A DNA stretch of 38,313 nt. Source: Bacteroidia bacterium. Its GTDB lineage: Bacteria; Bacteroidota; Bacteroidia; J057. Of the stretch, positions 1-38,313 are shown in pieces (within the stretch, counting starts at the first letter, position 1; every line of letters begins with the position of its first letter). The notes beneath the pieces are model-generated. The model was not told the origin of the DNA, did not search any database, and was given only the letters and a program-made list of their open reading frames with translations. Where the stretch lies: contig JAUIKF010000070.1 of assembly GCA_030430575.1 (NCBI GenBank), forward strand, positions 1 through 38,313, written 5' to 3'. The translations under genes were made by a program, and so were the position numbers.

Positions 1-105
1 TGCTTCCATTTGGGCGTCGCTCAAGTGTAATTGAGTAGGCAAGTTTTTTGTTTTTGATAATCCAAAATTCTGCCTACTCTTTCTCTTTTCCAAAAAGGTT
101 ATTCA
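1..105 (-). pseudogene. In-frame continuation of the interrupted CHAT domain, cut by window edge
   Basis: Reading on the minus strand past the TAG at 108-106 there is a second stop, TGA at 105-103. The same frame is then open to base 1 and encodes a stretch starting ITFLEKRKSRQNFG and ending LHLSDAQMEA. By eye it lines up without a gap with the intact CHAT protein at 20800-23454: LPSATIGSYLERKP there, IPQT, two stops, ITFLEKRKS here. The later part resembles the segment ahead of the catalytic His in CHAT proteins. This is best read as the remaining 3' part of the same gene, not a separate one. The catalytic His and Cys would lie outside the window. Confidence 0.55.
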
Positions 106-124
106 CTAGGTCTGAGGTATAACC
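98..124. repeat. Short repeat at the CHAT stop site, copy 1
   Basis: The 24 bases ttattcactaggtctgaggt plus ataa match 21 of 24 bases of a segment around 3641-3664. This copy holds the two stop codons that break the CHAT frame. In the minus-strand -1 frame both copies can read YT(S/L)DL(V/M)NN, with differences mostly silent or conservative. Confidence 0.5.
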
Positions 125-2280
125 TGAAATTGTTGAAGGAGGTAAGGGAGATTTCTCCAAGAAAAAGAGCCATTATTCTCCATTTCTTCTGCCAAACTGT
201 GAGATGGGTAGGTTAATAAAGCCTCAAAGGGTAGATACCCCAATTCACCATCGGGGATAATCGTTATCTGGGAAATCTCTTCTCTTCTAGGGGGGAGGAA
301 AGGGGCTAAAAGGTAATGATATAGGGATGTTCCCATTTGCATATAGGAATAAATCTCTTCTTCATCAGCCTGAGGTGATCGAATGATTTGAATAAACTGA
401 CTAAGGAGAGAGTCTAACACCTCTGTATGAGGAATTTGGTGTATGCTTATACCAGCAGAAGCTAAGCAGAATGCATACACCGTACTGTCTCCCCAAAAAT
501 AGGCTACGGTTCGTGCTTGTTTATGAGGTAATGTCTCGATGACTTCTATGGCACTAACGGTATAGGTATCGTATTTAAGCCGGTAGTAGTCAGGGAAGTC
601 TATTTCAAGGTCTTCAATAAACTGGCGATAGGCCTGCTCCAAAGCAAACAAATGCTGTTCCCATCTAGCTATTTTATCCCTATCAGAATTGTTTCGATTT
701 TGTTTAGCTTGAAATATCTTATCTTGGTAAAAATTAATATCTACCTTCAACTGCCGCTCTTTATTAATCAAGGTATCAGGCAATCCCCCGTTTAATTTGG
801 CCCCCGCATCCTGTAAATCCAGGTGGAGAACTGCGGCTTTGCTTTTCTCAGAAAAGAAAAAGGCATGGTGAAGATAGGTTTCATCTCCAGTAAGCTCATA
901 TAATGTCATGCACAACTCAATGGCATGTTCATAGGTAGGGCGCACTTTTTGGGATAAGAAAAGCTTAGACTTCGCATTTCTAAGGATATTTCGTCCCTTA
1001 TGTACTAACGAATCCGCCAATAAATAATGGGCTAATCCTAACTCTAAATCTTGCAATTGCCCATTTGTGTCGAACCTTTTTTTAAATGCTTTTGCTTTAA
1101 GGTCTAACATTGGCACAGCATCCAAAGGATGAACAACATCCTTCACCCTTGGAAGGCAGCTTACCTCGCTGCTGTCATTAAATTCTTGACAGAGTGATAG
1201 GATTGCCATTTGGTATTGCTGAAGGGCTGAGTCAGGGAAACCCAATATGGCATAGGTGTCAGCTATTCGTTGATAGGATTCAGCCATTTCGATGTGGCGT
1301 TCTCGACCTTTGTAGAAATCATTACGAATGGCATGTGCTTTTTTGAAGTGATTTAAGGCTGAAGGATAATCTTTTTTTAGGGAATAAATTTCGGCGCGAA
1401 GTTCTTGTTCGACTTGGGGGCGGAATGGGATATTGGGGATTTGGATTTTTGACGAGATGTCTAGATAATATGAAGCACTATCCAACTTACCCATTAATAT
1501 AAATAAGTCAGCTATACTATAGAAATTGTCTACTAATGAGTGATTTCCAATAATATTGTGTTTATTCTCTTTTATTCGTTTTTTTAAAATTGATGCTCCT
1601 AAAAGAAAATGTTTTATTGCTAAATCGTGATTTTCTAAATCACGATAGTTTGCTCCAAGGTTTGTGTATACAACAGAATATTCTTTCCAGTTTTTTTCTT
1701 GATTTTTATTTTTTATCCCTAAGGCTGCTTGATTGTATTTTAAAGCATCATTCTTATCTCCTAATAAATTACTAGCCACCCCTATATTATTATATACATA
1801 ACTCAATTCAGTTGAGTCTATTGGTTCTTTATTTAGGTGAAAATTAGCCGCCTTTTTTAAGAAGTGGAGAGCTTTGAGATAATCACCAATAAAAATATAA
1901 TAATCTCCCAAAGCGTTGAGAGAAAGTCCATGAATAAACTGAAAATCTTTAGAGTGGGCAGATGAAATTCTATAAGCTTCCAGTACGTATTGTTCTGCGG
2001 ACTCAAACTCTTCTTTAATACGACATGTAGTATAAATTCCTAACAATGAATACACGCTATACTCCCAATCTTGATCCTTTAAAAAAATATCTAATGAGGC
2101 TTCAAAATATACTTTTGCTGAATCGGGATTAAACTGATATATCTTATATCCGTTCTCAAAATAGTCACATCCCAAATTTGAGCTATCTGAATATATCTGC
2201 CCAGAAACCTCCAAATACATAAATAATATGACTAATGGTAAATAAAGCAGGAATTTAAGATAGTTATATAATAAGCTCAT
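106..2280 (-). CDS. TPR-CHAT domain protein, stopped inside the CHAT domain (probable pseudogene)
   Basis: This 724-residue exported protein has a signal peptide (about residues 1-28, ending VSGQ), an array of tetratricopeptide helices (about 40-390), a helical linker and the N-terminal half of a CHAT (caspase-HetF-associated-with-TPR) domain from about 575. The CHAT start is recognised from YFWGDSTVYAF and IPDGELGYLPFEALL, which match YFWGDSICYGI and IPDGQLYNLPFEAFLL in the intact paralogue at 20800-23454. The frame stops at PQT just where the paralogue has PSAT, so about 250 residues with the catalytic His and Cys are missing. Two adjacent stops (TAG, TGA) end it and the homologous frame continues to the window edge. 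It lies downstream of the T9SS-cargo gene with a strong hairpin between them. A truncated non-proteolytic product or stop readthrough cannot be excluded. Confidence 0.85.
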   Translation of the reverse strand: MSLLYNYLKFLLYLPLVILFMYLEVSGQIYSDSSNLGCDYFENGYKIYQFNPDSAKVYFEASLDIFLKDQDWEYSVYSLLGIYTTCRIKEEFESAEQYVLEAYRISSAHSKDFQFIHGLSLNALGDYYIFIGDYLKALHFLKKAANFHLNKEPIDSTELSYVYNNIGVASNLLGDKNDALKYNQAALGIKNKNQEKNWKEYSVVYTNLGANYRDLENHDLAIKHFLLGASILKKRIKENKHNIIGNHSLVDNFYSIADLFILMGKLDSASYYLDISSKIQIPNIPFRPQVEQELRAEIYSLKKDYPSALNHFKKAHAIRNDFYKGRERHIEMAESYQRIADTYAILGFPDSALQQYQMAILSLCQEFNDSSEVSCLPRVKDVVHPLDAVPMLDLKAKAFKKRFDTNGQLQDLELGLAHYLLADSLVHKGRNILRNAKSKLFLSQKVRPTYEHAIELCMTLYELTGDETYLHHAFFFSEKSKAAVLHLDLQDAGAKLNGGLPDTLINKERQLKVDINFYQDKIFQAKQNRNNSDRDKIARWEQHLFALEQAYRQFIEDLEIDFPDYYRLKYDTYTVSAIEVIETLPHKQARTVAYFWGDSTVYAFCLASAGISIHQIPHTEVLDSLLSQFIQIIRSPQADEEEIYSYMQMGTSLYHYLLAPFLPPRREEISQITIIPDGELGYLPFEALLTYPSHSLAEEMENNGSFSWRNLPYLLQQFQVIPQT

Positions 2281-2315
2281 TAGGAATACAGGGATAACAA
2301 ATTATTACTAGGATG

Positions 2316-2351
2316 AAAATTGCATAAGACAATATTGTCTTATGCAATTTT
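2316..2351. terminator. Perfect 36-bp palindrome, probable bidirectional terminator
   Basis: The arms aaaattgcataagacaat and attgtcttatgcaatttt are exact reverse complements with no spacer. The palindrome lies 10 bases past the stop of the T9SS-cargo gene and ahead of the CHAT gene. With its T-rich ends it probably terminates the cargo transcript, which would separate the two minus-strand genes. Confidence 0.65.
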
Positions 2352-2361
2352 TTATTTATAA

Positions 2362-3222
2362 TTACCTTTTCACCAATTTTTTAATGTTAAGACCAGAAGG
2401 GGTTGTAACTCTAAGAAAGTATATACCACTTGATAAGTCAGAAGTATGGTATTTTTTTTCAAACTCATAATCTACAGGATATTCATCTATTTCTTGAGAT
2501 AATACAGTTGAAATAGTTCTACCTGTATAATCTAGTAGTTCGATTTTAGTTATGGGCTTATTGTTAATTAACTTAATATTTATCTCAGATGTGAAAGGGT
2601 TTGGGAACACTATTACATTATTAGCAGGCCCGTTTTTTCTTATCCGTTGTCCTGTACCGGAATATTGCCCCTCCAATAGTTCACAATCGCAAGCAACATA
2701 CTCTTTACTTGTAAAAACGGCAGGTCCACTACCCTCACTTTCATACCCTGGCATTTCAGAAACCCTTTGTTCATTTTCACCATTTCTTGTCCATAATTCT
2801 CCAACTATTGTGTAACTACATAGCCCTAAATGATAAAAATTAAAACCATATATTGAGGTCGTAATTGCCCCTAAACTATCCATAAATATTGGTATTTCAA
2901 GGCAAGTTGTTCCACATAGAGTATTTATACTATTTGCCTGAGGGGTTACAAATGGCAAAAGAATACTTGTATTATTACCCGTTCCTTGAATATATATTTT
3001 GGCGAAGTAATTAGTGTGCTGCCAACTTGGATCTGGAGAGAAGTCAACAATTAACTTTTGATAAAGGGTACTTAAAGTAGAATCTAGTTGTCCACAATCA
3101 TCGTCTCCTCCACCATGTCCAAGAGAGGAGACAAAGCTAAATGTATGTTGTCCATAAATGCTCCCCATCATACATAACATTACCCAAAATAAAACCGTTT
3201 TTAAAAATGTACTAAAATTCAT
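2362..3222 (-). CDS. Secreted protein with T9SS type A C-terminal sorting domain
   Basis: This 286-residue protein starts with a signal peptide (hydrophobic stretch TVLFWVMLCMMGSIYGQ) and has a Cys-containing middle with no domain I recognise. The last ~85 residues are a typical type A sorting domain: VIVFPNPFTSEINIKL, then ITKIELLDYTGR and GIYFLRVTTPSG, ending in LVKR. Such domains direct export across the outer membrane by the T9SS, where they are cleaved. The mature part carries short Cys-rich segments (CGTTCLEIP, CDCELL), which suggests disulfides. It is the first gene of a minus-strand pair ahead of the broken CHAT gene; a hairpin terminator separates them. Its role is unknown. Confidence 0.88.
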   Translation of the reverse strand: MNFSTFLKTVLFWVMLCMMGSIYGQHTFSFVSSLGHGGGDDDCGQLDSTLSTLYQKLIVDFSPDPSWQHTNYFAKIYIQGTGNNTSILLPFVTPQANSINTLCGTTCLEIPIFMDSLGAITTSIYGFNFYHLGLCSYTIVGELWTRNGENEQRVSEMPGYESEGSGPAVFTSKEYVACDCELLEGQYSGTGQRIRKNGPANNVIVFPNPFTSEINIKLINNKPITKIELLDYTGRTISTVLSQEIDEYPVDYEFEKKYHTSDLSSGIYFLRVTTPSGLNIKKLVKR

Positions 3223-3526
3223 AATATTAAAAGGTTAATTGACCAAACAATAACTAGGAGCTTATCTCCCAATTTCTTTATCACCATCATTAGACGACTA
3301 ACCTAGTCTTATCTCAACAAAAAATGTAAAAATAATTCCAAGGAGATATAATACTGATGTACAATACCCATCAACAAGGTTCAATATTATTTGAACAACT
3401 GTCAATTACATTTACTATTAATTTCTAACAAATTGAATAAAACACATATTCCCTTATTAGGAGAATTATATCTTAGACGGCATAGATAACCTGTTTTAAG
3501 AATACTGCAAATACCCACAACAAAGT

Positions 3527-3613
3527 TGTCATCCTGAGCCCGTGAAGGATCTTACTAGGCTTATAGTCAGTGAGTTAAAGATAGTCAGATTCTTCACTTA
3601 GCTCAGAATGACA
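3527..3613. repeat. Palindromic intergenic repeat of the TGTCATNCTGAG type
   Basis: The left end tgtcatcctgagcccgtgaa runs into ggatct, and the right end agattcttcacttagctcag runs into aatgaca. These are imperfect reverse complements separated by about 34 bases. Elements with such TGTCAT/ATGACA ends are common between genes in Bacteroidota. A related but different element is at 9160-9325. Confidence 0.65.
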
Positions 3614-3638
3614 CCTTCGGTGTTTTGTTTCAAAGGCG

Positions 3639-3665
3639 GTTATTCATCAGGTCTAAGGTATAAAC
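3639..3665. repeat. Short repeat, copy 2 of the CHAT-stop segment
   Basis: This segment (ttattcatcaggtctaaggt followed by ataa) resembles the segment at the CHAT stop codons with three mismatches in 24. It lies in a gene-free region next to a palindromic repeat. The origin is unknown: a dispersed repeat or a decayed gene fragment. Confidence 0.45.
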
Positions 3666-3856
3666 ACCTTCATCCCAAAATCATGTACACGCACCACTTT
3701 ACTGAAATACCCCATCAATCTGGACCGATAGGAGGACGATCTGTTTCTCTAGCTCTTCATAACTTGTACTTGCCATAATCGAAGCTAATGCCTCCTCCCC
3801 ATTTTTATCGAGACAACCGAATCATTACGGTTGTTGCCATAGAACCCAAAACTCCT

Positions 3857-4324
3857 TCAGTCTTCCACAGGCTCTGCATCCTTCAGGATGTAGCTCAGCC
3901 CCATGGGCTCACTATTGAGCATCAGAATGCCTTTGAAGGTGACGACATCGTCGGTTTTGTAGCGCTTGTCGTAGCTGACCAGCCAGAGTTCCATGACGGA
4001 CTCGGGACCTGCGCCGCCACAGAAGAAGCATGCGCTGTAGGGGTTGGCGGAAAGGACGTAGTGATTGCCATCTACGTCGAGTGGAAGGATATAGCCTTTG
4101 ATGGTGACTTCCTGGCCTTCTAGGGCTTTGATCGCCTTGCTGAATTTGGGTTTATCAAACATGTCCCCTGCGCCGAGATTGTAATAGGATTTGTATTGTA
4201 CCTGGGCCAATAATTCCCAGGTAAGTTGTGTCTGGGCCTTTACTTGAGGAGTTAGGATAAAAAGGAGGGGAAGTAGAAAAAAGAGTTTATAGGAAATCGA
4301 ACTTGGTCGGCTAAGTATTTTCAT
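3857..4324 (-). CDS. Exported DUF3299-like protein
   Basis: I take the start at the ATG at 4324, giving 155 residues, because the longer frame from 4390 adds a segment without a signal peptide ahead of MKILSRPSS. From 4324 a clear signal peptide is present (SYKLFFLLPLLFILTPQVKAQ). The mature part has EVTIKGYILPLDVDGNHYVL followed by SACFFCGGAGPESVMELWLV, the layout of the DUF3299/OB-fold-like periplasmic family, in which a G(Y/F)xLPL motif precedes a Cys pair. The CxxC could bind a metal or form a disulfide. It stands alone, divergent from the phosphoesterase at 4544. Function unknown; family call moderately sure. Confidence 0.75.
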   Translation of the reverse strand: MKILSRPSSISYKLFFLLPLLFILTPQVKAQTQLTWELLAQVQYKSYYNLGAGDMFDKPKFSKAIKALEGQEVTIKGYILPLDVDGNHYVLSANPYSACFFCGGAGPESVMELWLVSYDKRYKTDDVVTFKGILMLNSEPMGLSYILKDAEPVED

Positions 4325-4543
4325 TTTTGGGTATCTTTGGAAGATAATTTTGAATGAGTGAATGTTGAATTTTGAATGATGACTTTTCAATCATTTGTCC
4401 AAAACACTTTATCTTTTGCAAGTTAGATGTGCCATTCGATCTTTGCAACGCGCAAGCTGTCCGAAAGTTGTCTGCTCAATCGAGAATACATCGCCAATGA
4501 ACCTTGAATTTTAACTTGATCTTTCTCCTAACTATTACATCCC

Positions 4544-6445
4544 ATGAGAATCCTCTTTACCTGCCTCTTTTTGCTGAGTTTCATCTTGGTTACCCCTTTT
4601 TCTACTTTTTCCCAAAATCGTCCTGATATTCCTGCTACACACAAAAACATCAAATACGATGATCAGGGGCGAATGTACGTGGACATCAAAGGAGATCGTG
4701 CTTACGAGGCCAAAGAGGAACCGCCGATTACGCTGGAACAGGTGATGGGAAATCCCAAGGGGACGGATACAGGCATTGCTTTTGATTTTGGTGAGAAAAG
4801 CTTCACTGGGACGATGTATTTTGGGCTGATTCCTTATGGTGACTCTAAGCATCCTCACCCCGTTTATCTGTATGCCTCCATGCCAATTGAGGAAGGAAAA
4901 GCAAGCGTGAATATCACGAAATACCTTTCAGGCAGATTTGACATGATTGGGTGGGAAGAATCTGGGTATGGAACGTTGGGCTATCGGGTAGTGAGTGATA
5001 AAGGAAGAATGTTGTATGATGGCAAAGTCAGTTTTAAAGGGAAAGGTCCCTTTCAGGTAGATGTGACTATCGTGGAAGGCCCCACGGTCCATCAAGTCAC
5101 GCCTAACAGCGCTGTGATCGCCTTCACTACCAACAAATCTATGAAAGGTAAGGTCATGGTAGGGGAGAAGACGTTTACAGATTTCAAAAAAACTAGCCTT
5201 CACGAGATAGAAGTCAATGGGTTGGAACCTGCTACAGAATATGGTTATACAGTAAAAGTAGGTGAAGGCGCTCAAACCTATTCCTTCCAAACAGCCCCTG
5301 CGGCTGGAAGTCGTTCCGCCTTCACTTTCGCTTATGCCAGTGATTCACGGGCAGGCAATGGCGGTGGCGAGCGCAATATCTACGGCGCCAATTTCTATAT
5401 CATGAAGAAGATCATGTCGCTAGCTAAGATGCGAGACGTCGCTTTCTTCCAGTTTTCAGGTGATCTGATCAATGGCTATGTGCCACATCCTGGGGAGATC
5501 GACTTGCAATACGCCAATTGGAAGCGCGCAGTGGAGCCTTTTGCCCATTACTTCCCTGTCTATATCAGCATGGGAAATCACGAGTCGCTGTTTCGGCGGT
5601 TTGTTTCGGATAAAACCAGTAGGTCGGGCGTACGGATAGACCGATTTCCCTATGAGACGGAGTCCATGGAGGCCGTTTTTGGGCGAAATTTTGTCAATCC
5701 CCACAATGGTCCAGCCAGTGAAGATGGGGCGTCTTATGACCCTGATCCTGATAAGATGGATTTCCCCTCTTACGATGAAAATGTCTTCTACTACACCCAC
5801 GACAATGTCGCGGTGGTGGTCCTTAACTCCAATTATTGGTACACCCCTTCCAAGACAGATATTCGCATCGCTGGGGGCGGACTGCACGGTTATATCATGG
5901 ATCAGCAGCTGGCGTGGTTTGAAAAGACGCTCCAAACCCTGGAAGCGGATTCAACCATCGATCATGTATTTGTGACCCAGCACACGCCGATGTTTCCCAA
6001 CGGCGGCCACGTCCACGACGACATGTGGTACAATGGTAGCAATGACCCTCGTCCTTTTGTTAACGGCAAGGGGCTTGGCAAGGGCATCATCGAGCGCCGC
6101 AACCAGCTCCTGGACCTTATGGTCAATAAAAGCCAGAAGGTCCTGGCCGTCCTCACAGGTGACGAGCATAATTTCGCGCTCACATCGCTAGACGGTGACA
6201 CAGAGATCCATCCTGATGGATTTTTTGGACAAAAAGTGGAACTATCTCGCACTTTGTATCAGGTGAATAATGGGGCAGCGGGTGCGCCTTATTACGCCCA
6301 GCAAGAGACGCCATGGACGCCTGATGTGAGCAATTTTACCACCCAACATGCGCTGGTATTATTTCACGTAGAGGGTGATTCCGTGGAAATGGAGGTGGTG
6401 AATCCGGATACGCTGGAGGAGATCATGCGGAAGAAATTAAGATAA
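4544..6445 (+). CDS. Exported metallophosphoesterase, purple acid phosphatase-like
   Basis: This 633-residue protein has a signal peptide (1-24, ending FSTFSQ), an N-terminal beta-rich region (about 30-180), a fibronectin III-like domain (about 178-255: PNSAVIAFTTN, LEPATEYGYTV) and a calcineurin-like phosphoesterase domain to about 600. Metal-ligand motifs are visible in order: DSR near Asp267, FSGDL, GNHE near 344-347, TQHTPMF and TGDEHNF. The last replaces the usual GHxH with GDEH, so the final ligand pattern is unusual. It probably hydrolyses phosphate esters or phosphodiesters in the periplasm or outside the cell; the substrate is unknown. It is monocistronic, divergent from the DUF3299-like gene. 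Confidence 0.85.
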   Translation: MRILFTCLFLLSFILVTPFSTFSQNRPDIPATHKNIKYDDQGRMYVDIKGDRAYEAKEEPPITLEQVMGNPKGTDTGIAFDFGEKSFTGTMYFGLIPYGDSKHPHPVYLYASMPIEEGKASVNITKYLSGRFDMIGWEESGYGTLGYRVVSDKGRMLYDGKVSFKGKGPFQVDVTIVEGPTVHQVTPNSAVIAFTTNKSMKGKVMVGEKTFTDFKKTSLHEIEVNGLEPATEYGYTVKVGEGAQTYSFQTAPAAGSRSAFTFAYASDSRAGNGGGERNIYGANFYIMKKIMSLAKMRDVAFFQFSGDLINGYVPHPGEIDLQYANWKRAVEPFAHYFPVYISMGNHESLFRRFVSDKTSRSGVRIDRFPYETESMEAVFGRNFVNPHNGPASEDGASYDPDPDKMDFPSYDENVFYYTHDNVAVVVLNSNYWYTPSKTDIRIAGGGLHGYIMDQQLAWFEKTLQTLEADSTIDHVFVTQHTPMFPNGGHVHDDMWYNGSNDPRPFVNGKGLGKGIIERRNQLLDLMVNKSQKVLAVLTGDEHNFALTSLDGDTEIHPDGFFGQKVELSRTLYQVNNGAAGAPYYAQQETPWTPDVSNFTTQHALVLFHVEGDSVEMEVVNPDTLEEIMRKKLR

Positions 6446-6579
6446 CGATGTCTGAACGCTTGTGCGGCCGATTGTCTGATTGTTGATGTTTTACTTGTCC
6501 TGAAAAAAGACTTGGCCAATGTTGATCCTTCTACTCTTGTAGTAGGCGGGAAATGTGTACTCGCTGTCGGCCTGAAGAA

Positions 6580-6605
6580 TGCCGAAACGCCAAAAAGGAA
6601 GTAGG
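6580..6605 (+). repeat. Dispersed 26-bp repeat, copy 1
   Basis: The sequence begins tgccgaaacgcca and ends aagtagg. It matches 16521-16546 in the same orientation with two mismatches in 26. Both copies lie just downstream of a plus-strand gene. Confidence 0.6.
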
Positions 6606-6722
6606 CGAATCATCAACCCTAATTTTTTATTGTAAAATCACCATCAACCGTTTCTCGCTCATTACGCTAGTCGCTTTGTTAGGTCCTTGATAACAAAAAA
6701 TTCGGGGTGACACATGTTTATT

Positions 6723-6730
6723 TATATTTG
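6723..6730 (+). promoter_or_regulatory. Candidate Bacteroidota -7 promoter box
   Basis: TATATTTG matches the Bacteroidota -7 consensus TAnnTTTG exactly. It is about 70 bases upstream of the HMA lipoprotein start. No clear TTTG -33 element is visible at the usual spacing, so support is partial. Confidence 0.3.
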
Positions 6731-6798
6731 GGCATAAAATGGGCGTCTGTATGGTGCTATTTGGTATATGACAAATAACTCCCTGACACATCAACTAT

Positions 6799-7176
6799 AT
6801 GCATCGAATTAATCAATCAATAATCAATCAATTAATAATTTCCCTACTCCTCATGGTGCTAGCGAGTTGTGGGGGGAACTGGCAAAAAGCGCAGTTCTTC
6901 GCGCAAGGGAACTGTGAAGCATGCAAAGCCCTTATCGAGGCTTCTCTCGATGACCAACCTGGCATAGACAGCGTAGGGTGGGATTTTGCTTCAAGCTTAA
7001 TCACGGTGAAATACGACCCTGCCAAAACCACTCCCGATCACCTGCAACAAGCCATCGCCAAAAAAGGCTTCGAAACGCAGTTCTATCCTGCAGATGCTGC
7101 AGCCCAGAAGGCTTTGCCTGCCTGTTGCCAGGAAGCAATCAACAGGAAGCTGAAAAGTAACCAATCACCTCACTGA
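6799..7176 (+). CDS. Lipoprotein with heavy-metal-associated (HMA) domain
   Basis: This is a 125-residue protein with a lipoprotein signal (LLLMVLASCGG, lipobox LASC near residue 24), so it is probably anchored in the envelope. An HMA/ferredoxin-like fold follows: the metal loop GNCEACKALI (CxxC, in place of GMTCxxC), then IDSVGWDFASSLITVKYDP and LQQAIAKKGFET. A further CC pair (PACCQEA) near residue 110 could also bind metal. Such proteins bind or pass soft metals such as copper. No efflux ATPase or copper regulator lies beside it. The upstream Asn/Gln/Ile-rich start (HRINQSIINQLII) is compatible with a short n-region. Confidence 0.8.
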   Translation: MHRINQSIINQLIISLLLMVLASCGGNWQKAQFFAQGNCEACKALIEASLDDQPGIDSVGWDFASSLITVKYDPAKTTPDHLQQAIAKKGFETQFYPADAAAQKALPACCQEAINRKLKSNQSPH

Positions 7177-7276
7177 GAAAGTTTTGAGTTTTTTGTTTTG
7201 GGTTTTGTGTTGGGGAGAGCCAACTATTTAGGTATTGGGATGGTTAGGAAGCTGTGGAAAGAAAGAAAGTAAAGAA

Positions 7277-7324
7277 AGACCTCGGAGGATTAATAGCCAA
7301 TTTTGGCTTAATCCTCCGAGGTCT
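7277..7324. repeat. GACCTCGGAGG palindromic repeat, copy 1 (hairpin)
   Basis: The arms agacctcggaggattaa and ttaatcctccgaggtct are perfect 17-base reverse complements, with a shorter inner agcc/ggc stem. A second copy lies at 37797-37844. It sits between the HMA gene and the CrtD-like gene and could end transcription of the former. Confidence 0.75.
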
Positions 7325-7330
7325 ACTGAG

Positions 7331-7365
7331 CTTAAACTCTTAAACAACTTGAACTTTTGAACCCT
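7331..7365. repeat. CTTAAAC...TTGAAC repeat, copy 1, over the CrtD-like start
   Basis: cttaaactcttaaacaactt continues to gaacttttgaaccct. It resembles 19941-19976 and contains the TTG used as the start of the desaturase gene. Confidence 0.45.
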
Positions 7366-8826
7366 CCCCGTTCCGTCGTCATAGGTGCCGGTGTCGCTGG
7401 CCTTGCCGCTGCCATTCGGCTGCGCCTCAAGGGCTATGACGTCACTGTCATAGAGGCCAATGACTACGTCGGCGGAAAACTCGCTGAGATAGACTTGGAT
7501 GGGTACCGTTTTGATGCGGGGCCATCGCTGTTTACCATGCCATCCCTGGTGGATGAGTTGTTTGAATTGGCAGGAAAAAATCCAGCAGATTACTTCCGGT
7601 ATCGACAATTAGGGCTGATCTGCCGCTATTTCTATGAAGACGGCTTGGTACTCAATGCCTGGTCAGACCCTGAGCGATTTGCGGAGGAGGTGGAGGAAAA
7701 GACTGATGCCTCAAAAACGCAAGTACTGAAGCTACTGCGCAAGAGTAAGCGAATCTATGACATCACCGCCCATGTATTCTTATTTCGGTCTTTGCACCGA
7801 ATGAAGACGTACCTGCGCTGGCAGACGGTGAAGTCCCTGCTGCGGTTTCCGCAGATCGACCCTTTGCGAACCATGCACCGCGCCAATCAACAAGCGTTTA
7901 GCGACCCACGCCTTGTGCAGCTATTTGACCGCTATGCGACCTATAATGGGTCCAATCCTTATGAGTCGCCTGCTACCCTGAGTGTCATCCCTCATTTGGA
8001 GTTTGGGCAGGGGGCTTACCTGCCTGAAGGAGGCTTGGTAGCTATCCCCAAGGCCCTGCATAGGCTAGGGGAGGAGCTGGGCGTGAAGTACCGCCTGGGA
8101 ACCCAGGTATCTCGCATAGAGGTTGAAGGGGACGCTGTGACAGGCGTAGTTGTAGGGAGCCAACGGCAACCTTTCGAGCTAGTCGTAAGCAATATGGATG
8201 TGGTGCCCACTTATCGCAAGCTGCTGCCCAAGCTGCCGGCCCCTGAGCGCACGCTCAGCCAGCCCCGATCAAGCTCCGCTTTGATCTTTTATTGGGCGAT
8301 ATCTCGGACTTTTTCCCAAATCCACCTGCACAATATCTTCTTTAGCCAGGACTATCAAGCCGAATTTGAACACCTTTGGGACCAAAAAACGGTGTATCAC
8401 GATCCGACAGTATATGTCTTTGTGAGTTCGAAGGCTCTGCCTGAAGATGCGCCTGAAGGCTGTGAAAACTGGTTTGTGATGATCAATGTGCCAGCCAATG
8501 AAGGCCAGGATTGGGATCGTATCATTGAGGAGGCACGGTCGAATATTTGGGCAAAACTGTCGCGCATTCTGGGGGAGCCTGTTGCGCCGCACATCGCGGC
8601 GGAGGACATCCTCGATCCAAGAAGCATAGAGGCTCGAACTTCGTCCTACCAAGGCGCACTGTACGGCAGCAGCTCCAATAACCGCTTTGCAGCATTCCTT
8701 CGCCACCCCAATTTTCACTCCAAGCTCAAGGGCTTGTATTTTGTGGGCGGAAGTGTGCATCCTGGAGGAGGCATTCCGCTGAGCCTGCTATCTGCCAAGA
8801 TCGCCACTGAGAATTTGAGTTTGTAA
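7357..8826 (+). CDS. CrtD-like carotenoid desaturase (phytoene desaturase family)
   Basis: This 489-residue FAD-dependent oxidoreductase has the Rossmann motif GAGVAGLAAAIRL (about 9-21), then YVGGKLAEIDLDGYRFDAGP, and the C-terminal signature GLYFVGGSVHPGGGIPLSLL. FDAGPSLFTMPSLVDELFEL and the YFYEDG segment fit the CrtD-like (hydroxycarotenoid 3,4-desaturase) branch better than phytoene desaturase CrtI, but this is a judgement by eye. The start is taken as the TTG at 7357: in-frame stops at 7327 and 7333 leave no ATG, and the dinucleotide-binding strand starts six residues later as expected. The TTG lies within a TTGAAC-type repeat. No other carotenoid gene is in the window, so the gene is isolated. 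Confidence 0.85.
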   Translation: MNPPRSVVIGAGVAGLAAAIRLRLKGYDVTVIEANDYVGGKLAEIDLDGYRFDAGPSLFTMPSLVDELFELAGKNPADYFRYRQLGLICRYFYEDGLVLNAWSDPERFAEEVEEKTDASKTQVLKLLRKSKRIYDITAHVFLFRSLHRMKTYLRWQTVKSLLRFPQIDPLRTMHRANQQAFSDPRLVQLFDRYATYNGSNPYESPATLSVIPHLEFGQGAYLPEGGLVAIPKALHRLGEELGVKYRLGTQVSRIEVEGDAVTGVVVGSQRQPFELVVSNMDVVPTYRKLLPKLPAPERTLSQPRSSSALIFYWAISRTFSQIHLHNIFFSQDYQAEFEHLWDQKTVYHDPTVYVFVSSKALPEDAPEGCENWFVMINVPANEGQDWDRIIEEARSNIWAKLSRILGEPVAPHIAAEDILDPRSIEARTSSYQGALYGSSSNNRFAAFLRHPNFHSKLKGLYFVGGSVHPGGGIPLSLLSAKIATENLSL

Positions 8827-8929
8827 CTTGGCTATTCTTCCTTACTTTCATCTTCTTCTTTAATCTGTGGAAATCTGAGGAATCTGTGGTGCTTTGTATC
8901 GCTTAACATCCTCATTCCTAGATGACTCG

Positions 8930-9106
8930 ATGAACCGCAATTTTAACAACATGACAAATCCAAATTGGCAGAATGATCAGAAAGAAGGGATTGACGAGCA
9001 AAAACTGGAGAAAACGGTTTCTACGGTGCTAAAAGTCCTGCTCATCGGGACGGTGGTGGTGTTGGTGGGGCTAAAGGTCGCTGATTGGTGGTTGACGAAG
9101 GGGTGA
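8930..9106 (+). CDS. Small single-pass membrane protein
   Basis: A start at the ATG at 8930 gives 58 residues; a TTG at 8894 would add 12 residues of no clear nature. The Asn-rich N-terminus (NRNFNNMTNPNWQND) is followed by a charged helix (EGIDEQKLEKTV) and one hydrophobic segment (VLKVLLIGTVVVLVGLKVA) ending WWLTKG. The composition looks like a real small membrane protein. No family recognised. It follows the CrtD-like gene by about 100 bases; a shared transcript is possible. Confidence 0.55.
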   Translation: MNRNFNNMTNPNWQNDQKEGIDEQKLEKTVSTVLKVLLIGTVVVLVGLKVADWWLTKG

Positions 9107-9134
9107 AAAGTTCAAGTTCAAACTCAATCAAATT
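9106..9134. repeat. Hexamer-periodic TTCAAG/TTCAAA repeat
   Basis: Directly after the stop of the small membrane protein come aaaagttcaagttcaaactc and aatcaaatt, a degenerate six-base periodic run. Similar runs occur at 15701, 18080, 18611 and 30761. Confidence 0.5.
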
Positions 9135-9159
9135 AACTTTCTAATAATCACAACCATGC

Positions 9160-9325
9160 TGTCATTTCGACGACTTGAGGCATGCCCTGAGCCTGTCGAA
9201 GGGCTTTGTGAAAGGAGGAGAAATCCAACACGCCCTTTTGTTTTGGTTGAGCACTGTTGGTTTCACGCGTTTTGAATAGACTGCTGGACCACATTGTTAG
9301 ATTTCTCCCGATGGTCGAAATGACA
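9160..9325. repeat. Palindromic repeat with TGTCATTTCGAC ends
   Basis: The left end tgtcatttcgacgac continues to ggagaaatcc. The right end gatttctcccgatggtcgaa continues to atgaca. Together they form terminal inverted repeats around about 100 bases that include ccctgagcctgtcgaaggg. It lies 25 bases upstream of the isomerase gene at 9351 and looks like a non-autonomous, MITE-like intergenic element. Confidence 0.6.
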
Positions 9326-9350
9326 ACATTGTTGTAAGAAAAAAATAATA

Positions 9351-10403
9351 ATGAAAAACATAAAAGGCCCCGCCATTTTCTTGGCGCAGTTTATGGGGGA
9401 TGAAGCCCCTTTTAATAGCCTGGACAGTATTTGTCAATGGGCATCGGATTTGGGATTCAAAGGGATACAAATCCCGACGTGGGAGTCGCGATTGATCGAT
9501 GTGCAACTGGCGGCGGAGAGTAAAACCTATTGTGATGAGCTGAAGGGAAAAATCGCTGGTTATGGACTGGAAATCACAGAGTTGGCGTCCCATATCCACG
9601 GGCAACTCGTGGCTGTGCATCCTGCTTATGATGAGCTGTTTGACAGCTTTGCAGATGCCTCGGTTCGAGGCAATCCCAAGGCCCGTCAGGCATGGGCTGT
9701 CCAGCAAATGCTGGACATCGCCAAGGCGTCTCAGCACTTAGGACTTGGTGCCCATGTGACGTTCTCTGGCGCTTTGCTATGGCCATTCCTCTACCCCTGG
9801 CCGCAACGGCCCGCAGGCTTGGTAGAACAAGGGTTCGAGGAACTCGCCAAGCGGTGGCGGCCCATCTTCGATGCCCATGACGAGGCAGGCGTAGACGTCT
9901 GTTTCGAACTGCATCCCAATGAAGACTTGCACGATGGCGCAACCTTCGAGCGCTTCCTGGATGCCGTAGACGGCCATAGCCGCTGCTGCATCAATTATGA
10001 TCCCAGTCATTTCATCCTCCAGCAGATGGACTACCTGCAATTCATAGACCTCTACCACGAGCGTATCAAGGCCTTCCACGTCAAAGACGCGGAGTTCAAC
10101 CCTAGCGGACGAGCTGGCGTCTATGGCGGGTACCTTGACTGGATCGACCGCCCTGGCCGATTCCGTTCTTTGGGCGATGGGCAAGTGGATTTCCAAAGTA
10201 TCTTCAGTAAGTTGGCACAATATGATTATGACAGTTGGGCGGTGATCGAGTGGGAATGCTGTATCAAGCATCCTGAGGATGGGGCACGAGAAGGAGCCCA
10301 GTTTGTCGAGGATCATATGATCCGCGTGACGGAGCGTGCGTTTGATGACTTTGCGGCTACAGGGGCTGATGATGGGCTGAATAAGCGGGTGCTGGGGTTA
10401 TGA
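9351..10403 (+). CDS. Sugar phosphate isomerase/epimerase (AP endonuclease 2-like TIM barrel)
   Basis: This is a 350-residue cytoplasmic protein with no signal peptide. The fold is a xylose-isomerase-like barrel. Visible metal ligands in family order are Glu in VCFELHPNE, Asp in INYDPSHF, His in KAFHVKDAE and Glu in AVIEWECC. The active-site segment YGGYLDWIDRPGRFRSLGDG is typical of the sugar-isomerase branch that acts on ketose or inositol-type substrates. The ATG at 9351 follows an A-rich leader without a strong Shine-Dalgarno site. The large PQQ-type lipoprotein gene is next downstream and a second, exported family member is at 13788, so a sugar-oxidation locus is likely. The exact substrate is unknown. 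Confidence 0.85.
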   Translation: MKNIKGPAIFLAQFMGDEAPFNSLDSICQWASDLGFKGIQIPTWESRLIDVQLAAESKTYCDELKGKIAGYGLEITELASHIHGQLVAVHPAYDELFDSFADASVRGNPKARQAWAVQQMLDIAKASQHLGLGAHVTFSGALLWPFLYPWPQRPAGLVEQGFEELAKRWRPIFDAHDEAGVDVCFELHPNEDLHDGATFERFLDAVDGHSRCCINYDPSHFILQQMDYLQFIDLYHERIKAFHVKDAEFNPSGRAGVYGGYLDWIDRPGRFRSLGDGQVDFQSIFSKLAQYDYDSWAVIEWECCIKHPEDGAREGAQFVEDHMIRVTERAFDDFAATGADDGLNKRVLGL

Positions 10404-10531
10404 GACCGTTCGGCTCGAAGACTCGCCTCACTGCGAGACCGCTCAGGCCGAGGACGGCCTTCGCTGCAAGATCGTTCGTCGCGGAGCTCCTCACTGCGAG
10501 ACCGCTCGGCTCGAAGACTCGCCTTCGCTGC
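10402..10531 (+). repeat. Degenerate tandem repeat, four units of 30-34 bp
   Basis: Units begin at 10402, 10435, 10468 and 10498. Each runs from a (g/a)aga(c/t)cg(t/c)tc core to a ctgc end. Unit 1 overlaps the stop codon of the preceding isomerase gene. The reverse strand reads as alternating 'gaagactcgcc'/'gagaccgctc' blocks. It gives a false in-frame extension to the next gene. Confidence 0.7.
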
Positions 10532-10540
10532 AAGACAAGA

Positions 10541-10576
10541 AAAGTCCTCACGCTCACTCTCAACCTCACACTTCTT
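10541..10576 (+). repeat. 36-bp direct repeat, upstream copy
   Basis: The segment aaagtcctcacgctcactct continuing to cacacttctt matches 10695-10730 at 34 of 36 bases. The two copies flank a GTCCCCC element. Confidence 0.7.
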
Positions 10577-10581
10577 ACTCT

Positions 10582-10678
10582 GCGCGTGTCCCCCTTGAGT
10601 GTTGGAGGGTGCGGTAGGCGACTTGTGCTGAGCGAAGCCGAAGCAAGGGGGAGGCCTCGTGCGACAGGGGGATGTTTT
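10582..10678 (+). repeat. GTCCCCC...CAGGGGGAT element, copy A
   Basis: An approximately 97-bp segment starts gcgcgtgtcccccttg and ends gcgacagggggatgtttt. A related ~100-bp copy is at 14687-14786. The ends form a short imperfect inverted repeat (tcccccttg/gaggggga type). It has a repeat-sequence character, not coding. Confidence 0.65.
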
Positions 10679-10694
10679 AAGCAGCGAGATAAAA

Positions 10695-10730
10695 AAAGCC
10701 CTCACTCTCACTCTCAACCTCACACTTCTT
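10695..10730 (+). repeat. 36-bp direct repeat, downstream copy at the gene start
   Basis: The segment aaagccctcactctcactct continuing to cacacttctt ends two bases before the ATG at 10733. It is 34/36 identical to 10541-10576. Confidence 0.7.
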
Positions 10731-10732
10731 CA

Positions 10733-13423
10733 ATGACCCACCTTCTACGCCTTATACCCTTATTATTCCTACTGTTAACTGCCTGTGGCACTCCTGCGGA
10801 GAATCAACAAAATCCTTTGGGGCAAAAGGCGGAGGATGGCCCTCCCCAACAAAATCGTTTGGTGAAGCAGGTCCTCGACGAAGTTTTTGACGAGCCGATG
10901 GAGATGGCCTTGTTGCCAAATGGAGATATCCTTCTGGTGGAGCGAAAAGGCGCGATAAAGCGCTTTGACAAGGTGACTCGACAGACTGTGGTGGTCGCTG
11001 AGCTGAATGTCCATCAGACCAATGAAGATGGGCTGCTGGGCTTGGCGCTTGATCCAGACTATTTACACAATCACTGGATTTATCTTTTCTACTCACCCCC
11101 AGGTTTCCTTCCCTTACAATACGTATCGCGGTTTGAGTATTGGAACGATGAGGTGAAATTAAGTTCTGAGAAAGTGATCTTGGAAATTACCGTACAGCGC
11201 GATGAGTGCTGCCATTCGGCAGGTTCATTGGAGTTTGGCCCAAAAGGCAATCTCTTCATTTCTGTGGGGGACAACACCAACCCATTCGAATCGGGCGGCT
11301 ATGCGCCGATTGATGAACGTCGCGGTCGAAAGGCATTTGACGCGCGCCGCTCGTCCTCCAATACGCAAGATCTGCGCGGCAAAATCCTGCGGATACATCC
11401 AGAGCCAGACGGCTCCTACACCATTCCCGACGGGAATTTGTTCCCTAAGGACGGCACGCAAGGGCGTCCTGAGATCTATGTCATGGGCTGTCGCAATCCC
11501 TTTCGCTATGCTATCGATAAGGAAAGGTATTTCCTTTATTGGGGAGATGTGGGGCCAGATGCGGCCTATGACAGCTTGGGCCGTGGGCCCAAAGGGCATG
11601 ACGAACTCAACCTGGCCATGAGCCCAGGCTATTACGGTTGGCCCTTGTTCAATGGCAATAATAAGCCCTACAATGCCTTTGATTTCACCACCAAAGTGTC
11701 TTCTGATTTATTTGATCCCAAAGCCCCGCTCAATACTTCCAGAAATAATGCAGGCATCCAGGAACTACCTCCCGCCCGATCTGCGCTGATTTGGTATCCC
11801 TATGATATCTCCGTCGAATTCCCCATGACCAAATCGGGTTCTCGCAATGCCATGGCTGGCCCGACGTATTACGCGGCTGGTTTTGAAGGTTCGCCTGTCG
11901 CCTTACCTGCTTATTATAATGGGAAAACGATATTTTTTGATTGGATGCGTGGATGGATGTTTATGCTGAGTGTCAGTGATTCGGGCAAATTGGAACACAT
12001 TGAACCCTTTGCCCCACACCTCAAATTCAACAACCCCATTGATATGGAGCTGGCGCCTGATGGGAGTTTGTATGTGTTGGAATACGGTACAGGTTGGTTT
12101 TTGGAGAATCCAGATGCGCGGATCTCTCGAATTATTTATGAGCGAGGCAATCGAGCCCCTTTGCCCAAAATCACGACGGATCGCACCAATGGTGCAGCAC
12201 CACTGACCGTTTCGTTTTCTGCTAGTGAATCCGTGGATTTGGATGGTGATTCCTTGACGTATAGCTGGTGGGTAGGGAATGCCCATTATTTTCCTGATAA
12301 AAAAGGGCTTACCCTTACGCATACTTTTGAAACACCAGGAAGCTACGACGTGCGGTTACGTGCAGCGGATGATCAGGGCAAAAAAATGGATACGCATATA
12401 GAAATAGTAGTGGGCAATGAGGCGCCTACGTTGGATTGGCAGCTAACTGATCGGAAGGGAAACGCGGTAAACAAAAGCTTTTATTGGGCGCGGCAATGGA
12501 TAGCCTATCAGGTGATGGTAAGTGATTTGGAAGACGGTACCCTAGCCGAAGGCATTGATGCCCAAGATGTGGCCGTGAGTATCGATTATCTCAAGGAAGG
12601 CATGGACCCTGCCGAGATCAGTTTGGGCCACCAAAGCCAGGCTGCTGTGGTGACAGCAGAGGCATTGCTCGAAGCGAATAATTGCATCGCTTGTCACAAG
12701 CTGGATCAGGCATTGGTAGGCCCAGCCTATGGGGAAGTGGCAGATGCCTACCGCAATCGGACAGATGCCATCGACTATCTAGTAGGAAAAATCCTCAAAG
12801 GAGGCACAGGCGTCTGGGGGGACCATGTCATGGCGGCCCAGCCTCAACTCTCGGCTACGGAAGCTACCAAAATCGCCCGATTTATCATGAGTCTAGGGCA
12901 AGGCCCTGCAGAAGTGCAAGGCTTGCCAGTAGATGGCACTTTTACCACCGTCAGCAATGCCAAGAAGGGGGCTTATTATTTGCAAGCGACTTATACAGAC
13001 CGAGGGGCTGCGGGTGTTCCTGCATTAAAAGGCCAGGCCAATCTCCTACTTCGCGCCCCTTGTGTTGAAGTAGAAACCATCGAATTAGGCCCAGGGGTGT
13101 TGCCCATAGAATTGGGCCAAGGGCCCTTTGTAGACAATCTGGTAGATAGTGCCTATCTTGTGTTCCGGCATATTGATATGACTGGGTTGGGAAGGGTAGT
13201 GTTCCAATTTGCCAATGTGACAGGAGGGCGTGTCGAGCTACGGCTCGATGGGTTAGGGGGACCGCTGGTCAGCGAGACTGCCTTGGTCAAAGACCAATTG
13301 ATCTATGAAGCATCGTTGAAGCCTGCTAATGACTTTCACGACCTCTTTGTCGTTTTCAGAAATGAACAAGTACCTGGGATGTCTATGGCGGGGCTGGATA
13401 GGATGTGCTTTCGAAGAGAATGA
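10733..13423 (+). CDS. PQQ-type glucose/sorbosone dehydrogenase-PKD-cytochrome c-CBM lipoprotein
   Basis: I take the start at the ATG at 10733, giving 896 residues. The open frame extends to 10400, but the extra 111 codons are tandem and periodic repeats. From 10733 a lipoprotein signal is clear (LIPLLFLLLTACGTP). The domain order is: a glucose/sorbosone dehydrogenase six-blade propeller (about 45-460; GLLGLALDPDY, DLRGKILRI, GCRNPFRYAID); a PKD-like domain (about 470-560; GAAPLTVSFSAS, VDLDGDSLTYSWWVG); a class I cytochrome c with CIACHK at 651-656 and a Met in HVMAAQP; and a CBM6-like C-terminus (about 740-896; HIDMTGLGRVVFQFANV). It probably oxidises a sugar in the envelope and passes electrons through its own heme. 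Sugar-isomerase genes flank it. Confidence 0.9.
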   Translation: MTHLLRLIPLLFLLLTACGTPAENQQNPLGQKAEDGPPQQNRLVKQVLDEVFDEPMEMALLPNGDILLVERKGAIKRFDKVTRQTVVVAELNVHQTNEDGLLGLALDPDYLHNHWIYLFYSPPGFLPLQYVSRFEYWNDEVKLSSEKVILEITVQRDECCHSAGSLEFGPKGNLFISVGDNTNPFESGGYAPIDERRGRKAFDARRSSSNTQDLRGKILRIHPEPDGSYTIPDGNLFPKDGTQGRPEIYVMGCRNPFRYAIDKERYFLYWGDVGPDAAYDSLGRGPKGHDELNLAMSPGYYGWPLFNGNNKPYNAFDFTTKVSSDLFDPKAPLNTSRNNAGIQELPPARSALIWYPYDISVEFPMTKSGSRNAMAGPTYYAAGFEGSPVALPAYYNGKTIFFDWMRGWMFMLSVSDSGKLEHIEPFAPHLKFNNPIDMELAPDGSLYVLEYGTGWFLENPDARISRIIYERGNRAPLPKITTDRTNGAAPLTVSFSASESVDLDGDSLTYSWWVGNAHYFPDKKGLTLTHTFETPGSYDVRLRAADDQGKKMDTHIEIVVGNEAPTLDWQLTDRKGNAVNKSFYWARQWIAYQVMVSDLEDGTLAEGIDAQDVAVSIDYLKEGMDPAEISLGHQSQAAVVTAEALLEANNCIACHKLDQALVGPAYGEVADAYRNRTDAIDYLVGKILKGGTGVWGDHVMAAQPQLSATEATKIARFIMSLGQGPAEVQGLPVDGTFTTVSNAKKGAYYLQATYTDRGAAGVPALKGQANLLLRAPCVEVETIELGPGVLPIELGQGPFVDNLVDSAYLVFRHIDMTGLGRVVFQFANVTGGRVELRLDGLGGPLVSETALVKDQLIYEASLKPANDFHDLFVVFRNEQVPGMSMAGLDRMCFRRE

Positions 13424-13787
13424 TAGAATGATAGAATGAGTGAATGATAGGATGGGAGAATAGAAGAGAATGAATAAATGAGAAGATGAGTAAATGATAA
13501 AATGAGGAGGTGCGTGCCCTGAGAAAATTGAGGAGAGTAAATGGGAAAATATAGGTCAATTTTTAGATTAAACGTTTAGGTAGTTAGGAATAATCTAGCA
13601 ATAAATAGAATCAATTTATTTTGTAAGTGACTGATTTTCATTCTTTTATTCAAAATTATTTCATTCAAAATTAACTTATTCGTCCAAATGGTCATATCTT
13701 TTCATTTCTTCTTAGGGACTAAATGGCAATTAGGTACTAATTTCCCGATCAGACGTTCAGACAATCAGACTTTTAAACTTTGACTTT
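13424..13787. other. Gene-free region, low-complexity GAATGA repeat then AT-rich leader
   Basis: From 13424 to about 13510 the sequence is a degenerate run of gaatga/gatag/gatga units just after the dehydrogenase stop. The reverse complement of the same type of run is at about 19281-19318, where it overlaps the 3' end of the GNAT gene. The rest is AT-rich with ttcattcaaaatta-like motifs. No gene is supported. Confidence 0.6.
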
Positions 13788-14663
13788 ATGTTAAATCGCC
13801 GCAAATTTCTTCATACCACCGCAGCCTTGGGGCTGGGTGCCCTTTTGCCTAAAATTTCCTTGGCTTCTACTGTCAATCCCTATGAGATAGGCATTCAGCT
13901 CTATACGGTCCGAGACCAGTTTGAGAAGAATCCCCAGGCGACGCTGACGGCTTTGGCAGAGATGGGCTATAAGAAAGTGGAATTGTATGATTACAATGCG
14001 GGATACTTCGGTGTAACGCCGAGAGATATGGGAATCATGCTTAGGACCCTGCGCATGCGTGCGCCTGGCGGCCATTACAAATATGGCCTGCACGACAAAA
14101 ACTGGTCGGGCACCATTCGGCAGGGCTGGAAAAAAGCCATCGATGATGCCAAACTGATCGGCCATAAATACATGTCTTTGGGATGGTTAGACGAGAGCGA
14201 GCGCACCAAGCTCGACGATTATAAGGCCATGGCCGAATGGCTCAATATGGCAGGCCAAATGTGCCAGAATGCAGGCATCCAGTTTTGTTACCATAACCAT
14301 GACTTTGAGTTTCAAGAAATGGAAGGCGATACGCCTTATGACCTGCTGCTAGCCCTCACGGAACCCGAGCTGGTCAAATTTGAAATGGACCTCTATTGGG
14401 TGATCAAGGCAGGAAAAGATCCATTTGCTTACTTCGAAAAGCACCCTGGCCGCTTCCCGCTATGGCACGTAAAGGACATGGACGCTACGCCCGCGAAGGG
14501 CTTCACTGAGGTGGGCAATGGGACCATTGACTTCCCTCAACTCTTCGCGAAAGCGAAGCAGGCAGGAATGAAACACTTCTTCGTAGAGCAGGATGAGTCT
14601 TCTGGTTCTTCGCTTGAGAGCGCGAAGAAGAGTTTGGAGTATTTACTTCAGATGGAGTATTAA
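13788..14663 (+). CDS. Exported sugar phosphate isomerase/epimerase with Tat-like signal
   Basis: This 291-residue protein starts MLNRRKFLHTTAALGLGALL, a Tat-type signal (RRKFL) ending near SLAS, so it is probably exported folded. The TIM barrel has YEIGIQLYTVRDQFEKNP, FCYHNHDFEF, the Glu/Asp pair in KFEMDLYWV, the His in LWHVKDMD and the last Glu in FFVEQDES, which fit the metal site of the AP endonuclease 2-like family. GNGTIDFPQLF is also typical. In Bacteroidota such exported family members often lie with sugar dehydrogenases, as here. The substrate is unknown. Confidence 0.88.
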   Translation: MLNRRKFLHTTAALGLGALLPKISLASTVNPYEIGIQLYTVRDQFEKNPQATLTALAEMGYKKVELYDYNAGYFGVTPRDMGIMLRTLRMRAPGGHYKYGLHDKNWSGTIRQGWKKAIDDAKLIGHKYMSLGWLDESERTKLDDYKAMAEWLNMAGQMCQNAGIQFCYHNHDFEFQEMEGDTPYDLLLALTEPELVKFEMDLYWVIKAGKDPFAYFEKHPGRFPLWHVKDMDATPAKGFTEVGNGTIDFPQLFAKAKQAGMKHFFVEQDESSGSSLESAKKSLEYLLQMEY

Positions 14664-14686
14664 AGAGGGGTTTACGTTTTGGCCTT

Positions 14687-14786
14687 GCGCGCGTCCCCCT
14701 TGTGCGATGGCCTGGGTGCGGGTGGCGAAGGCATGTCCTGAGCCATGCCGAAGGAGGGAGGCTTTTGAGGCGACAGGGGGATGTTT
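14687..14786 (+). repeat. GTCCCCC...CAGGGGGAT element, copy B
   Basis: It starts gcgcgcgtcccccttg and ends gcgacagggggatgttt. It is related along its length to 10582-10678 with matching ends and a diverged middle (roughly three-quarters identical by eye). The core includes cctgagccatgccgaagg. Confidence 0.65.
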
Positions 14787-14849
14787 CTTGCGCTAGAAGC
14801 GTCGCTTCTTATCGCCATTTTTTTCACTAAAACCTTTTGTTCTGAATAG

Positions 14850-14880
14850 GCTGGTGTGCATCACGCATACCAGCTCTTTT
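14850..14880 (+). terminator. Probable rho-independent terminator
   Basis: A stem gctggtgtgc/gcataccagc with one G-T pair and a short loop is followed by tctttt and more T/A. It probably ends the transcript of the Tat-exported isomerase gene. Confidence 0.6.
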
Positions 14881-14983
14881 ATTTATTCCTCAAAAAAAAA
14901 TCACTTCAACTGAGTACATATTAGCTACTTCCCACACTGGTATAGCGAAACACAATTTTTAACGCAAAAAAACTTTATCTCCC

Positions 14984-15685
14984 ATGATTCAACAAACATT
15001 AGTATTTCTCCTCATCCTCCTATGCCTTTGTCAGGCAAATGCCCAGCAGCTCCTTTCTCCCTCCAATGGCTTCTCTCACAAAAAGACGTCCTATGTCACG
15101 CTGACTGATGGAACCGAAATCAAAGGCACGCTCAAAGACATTGACAGGAAAAAGGGCTTGATCAAATTTGTGAAAATCATCGATGGCGCAGGGACCAAGT
15201 ACAAACTGAAGCCTACGGCTATCAAGCATATGTACCTCCCACCCACCAGATTTGACAATGCGATGAAGGCCTTGGACTTCCTGAAAGATGCCCAAAAGTG
15301 GAATAACCAGAAGCTAGATCAAGACCTGCTTAAGCAAGGCTATGTCTACTTTGAAAGTGTCCCAGTGAAGATTAAGAAGAAAAGCATGCAATTATTGATG
15401 CAATTGCTCAATCCTACCTTCAGCAAAGAAGTGAAGGTCTATCACGATCCGTTTGCAAAGGAAACCATGGGACTGGGCGTCGGTGGTGTGACGGTAGCTG
15501 GCGGAAATGCCAAGTCGTATTATGTGGCAAAAGGCGAGGAGATCGCCTATCGGCTGAAGAAGAAAGATTATCGCAAGGAATTTGTGCCGATGTGGCAAAG
15601 CTGCCAGCAAGTCATCGACGCGTATCCCGACCAGAAGTGGGCAAACTTGGTGAAGCATATTCTAGCCTATTCGGAGTGCAAGTAG
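14984..15685 (+). CDS. Exported protein of unknown function
   Basis: This 233-residue protein has a signal peptide (TLVFLLILLCLCQANA, cleavage near residue 21). The mature protein is Lys-rich. The first part (VTLTDGTEIKGTLKDIDRKK then LIKFVKIIDGAGTKYKLKP) looks like a small beta-barrel of the kind seen in Bacteroidota envelope proteins with a 'GTEIKGT' strand. A Gly-rich stretch (GLGVGGVTVAGGNAKSYYV) follows near 160-185. No enzymatic motif was seen. It precedes the beta-barrel gene at 15866 in the same direction with a 180-base gap. Confidence 0.75.
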   Translation: MIQQTLVFLLILLCLCQANAQQLLSPSNGFSHKKTSYVTLTDGTEIKGTLKDIDRKKGLIKFVKIIDGAGTKYKLKPTAIKHMYLPPTRFDNAMKALDFLKDAQKWNNQKLDQDLLKQGYVYFESVPVKIKKKSMQLLMQLLNPTFSKEVKVYHDPFAKETMGLGVGGVTVAGGNAKSYYVAKGEEIAYRLKKKDYRKEFVPMWQSCQQVIDAYPDQKWANLVKHILAYSECK

Positions 15686-15700
15686 CTGGGAAAAGAAAAA

Positions 15701-15720
15701 ATCAAACTCAAGTTCAATTT
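15701..15720. repeat. Hexamer-periodic TCAAACTCAAG repeat
   Basis: A short run atcaaactcaagttcaattt follows the stop at 15685. It is a member of the six-base periodic family also seen at 9106, 18080, 18611 and 30761. Confidence 0.4.
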
Positions 15721-15793
15721 TGCTTATGGTTAATTGACAAATCCTCCTAGACCTTAAGCGCAACTCCCCTCAACCATAACCCCAAACCCATCT

Positions 15794-15812
15794 CCTGCCA
15801 CTTGCTGGCAGG
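15794..15812. repeat. Short hairpin CCTGCCA/TGGCAGG
   Basis: A perfect 7-bp stem with a five-base loop (cttgc) lies about 55 bases upstream of the beta-barrel gene. It may be a small intergenic repeat or leader hairpin; no further support. Confidence 0.35.
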
Positions 15813-15865
15813 CAGGGCAAGAACTGCCCAATTTTTATCCAAAACCATTTAATCAACCAACCATT

Positions 15866-16501
15866 ATGAAAATCCTAACGACCGTTTTAATCCCCCTCTT
15901 TTTCTGCCTGGTCAACGCAGGAGCTTTTGCCCAATCGCTCTCCCTCTCTGGCCAGCTTGGCTACGCAAGCCCCCAAGGCGACGCCTTCAGAGATGCTGAC
16001 ACAGGCGAACGCCTGACGTCCTTTGGCCTTGGATACGATGTCGACATCCTTTATCACCTGGAATCCTTTGATTCCAAGCTGGGATTGGGACTTATGTATG
16101 TCGGCAGTGCCTTATTTGGGAGCGAAAGCGCCACGAGGCTGGATGTAGGCATCTATGGGTTGGATATGTTTGGGGTGAAAGGGCAATATCGCTTGAGTTC
16201 TCCAGACAATGGCGCCAGCCCTTTTTTTAGCCTCGGTCTCGGCCTTAGCAGGTTTGCAACGCCTGATATTACAATTTTCTCTGACAATGGTAATATCTTC
16301 CTTGAAGGCAAACGTACCTATGGGATCGGCATCCGCCCTGAGATCGGAATGGACCTCGGCAGGTTTCTGGTTTCGACGGCCTATCTCGTCCCGATGAAGT
16401 ATACCATCGAATCTGACGCAGGCAATTTTGAAGGCACTGCAGGCAGCCTGACTTTCTCTATCGGCTATCGCCTCAATGTTGACCTGAGTGGCTTTTTCTA
16501 A
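15866..16501 (+). CDS. Outer membrane beta-barrel protein (porin-like family)
   Basis: This 211-residue protein has a signal peptide (VLIPLFFCLVNAGAFAQ). The mature part alternates short hydrophobic strands with Gly/Asp turns: LSLSGQLGYASPQGD, DSKLGLGLMYVGSA, FFSLGLGLSRFA, YGIGIRPEIGMDLGRFLVS, LTFSIGYRLNVDLSGFF. It ends with an aromatic residue, as outer-membrane barrels do. The size fits an 8-stranded OmpA-like or porin_5-type barrel. Ligand or cargo unknown. Confidence 0.82.
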   Translation: MKILTTVLIPLFFCLVNAGAFAQSLSLSGQLGYASPQGDAFRDADTGERLTSFGLGYDVDILYHLESFDSKLGLGLMYVGSALFGSESATRLDVGIYGLDMFGVKGQYRLSSPDNGASPFFSLGLGLSRFATPDITIFSDNGNIFLEGKRTYGIGIRPEIGMDLGRFLVSTAYLVPMKYTIESDAGNFEGTAGSLTFSIGYRLNVDLSGFF

Positions 16502-16520
16502 GAATAAAACACATGGAGGC

Positions 16521-16546
16521 TGCCGAAACGCCAGAAAGGGAGTAGG
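16521..16546 (+). repeat. Dispersed 26-bp repeat, copy 2
   Basis: The sequence begins tgccgaaacgcca and ends gagtagg, with two mismatches to 6580-6605. It lies about 20 bases after the stop of the beta-barrel gene. Confidence 0.6.
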
Positions 16547-16623
16547 TATTTTATTTTTTATAAAAACCAGCTATTTTACCTAACGCAAATCCATAAACGA
16601 TACAAACAAAGGTCCTTCTTGGC

Positions 16624-16914
16624 ATGCGAAATTTCAAACTAGAAAAACTCCAAAACGGCGAGACCTTCGTCACGAGTGAAAAAGGCAACTCCATGGTGCC
16701 CCTGATCAAGTCTCGCCAAAAACACCGTTTGGCACCTGCCAGCGTAGCATCCGTGGAGGTAGGTGATATCGTCTATTGTAAGGTAAAAGGATTCTTTTAC
16801 ACACACCTTGTCAAGGCAAAAAACGACTCTAAGGGCTGCTTGATTGGGAACAATCAGGGAGGCATCAATGGCTGGACCAAGCAGGTCTATGGGGTAGTGG
16901 TGGAAGTGTTGTAA
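16624..16914 (+). CDS. Small S24/S26 peptidase-like protein
   Basis: This is a 96-residue protein without a signal peptide. SEKGNSMVPLI has the conserved Ser-Met of the LexA/signal-peptidase fold, VEVGDIVYCKVKGFFYTH has the GDIV strand, HLVKAK may supply the Lys, and LIGNNQGGINGW completes the fold. LexA/UmuD/signal-peptidase-like small proteins of this kind exist in Bacteroidota and phages, usually as standalone domains. Here there is no DNA-binding domain or transmembrane anchor. Whether it is an active protease is unknown. It lies between the beta-barrel gene and an exported unknown protein. Confidence 0.7.
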   Translation: MRNFKLEKLQNGETFVTSEKGNSMVPLIKSRQKHRLAPASVASVEVGDIVYCKVKGFFYTHLVKAKNDSKGCLIGNNQGGINGWTKQVYGVVVEVL

Positions 16915-16963
16915 TTTAGGTAGCTAGTTGTATACCCATTGGGTAACGCCAACCCAATAGTTT

Positions 16964-18010
16964 ATGCATCATCAATTTTTCAATCATTCCTGCTTCTATT
17001 CATCTGTCTTGATTCTTTTGTTAATGGCATCTACTACCAAGATGTGGGCACAAGAGTCGTTGCAACCCTTTTTTCTAGACATTCACATTGACAAAGTTGG
17101 ATTCAATCAGCAGGTATATGGGATTCTGCATGCAAAGAAGGAACAAGGAAATTGTGCCTTATATGGGTTTGACGCTACAACATCGGCACTTGTTAAGCTT
17201 AGCGATAAGGAAAGGGCACGCTTGGTCAAGAAAGAAAAAAAGATGCCGAAACATAAGATTAGTGGATTTTCTGTCAGGATGATATGGGTAGAGGATTCAT
17301 CCGCTTTCTATACTACTCACATTGCTCCTATTTTTGAATCCGAGGGTAAATCCAATGTCCTTTTTTATTTTGCAATAGAAGATCTCCCAGAACTTGATAT
17401 CAGAGATGAAACGCTGAATTATAAGGAAAGATATAGGAATAAATCATTCTATCTTCAAAGCAAAATAATAGAAACGCTTGTGAAAAAAGCATACCCTAAG
17501 GAAGTGGATGAACCTGAGGTTCCACTCGTTATGTTTAATGAATACCGAGATGAATATGTCTGTTTGAGAAAATTTAATCAATCAACCTTCGACCGATTAA
17601 GCCCAGTGCTGTTAAGTGATCTTCAAAAGATATTATTGGATGGCTTTAAGAATCATAAATATGTAGGTTTTTCGTGGCCTGATTATTATAGGGTATATGG
17701 GTATTCTGATTTTCTTGATTCAATAGCACCTCCCTATACAGAAACTATGTTCCTACAGAATATCGAAAGCTTTGCTGTAATTGAGAGGTGGACGCTCCGT
17801 TCTGATTTTTCCATTGAAAAAACACCAAGATTTATAGGAGTAGGGGTTGATTGGGACCATATGATATTTTTTGGAATGTCTTATCTATTAGATTGGTTTC
17901 CAGAGGAAATGCAGCGTTCGATTGGCACTGACTTTTCTGAAGCAGAGATAAATCAGCTCACCATGTATCTGTTGAGACCTATTCTAAATGGCCTCGTTAG
18001 GAAGAAATGA
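16964..18010 (+). CDS. Exported protein of unknown function
   Basis: This 348-residue protein starts MHHQFFNHSCFYSSVLILLL with cleavage near MWAQ, so it is exported. The mature part is alpha/beta-like with many charged residues, no recognisable domain or catalytic motif, and no membrane anchor at the C-terminus (LRPILNGLVRKK). The gene is AT-richer than its neighbours and uses codons like its AT-rich sibling genes, which hints at a different history. A terminator follows at 18017-18066. Confidence 0.75.
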   Translation: MHHQFFNHSCFYSSVLILLLMASTTKMWAQESLQPFFLDIHIDKVGFNQQVYGILHAKKEQGNCALYGFDATTSALVKLSDKERARLVKKEKKMPKHKISGFSVRMIWVEDSSAFYTTHIAPIFESEGKSNVLFYFAIEDLPELDIRDETLNYKERYRNKSFYLQSKIIETLVKKAYPKEVDEPEVPLVMFNEYRDEYVCLRKFNQSTFDRLSPVLLSDLQKILLDGFKNHKYVGFSWPDYYRVYGYSDFLDSIAPPYTETMFLQNIESFAVIERWTLRSDFSIEKTPRFIGVGVDWDHMIFFGMSYLLDWFPEEMQRSIGTDFSEAEINQLTMYLLRPILNGLVRKK

Positions 18011-18016
18011 TGTAGC

Positions 18017-18066
18017 AAAAAACCGCTAGCTAATGGCTGATCATACCATCTGCTAACGGCTTTTTT
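18017..18066 (+). terminator. Probable terminator after the exported protein gene
   Basis: An A-rich left side (aaaaaaccgctagc) pairs with gctaacggctttttt, with an inner atgg/ccat stem. It lies just past the stop at 18010 and ends in six T residues. Confidence 0.65.
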
Positions 18067-18079
18067 CTGTAGAAAAATA

Positions 18080-18147
18080 CAAACTCAACTACCATCTCAA
18101 ATTCAAAGAAAAACTTGAGCTTGACACTTGAATTTGCGTTTGAACTT
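18080..18147. repeat. Inverted hexamer-periodic TCAAA/TTTGA repeat between convergent genes
   Basis: The left part runs aaactcaactaccatctcaa then attcaaag; the right part runs cttgacacttgaatttgcgt then ttgaactttt. A perfect caaattcaa/ttgaatttg stem lies inside. It sits between the convergent stop codons of the genes at 16964 and 18153. Confidence 0.55.
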
Positions 18148-18152
18148 TTCCC

Positions 18153-18509
18153 TTAACCTTTATAATAAAAACGCTCCCGCACCACCTGATCTCCATCCCA
18201 ATGCTGGACAGAAACCTGCTCCATTTTCACGCGGTTGCCGTCCTTGAAGGTGACGTCCATCCATGATTCGATCATCGCTACGTTGTTGTCTTCGTCAGTG
18301 GAAAGGGCCGTGACGCCGCCTCCGTGAACATCTGCGACCATCCCTACAAACTGCTCTTCATACTGACGATTGGCGGCTTTGCCGACGCGTGGCTCCTTGC
18401 CAGGCTCTTGCATCGTGACATCTTCATGGTAAAACTGCTCAAAGGCATCTAGGATTTGACCTTGGAAAACCATGTTCTGGAGTTGGGTTGCTTTTGCTTT
18501 TAATGACAT
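18153..18509 (-). CDS. SnoaL-like / NTF2-fold small protein
   Basis: This 118-residue cytoplasmic protein has AFEQFYHEDVTMQEPGKEP, VGMVADVHGGGVTAL and QVSVQHWDGDQVVRERFYY. This is the layout of the SnoaL-like/NTF2 alpha+beta cone fold. Such proteins are polyketide cyclases or unknown enzymes, and no substrate can be inferred. The gene is divergent from the MarR regulator at 18670. Between them is a 14-bp palindrome (18524-18537), so the regulator may control it. Confidence 0.75.
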   Translation of the reverse strand: MSLKAKATQLQNMVFQGQILDAFEQFYHEDVTMQEPGKEPRVGKAANRQYEEQFVGMVADVHGGGVTALSTDEDNNVAMIESWMDVTFKDGNRVKMEQVSVQHWDGDQVVRERFYYKG

Positions 18510-18523
18510 TGTGATAAAAAGTT

Positions 18524-18537
18524 AATGTTTAAACATT
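18524..18537. promoter_or_regulatory. 14-bp palindrome, candidate MarR operator
   Basis: AATGTTTAAACATT is a perfect palindrome 14 bases upstream of the SnoaL-like gene start and about 130 bases upstream of the divergent MarR gene. Size, symmetry and place suit a MarR dimer site; function is inferred. Confidence 0.45.
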
Positions 18538-18610
18538 GAATATGGCGATAATGATTCATTAACTCAGCCAGTTCCAAAGTGTTTGAAAAAAAATAAATTT
18601 TTCGTTTGTA

Positions 18611-18648
18611 GGTTGAGTTTGAACTTGAATTTGCACTTAAACTTGCGC
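18611..18648. repeat. Hexamer-periodic TTGAGTTTGAAC repeat upstream of the MarR gene
   Basis: Between the palindrome and the MarR start the run ggttgagtttgaacttgaat continues to ttgcacttaaacttgcgc. It makes a false N-terminal extension LSLNLNLHLNLRF in the longer open frame. Confidence 0.5.
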
Positions 18649-18669
18649 TTCCCTTCCTTATCTTTGAGA

Positions 18670-19176
18670 ATGGATTTTGTAAAAGAATTAGGGGTAATGG
18701 CCTTGGCAGTGCGGCTCCGTAGGCTCAGCGATACGATGATCAAGGATGGGCGGAAATTGTACCAATACCTGGAGGCTGATATTGAACCGAATTGGTTTTT
18801 GGTGCTGTTGCTGCTCAAGGATCATCCGATGATGTCCATCACAGAGATCGCCGATGCGCTCAAATTTGCGCATCCTTCCATCCATGCTATTGTCAATAAA
18901 TTGATCAAGAAGGGGTATGTAGTTGCCTATGGCGACAAGGCCGACAAGCGCCGCAGGCGTTTGCAGCTCAGCCAGACAGGCCAGCAAAAAATCGTGGAGA
19001 TGGAACCTGTCTGGGAAGCGGGCAACCAAGGCATATCAGCTATGCTACAAGCCAATGAGAGCGATATCCTAGAAGAGTTAAATAAGCTCGAGCAAGCATT
19101 CGCAGAAAAAGGCTTTATGGAAAGAACATTAGAAGAAATGAAAAATGAAAAATTGAAAATTGATAATGGAGAATGA
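18670..19176 (+). CDS. MarR family regulator, resembling the N-terminal half of MarR-GNAT fusions
   Basis: A start at the ATG at 18670 gives 168 residues; the longer frame only translates periodic repeat DNA. The segment MDFVKELGVMALAVRLRRLS, the helix-turn-helix MSITEIADALKFAHPSIHAIV and the wing KGYVVAYGDKADKRRRRLQL place it among MarR regulators. This pattern matches the N-terminal half of Bacteroidota proteins that fuse MarR to GNAT acetyltransferase. Here the acetyltransferase is a separate gene at 19305-19805 on the other strand. The last ~18 residues (EEMKNEKLKIDNGE) are a charged, repeat-like tail. A divergent SnoaL-like gene is the likely target. Confidence 0.8.
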   Translation: MDFVKELGVMALAVRLRRLSDTMIKDGRKLYQYLEADIEPNWFLVLLLLKDHPMMSITEIADALKFAHPSIHAIVNKLIKKGYVVAYGDKADKRRRRLQLSQTGQQKIVEMEPVWEAGNQGISAMLQANESDILEELNKLEQAFAEKGFMERTLEEMKNEKLKIDNGE

Positions 19177-19304
19177 AGAAAAACAAAAAACATTTACTCA
19201 TTTTATCATCTACTCCCTTCGATAAACGTTCGGCAGAGCTCACGTCGAAGCCTCAGGACAAGCATCTAATCATTTTCTTCCCATTCTCTCATCCACTCAT
19301 TCTA
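19177..19304. repeat. Repeat-rich spacer with reverse GAATGA run
   Basis: The spacer includes cattctctcatccactcatt continuing to ctatcattctatcatttcc up to about 19320. This is the reverse complement of the GAATGA/GATAG run after 13423. The GNAT stop codon and last residues lie in this run. Confidence 0.5.
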
Positions 19305-19805
19305 TCATTCTATCATTTCCCCCCCCCTCTCCATCCGTATATCAGCGCGCTCATATTCCTCTTCTTCAGGCAGCAAAGGCACTTCTACAAATCCCAATTT
19401 TTCATATAAATGAATGGCAGGTGCCAATACTGTATTTGATACCAAAAATACCTTTTCAGCGCCCATCGCCCATGCGCGATCCAATATGGCCTGGCCGAGT
19501 CGGTAGCCAATGCCAAGGCCTTGAGCGGCGGGATCTACGGCCATTTTGGCGAGTTCATAGCATTTGTCATTGGCTTTGATCAAGGCACAAGTGCCTACAG
19601 TCTCGCCCTTGAAGCGTGCCATCAATATCGCCCCGCCAGGCTCGATGATATAATCAATGGGGTGATCCAATGCCTTGTGATCCGATGCTTCCAAGCGGAA
19701 GTATTTCTGTATCCAGGCATGATTGAGCGAGCGAAATGCGAAAGCATCACTCGGCTGGAAATCGACGATTTCCAGGAGGGGAGGGGGAGCATGATGAATT
19801 GCCAT
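19305..19805 (-). CDS. GNAT family N-acetyltransferase
   Basis: This 166-residue protein has the acetyl-CoA site AVDPAAQGLGIGYRLGQ (Q/RxxGxG/A class), NTVLAPAIHLYEKLGFVEV and ELAKMAV. The segment from LEIVDFQPSDAFAFRSLNHA through ALDHPIDYIIEPGGAILMAR looks very like the C-terminal half of Bacteroidota MarR-GNAT fusion proteins. The C-terminus reads through a nine-C tract (nine G on this strand) at 19319-19327 and into a GATAGAAT repeat, where it stops. That tail may be newly made. The gene is convergent with the MarR gene. Confidence 0.85.
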   Translation of the reverse strand: MAIHHAPPPLLEIVDFQPSDAFAFRSLNHAWIQKYFRLEASDHKALDHPIDYIIEPGGAILMARFKGETVGTCALIKANDKCYELAKMAVDPAAQGLGIGYRLGQAILDRAWAMGAEKVFLVSNTVLAPAIHLYEKLGFVEVPLLPEEEEYERADIRMERGGEMIE

Positions 19806-19810
19806 AACTA

Positions 19811-19842
19811 GAGCAGTTCAAGGGTTCAACGTTCAACAGTTC
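19811..19842. repeat. TTCAA-rich periodic repeat upstream of GNAT
   Basis: The run gagcagttcaagggttcaac then gttcaacagttcaagg lies just upstream of the GNAT start. It belongs to the TTGAAC-type intergenic family. Confidence 0.4.
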
Positions 19843-19877
19843 AAGGCCGAAAGGGCGATTCTGATGGCTGGAAAATG

Positions 19878-19942
19878 GGAAAACCTCCCATTACAAAACT
19901 ATGTAGTCAACTACGGAGTTTTATAATGGAAGGTTTTTCCCT
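19878..19942. repeat. Long imperfect hairpin (AAACCTCC...GGAAGGTTT)
   Basis: gggaaaacctcccattacaa runs to actatgtagt, and the right side actacggagttttataatgg runs to aaggtttttccc. About 26 of 31 base pairs match. It lies between GNAT and the 215-bp element. It may be a REP-like repeat or a bidirectional terminator. Confidence 0.55.
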
Positions 19943-19976
19943 TAAACGAATTGAACCTCTTGAACGCTTGAACCCT
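19941..19976. repeat. CTTAAAC...TTGAAC repeat, copy 2
   Basis: cttaaacgaattgaacctct continues to tgaacgcttgaaccct. A related run at 7331-7365 (cttaaactcttaaacaactt, gaacttttgaaccct) covers the TTG start of the CrtD-like gene. Confidence 0.5.
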
Positions 19977-19986
19977 CTTCGCCCCC

Positions 19987-20201
19987 TAGTGCTTACAGCA
20001 CTAAGTAGTTATCGGTTATACTGAGGCGCGGATTACCCACAAACCAACGCTTCAAAGCCGAAATCCGCGCCAGCTGGCGTAAGCCAGGAGCGAAGAGGCG
20101 CATCTCTATGCGCTGGGCCGGATTTCCGGATTGAGGGCTGGTTCTTTGCGTAATCCGGCCCTCTGTTATAAACCACAAGGAACTTCGTGCTGTAAGCACT
20201 A
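19987..20201. mobile_element. 215-bp MITE-like inverted-repeat element
   Basis: The ends tagtgcttacagcac and gtgctgtaagcacta are perfect 15-base inverted repeats. Inside, the two halves align as imperfect inverted repeats for about 85 bases: ggttata then gcggattac near the left, and the reverse complement of gtaatccggcc and tataaacc near the right. There is no coding sequence. The right end overlaps the stop codon of the MarR gene at 20199-20633. It looks like a non-autonomous element or decayed transposon end pair; an open frame within it is an artefact. Confidence 0.7.
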
Positions 20202-20633
20202 GATCAGATTGCCACCCAGTGTGCGCAACATACCAGTGAATTGTGCAATGTCTGTTTCACTGCTACTTGTCAAAAACCACTCTGCAGCTTCTTCCATGGT
20301 GGTTTTTGCGTCTTTATATACATTTTGACCAGTACTGGTCAATTTGACCAACCGCACACGCGCATCTCGGGCATTGGCTTCTTTTTGTACCAAGCCGATT
20401 TTCTCCATCGGAGCGAGCATGCGTGTCACGCCAGAGGCAGACATCCCAATTTTATGGGCGAGGTCGATGCGCCGCATCTTTTCTTCAGGTGCATGTTGCA
20501 AATGGTATAAAATCATGAATTCATTCAAACTAATGCCTAGCATGCTGAGTCTGGCATCGAACTTCTTGGCCAAGATAGCCTGAGTCGTGTGGAGGTTGAG
20601 AAATAGCCTTAGGGATGTTTCAGTAGTTTTCAT
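20199..20633 (-). CDS. MarR family transcriptional regulator
   Basis: This 144-residue protein has the MarR winged helix: LSMLGISLNEFMILYHLQHA, then RRIDLAHKIGMSASGVTRMLAPM, the wing KEANARDARVRLVKLTSTG and a C-terminal dimer helix. The stop codon (TAG at 20201-20199) is supplied by the end of the 215-bp inverted-repeat element, so the last residues (LRTLGGNLI) may have been altered by its arrival. A palindrome at 20653-20672 upstream suggests autoregulation. The target gene is not obvious; the next minus-strand gene upstream is the TPR-CHAT gene. Confidence 0.85.
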   Translation of the reverse strand: MKTTETSLRLFLNLHTTQAILAKKFDARLSMLGISLNEFMILYHLQHAPEEKMRRIDLAHKIGMSASGVTRMLAPMEKIGLVQKEANARDARVRLVKLTSTGQNVYKDAKTTMEEAAEWFLTSSSETDIAQFTGMLRTLGGNLI

Positions 20634-20652
20634 AAAAATATTTACTTGAAAT

Positions 20653-20672
20653 ATACTTGAATATACAAGTAT
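20653..20672. promoter_or_regulatory. Inverted repeat, candidate MarR autoregulatory operator
   Basis: atacttgaatatacaagtat is an inverted repeat (atacttg/caagtat, six-base spacer) lying 20-39 bases upstream of the MarR start. A further tacttg lies nearer the start and caagtat at 20677-20683. Position and symmetry suit binding of the MarR dimer; function inferred. Confidence 0.5.
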
Positions 20673-20799
20673 TACGCAAGTATGTGATTAATGTTCATTT
20701 TCCCCAAAAACGTTTCGAAAATAATTCGTTTCCCCTTAATTTATAGTGAAGCGAAAGCAGTTTTTTGCCTTCAAAAATCCTTATTCGATATTCTGCAAT

Positions 20800-23454
20800 C
20801 TACTTTTTCTTCCACACATACCAGCCAAGGCCCAGTAAGAAAAGGAGAAGCCCTATTCCCCCCAAATAGCTTCCAATCGCCCTTTGGGGCGCAATCACCT
20901 GCATATTTCCAATCGCGATCATCGCCGCCCAGTGACCAGGGTGGTCTTGCCATCTCCCGTGCTGCTTGCGGTCACGGAAGTCCATTTTAGCCAGTCTCAG
21001 GGCTTCATCTATGGGATACCCTTCTCCTAAGTATTGGTACAAATGCTTCATGATAAAGGCGTTAGGAGCGTGTTTCACCTTCCATTGAGAAGCGATGACG
21101 CTGCGGCAGCCGGTATGAAAGAACGCTCTTGCGAGGCTCATCACGCCTTCTCCCTCTTGAATCTTCCCGTTACCAGTCTCACAGGCACTCAGGACTGCCA
21201 GCATGGCCTCTATTCGGAGCTTATACAATTCCTCTAACTTCAATAGAGACGTGTCACCCAATCCGCGAAATACAATGTAGGCACTGTCTTGGCTGGCTTC
21301 AGCATGTGTTGACAGGTGAAGAAATGCCATCAGTGGGGCATCTTTTATTAGTTGGATAAAATTGCGTTTAGTTGCTATATCATCATCCAGCCGCTCATTT
21401 TTGTCAAAAAACTGACTAATCGCGTCAAGGACCAAAGTACTTTCCTTTAGTTTACCAAACCTGATATCCTCAAAACTCACAGGCGCTACCCCCAACCAAG
21501 GTTGTTTAATGAGGTCATGTTGTGGTTTTCGTTCCAGGTAACTTCCGATGGTAGCCGAAGGGAGATAGGCAATGACATGGTCATCAATGAGGTAGTGAAG
21601 CCGTGTGGAATCACTTAGGAGAAATGCTTCAAAGGGCAAATTGTACAATTGACCATCTGGGATGATAAGGAGTTTTTCCTGAAGCCCAGAAAAAGGAGCG
21701 ACTAGTTCCTGATAAAGTACGGCAGCGCTTTTTTGGCAGGCATCCGCTGCCCCGTCTGATAGTTGATGAATAGTCTGTTTATACGTACTTATTGCAGTAA
21801 TTAACGCTGGCGAAATGGGCATTCGCTGAATTTCTGGTAAGCCCTTATGATTTACCTTAATCCCATAACAAATAGAATCTCCCCAGAAATAGGAAATCAA
21901 GCTTTGGTTGGGCAGGAGACGCTGTTGCATGTCCGCTAGGGAAATCGGCTTTTGCTGATCCGCCAATTTTCCTTTCACTTGCATCCTGAGCAGATGCTCA
22001 GCCAAGACGACGGCCTTACTGGTCTCCAGCAGCTCCCAGAAGTCTGCATAGGCATGGGGACCTTTTTGCTGGGTCCGCAAGTCAGCAGCAGCCAAGGCTT
22101 CCTCATGACGCTCATGGCTACGCTCAGCCTCTATGAGGCGAGAGCCTTGACCTGCTAGCGATTGCCGTTGGCGGAATACCTGCTCTGCGCGGATCATCAA
22201 GAGATAAGCAGCTACCGAGTGGTCCAATAAGCTGTCTTGCGCAGATGCCACCGCCCATTGGTGCAAGGCCTTGCCTTTGGCAGCCAGCAAGCGGAACAAG
22301 AGGTTCTCTGGTTCATTGATGACCGAATCTGGGGGTAACTGGTAGCTATCCAACGTATCAAAATGCACAGGCATAATCCTGTAAAGGCCCTTTTGGAAAT
22401 TCGCTACCGCCGCTTCAAATGCCTGCATCTCAGCCAGGCATCTGCCTTTGGCCAGGTATTGCTTGGCGATGTCGCGGTTGGGGCCGGTAGGGTGGAGTCG
22501 GTGGAATTGCTGTAAGGCGGTGTCAAAATGCGCAAGGGCGCTGTCGTAGCTCCCTTGCATTTGTAATGATTGGGCGAGGAAGCCGTGACTTCTGGCGAGG
22601 TTCCCAGCATCATAGGCATCATCCCCATATTCAGTAAGTCCCTCAATCGCCCTCAAAGCAAATAGCTTGGCTTGCGAAGGGTCTTCTGATAGGAGGTAGA
22701 CTTCTGAAGTAAAGGAATTGCTATAACAAATCACTTTAGGGATATGATATTCGTTGCGTGCAATCTTTTTGGCAGAATCGAAATGATGAATCGCTGCTTC
22801 GGGCATATTCCATGCCTTATAAGCAATCCCTATATCAATATAAGAATAGCTTATATCCTTCCAATATTTTTGATTCTTGGCATCAGAGGTGACCAATTTT
22901 CTAAAATTTTGTATCCCAGCCTTCAATGAATCAATCCCATCTGAATATTCACCTCTGTCACGGAGTAATTTTCCTAACGGCCGTTGACAAAAAGCCAATC
23001 TTTTGTAATCCTTAAAACGCGCATATATTGGGATAGCAAGACGGAAATAGGTGAGAGCACTGTCGGTAAAATGGCTACGGTTAAATGCCAGGGCCTTTCT
23101 CCTGTAGGCTTGAGCTTCTAGGATATCTCCTTTTTCAATCTTCAATACACTATCAGCAAATCGATGGCATTGACGAATAAAAAAGGTGGGGGTGAGCGCT
23201 TCTTGCTGTTCCCGAATCTCCAGATTACCACTATAGCGATAAGCTTTGAACGAAATGTCATACATCCATTCTCGCTTGGTCGAATCAGAAACCTCATTTA
23301 ACGCAAGCCAAAAGGACTCCTCAGCACATAAGGAGTCCCCTTTTCCCCAATAATCAAATCCTTCTTCAATATGCTGCCATAGAGAATCCTGGGCAGGACA
23401 TACAAGTCCATTGATTACCCAACATACCCATAGGAAAGTGATGCGGTGATTCAT
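20800..23454 (-). CDS. Exported TPR-CHAT (caspase-like) membrane-anchored protein
   Basis: This 884-residue protein has a signal peptide (FLWVCWVINGLVCPAQ), TPR and TPR-like helices (about 25-460), a linker, a CHAT domain (about 510-850) and a C-terminal transmembrane segment (GGIGLLLFLLGLGWYVW) ending KKK. The predicted topology places TPR and CHAT in the periplasm with a short cytoplasmic tail. The caspase-like pair is intact: His717 in LHLSTHAE and Cys758 in LSACETG. RSVIASQWKV is also conserved. The start codon overlaps the stop of the upstream gene (23451) by four bases, so the two are co-transcribed and probably coupled. CHAT proteases of this type are usually activated by partner proteins sensed through TPRs; the substrate is unknown. 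Confidence 0.92.
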   Translation of the reverse strand: MNHRITFLWVCWVINGLVCPAQDSLWQHIEEGFDYWGKGDSLCAEESFWLALNEVSDSTKREWMYDISFKAYRYSGNLEIREQQEALTPTFFIRQCHRFADSVLKIEKGDILEAQAYRRKALAFNRSHFTDSALTYFRLAIPIYARFKDYKRLAFCQRPLGKLLRDRGEYSDGIDSLKAGIQNFRKLVTSDAKNQKYWKDISYSYIDIGIAYKAWNMPEAAIHHFDSAKKIARNEYHIPKVICYSNSFTSEVYLLSEDPSQAKLFALRAIEGLTEYGDDAYDAGNLARSHGFLAQSLQMQGSYDSALAHFDTALQQFHRLHPTGPNRDIAKQYLAKGRCLAEMQAFEAAVANFQKGLYRIMPVHFDTLDSYQLPPDSVINEPENLLFRLLAAKGKALHQWAVASAQDSLLDHSVAAYLLMIRAEQVFRQRQSLAGQGSRLIEAERSHERHEEALAAADLRTQQKGPHAYADFWELLETSKAVVLAEHLLRMQVKGKLADQQKPISLADMQQRLLPNQSLISYFWGDSICYGIKVNHKGLPEIQRMPISPALITAISTYKQTIHQLSDGAADACQKSAAVLYQELVAPFSGLQEKLLIIPDGQLYNLPFEAFLLSDSTRLHYLIDDHVIAYLPSATIGSYLERKPQHDLIKQPWLGVAPVSFEDIRFGKLKESTLVLDAISQFFDKNERLDDDIATKRNFIQLIKDAPLMAFLHLSTHAEASQDSAYIVFRGLGDTSLLKLEELYKLRIEAMLAVLSACETGNGKIQEGEGVMSLARAFFHTGCRSVIASQWKVKHAPNAFIMKHLYQYLGEGYPIDEALRLAKMDFRDRKQHGRWQDHPGHWAAMIAIGNMQVIAPQRAIGSYLGGIGLLLFLLGLGWYVWKKK

Positions 23455-25544
23455 TCTGTTTTTGAGGAAATGGATCTTCTTCTTCGAAATAGGCTGTAAG
23501 CACCAAACAAAAACCCAAAGCCCAATAACAGGGATATGGGATAAGCAATTATGGGGTCTTCAATGAGCCAATAACGCCAACATACCCAGATAGTCCTTTT
23601 TTTACAAGCAGGGCAATCCGATTTCTCACAAGGATAATCCCTCAAAAGATTCACACAGATCAATACTTCAATCGTCTCACAGACCAGTGGTGCCTCGTCA
23701 GCTCCTACGGCACATACTTCAAAACGCAAGGTATCTACCCCTGAGATAAATCCATCATGATCTTGATTTTTCAAAAAATAGGCTACTTCCCCCCCATTGT
23801 CCCACTTCTTCTCAAAATCTGTGTCCATGGTTGTCCTAAATGTATGCTCAACCAGCCTGATCCGCCAGGCGGAATTAGGGGAAGGCAAAAGGCCTTGTTT
23901 CCTAAAATCATCGAGTTTAAAGGTAGTAATGGTAGTCTGTAGGGTAACAGGACCATTTAGATTTGTCCCTTTTACAACAGAATCTCTATGGGTCAAAGGG
24001 CAGCACCATTTCTTGATGGTCGCTGGTGAGGAATATAAAACATCAGCAGATCGTAGATATTTCCCACTTGCGTCGTTCACCCGCCCAAAAAACTCAATTC
24101 CGGCCTTGTTTTCGATTTGGACATTATTCTCTTGAAAACACTTCGTACTGATCAAAAACTCAATGCTTCCCTGAGTATGTTCTTCCTGAAAATTGGTTCC
24201 GAAGTCCCTATGCTTTTTCCCAAATAAATGCCCTCCCTGGAAGGTCCAAGTAATCTTTCGGGTATCGGGATCATAGTGATAATGGTAGGTAAATTGGCGG
24301 TTTTTGCCTCCACTGGGATCTGAAAGAAGGGGAATATCCTCCATCATATTGCCGCTAGCATCTTGCACGACTTGATCCCCAAGCCGCACAAACCGCATCT
24401 GCATAGTAGATTCATCCAGTCGCTTGTCCAAGACATCCGTCACGATAACCTGAGCCGTCTCATCAGCACTATCATTTGAAAACTCTATGCGATAGTGAAT
24501 ATCTTGAAGAGGAGCTTTGGTGATTTCCCAATAATCCGTTGTATCGGCCAAGCCATTCATAATCATCCATTTATTATTGGGATCATAGGGGTCTCGCTTA
24601 CTCAAAATTTCTACTTCATCTGTAGTACAGCTAGCACTAGTACAGCCTGGATTTGGGAGAATGTGTACTTCTACTTGAGTAGATTGAATAGGGAGCTGGT
24701 CAGGCGTATATAGATTTAGCACTAAATGCTGAAGGCCTTCTATATCATACGGGTTTGTAATTTCCATGCAATAGGCAGGATCTCCTGCACTGTTCATGCA
24801 AGTACTTGTATAGCAGGTATAGTCACACGTCGGTGGTTCTATTAGCGGAACGCCTGGGGGGAGGTCATCTCCTAGGACACATTTTGGAGGGATATGATAG
24901 ATCGTAAAAGCCTCATTCATGACGACCTTTACGGTATATCCCACATCAATCATGCAACGCGTGACATTAAAATCTATTAATAAGTTGGTATAAAAGGTCT
25001 CGCGAGGCTGTCTGGTAAATCGGACATCACAAAAGGTGGAGTCACCGTCATTCGGAGGTCCAGGGGGAGGGCTGGTACAACTAGTCGAAAAGCCTGGCAT
25101 ATCCACCGTTCCGAGGTCTTGCTTTCGAAGTGTTTCGTCATCATCGTCTGAGGGTGGGGTCTTTCTATATAAGGCAATTTCTATCCTTGGATTATTGCAG
25201 GTCATTAAGTCTGGGACGTCAATACAAGCTTGATAACATGCCGTTCCATCAAATATGAGTTCTCCTGCAAAGATAGAATCTGACCAAAAATACTGCCCAT
25301 CTTCGCAAGTGAAGAAAAGTCTATAGTGAGGAGAAAAGGTTGGATCAGATTGGTCAAAAATGGCAAGGTCCGGCAAATAATGTACACATATTTGCTTGTC
25401 ACAATCTGTACCACCAGGCATATCCTCTACGGTCACACAGGCTTGAGACAGATCTGTGACACATTGGCTCACTGGAGGGCATTGCCCATAACTAGTCACA
25501 ATCGAAAAAACGAGAATTACACCTACCAACCATTCTTTTTTCAT
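23451..25544 (-). CDS. Exported Cys-rich protein with C-terminal membrane anchor, operon partner of TPR-CHAT
   Basis: I take the ATG at 25544 (697 residues) because a signal peptide MKKEWLVGVILVFSIVTSYGQ starts there; the longer frame adds 42 residues without it. The mature part has many Cys residues. A DPNNKWMIMNG segment is followed by IHYRIEFSNDSADETAQVIV and TDVLDKRLDESTM, which resembles the DPN-type repeat domain of Bacteroidota surface proteins (I/L-Y-x-I-x-F-x-N, then V-x-D-x-L-D-x-x-L-D). Near the end are CPACKK, a hydrophobic segment (PIIAYPISLLLGFGFLFGAY) and RRRRS, so it is anchored in the inner membrane with the bulk outside. It is the first gene of the operon and overlaps the CHAT gene. 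It may be a substrate, ligand binder or scaffold for it. Confidence 0.78.
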   Translation of the reverse strand: MKKEWLVGVILVFSIVTSYGQCPPVSQCVTDLSQACVTVEDMPGGTDCDKQICVHYLPDLAIFDQSDPTFSPHYRLFFTCEDGQYFWSDSIFAGELIFDGTACYQACIDVPDLMTCNNPRIEIALYRKTPPSDDDDETLRKQDLGTVDMPGFSTSCTSPPPGPPNDGDSTFCDVRFTRQPRETFYTNLLIDFNVTRCMIDVGYTVKVVMNEAFTIYHIPPKCVLGDDLPPGVPLIEPPTCDYTCYTSTCMNSAGDPAYCMEITNPYDIEGLQHLVLNLYTPDQLPIQSTQVEVHILPNPGCTSASCTTDEVEILSKRDPYDPNNKWMIMNGLADTTDYWEITKAPLQDIHYRIEFSNDSADETAQVIVTDVLDKRLDESTMQMRFVRLGDQVVQDASGNMMEDIPLLSDPSGGKNRQFTYHYHYDPDTRKITWTFQGGHLFGKKHRDFGTNFQEEHTQGSIEFLISTKCFQENNVQIENKAGIEFFGRVNDASGKYLRSADVLYSSPATIKKWCCPLTHRDSVVKGTNLNGPVTLQTTITTFKLDDFRKQGLLPSPNSAWRIRLVEHTFRTTMDTDFEKKWDNGGEVAYFLKNQDHDGFISGVDTLRFEVCAVGADEAPLVCETIEVLICVNLLRDYPCEKSDCPACKKRTIWVCWRYWLIEDPIIAYPISLLLGFGFLFGAYSLFRRRRSISSKTE

Positions 25545-25831
25545 GAGTAATGGGGTTTTTTGAACAAGTGAATAATACATAAATATGGCAAAATTTTGTT
25601 TACTTGTCAACACAAATCGAATAATCGGCAAAAGGCACAGTTCCACAGGCGAAAGTTTCCCGTACTTCAAAAACTACCACTTCTACTTACTTATGTACAT
25701 TTTGATGAAAGGTAACCATCCTGTCATTTGTTTTTTTCTCAGGTCATTTTGCCCTATATTTTGCTTTTCATTACTACTCTTCATCCAATTCTTGCTTTTT
25801 TCTGCTTCTCCAAGGTTACCCTTTTCTTCTT
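25545..25831. promoter_or_regulatory. Divergent intergenic region between the CHAT operon and the sigma-factor operon
   Basis: These 287 AT-rich bases must hold promoters for both operons. On the plus strand ccctatattttgc at about 25751 is near the Bacteroidota -7 motif but one base off; on the minus strand ttgacaagtaaacaaaattt followed by tgcc is also near-consensus. The sequence has no ORF of interest. If the sigma factor acts on its own locus, its binding motif would be here. Confidence 0.4.
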
Positions 25832-26440
25832 ATGACATACATCAATAGAAAACGCTGTGCGGCATATACCAATGAAGAACTGCTTGCGATGCTCCGCGAC
25901 AGCAAGACACAGAAGGCTGCCATCGGCTGCATCTACCTGCTGGCACAGGAGCGGCTGGAATGGATGGCGCGAAACTATGGGTTACAGGAGAAATGGTTGG
26001 ATATTGCCAATGACGGGGTGATTATTCTAATTGAAAAAATTGAGCAAAATGCATACGATCCGGCAAGCAACCTGGTCCCATTTTATATAGGCATCTGTAG
26101 GTTTTTGATGTTGGGGGATTTGCGAGACCAAAAGAGACGTGCAAAAGGCAATGCAGCTATCTTGGACAATGATCCAACATGGGCTGAAGTGCCTTCGCCC
26201 GAAGATATTCGGGTACAAATAGAAGACATCAAGGCCCATCAGGACCAGCTAGACCAGTTGGCTGAAAAGATGAAGAAGCTGACAGATATTTGTAAAAAGG
26301 TCTTCAGGCTTCGCCATTGGGAAAAGGACGAAAACGGCAAGAGGCTCAGTTGGGCGGCCATCGCCTCACAAATGGGACATGAAAATGCCCAGGTATCAAA
26401 AAACACCTATGGAAGGTGTAAAAAAGGATTAATAGACTAG
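25832..26440 (+). CDS. ECF-like sigma-70 family factor
   Basis: This 202-residue protein has a region 2-like part (WLDIANDGVIILIEKIEQNA through FYIGICRFLMLGDLRDQKRR) and a region 4-like helix-turn-helix (CKKVFRLRHWEKDENGKRLS, then WAAIASQMGHENAQVSKNTY). The two parts are joined by a Pro/Asp-rich linker (DPTWAEVPSPEDIRVQIE). It is probably an alternative sigma factor. It is divergent from the CHAT operon and the first gene of an operon with the anti-sigma-like gene, 17 bases to its ATG. The region 4 recognition helix could read the divergent promoter region. Confidence 0.85.
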   Translation: MTYINRKRCAAYTNEELLAMLRDSKTQKAAIGCIYLLAQERLEWMARNYGLQEKWLDIANDGVIILIEKIEQNAYDPASNLVPFYIGICRFLMLGDLRDQKRRAKGNAAILDNDPTWAEVPSPEDIRVQIEDIKAHQDQLDQLAEKMKKLTDICKKVFRLRHWEKDENGKRLSWAAIASQMGHENAQVSKNTYGRCKKGLID

Positions 26441-26457
26441 CATTTGAATTGAATGAC

Positions 26458-27216
26458 ATGGAAGATGTAGACGTACAGATCAATGCATATATAGCGGGCG
26501 ATTTAAGTGAGACAGATCGCATAGCCTTCGAGAAGGAGCTACAAGCGGATGCCCAGTTGGCAGCGCGGGTACAGGCGCATCGCGACCTTGAAACGCGCTT
26601 GCCCAAGATGTTTGCCCATCAACAACAAAAGGCTGAGATGCGGGCCTACTTGGCTTCTCTCACCTCAGCAGCATCTACTGCCCGAAATATCAAACCGCTC
26701 TTGATCGGTATTGCAACTGCCTTGGTGCTGCTGGCAGCCCTTGGCTACCTCCTCCTGAGGCCCTGCCAAGACAAAGATATCGTGTTGAGTGAATATATGC
26801 GTGACCTCAATCCCTCCTACATCGAAACCTCGATGGGCGCGGAAAATCCCCTCAAAGACTTGTGGGAGCAAGGCAGCGCACGCTATAGGCGAGAGGAGTT
26901 CTCAGCAGCGCGCGAACTCCTCGGTCAGATTCCCGAATCTGACAACTTCTACGCCAAAGCGCAATTGCTTATCGGCAATTCTCACCTCTCAGAGGGAAAT
27001 TGGGCATTCTCCATTGCTGCTCTCGAACGGTGCCGCACCCTTTCCGATCCTGCCGTCACTGCTGACGCCCCGTGGTTCCTCGCCTTGGCCTATATCCAGC
27101 TGGACAATATCCCACAAGCAGAGGCTGTACTCCAGGAGATTGTGGACAATCAGTGGTTTCGCTATCCTGATGCGAAGGTGTTGCAGAAGAAGATTGGGCG
27201 CTTGTGTGGGGAGTAA
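26458..27216 (+). CDS. Anti-sigma-like membrane protein with TPR domain
   Basis: I take the ATG at 26458 (252 residues); a TTG at 26449 is alternative. The N-terminus (INAYIAGDLSETDRIAFEKE then LQADAQLAARVQAHRDLE) is the anti-sigma pattern of Bacteroidota, without the zinc-binding HxxxCxxC. One transmembrane segment (KPLLIGIATALVLLAALGYL) is followed by a TPR-type domain (YRREEFSAARELLGQIPESD, FYAKAQLLIGNSHLSEGNWA, APWFLALAYIQLDNIPQAEA). The topology predicted is cytoplasmic N-terminus and TPRs outside. It likely holds the sigma factor at the membrane until signalled; the periplasmic TPRs would suit contact with the neighbouring CHAT or Cys-rich protein. This is inferred. Confidence 0.8.
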   Translation: MEDVDVQINAYIAGDLSETDRIAFEKELQADAQLAARVQAHRDLETRLPKMFAHQQQKAEMRAYLASLTSAASTARNIKPLLIGIATALVLLAALGYLLLRPCQDKDIVLSEYMRDLNPSYIETSMGAENPLKDLWEQGSARYRREEFSAARELLGQIPESDNFYAKAQLLIGNSHLSEGNWAFSIAALERCRTLSDPAVTADAPWFLALAYIQLDNIPQAEAVLQEIVDNQWFRYPDAKVLQKKIGRLCGE

Positions 27217-27232
27217 GTAAATCAAATAGAAA

Positions 27233-28501
27233 ATGAACCTAGATTTTTTTAAACGGAAGAGAGACCCTTTAGCACTTCAGGCTGAATGGAATACGAAAGG
27301 AGAAAAATATGCCACTGAGATCAATGAAATGATCGAATATGGAGAAAGAGTTGGTTGGGATAATTGGAAAGGGAAACCTCCAGAAGATAAACGTGATCAT
27401 TTGGCTGCTGATGTTATCAGACTTTTGAAAAAAGCCAATGAAGAGGGAACTGTTGAAGAATTTCGCAAAAATTTCCCACCAGCACATGCGCCTTTCATCA
27501 ATTATTTTGAGGCGCAAGGCCAAAGCATTGGGCAAATGCATTTTATCCATGATGAAAAGATCGTTTTCCTTACTGGCACTCCCTATCAAAAACGCCAAGC
27601 ATATTTGCTAGATGGAGACCAAACAATTCCCTTGGAATCTACCATTGAGTCTATCGGAAAATCAAAGCAGAATGATGTTTTTGCTGTGCTCGATAAGGGT
27701 AAAATCGTGACGACTCAAGGATGGGAAGGAGACATAATTGAATCATTTGACCTTCAAGAAACAAAGGGACTTGGTGTCACTGAGTTAATCCCATTTAATG
27801 ATGGGAAAAGAATCTTATTAGTAACCGCTGAGGGCATTTACCTCATTTCAAAAGATAAGGAAATCATGGTTCATCCAGTACCTGATTTAGCAGATGAGGA
27901 ATGGGATCAAAGCATCGATATGGAAAATGCGACCTTATCCCATGACAATCAATACATCATTGTTGGAGATCAATGTTCTGATCATAGGATTCTCAATGCT
28001 GAAGGTATGCAAGTGGGAGAAATTGGTCCTCAATCTTCCTATCCTCATTTTTGCCTATTTTCAAAAGATGATTCCCAACTCATCACCAATTCATGTCATT
28101 TCTATAACGGATTGACAATCGGTGTATCTAGCAAACAATTAGTGGGGATAAAAATTGAAGCTTACGAGGAAAGTGACTTATACCAAGTTATTGATGATGG
28201 GATGCGCGTTTATGTTGGGCTTGCTACCCAGGAACATTATATTTTAGGAGATGCCTATGGCAATATAAGAGCTATCTCGTCTGAAGGAAAGTGTATTTGG
28301 AGTCATTTCTTGGGTTCTACTATTGGTGGTTTGGCTATATCAGATGATGAACAGACGCTCTGGGTAGGCTCTTGTACAGGGATGATTCACAAGTTAAGAC
28401 TAGGCCAAGGCCACAGAGACACTCATACCATTGGGAATGGGAATCACTTTGAAGAATTTAGGATAATATTATGGAAAGGGGAGTCGCCCATGATATGGTA
28501 G
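27233..28501 (+). CDS. Cytoplasmic beta-propeller-like protein of unknown function
   Basis: This 422-residue protein has no signal peptide. A short charged N-terminal helix region (about 1-90: DHLAADVIRLLKKANEEGTV) precedes repeated blades with the pattern hydrophobic strand then D/G turn: KIVFLTGTPYQKRQAYLLDG, ATLSHDNQYIIVGDQCSDH, FCLFSKDDSQLITNS, AISDDEQTLWVGSCTGMIH. This looks like a WD40- or quinoprotein-like beta-propeller. It starts 16 bases after the anti-sigma-like gene, so it is probably in the same operon; the codon and base usage is AT-richer. A role in the sigma module is possible but not shown. Confidence 0.6.
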   Translation: MNLDFFKRKRDPLALQAEWNTKGEKYATEINEMIEYGERVGWDNWKGKPPEDKRDHLAADVIRLLKKANEEGTVEEFRKNFPPAHAPFINYFEAQGQSIGQMHFIHDEKIVFLTGTPYQKRQAYLLDGDQTIPLESTIESIGKSKQNDVFAVLDKGKIVTTQGWEGDIIESFDLQETKGLGVTELIPFNDGKRILLVTAEGIYLISKDKEIMVHPVPDLADEEWDQSIDMENATLSHDNQYIIVGDQCSDHRILNAEGMQVGEIGPQSSYPHFCLFSKDDSQLITNSCHFYNGLTIGVSSKQLVGIKIEAYEESDLYQVIDDGMRVYVGLATQEHYILGDAYGNIRAISSEGKCIWSHFLGSTIGGLAISDDEQTLWVGSCTGMIHKLRLGQGHRDTHTIGNGNHFEEFRIILWKGESPMIW

Positions 28502-28583
28502 TTTTTTTCAAAATGCTATTATTTTGTATCCTTGATAATTCTTAAACACTTTTCCAAAAGCGAAGCACTGACTGAACCCAAAT

Positions 28584-29255
28584 ATGCACCTCCCCTCTTT
28601 CTCCCCAGACGAAGACTGGTACGTCGAAGAAGCATTCGAAGCCGCGAAGCGGTTTCGGGGGACGGGCATGTATGTCATCGCCAAGGAGGGAGAATCCGAC
28701 GGGATCATTGGGATTACCGTTAAAAAATACACCTTCGACAAGCCCCAGATTTTTCAGCAAAATGCCCTTACCTATTTTGAAGAGCATCAGGCTAGCATCC
28801 TCGATGCCTTATGCCTAGGGGTCATCGCCGAATATCCCAATATCCTGTCAGTATATGATATAACGGAGCCTGACGGATCCCCGGAATTCCCTCACCTCAC
28901 CTCGATAGAAGAGGTCCAACGCGCCATCGGTATTGGCAATTTGCATATCCTCCATCACTCAAAAGACGACGCCGCGTATGTCGGTCTGGAATGTGGCTGC
29001 CCATGGGATGAAGAACATGGACTGGGCGTGTTGATGCACAAAGAACGTGTCATACAGGTCGGAAGCGCCGATATTTCCTTTTCGGGCTCCCGAACCATCC
29101 GAATCGACAATGGAACCTATACAGAAGAAGAGCGAATTGCCGATGCTGAAAGAGAAAAAAAGCGAGAGCAGGAACGCCTTGCCAATATCGCCCGCTGGAA
29201 GCTAGCAGAGGAAAGAAAGGCGCAGAAGAAGTGGTGGCAATTCTGGAAAAAATAA
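28584..29255 (+). CDS. DUF6985-like cytoplasmic protein with coiled-coil Lys-rich tail
   Basis: This 223-residue protein contains ILHHSKDDAAYVGLECGCPW followed by DEEHGLGVLMHKERVIQVGS and ADISFSGS. I recognise this as resembling the DUF6985 family (conserved CxWDxEHGLGVL and G.AD). Several members are found near polymorphic-toxin or immunity-type genes, but no toxin is visible here. The tail (about 165-223) is a charged coiled coil rich in Glu, Arg and Lys ending WWQFWKK. It follows the propeller gene by about 80 bases. Function unknown; family call moderate. Confidence 0.65.
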   Translation: MHLPSFSPDEDWYVEEAFEAAKRFRGTGMYVIAKEGESDGIIGITVKKYTFDKPQIFQQNALTYFEEHQASILDALCLGVIAEYPNILSVYDITEPDGSPEFPHLTSIEEVQRAIGIGNLHILHHSKDDAAYVGLECGCPWDEEHGLGVLMHKERVIQVGSADISFSGSRTIRIDNGTYTEEERIADAEREKKREQERLANIARWKLAEERKAQKKWWQFWKK

Positions 29256-29290
29256 AACAATAAACCCATTAACATAATTAACGCTAAATA

Positions 29291-29734
29291 ATGAAATTCA
29301 ATCACCCTATTTTTATTCTCCTAATATTGGTCACATTTGGCTGTTCTAGTAGCCAGAACAACAGTCAACTTAATAAAGAATCACTTGGGGCTGGAACACA
29401 AGGAGAGGACTCTGTAACGCCTAAGGAAGAAGGAATTCAGGTCTTCAAAAAAGAGATGGGAGCCCTACGTGATTCGGCTATTTACTATTTTGAAATGGGG
29501 TTTCAAGCGCTGGAGGAAGGGCAAGATAGAGGAGAGGTTTCTGGAATAATTAAACCGAAACTTACCTATTTTGCAGACCAAATTGATAAAAAGTCACAAG
29601 CTTTTTATGACACTGCAATTGAATTAGAACTTACAGAAAAGGAGTATGAGCAGGTATTCGACGAACTTAAAATTACCATGCAACCCATGCTTGAGAAATT
29701 CAAAAAACTAAGGGATTTGGGAATAGAAATTTAA
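29291..29734 (+). CDS. Lipoprotein of unknown function
   Basis: This 147-residue protein has a lipoprotein signal (FILLILVTFGCSSSQ, Cys near residue 18). The remainder is mainly helical and acidic, with a Ser/Gly/Asn-rich spacer first (about 20-45), then helices such as MGALRDSAIYYFEMGFQALE and TEKEYEQVFDELKITMQPML. No family recognised. The AT-rich composition resembles the propeller gene. It ends just before the bidirectional hairpin at 29738-29765. Confidence 0.72.
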   Translation: MKFNHPIFILLILVTFGCSSSQNNSQLNKESLGAGTQGEDSVTPKEEGIQVFKKEMGALRDSAIYYFEMGFQALEEGQDRGEVSGIIKPKLTYFADQIDKKSQAFYDTAIELELTEKEYEQVFDELKITMQPMLEKFKKLRDLGIEI

Positions 29735-29737
29735 AAA

Positions 29738-29765
29738 ATGGCACTTCCCTCTCAGGAAGCGCCAT
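29738..29765 (-). terminator. Probable terminator for the minus-strand lipoprotein gene
   Basis: An atggcacttcc/ggaagcgccat stem with one mismatch and a six-base loop is flanked on the left by six A residues. Read on the minus strand this is a hairpin followed by a T run, placed 42 bases after the stop of the gene at 29808. Confidence 0.6.
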
Positions 29766-29807
29766 CGAATGATTCACCTATTTGATTATTGATTATTAAT
29801 TGATTGA

Positions 29808-30596
29808 TTATTGGTAGCAAAGCTGGCCTTCAATTCTGAGGGGAGCACATCCGTTGACGGGATTCTTCTCACCGCGAATGCGTACCGCTATTACTTTATC
29901 AAATTCGCCGGTGACTGACTGGTGGACGGGCGTCGCAGGAGGGGCATAAGCTTTGAAGCTAGAGAAAGTATGGCCCTCAAATTCGATCTCTACTTCTAGG
30001 TCCGTTTTTCCAATCACATGGATGTCCATCTGCACCAGCCGAGGCGTCGCAGAACTCCAGACAGTCACTTGCTCAAATAAGCACTGGTTAGGGTCCTCGG
30101 GGTGGTAGACACCGATACCGCCGCCACATACTTCTGTGTCCCACGCTTTCAGGTCAAACTTTCCGCCTGGGTTGTTCTGGGCTGGCGCGTGGTAGATCGA
30201 GGCGTCCAAGGTACAGCCTCCCTCTCCCAAAGGGATGACTTTCATTGTCTTGAGGTTTGAAACCTCCACGATCTGCATCTGACCTACAGGAATTACGATA
30301 CGCAAAGTGCTGTCATTGCGGATAGACAATAGGGCATCGCTCTTACCTGTATTCACGAAGGTCCCTATCAAGTCAATCGGGGCACCCGTAGGAGAGAGTT
30401 GAAGATCTTCACCAGTAGCGCTTTTAGTGGAAATGGTGCGGATCACCCGTTCTACTTCGAGCAATGGCTTGTTTACCTCCTCGACTTCCTCTACGATTTC
30501 TTCGATCGTAGGCTCGCTACAGCTTGTCGTGACAAAAGCGAAAAAGAGACTCGCGAGGATCAGGAGGGCAGTTTGGTTCATGATGGTTGTTTTCAT
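29808..30596 (-). CDS. Lipoprotein with beta-sandwich-like domains, unknown function
   Basis: This 262-residue protein has a lipoprotein signal (ALLILASLFFAFVTTSCSEP). A Glu-rich spacer (TIEEIVEEVEEVNKP) leads to a mainly beta-strand body with Cys-rich parts (GGCTLDA, EVCGGGIGVY). A second Met six residues in (MNQTALLI) is an alternative start. No family recognised. Calcium- or carbohydrate-binding lipoproteins have such a layout, but there is no specific motif. It is alone, with terminators on both sides. Confidence 0.75.
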   Translation of the reverse strand: MKTTIMNQTALLILASLFFAFVTTSCSEPTIEEIVEEVEEVNKPLLEVERVIRTISTKSATGEDLQLSPTGAPIDLIGTFVNTGKSDALLSIRNDSTLRIVIPVGQMQIVEVSNLKTMKVIPLGEGGCTLDASIYHAPAQNNPGGKFDLKAWDTEVCGGGIGVYHPEDPNQCLFEQVTVWSSATPRLVQMDIHVIGKTDLEVEIEFEGHTFSSFKAYAPPATPVHQSVTGEFDKVIAVRIRGEKNPVNGCAPLRIEGQLCYQ

Positions 30597-30667
30597 GGCA
30601 ATTTTTGTGTTTAGGTTGTGAATAATGAGTAAAAAAATGGCTAGCGTCAGGGCAATAAAAAATCAAA

Positions 30668-30697
30668 CACCCACCTATGTACGGCCATAGGTGGGTG
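30668..30697 (-). terminator. Strong hairpin, terminator of the gene at 30843
   Basis: cacccacctatg/cataggtgggtg is a perfect 12-bp stem with a six-base loop. On the minus strand it is followed by tttgattttttatt, as for a rho-independent terminator. It is the end of the minus-strand gene at 30843-31220 and lies upstream of the lipoprotein gene at 29808. Confidence 0.65.
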
Positions 30698-30760
30698 AGC
30701 AATTATTAAGAATTGCTTAATAAGTATTAAGAAATGTTAAGGCGGAAGGTTGGGAAGAAA

Positions 30761-30834
30761 AATTCAAGTTCAAACTCAAGTGCAAGTTCAAAGAAGAACA
30801 TTTGAGTTTGAGTTTGAGTTTGAATTTGAGTTTG
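30761..30834. repeat. Hexamer-periodic inverted repeat (TTCAAG/TTTGAG)
   Basis: aattcaagttcaaactcaag on the left, then a run of six TTTGAG/TTTGAA units on the right (30800-30834), with perfect caaactcaa/ttgagtttg stems. In the plus strand it makes an artefact frame FEFEFEFEF. It lies a few bases past the stop codon of the gene at 30843. Confidence 0.7.
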
Positions 30835-30842
30835 ATCTTCTC

Positions 30843-31220
30843 CTACTCAATCTTCTCCACATCAGTCACGAAGTACTTCGTGTCGCCGCGCCAGTCAAAC
30901 TGAAAGTACATCTCCTCATAGCGGAGCTTGACGCGGTAGCCTTGGTCCATGGCATCGGTGATGGCTTTAAGCACCTCATCGTCTCCTTTATACACAGAAA
31001 ACTCCCAATGAGGCGATGCCATATCGCCATCTCCACTACCAGCCATACCGCCTGTAAAGAGTTGCCCTTCCCAGGTCTTGATTGCCAAGCCTTTTTTGCT
31101 GAACTTCACTACCTTTCCAGCCCGATCGCCAATACTATAAGTGGCAAACAGGGAAAAGAAAATTGCCCCCATTATCAGCCCTACCAAGGCATAGAAAAAT
31201 ATGATGAAAAATTTTCGCAT
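30843..31220 (-). CDS. Small membrane protein (family often mislabelled 6-phosphogluconate dehydrogenase)
   Basis: This 125-residue protein has one N-terminal transmembrane segment (FIIFFYALVGLIMGAIFFSL) and a soluble part with SIGDRAGKVVKFSKKGLAIK, TWEGQLFTGGMA and FDWRGDTKYFVTDVEKIE. I recognise the pattern of a small Bacteroidota protein family whose members are often labelled 6-phosphogluconate dehydrogenase. It is far too short and lacks a Rossmann fold, so that name would be wrong. Function unknown. Confidence 0.72.
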   Translation of the reverse strand: MRKFFIIFFYALVGLIMGAIFFSLFATYSIGDRAGKVVKFSKKGLAIKTWEGQLFTGGMAGSGDGDMASPHWEFSVYKGDDEVLKAITDAMDQGYRVKLRYEEMYFQFDWRGDTKYFVTDVEKIE

Positions 31221-31283
31221 GATTGTTTAATGGAATGTTAAATCCTTTCAGCCAAATTAGGCTTTATTCAACAGAACATCAAC

Positions 31284-31727
31284 ATGAAAAATCCCCATAA
31301 AGAAAAACGGTTCCTCAATAAGCCATTTTACGAAGGCGGAAATGTGGCCATGGATAAATTTATCCGCGGGCACCTCACTTATCCCGAGGAAGCGCTGGCT
31401 GCAAAGATAGAAGGCACCGTGAAACTTCAGATTACGATCAATCATAAAGGGAAAGTCATCGCAGCTGTGGTCAAAGATAAATTGGGGTATGGATGTGATG
31501 AAGAAGCGACCAGGATTGTAAAACTATTGCGGTTCACGGTGAAGAAAAATCGGAACCTGCGCGTGACCTTTACCAAAAACATTCAAATCCACTTTAACCT
31601 ACCTGCCCAAAAATCTGCGCAGAAAACGCCTAATAAAGGCCTTTCTATTAGTTATACCTATACCACTGAGACGCCCAAAAAGACAGATAAGCCCCCCACC
31701 AAAACTTATACTTATAAAATTGGGTAA
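31284..31727 (+). CDS. TonB C-terminal domain protein without membrane anchor
   Basis: This is a 147-residue protein with no signal peptide or transmembrane segment. The TonB C-terminal motif is visible: FIRGHLTYPEEALAAKIEGT followed by VKLQITINHKGKVIAAVVKD and GYGCDEEATRIVKLL. The usual YPxxAxxxxIxGxVxVxFxVxxxG pattern fits. The rest is a Thr/Lys-rich tail (TETPKKTDKPPTKTYTYKIG). TonB domains normally sit at the end of an energy transducer; the lack of a membrane anchor is odd. It could be secreted by another route or act in the cytoplasm. Confidence 0.78.
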   Translation: MKNPHKEKRFLNKPFYEGGNVAMDKFIRGHLTYPEEALAAKIEGTVKLQITINHKGKVIAAVVKDKLGYGCDEEATRIVKLLRFTVKKNRNLRVTFTKNIQIHFNLPAQKSAQKTPNKGLSISYTYTTETPKKTDKPPTKTYTYKIG

Positions 31728-31796
31728 GGAGAGGAAAACGTAATGTCATACTTTAGCCCAAATAGATTATCTGCCTACACTTAGCATCTATTTTTG

Positions 31797-31864
31797 AACC
31801 ATATAAGACATTGAAGTGCATTTAAGGTTAAAATAGGCTATGTTCTTATATGCCTTATATGGTT
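31797..31864. repeat. Inverted repeat with CATATAAGACAT arms
   Basis: aaccatataagacat and atgccttatatggtt are inverted repeats with one mismatch and a 38-base loop. The right part has a ten-base tandem (tcttatatg/ccttatatgg). Similar CATATAAG runs are common between genes in Bacteroidota. It is ahead of the peptidase gene at 31917. Confidence 0.5.
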
Positions 31865-31916
31865 TAATCAACACACTATTTCACGCAGTCTCAAGTATAA
31901 AAATGGAGAATTGAGA

Positions 31917-32723
31917 ATGAAGAAGATCCTAATCAAAATTCTGCTCGGCATATTGCTCCTGACCAGTATCAGCACGGTCAGTTATTATTTTACACATCCC
32001 AATATCAGCCAGTGCTTTTTGATCGGGTTTTCTGATTTTGATCAGATCAAGGAAGGAATCTATGTCAGTCCGGAGACACCCGCCGATGAACGAAACCTGC
32101 TCTTAGAGGTTGTAACCCAGTCTGAGGCACGGATTAAAGACTTTTGGGGCGCATGGACAGGGACGCCTCACATTATCTATTGCCATACGCAGGAGGATTA
32201 TGACACCTATGGCTCTCACACGCCAGGCGTTGCCTACCTCAATCCATTTGCCACGTATATCGTCATCAGCCCACGCGGCCTACGCACCGACATTATGAGC
32301 CATGAGATGTGCCATGTGGAGCTATTTACCCGAATCGGGTGGTGGGCCAGTGAACATGAAAAACCTACTTGGTTTGACGAGGGGTTAGCGCTTATGCTAG
32401 ATTACCGCTATTCCAAGCGCGAACGGCGAGGGCGCTATTTTGGTTTTTTGGCGGATTGGGATCGGGGGCTCAAGGCCGGGGAAGACTACCTGCCTTTACA
32501 ATCCCTCCAAACCCTGGAAGACTTTTCTCAAGGAGACCTCAAACGACAAGTATTTGCTTATATCACCTCAGGGATGGAAGTGTCTCGCTGGTTGGAAGTG
32601 GTGGGGAAAGAAGGGTTACACGAATTTGTAGCCCAAATAGCTGATGGAGGAGAATTTCCCCAGACCTATTCTCACCTAGAGTCTTCCTATAAAAAACAGG
32701 CAAATAACTTCACGAATCGATGA
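31917..32723 (+). CDS. Membrane-anchored gluzincin-type metallopeptidase (peptidase MA-like)
   Basis: The start is taken at the ATG at 31917 (268 residues); a TTG at 31911 is less likely. An N-terminal hydrophobic anchor or signal (KILIKILLGILLLTSISTV) is followed by a lumenal part with the zinc motif HEMCH at 129-133 (HExxH) and, 20 residues on, WFDEG with Glu155 as the likely third ligand. This is the gluzincin layout of the peptidase MA family. The protein is predicted to face the periplasm. Its substrate is unknown. It is convergent with the AarF kinase gene, which overlaps its 3' end by 14 bases. Confidence 0.82.
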   Translation: MKKILIKILLGILLLTSISTVSYYFTHPNISQCFLIGFSDFDQIKEGIYVSPETPADERNLLLEVVTQSEARIKDFWGAWTGTPHIIYCHTQEDYDTYGSHTPGVAYLNPFATYIVISPRGLRTDIMSHEMCHVELFTRIGWWASEHEKPTWFDEGLALMLDYRYSKRERRGRYFGFLADWDRGLKAGEDYLPLQSLQTLEDFSQGDLKRQVFAYITSGMEVSRWLEVVGKEGLHEFVAQIADGGEFPQTYSHLESSYKKQANNFTNR

Positions 32724-34014
32724 ATCGCCGCGTCTCGATATGTGCTTCCAATTTATGTAAAATCATAAACAGCCCGATCAAGGCGCGATTGATGTAAATC
32801 CCGTGCTGGGAACCGCGGAGGGCATTGGACTTTCGGAGTTCGGGCATCTTGGCAATTTGCTCCCCATGGGCAAAAAAAGCCTCAAAATAGTCCTTATCCC
32901 CAAAATCAAATTTCCCCTGATAAAAAGGCTTTAGCATAATACTCACCGAATCATGCAAGAGCTTGAGAAAAAACTGCCTGTCTTCTTCAGGTTCATCGGC
33001 ATAAACAGTTCCTGTATCAATCGCTCCTTTGAGAAATAAGGCTTCATCTGTCAAAGCTACCTCATCAAAAAACAACCGATACGCCGTGTAAAAGTCCATT
33101 GGCACTTCCTTCACACACCCAAAATCAATTACCCCCAACGTACCATCCTCCCTAAACAGGAAGTTGCCGGGGTGAGCATCTGCATGCATGAGCTGAAGTT
33201 TGTGCAATTGGAAATTGTAGAAATCCAGTAAAGCCTGGCCCATCTGGTTGCGCAATTCCTGAGAAGGATTAGTGGCCAGAAAATCGTCGAGGTGTTTCCC
33301 TTCCAACCAGTCCATAGTGATCACCCGTTTGCTGCTGTATTCAGGGTAATAATGGGGAAATTGCACGTGCGCCAATAGGCTACATTTCTCGGCCAAAAGT
33401 TGAGATCGAGTGAGTTCTAACTCGTAGTCAGTTTCTTCCAGAAGTCGGTCCTTGACTTCATTGAAATAGACATCCAGGTCCTTATAAGTCAAGTTTAACA
33501 GCGTTTTGGCAAAGGGTTTTACCAATTTTAAATCCGAAATCAGGCTATCTCCGACGCCTGGATATTGCACCTTGACGGCGAGGGTTTTACCGTCTTTGGT
33601 GGCTCGATGCACCTGCCCGATAGAAGCCGCATGGCTGGCCTTCATCTCAAAGCTGTCAAACAGGGTTTGGGGTGATTGCCCCAAGTATTGGCGGAAGGTC
33701 TTGACGACGAGTGGCCCCGAAAGGGCCGGGGCGCGGTACTGCGCTTCAGAGAATTTGTCAGCAAATGCCGCAGGCAGAATCCCTTGGTCCATGCTCAGCA
33801 TCTGAGCGATTTTGAGGGCCCCACCTTTGAGTTGGCTCAAAGTACCATAGATGTCATCAGCATTTTGCCGATCGAGGTCTTCCCGATCCAGGTCAGGATT
33901 GACCGCCTTTTTGGCATAGTGTTTCACATAGTTGCCACCCACTTTCAGGCCCGTCCGCACGAAGCGGGATGCTCGCTTGACCTTGGAACTCGGTATTTTG
34001 TCTTGTTCTTTCAT
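32710..34014 (-). CDS. AarF/ABC1/UbiB family kinase-like protein
   Basis: This 434-residue protein has the family motifs: LKGGALKIAQMLSMDQG (KxGQ-type), AASIGQVHRATKDGKTLAVK (AxSxGQV with the Lys), MDWLEG, DAHPGNFLF and LGVIDFGC. UbiB/ABC1 members are atypical kinases or ATPases linked to quinone or lipid metabolism. The start codon overlaps the stop of the upstream TetR-like gene by four bases (ATGA), so they form a translationally coupled operon. In Bacteroidota this pair recurs. The last 14 bases overlap the 3' end of the convergent peptidase gene. Confidence 0.92.
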   Translation of the reverse strand: MKEQDKIPSSKVKRASRFVRTGLKVGGNYVKHYAKKAVNPDLDREDLDRQNADDIYGTLSQLKGGALKIAQMLSMDQGILPAAFADKFSEAQYRAPALSGPLVVKTFRQYLGQSPQTLFDSFEMKASHAASIGQVHRATKDGKTLAVKVQYPGVGDSLISDLKLVKPFAKTLLNLTYKDLDVYFNEVKDRLLEETDYELELTRSQLLAEKCSLLAHVQFPHYYPEYSSKRVITMDWLEGKHLDDFLATNPSQELRNQMGQALLDFYNFQLHKLQLMHADAHPGNFLFREDGTLGVIDFGCVKEVPMDFYTAYRLFFDEVALTDEALFLKGAIDTGTVYADEPEEDRQFFLKLLHDSVSIMLKPFYQGKFDFGDKDYFEAFFAHGEQIAKMPELRKSNALRGSQHGIYINRALIGLFMILHKLEAHIETRRFIDS

Positions 34015-34637
34015 TTTTTGAGAATAAAGGTGAGGAGGTCTATCCCAGAGTCTAACAGGTTTTGGCTCATCAGGTCAAATACAAAATTGACAGACTTCTC
34101 TACCGCGGCGTCCGTCCGCTCACGCGCTTCGCTTTCGTCACGGATCCAAAATCCGTAAAGCAATTGGACTTGAAGCCAGAGCATCACATGGTATTTGTCG
34201 AGGACAAAGGGACGCTTGGCAAGCTCCCCTGTAGCGACGCCTTCTGCCAGCAAGTCTTCAATAAAATCTCGAAAGGGTGCTTCCAGTTTTTTGAGGTATC
34301 TACGTCCCGTGATCACATGGCGTTCGCCTTCATCTATGAGCTTCAGGAAAGGTCTGATTTTCTCCAATTCTTCCAGCCAGGTATAGAAAAAAGCCAGCGC
34401 CTTTTCTCTAGCGATATAGTCTACGTATTCTTTCGCATCCATAAGGCGCCGAACCGTATCGGTAAAAGTACTGAGTAAGATGTCCTTTTCGATGCTATTT
34501 AGAGAAGAATAGTGGTCCAAAATTGCTAGGTCTTGAAAGTCAGGAAGATCAGAAATAGCCGTTAGACTTTCTGGTTTCTTACATATCTCAAGAACTAAAC
34601 TTTTATAAAGTTGTTGAATTTTGAGCGGGTTTTCCAT
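34011..34637 (-). CDS. TetR-like regulator, coupled to the AarF kinase
   Basis: This 208-residue protein has an N-terminal part that looks like a weak helix-turn-helix (QQLYKSLVLEICKKPESLTA, then LAILDHYSSLNSIEKDILLS) followed by an all-helical ligand-type domain (KALAFFYTWLEELEKIRPFL, YHVMLWLQVQLLYGFWIRDE). The match is to TetR proteins with a TetR C-terminal-like domain. The HTH is shorter than usual, so DNA binding is less sure. The overlap with the kinase gene suggests joint function. Confidence 0.72.
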   Translation of the reverse strand: MENPLKIQQLYKSLVLEICKKPESLTAISDLPDFQDLAILDHYSSLNSIEKDILLSTFTDTVRRLMDAKEYVDYIAREKALAFFYTWLEELEKIRPFLKLIDEGERHVITGRRYLKKLEAPFRDFIEDLLAEGVATGELAKRPFVLDKYHVMLWLQVQLLYGFWIRDESEARERTDAAVEKSVNFVFDLMSQNLLDSGIDLLTFILKK

Positions 34638-34803
34638 AACTTCATAACGTCAATTGATTCAAGGGAGTTCTAAACTCCCACCGACGGCAAAATTCCCATC
34701 TAAACACCCCAATAATTTATTCCCATTCTCGCTCGGGAGCAATACATATTGCTCACCTAATTAGTTGATTTTCAGTTACTTATTAATTATTTTTTGCTTA
34801 GCT

Positions 34804-35841
34804 ATGAGAATTTCTTTACCCGTCAAAAATGTTCTTAACCTTACCTTAGCTTTTGTAGTCTTATTTTGTTGGATCAATGTGTTGCCGGCTCAGAACTGTA
34901 TCAAAGGGAATTGTGATACGGGAAATGGGGTATACTCCTATAAAGACGGAAGCGTCTATAAGGGAGAATTTCGTGGCGCCAAACGGCATGGCGTAGGCAT
35001 TTACAATCATATCAATGGGGATGTCTATGCAGGTGATTGGGAGAAGGATGAGGAGCATGGCCAAGGCAAATATACCTATCACAATGGAGATGTCTATGAA
35101 GGCGAATTTAAAAAAGGGAAAATGCATGGACAGGGTACCTATCACTTCACTGATGGCAGTGTCTACGTAGGTGAATGGGTCGACGATATGCAAAATGGCC
35201 AAGGTACCTGGACGTTCGAAAATGGGACAGTCATGACAGGTATTTGGACCAATGGAAAAGTCAAAGGGTCAGGCAAAAAAGTATATGCTGATGGGGCTGT
35301 ATATGAGGGCGAATTCGAAGCGAATAAGCGACACGGTCAAGGCAAGCTAGAAATGGCTTCAGGCGATGTCTATGAGGGCGAATGGTCCAATAATAAGCGC
35401 AATGGAAAGGGGAAACTGACTTATTCTTCTGGTGCTACTTATGAAGGCGATTGGGAAAACAATAAGCAGAATGGTTTTGGAAAACTAGCAACGCCTATCG
35501 GCAATCGCTATGAAGGAGATTTTGTTCGTGGGGTATTTCATGGGCAGGGAACCTATTTCTATGGTTCAGGAGACGTCTATGAAGGCAGTTGGTATCAGGG
35601 AAAAAAGCACGGAACGGGCAAGTATAGTTATGGAGATGGCAGCAATTATGAAGGGCAATGGTACATGAATCTCCGCCATGGAGATGGGACCTATGTCTAT
35701 GCCGACGGCAGTGTCTATGAAGGAGAATTCTATTCTGGCAAAGTGCATGGGCAAGGCTCTTTCACTACGCCTGATGGAGAAGTAAAAATAGGCACCTTTA
35801 TGTATGGAAAATTTATCGCAGATTCGGCTCAGAACCGCTAA
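34804..35841 (+). CDS. Exported MORN-repeat protein
   Basis: I take the ATG at 34804 (345 residues) because the signal peptide (VLNLTLAFVVLFCWINVLPAQ) follows; the frame from 34765 adds 13 residues. After CIKGNCDTGNG the mature protein is 13 consecutive 23-residue MORN units with the pattern GxGxYxYxDGxxYEGEFxxx: GVYSYKDGSVYKGEF, GKYTYHNGDVYEGEF, GTYVYADGSVYEGEF. MORN repeats form a long beta strand that can bind lipids or proteins. It is divergent from the TetR-AarF operon. No other domain; function unknown. Confidence 0.9.
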   Translation: MRISLPVKNVLNLTLAFVVLFCWINVLPAQNCIKGNCDTGNGVYSYKDGSVYKGEFRGAKRHGVGIYNHINGDVYAGDWEKDEEHGQGKYTYHNGDVYEGEFKKGKMHGQGTYHFTDGSVYVGEWVDDMQNGQGTWTFENGTVMTGIWTNGKVKGSGKKVYADGAVYEGEFEANKRHGQGKLEMASGDVYEGEWSNNKRNGKGKLTYSSGATYEGDWENNKQNGFGKLATPIGNRYEGDFVRGVFHGQGTYFYGSGDVYEGSWYQGKKHGTGKYSYGDGSNYEGQWYMNLRHGDGTYVYADGSVYEGEFYSGKVHGQGSFTTPDGEVKIGTFMYGKFIADSAQNR

Positions 35842-35993
35842 GAGGCTGTTTATACTGAAAAATATACGTTAGAAGTCTTGTGATTATGATTTGAAGTTGA
35901 AAAGGGAAAGGCAGACCTTGTCAATGTTTAACAAGAACAAGTTTTCCTTTCGCACAATAACTCCAAGATTTCCTTATTTACCTAACTTACTGA

Positions 35994-36028
35994 GAGATTG
36001 GCAAGCTGTTGTCAATCTCTTTTCTTTT
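35994..36028 (+). terminator. Candidate terminator after the MORN gene
   Basis: gagattg/caatctc is a 7-bp stem with a 12-base loop followed by ttttctttt. It lies about 150 bases past the MORN stop and ahead of the universal stress gene. Confidence 0.45.
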
Positions 36029-36055
36029 AGGAATTTTCCCTAATTCTGGCTACCT

Positions 36056-36063
36056 TATCTTTG
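36056..36063 (+). promoter_or_regulatory. Candidate Bacteroidota -7 promoter box of the universal stress gene
   Basis: TATCTTTG matches TAnnTTTG exactly, 36 bases upstream of the ATG at 36099, a good place for a -7 element. The -33 TTTG is not clear at the expected spacing. Confidence 0.45.
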
Positions 36064-36098
36064 TATCTATTTCCATTAAGTAATCCCCTTCTTCTCAC

Positions 36099-36947
36099 AT
36101 GAAACAGATCAAGCAAATCCTCTGCCCCGTAGATTTCTCCGACGCCTCCTATCGCGCCATTGAACAAGCCAGTTTCCTGGCACAAATGTACCAAGCCAAT
36201 TTGACCCTGGTACATATTGTTTCTAATGTCTTGCCAGAAGCCCTAGGTGTAGTGCGCGGCAATGATATGGAATCACAGAAAATGGTTGCAGAGGCTTCTG
36301 AGGGTGCGCGAGAGCTGTTGCGAGAAGCCAAGCGGAAATACGTCCCGTTTGCCATTACCTGTAAGTCTAGTATCCGCTACGGCAGCATAGCAGATGGAAT
36401 CTTGGAGGAAGCAAATGAGCGCAACGCAGACCTTATCATCATGGCCCGTGCTTCTGCTGCCATAGAAAATAAAGCCTCTGTGCTCTCACGGGTTATCATG
36501 GAAAGAGCAACGTGTCCTGTACTTGCCTATTGCCCCTCTGAAGTCGAAAGGATCGGCTTCCGCCGTATTTTGATCCCCCTCCATCCCAAGATGGACACAC
36601 AACGCCTTCAGACCTATGTGAAAGACTATCTTTCTCAGATGATGCCTGAGGTTCATCTCATCGCTATGGCCGAATCACAGGACTCTGAGGCATTCAAAGA
36701 CACGTTGAAGCATTTCCTCCAGCGTGAGGCTACAGGGTATTCTGCGCTAGACCTGAGCGTGCGCATGGGCGTCGTATCAGGCAATAGTGCTGTCAATGAG
36801 ATCAATGCCTATGCTGAAAAGCACCATTGTGACCTGATCATGCTGGAAGAGCACACGATCTACACGCTTTCCCATATCATGAATGCTACTACCATTCCTA
36901 TTATCCTGCATCGTTCTGTGGGGAATGGGATGGCTACGCCTGCGTAG
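36099..36947 (+). CDS. Universal stress protein with two UspA-type domains
   Basis: This 282-residue cytoplasmic protein consists of two UspA folds. Domain 1 (about 1-148) has QILCPVDFSDASYRAIEQAS, TLVHIVS and ADLIIMARASAAIEN. Domain 2 (about 150-282) has FRRILIPLHPKMDTQRLQTY and CDLIMLEEHTIY. In domain 1 the ATP-binding GxxGx(9)GS loop is not clear: ARASAAIENKASVLSRVI lacks the glycines. In domain 2 it is absent too. It may not bind ATP. It is ahead of the 29-bp tandem array and Hsp20, so a stress grouping is likely. Confidence 0.9.
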   Translation: MKQIKQILCPVDFSDASYRAIEQASFLAQMYQANLTLVHIVSNVLPEALGVVRGNDMESQKMVAEASEGARELLREAKRKYVPFAITCKSSIRYGSIADGILEEANERNADLIIMARASAAIENKASVLSRVIMERATCPVLAYCPSEVERIGFRRILIPLHPKMDTQRLQTYVKDYLSQMMPEVHLIAMAESQDSEAFKDTLKHFLQREATGYSALDLSVRMGVVSGNSAVNEINAYAEKHHCDLIMLEEHTIYTLSHIMNATTIPIILHRSVGNGMATPA

Positions 36948-36950
36948 ACC

Positions 36951-37154
36951 GTAGAGACGCCGATTTATCGCGTCTGATTGTAGAGACGCCGATTTATCGC
37001 GTCTGATTGTAGAGACGCCGATTTATCGCGTCTGATTGTAGAGACGCCGATTTATCGCGTCTGATTGTAGAGACGCCGATTTATCGCGTCTGATTGTAGA
37101 GACGCCGATTTATCGCGTCTTAGTCGTAGAGACGCGATAAATCGGCGTCTCTAC
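36951..37154 (+). repeat. 29-bp tandem repeat, six direct copies and one inverted copy
   Basis: gtagagacgccgatttatcg plus cgtctgatt repeats with period 29 at 36951, 36980, 37009, 37038, 37067 and 37096. The inverted copy at 37126-37154 has perfect arms gtagagacgc/gcgtctctac. Each unit contains agacgc...gcgtct, so it can fold as a hairpin. A further degenerate inverted copy is at 37218-37240. Copies are nearly identical, which means a recent expansion. There are no variable spacers, so it is not a CRISPR. Confidence 0.9.
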
Positions 37155-37166
37155 AAGGTAAAAACC

Positions 37167-37200
37167 AAAATGCCTGCATCCTATAGGATGCAGGCATTTT
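37167..37200. terminator. Strong bidirectional terminator between the USP and Hsp20 genes
   Basis: aaaatgcctgcatcc/ggatgcaggcatttt is a perfect 15-bp stem with a tata loop. A-rich and T-rich flanks on both sides allow it to end transcripts from both convergent genes. Confidence 0.75.
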
Positions 37201-37217
37201 TCAACCAATGTATTTAA

Positions 37218-37240
37218 GAGACGCGATAAATCGACGTCTC
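37218..37240. repeat. Degenerate copy of the 29-bp unit, inverted
   Basis: gagacgcgataaatcgacgt followed by ctc is an inverted, diverged unit of the array, just before the Hsp20 stop. Confidence 0.65.
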
Positions 37241-37243
37241 TCC

Positions 37244-37660
37244 TTAGGAGATCTTGATTTCACGCTGGACTTTTGCTTCTTCTTCTTTCTTCGCAATGGT
37301 GATTGTCAGAATCCCATCTTTGAATTTCGCATCGATCTTGTCGTGGTCGGCAGCATCAGGTAGGTGGAAGGAGCGCTTGAAGGGCGCAAGTTGAAATTCG
37401 CGGCGGCGAAATTCGCCATCTACCTCACCACTCTTCACTTCTGATGAGACTACAAGGGCATCTTTCTCCTGATGAATTTTGATGTCTTTCTTGGTGCGGC
37501 CAGGTACCACTAGGTCAATGATAAAGGAGGTATCCGTCTCACGGACATTAGCAGAAGGGAAGCGGCCCCAATTTTTTAAGCCAAACTCTTCTGTGTTGAA
37601 GAAATCATCGAATAATTCGGTGAAATTGGGCCATTGGCGGTGTTTTCTTGAATGCGACAT
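37244..37660 (-). CDS. Small heat shock protein, Hsp20/alpha-crystallin family
   Basis: This 138-residue protein has an N-terminal arm (FTELFDDFFNTEEFGLKNWG), the alpha-crystallin domain (about 35-130: VRETDTSFIIDLVVPGRTKK, IDAKFKDGILTITIAKK) and a C-terminal I-x-I motif (REIKIS). The protein prevents aggregation of unfolded proteins. Length is normal. It is convergent with the universal stress protein across the tandem array and near a GlsB-like gene, so a stress locus is likely. Confidence 0.95.
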   Translation of the reverse strand: MSHSRKHRQWPNFTELFDDFFNTEEFGLKNWGRFPSANVRETDTSFIIDLVVPGRTKKDIKIHQEKDALVVSSEVKSGEVDGEFRRREFQLAPFKRSFHLPDAADHDKIDAKFKDGILTITIAKKEEEAKVQREIKIS

Positions 37661-37764
37661 AGCTTTCTTGTTTAAATAAGTTGACGAAGTATTAGTTGAT
37701 AATTTCTTTCAACATTACTTGGACAAGCCTTATGCCAAGGGGGAAAAGCAGCCGCTATGGCAGG

Positions 37765-37789
37765 TTTTTCTGTCAGGATGACAGAAAAA
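37765..37789. terminator. Hairpin tttttctgtca/tgacagaaaaa, probable terminator
   Basis: A perfect 11-bp stem with a three-base loop lies downstream of the GlsB-like gene (minus strand) and upstream of Hsp20. It works in both directions because of its T- and A-rich ends. Confidence 0.6.
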
Positions 37790-37796
37790 ACAAAAA

Positions 37797-37844
37797 AGAC
37801 CTCGGAGGATTTACCAACCATACTGGCCAAATCCTTCGAGGTCT
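37797..37844. repeat. GACCTCGGAGG palindromic repeat, copy 2 (hairpin)
   Basis: agacctcggaggattt and aaatccttcgaggtct form a 16-bp stem with one G-T-type mismatch. The same type of element is at 7277-7324. Confidence 0.7.
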
Positions 37845-37864
37845 CTATATCCTAAAAGAAAAAG

Positions 37865-38131
37865 TTAAGTTGCCTTTCGAATCAGGCTAATGACCAGTAA
37901 TAAAACAATCGCTCCACCAGCAGCTGTGAGGATACTGGCAACACTAAAACCTCCCGTTGCAGCCCCTCCTATCCCCAATTCCCCGGCAAGCCATCCTCCA
38001 ATAAAACTTCCCAAAATCCCTACGATGATATTCCCAAACAGCCCCAATCCTCTTCCTTTCACAACCTGACCTGCTAGCCAGCCTGCTACTGCGCCTAACA
38101 AAATCCAAATAACAATGCTTTCAATAGACAT
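37865..38131 (-). CDS. GlsB/YeaQ/YmgE family membrane protein
   Basis: I take the ATG at 38131 (88 residues): the longer frame from 38170 adds 13 residues ahead of MSIESIVIWILLGAVAGWLA. The sequence is small, Gly-rich and hydrophobic with about three transmembrane segments: AVAGWLAGQVVKGRGLGLFG, NIIVGILGSFIGGWLAGELG, ILTAAGGAIVLLLVISLIRK. This is the typical GlsB/YeaQ/YmgE (transglycosylase-associated) pattern, linked to envelope or general stress. It lies near Hsp20 and the universal stress protein. Confidence 0.9.
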   Translation of the reverse strand: MSIESIVIWILLGAVAGWLAGQVVKGRGLGLFGNIIVGILGSFIGGWLAGELGIGGAATGGFSVASILTAAGGAIVLLLVISLIRKAT

Positions 38132-38230
38132 AATAAGGATTGTGTACGAAATAAGTTCGTAATTTAGCAAAAAGAGGTTATGTTGTTTTTTTTGGGAGCT
38201 ATTTTTTAGGAAAAAGATATCAGCGCAGCC

Positions 38231-38313
38231 ATGGGTTATTATTCGTCAGAGATAGAGGATCAGATGATCCGTTTTTATGAAAGCTTGGATGAATCAAGTA
38301 AGCGCCGCTATGC
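38231..38313 (+). CDS. N-terminal fragment of a probable ISAzo13-like transposase (cut by window edge)
   Basis: The ATG at 38231 opens a frame to the window end reading MGYYSSEIEDQMIRFYESLD and ESSKRRYA. The FYESLxExxKRRYA pattern resembles the start of ISAzo13 family transposases. Only 27 residues are visible, so the call is tentative and no terminal repeat can be seen. Confidence 0.45.
   Translation, partial: MGYYSSEIEDQMIRFYESLDESSKRRY

Follow-up and report, generated by a model that had tools for sequence, protein, structure and literature searches.

What is the function of a caspase-like protease whose gene lies back to back with those of an ECF-like sigma factor and a putative membrane-bound anti-sigma factor? 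The question is raised by a locus on contig JAUIKF010000070.1 of a Bacteroidia bacterium, a stretch of 38,313 nucleotides which is referred to in its entirety as the window. Coordinates read off the sequence bear out an earlier interpretation made from the letters alone (the sequence-only reading), according to which two operons diverge from a gap of 287 bases (25545..25831). The minus strand carries the genes of an exported Cys-rich protein (23451..25544) and of a TPR-CHAT cysteine protease (20800..23454, 884 aa), the stop codon of the former overlapping the start of the latter as ATGA. The plus strand carries those of an ECF-like sigma factor (25832..26440, 202 aa) and a transmembrane anti-sigma-like protein (26458..27216, 252 aa). 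The four genes are thus arranged as originally described. The Cys-rich gene starts at ATG 25544 (697 aa) rather than at a TTG giving 739 aa, while the anti-sigma gene starts either at the in-frame ATG 26458 or at TTG 26449, the latter giving 255 aa.

The encoded proteins and their predicted topology

The protease contains TPRs and a CHAT domain (Pfam CHAT 4.2e-50; PF12770 score 171.2 bits, gathering cut-off 24). Its catalytic residues His717 (codon 21304..21306, minus strand) and Cys758 (21181..21183, minus strand) are intact, as had been noted from the translation, and both are invariant in 64/64 aligned relatives; the dyad is present in 126 of the 128 scored CHAT/anti-sigma pairs. The best PDB structure matches of the AlphaFold model (mean pLDDT 86.4) are Csx29/TPR-CHAT (Z 32.2) and the separase ctSPD (Z 27.8). 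In profile comparisons with the PDB the full-length profile was swamped by TPR proteins and was replaced by one of the catalytic domain. The NCBIfam Csx29 model scores 19.9 bits against a cut-off of 300, and the signal-like N terminus and C-terminal anchor of the protein argue against a cytosolic, Csx29-type partner of Cas7-11. A defence system was likewise considered and rejected, with no PADLOC match for five proteins at E 0.01.

The assignment of the sigma factor as ECF-like stands: its family profile matches the ECF sigma structure RpoE (2q1z) at 3.1e-18 over residues 1-188 of 195. The protein taken alone gives no Pfam match at E 0.1 and an NCBIfam sigma70-ECF match of 36.8 bits (E 2.7e-9), under the cut-off of 42.9. 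The adjoining anti-sigma-like protein has one strong transmembrane helix at residues 82-100 (26701..26757, plus strand; hydropathy 2.53; helix 80-99 in the structure model), followed by TPRs. Its residues 9-101 match an NCBIfam anti-sigma model with 24.6 bits, well below the cut-off of 100, and Foldseek lists TPR proteins alone for the model, none at E 0.001 or better.

Membrane topology was predicted from hydropathy and charge. By these measures the CHAT, Cys-rich and anti-sigma proteins are each predicted to be single-anchored with their main parts in the periplasm, in agreement with the sequence-only reading. The CHAT and Cys-rich proteins share a signal-like N terminus, a C-terminal transmembrane segment and a basic tail; in the CHAT protein the segment spans residues 859-877 (20824..20880, minus strand; hydropathy 1.88) and is followed by YVWKKK. 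A plain hydropathy threshold, applied to 80 named full-length CHAT ORFs, detects a signal-like N terminus in 63 and a C-terminal transmembrane segment in 73, and most of the printed misses fall just below it. The tail is net positive in 103/107 CHAT relatives with such a segment. Among the named anti-sigma proteins a transmembrane helix is detected in 54/56, with a mean net charge of +2.6 before and -1.25 after it. From this pattern in the window and its relatives, the anti-sigma TPRs and the CHAT domain are predicted to share the periplasmic side and not to lie on opposite sides of the membrane. The catalytic domain is thereby predicted to lie near the juxtamembrane site of the anti-sigma factor, as a site-1 protease requires.

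Conservation of the module in Bacteroidota

In Bacteroidota, TPR-CHAT proteins that combine an export signal with a basic anchor at the C terminus are encoded beside genes for an ECF sigma factor and a TPR-containing anti-sigma factor. Among the 45 named loci that extend 5 kb on both sides, 36 have both genes at most 5 kb from CHAT, and in 5 of the 45 a sigma gene is absent within 10 kb. One carrier of such a module is Mucilaginibacter gossypii (L123), a culturable, non-pathogenic species. A phylum sample was assembled from 49 anti-sigma matches in other genomes, of which 40 were fetched (no ORF of L173 passed the filter). A catalytic CHAT gene is located within 5 kb of 31 of its 39 anti-sigma genes. 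No CHAT is nearby for 8/39 in this sample and for 11/28 on the full stretches of the family set described below. In the neighbourhood of seven CHAT-less loci, represented by nine hand-picked proteins, no shared protease was found, an M23 domain occurring in one large protein only.

The window's own genome holds about 18 places with a CHAT/sigma/anti-sigma module. Of its 26 strong sigma paralogues, 19 have one of 30 strong CHAT genes (nine weaker CHAT matches were left out of this count) at a distance of up to 10 kb, and for 24 a strong anti-sigma match lies no more than 308 bases away. Weaker ECF sigma genes lie as close to CHAT in 2 of 31 cases, and about 7% would be expected by chance; the proximity of sigma and CHAT genes in this genome exceeds chance. 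As the iterated anti-sigma profile drifted into the TPRs of CHAT proteins, the gene adjoining sigma was used in its place.

According to the sequence-only reading, a lack of co-conservation of the four genes would speak against the proposed system. The neighbourhood counts show co-conservation for CHAT, sigma and anti-sigma, whereas the Cys-rich gene (29 Cys; Pfam DUF7619 7.3e-9) is an optional neighbour. An iterated profile finds five members of its family in the 35 stretches searched, and they stand directly before CHAT only in the window, L041, L049 and L055. Elsewhere this place is taken by exported proteins of no relation, which often end in a type IX sorting tail. Named genomes often show a gap of only 500-750 bases between sigma and CHAT. 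The Cys-rich protein was therefore rejected as a core component, and the general role proposed for it is not sustained.

Covariation of the CHAT domain with the anti-sigma linker

The periplasmic linker of the anti-sigma proteins is poorly conserved except for a basic residue, present in 57/68 (51 Arg, 6 Lys) and followed by Gly or Ser in 52/68. In the window the corresponding residue is Met126 (codon 26833..26835, plus strand), followed by Gly127; residues 121-130 are among the less confident parts of the model (mean pLDDT 70). CHAT-less anti-sigma proteins failed as a negative control, since several carry a basic residue too, and the motif is thus not restricted to neighbours of CHAT.

CHAT residues 500-884 were scanned for columns covarying with this residue in 66 CHAT/anti-sigma pairs. 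Pair L031 has no aligned residue at the linker column, and L085 supplies two anti-sigma genes for one CHAT. The top three columns were 675, 795 and 756. Residue 675 is acidic in 56/56 pairs with Arg or Lys in the linker versus 1/10 without (Fisher 2.7e-10), and within the window's genome alone in 7/7 versus 1/8 (p 0.0014). For residue 795 the counts are 56/56 and 4/10.

A family set of 60 stretches, with 61 anti-sigma ORFs and 30 of them with CHAT, was fetched after the scan. With the linker column kept fixed, 675 is acidic in 13/13 basic versus 6/13 non-basic pairs (p 0.005), so that 6/13 of the latter are discordant. A linker rule, picked after the fixed column was seen to be misaligned in several family members, gives 19/20 versus 0/7 (p 9e-6) for 27 pairs; L237, with no residue at 675, and two pairs failing the linker-length filter were dropped. 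Column 675 ranks first of 332 in the family set. Column 795 is weak there (19/20 versus 4/8) and falls outside the eight best. The phylum set holds no non-basic pairs for column 675 and therefore tests one side only; two Lys pairs in it, L154 and L155, have no acid at 675 and an acid at 674.

Both positions are candidates for the S1 pocket. According to PMC4626109, models of separase place the P1 arginine against a conserved Glu/Asp near helix α1 after strand β1 and against an Asp where helix α4 starts; human separase employs D2070, 41 residues after C2029 (PMC12609080). In the CHAT model, residue 675 (codon 21430..21432, minus strand) is situated in helix 672-680 after strand 651-657, while residue 795 (21070..21072, minus strand), 37 residues past C758, starts helix 795-810 after strand 785-789. 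Judged by secondary structure, spacing and these descriptions, 675 and 795 appear to be the counterparts of the acidic S1 pair of separase. The window pair belongs to the rarer, non-basic class, combining Met126 with V675 and H795 in place of the Glu/Asp found at both positions in partners of basic linkers. It fits the covariation pattern, and its putative cut site is less certain than in modules with a basic linker.

Proposed cleavage and its alternatives

Because the S1 pocket covaries with a single linker residue, the anti-sigma factor is a likely substrate of CHAT, and we assign a probability of roughly 0.7 to the reading in which CHAT acts as site-1 protease of the adjoining anti-sigma factor within the following mechanism. 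CHAT would be a protease of the separase/caspase type, tethered to the membrane with its TPRs and catalytic domain both on the periplasmic side. At rest, the ECF sigma factor would be held by the N-terminal cytoplasmic domain of the anti-sigma factor. An envelope signal, probably received through the TPRs, would activate CHAT, which would then cut the linker on the periplasmic side, some 27 residues from the membrane; the residue before the cut would be Arg or Lys in most modules and Met126 in the window. The TPR domain would be shed, an intramembrane protease of the M50/RseP type would make the final cut, and sigma would be released; M50 protease genes are present in the window's genome. Joint changes of pocket and P1 residue may partly insulate the many copies within one genome from one another. 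The mechanism is supported computationally by module conservation, predicted topology, the intact dyad, the fold and the covariation; we infer the cleavage itself, the exact scissile bond, the signal, the second cut, sigma release and insulation. Of the original proposal, the cutting of the anti-sigma factor to free sigma gains from the common membrane side, the co-conservation and the S1/linker covariation, and the part given generally to the Cys-rich protein falls away.

CHAT may alternatively be the output of the circuit rather than its trigger, sigma turning on CHAT together with exported neighbours and CHAT cutting other envelope proteins. The divergent or neighbouring operons suit such shared regulation, and so do the variable, often exported proteins encoded before CHAT; tracking of the anti-sigma linker residue by the CHAT pocket is not predicted by it, however, and we regard it as unlikely, although both roles would be compatible if CHAT were also autoregulated. 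Covariation of P1 and S1 would be explained equally well by a bound inhibitor, the linker serving as a pseudosubstrate that keeps CHAT inactive, just as a pseudosubstrate motif of securin is reported to block separase (PMC6858450). Yet the juxtamembrane site looks cleavable (Arg or Lys, then Gly, Ser or Ala) and the precedent of Csx29 and Csx30 (PMC10028731) is one of cleavage, which leaves inhibition a rather improbable account.

In a tree-based null with 124 tips, 11 and 10 parsimony changes and a phi of 0.81, none of 3000 simulations reaches the observed value (maximum 0.50). When partners were shuffled within genomes, the 35/39 concordant pairs (shuffled mean 23.8) were reached in 1 of 5000 shuffles. 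CHAT 675 and anti-sigma 126 are mutual best partners and rank third of 152,192 inter-protein column pairs, the two higher-scoring pairs being perhaps clade effects. That the modules merely travel together and covary through shared descent, as the common states of related modules and the different identity of the top-ranked pair might suggest, is very improbable in view of the roughly ten changes on the tree, the simulated null, the within-genome shuffles and the match of the best columns to the published S1 positions of separase.

Relation to known systems and implications

No description of an exported CHAT protease with sigma and anti-sigma factors was found among open-licence PMC papers. 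The comparison with Craspase drawn in the sequence-only reading is apt as an analogy: in the type III-E Csx29-Csx30-CASP-sigma system, as PMC10028731 describes, the TPR-CHAT protease Csx29 cleaves Csx30, the inhibitor of an ECF-like sigma factor. Csx29 works in the cytosol on Cas7-11, with target RNA as its switch, whereas the window module is predicted to pair an exported, membrane-anchored protease with an anti-sigma factor that has a transmembrane helix and TPRs. ECF54 sigma genes have a CHAT gene in their context, and proteolytic control has been proposed for them, as has the lack of an anti-sigma factor (PMC8999054); the window is likened to them by gene context. Separase shares the caspase-like domain behind helical repeats and the binding of P1 Arg by a pair of acidic residues in corresponding places (PMC12609080, PMC4626109); it differs in being eukaryotic, in cutting cohesin and in lacking a membrane anchor.

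DdvA of Myxococcus xanthus is the transmembrane anti-sigma factor of the ECF sigma factor DdvS (PMC4374960), and its PDB entries 8rot and 8rw5 are titled as CHAT domain-containing protein. DdvA is matched at 1e-6 by the profile of the window CHAT protein, His and Cys falling in register, and the structures match with Z 22.7 over model residues 96-849. DdvA thus looks like a fusion of the protease and anti-sigma functions in one polypeptide of another phylum, whereas these are separate genes in the window.

DegS is a PDZ serine protease, whereas the window protease belongs to the clan CD cysteine proteases, has TPRs and occurs in many copies per genome. What the module would share with the RseA/DegS/RseP pathway (PMC10028731) is a site-1 cut, made in the periplasm, by which a transmembrane anti-sigma factor gives up its ECF sigma factor.

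A broader view can be advanced only tentatively and appears somewhat doubtful, namely that caspase-like envelope receptors form a family found throughout the phylum Bacteroidota. In it, periplasmic TPR-CHAT site-1 proteases in up to about 18 copies per genome would each have their own anti-sigma/sigma pair, partly orthogonal by matched P1 and S1, and Csx29/Csx30/CASP-sigma and DdvA would be offshoots of this older switch. If CHAT does cut the anti-sigma factor as proposed, one substrate residue and two pocket residues should switch specificity jointly. In that case, many exported TPR-CHAT proteins of Bacteroidota would gain a job and a large set of ECF sigma factors its missing trigger. The protease of Craspase would likewise be given a natural non-CRISPR setting, and a signalling protease of the caspase/separase type, rare in the bacterial envelope, would be found there.

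Window genes, predicted topology and fold

Re-reading of the window sequence bears out the four genes as the sequence-only reading had described them, namely those of the TPR-CHAT protease (20800-23454, minus strand), whose His717/Cys758 dyad is present, the Cys-rich protein (23451-25544, minus strand), the sigma factor (25832-26440, plus strand) and the anti-sigma factor (26458-27216, plus strand). The ATGA overlap of Cys-rich stop and CHAT start and the 287-base gap between the divergent operons were found as well. The preferred start of the Cys-rich frame is ATG 25544, giving 697 amino acids; the anti-sigma factor starts at ATG 26458 or TTG 26449.

Judged by hydropathy and charge, the CHAT protease and the Cys-rich protein each possess a signal-like N-terminus, a C-terminal transmembrane (TM) segment and a basic tail, and the window anti-sigma factor has a single strong TM segment (residues 82-100) with the TPR domain C-terminal to it. 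Of the 107 CHAT relatives in which a C-terminal TM segment occurs, 103 carry a tail of net positive charge. Anti-sigma factors from named genomes contain a TM segment in 54/56 cases, with positive charge on its N-terminal and negative charge on its C-terminal side. From tail charge and TM flanks, the CHAT domain and the anti-sigma TPRs are thus predicted to lie on the same side of the membrane, as had been proposed.

For the window CHAT protease, structural comparison of its AlphaFold model (mean pLDDT 86.4, pTM 0.84) puts the Csx29/TPR-CHAT component of Craspase on top (Z 32.2), followed by the separase ctSPD (Z 27.8); DdvA, a transmembrane anti-sigma factor of Myxococcus, also matches (Z 22.7). 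A PDB search with a profile of only the catalytic domain has DdvA as its top match (1e-6) and Craspase TPR-CHAT next (0.0016). By the NCBIfam Csx29 model, the window protein is not Csx29 itself.

A second TPR-CHAT frame at 106-2280 (minus strand), either a truncated gene or an effect of the assembly edge, has a CHAT domain that covers about 54 profile positions and breaks off 105 bases short of the contig end. Downstream of the anti-sigma gene, 27233-29255 (plus strand) encodes a 422-residue protein without a family match above the cut-off and a DUF6985 protein. Two cysteines of the sigma4 part (C154 and C196, window numbering) are nearly invariant (at least 90%) in an alignment of 65 sigma factors (A7).

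Replication and conservation of the module

The genome to which the window belongs, as contig C113, measures 8.16 Mb and holds 39 CHAT matches, 30 of them strong, around which about 20 kb was taken. The sigma profile A2 finds 26 strong genes there (at least 145 bits; next best 112), and 24 of these have a strong match to the anti-sigma profile A3 within 308 bases, both profiles being derived from CHAT neighbourhoods and hence somewhat biased toward them. A strong CHAT gene lies within 10 kb of 19/26 strong sigma genes but of only 2/31 weaker ECF sigma genes; conversely, 19/30 strong CHAT genes have a strong sigma gene within 10 kb, where about 7% would be expected. These form 18 places rather than 19, because one holds two CHAT genes and another two sigma genes. 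The set of sigma factor, anti-sigma factor and CHAT protease is a replicated module in this genome. At one locus (L047), tandem CHAT genes of 1055 amino acids each (5353-8520 and 9150-12317, plus strand) adjoin one sigma/anti-sigma pair.

The module is also conserved in the phylum. Scanning named genomes with the CHAT alignment yielded 78 loci, every title naming Bacteroidota or its groups. Among the 45 loci flanked by 5 kb or more on each side, a sigma gene lies within 5 kb of CHAT in 37 and within 10 kb in 40, and both sigma and anti-sigma genes within 5 kb in 36; counting short contigs, a sigma gene is found within 5 kb in 50/78. In the 37 loci, 21 arrangements are divergent and 15 convergent, with a single same-strand case. 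From the anti-sigma side, matches at 1e-15 occur in 31/118 phylum genomes, including the source genome, and for 31/39 anti-sigma frames examined in other genomes a catalytic CHAT is no more than 5 kb away. Within the source family, 12/13 genomes contain anti-sigma matches, and among 28 frames located on full-length 20 kb stretches, 17 have CHAT no farther than 10 kb away. In family f22 (L175-L185), which has a more distant form of the module at an apparently orthologous locus, CHAT lies 2.6-3.9 kb from the anti-sigma gene in 11/11 fetched loci, with linker R followed by S or A.

Co-conservation, expected by the sequence-only reading for all four genes, therefore holds for CHAT, sigma and anti-sigma factor; the Cys-rich gene falls outside the core. 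Five of ten tested genes directly before CHAT (L036, L039, L055, L057, L058) encode a type IX secretion sorting tail, which hints that some modules handle surface proteins. At another locus (L046), a CHAT-domain protein of different type (4944-6959, plus strand; Pfam 1.3e-13), with a weak transporter-like match, immediately precedes the TPR-CHAT gene.

Covariation of CHAT pocket and anti-sigma linker

In the alignment of 70 anti-sigma factors (A6), the TM-TPR linker is poorly conserved except at window residue 126, which lies 27 residues C-terminal to the TM helix as modelled (80-99). Of 68 residues here, 51 are R, 6 K and 4 M, followed by G or S in 52/68; the window protein has Met126-Gly127 at this candidate cut site.

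Each anti-sigma factor was paired with its nearest CHAT (67 pairs), and CHAT columns 500-884 were scanned for tracking of the linker class (basic or not), making no use of knowledge on the separase S1 pocket. Columns 675, 795 and 756 track best; column 756 lies two residues N-terminal to the catalytic Cys. Glu/Asp occupies both 675 and 795 in 56/56 pairs with linker R/K, against 1/10 and 4/10, respectively, of those without. In the source genome alone, 675 is acidic with 7/7 basic versus 1/8 non-basic linkers (p 0.0014). The window pair combines its non-basic Met with a non-acidic pocket (V675, H795).

According to two separase papers, P1-Arg is bound by Glu/Asp near helix α1 and Asp at the N-terminus of helix α4 (PMC4626109), and in the human enzyme by D2070, 41 residues past catalytic C2029, with T1961 and G2002 (PMC12609080). 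In the CHAT model, 675 lies inside helix 672-680, after strand 651-657, the first of the caspase sheet of the catalytic half; 795 opens the helix that follows strand 785-789 and lies 37 residues past C758.

In a later-fetched phylum set, which holds no non-basic pair for contrast, 675 is acidic in 28/30 basic-linker pairs; both exceptions have linker Lys and an acid one residue before 675. In the family set, collected for this test, the fixed linker column gives acidic 675 in 13/13 basic versus 6/13 non-basic pairs (p 0.005), most discordant rows having the basic residue offset by a single column or a few. A rule devised after viewing these rows and applied to all sets, by which any R/K in A6 columns 280-296 counts as basic, gives 19/20 versus 0/7 (p 9e-6; exception L197, linker PMGAR) and, for acidic 795, 19/20 versus 4/8 (p 0.015). 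Over all sets the rule gives 103/107 versus 2/17 for 675 and 106/107 versus 9/19 for 795.

A tree of 124 CHAT domains, computed with the pocket columns removed, requires by parsimony 11 changes of linker class and 10 of pocket class; none of 3000 simulations of pocket state along the tree reaches the observed correlation (phi 0.81; simulated maximum 0.50). Inside five genomes, 35/39 pairs are concordant, and partner shuffling (mean 23.8) scores as high in 1/5000 shuffles. Among 152,192 inter-protein column pairs, 675-126 ranks third and the two are mutual best partners; the top four CHAT columns for 126 include 795 and 756. The pairs ranking higher, CHAT 773-anti-sigma 210 and CHAT 433-anti-sigma 200, may be contacts or clade effects. 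Ranking the 332 columns in the family set by itself puts 675 on top and leaves 795 outside the best eight. As read from these alignments, the putative pocket and the linker residue change together.

Proposed mechanism and relation to known systems

On the simplest interpretation, the CHAT protease would cut the anti-sigma factor after residue 126 or its equivalent, which would shed the TPR domain and leave a stub open to an intramembrane protease of M50 type. Such a protease is present in the source genome, and the stub length would probably suit this type. Candidates for activating CHAT are its own TPRs or partner proteins, for instance the exported neighbours.

Craspase provides a functional precedent: Csx30 is cleaved between residues 427 and 429, and deletion of M427 blocks this (PMC10028731). 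A Met preference in the non-basic subclass of the window pair is only suggested. A review places CHAT genes near ECF54 sigma genes, anti-sigma factors being absent (PMC8999054), and among other conflict systems, caspase-domain systems with an ECF sigma factor and a TPR gene have been mentioned (PMC8195603). In the open-licence PMC papers searched, no account was found of an exported, membrane-anchored CHAT protease with sigma and anti-sigma factors. Proteolytic control of anti-sigma factors is already known; the CHAT protease described here is classed as a new kind of envelope protease.
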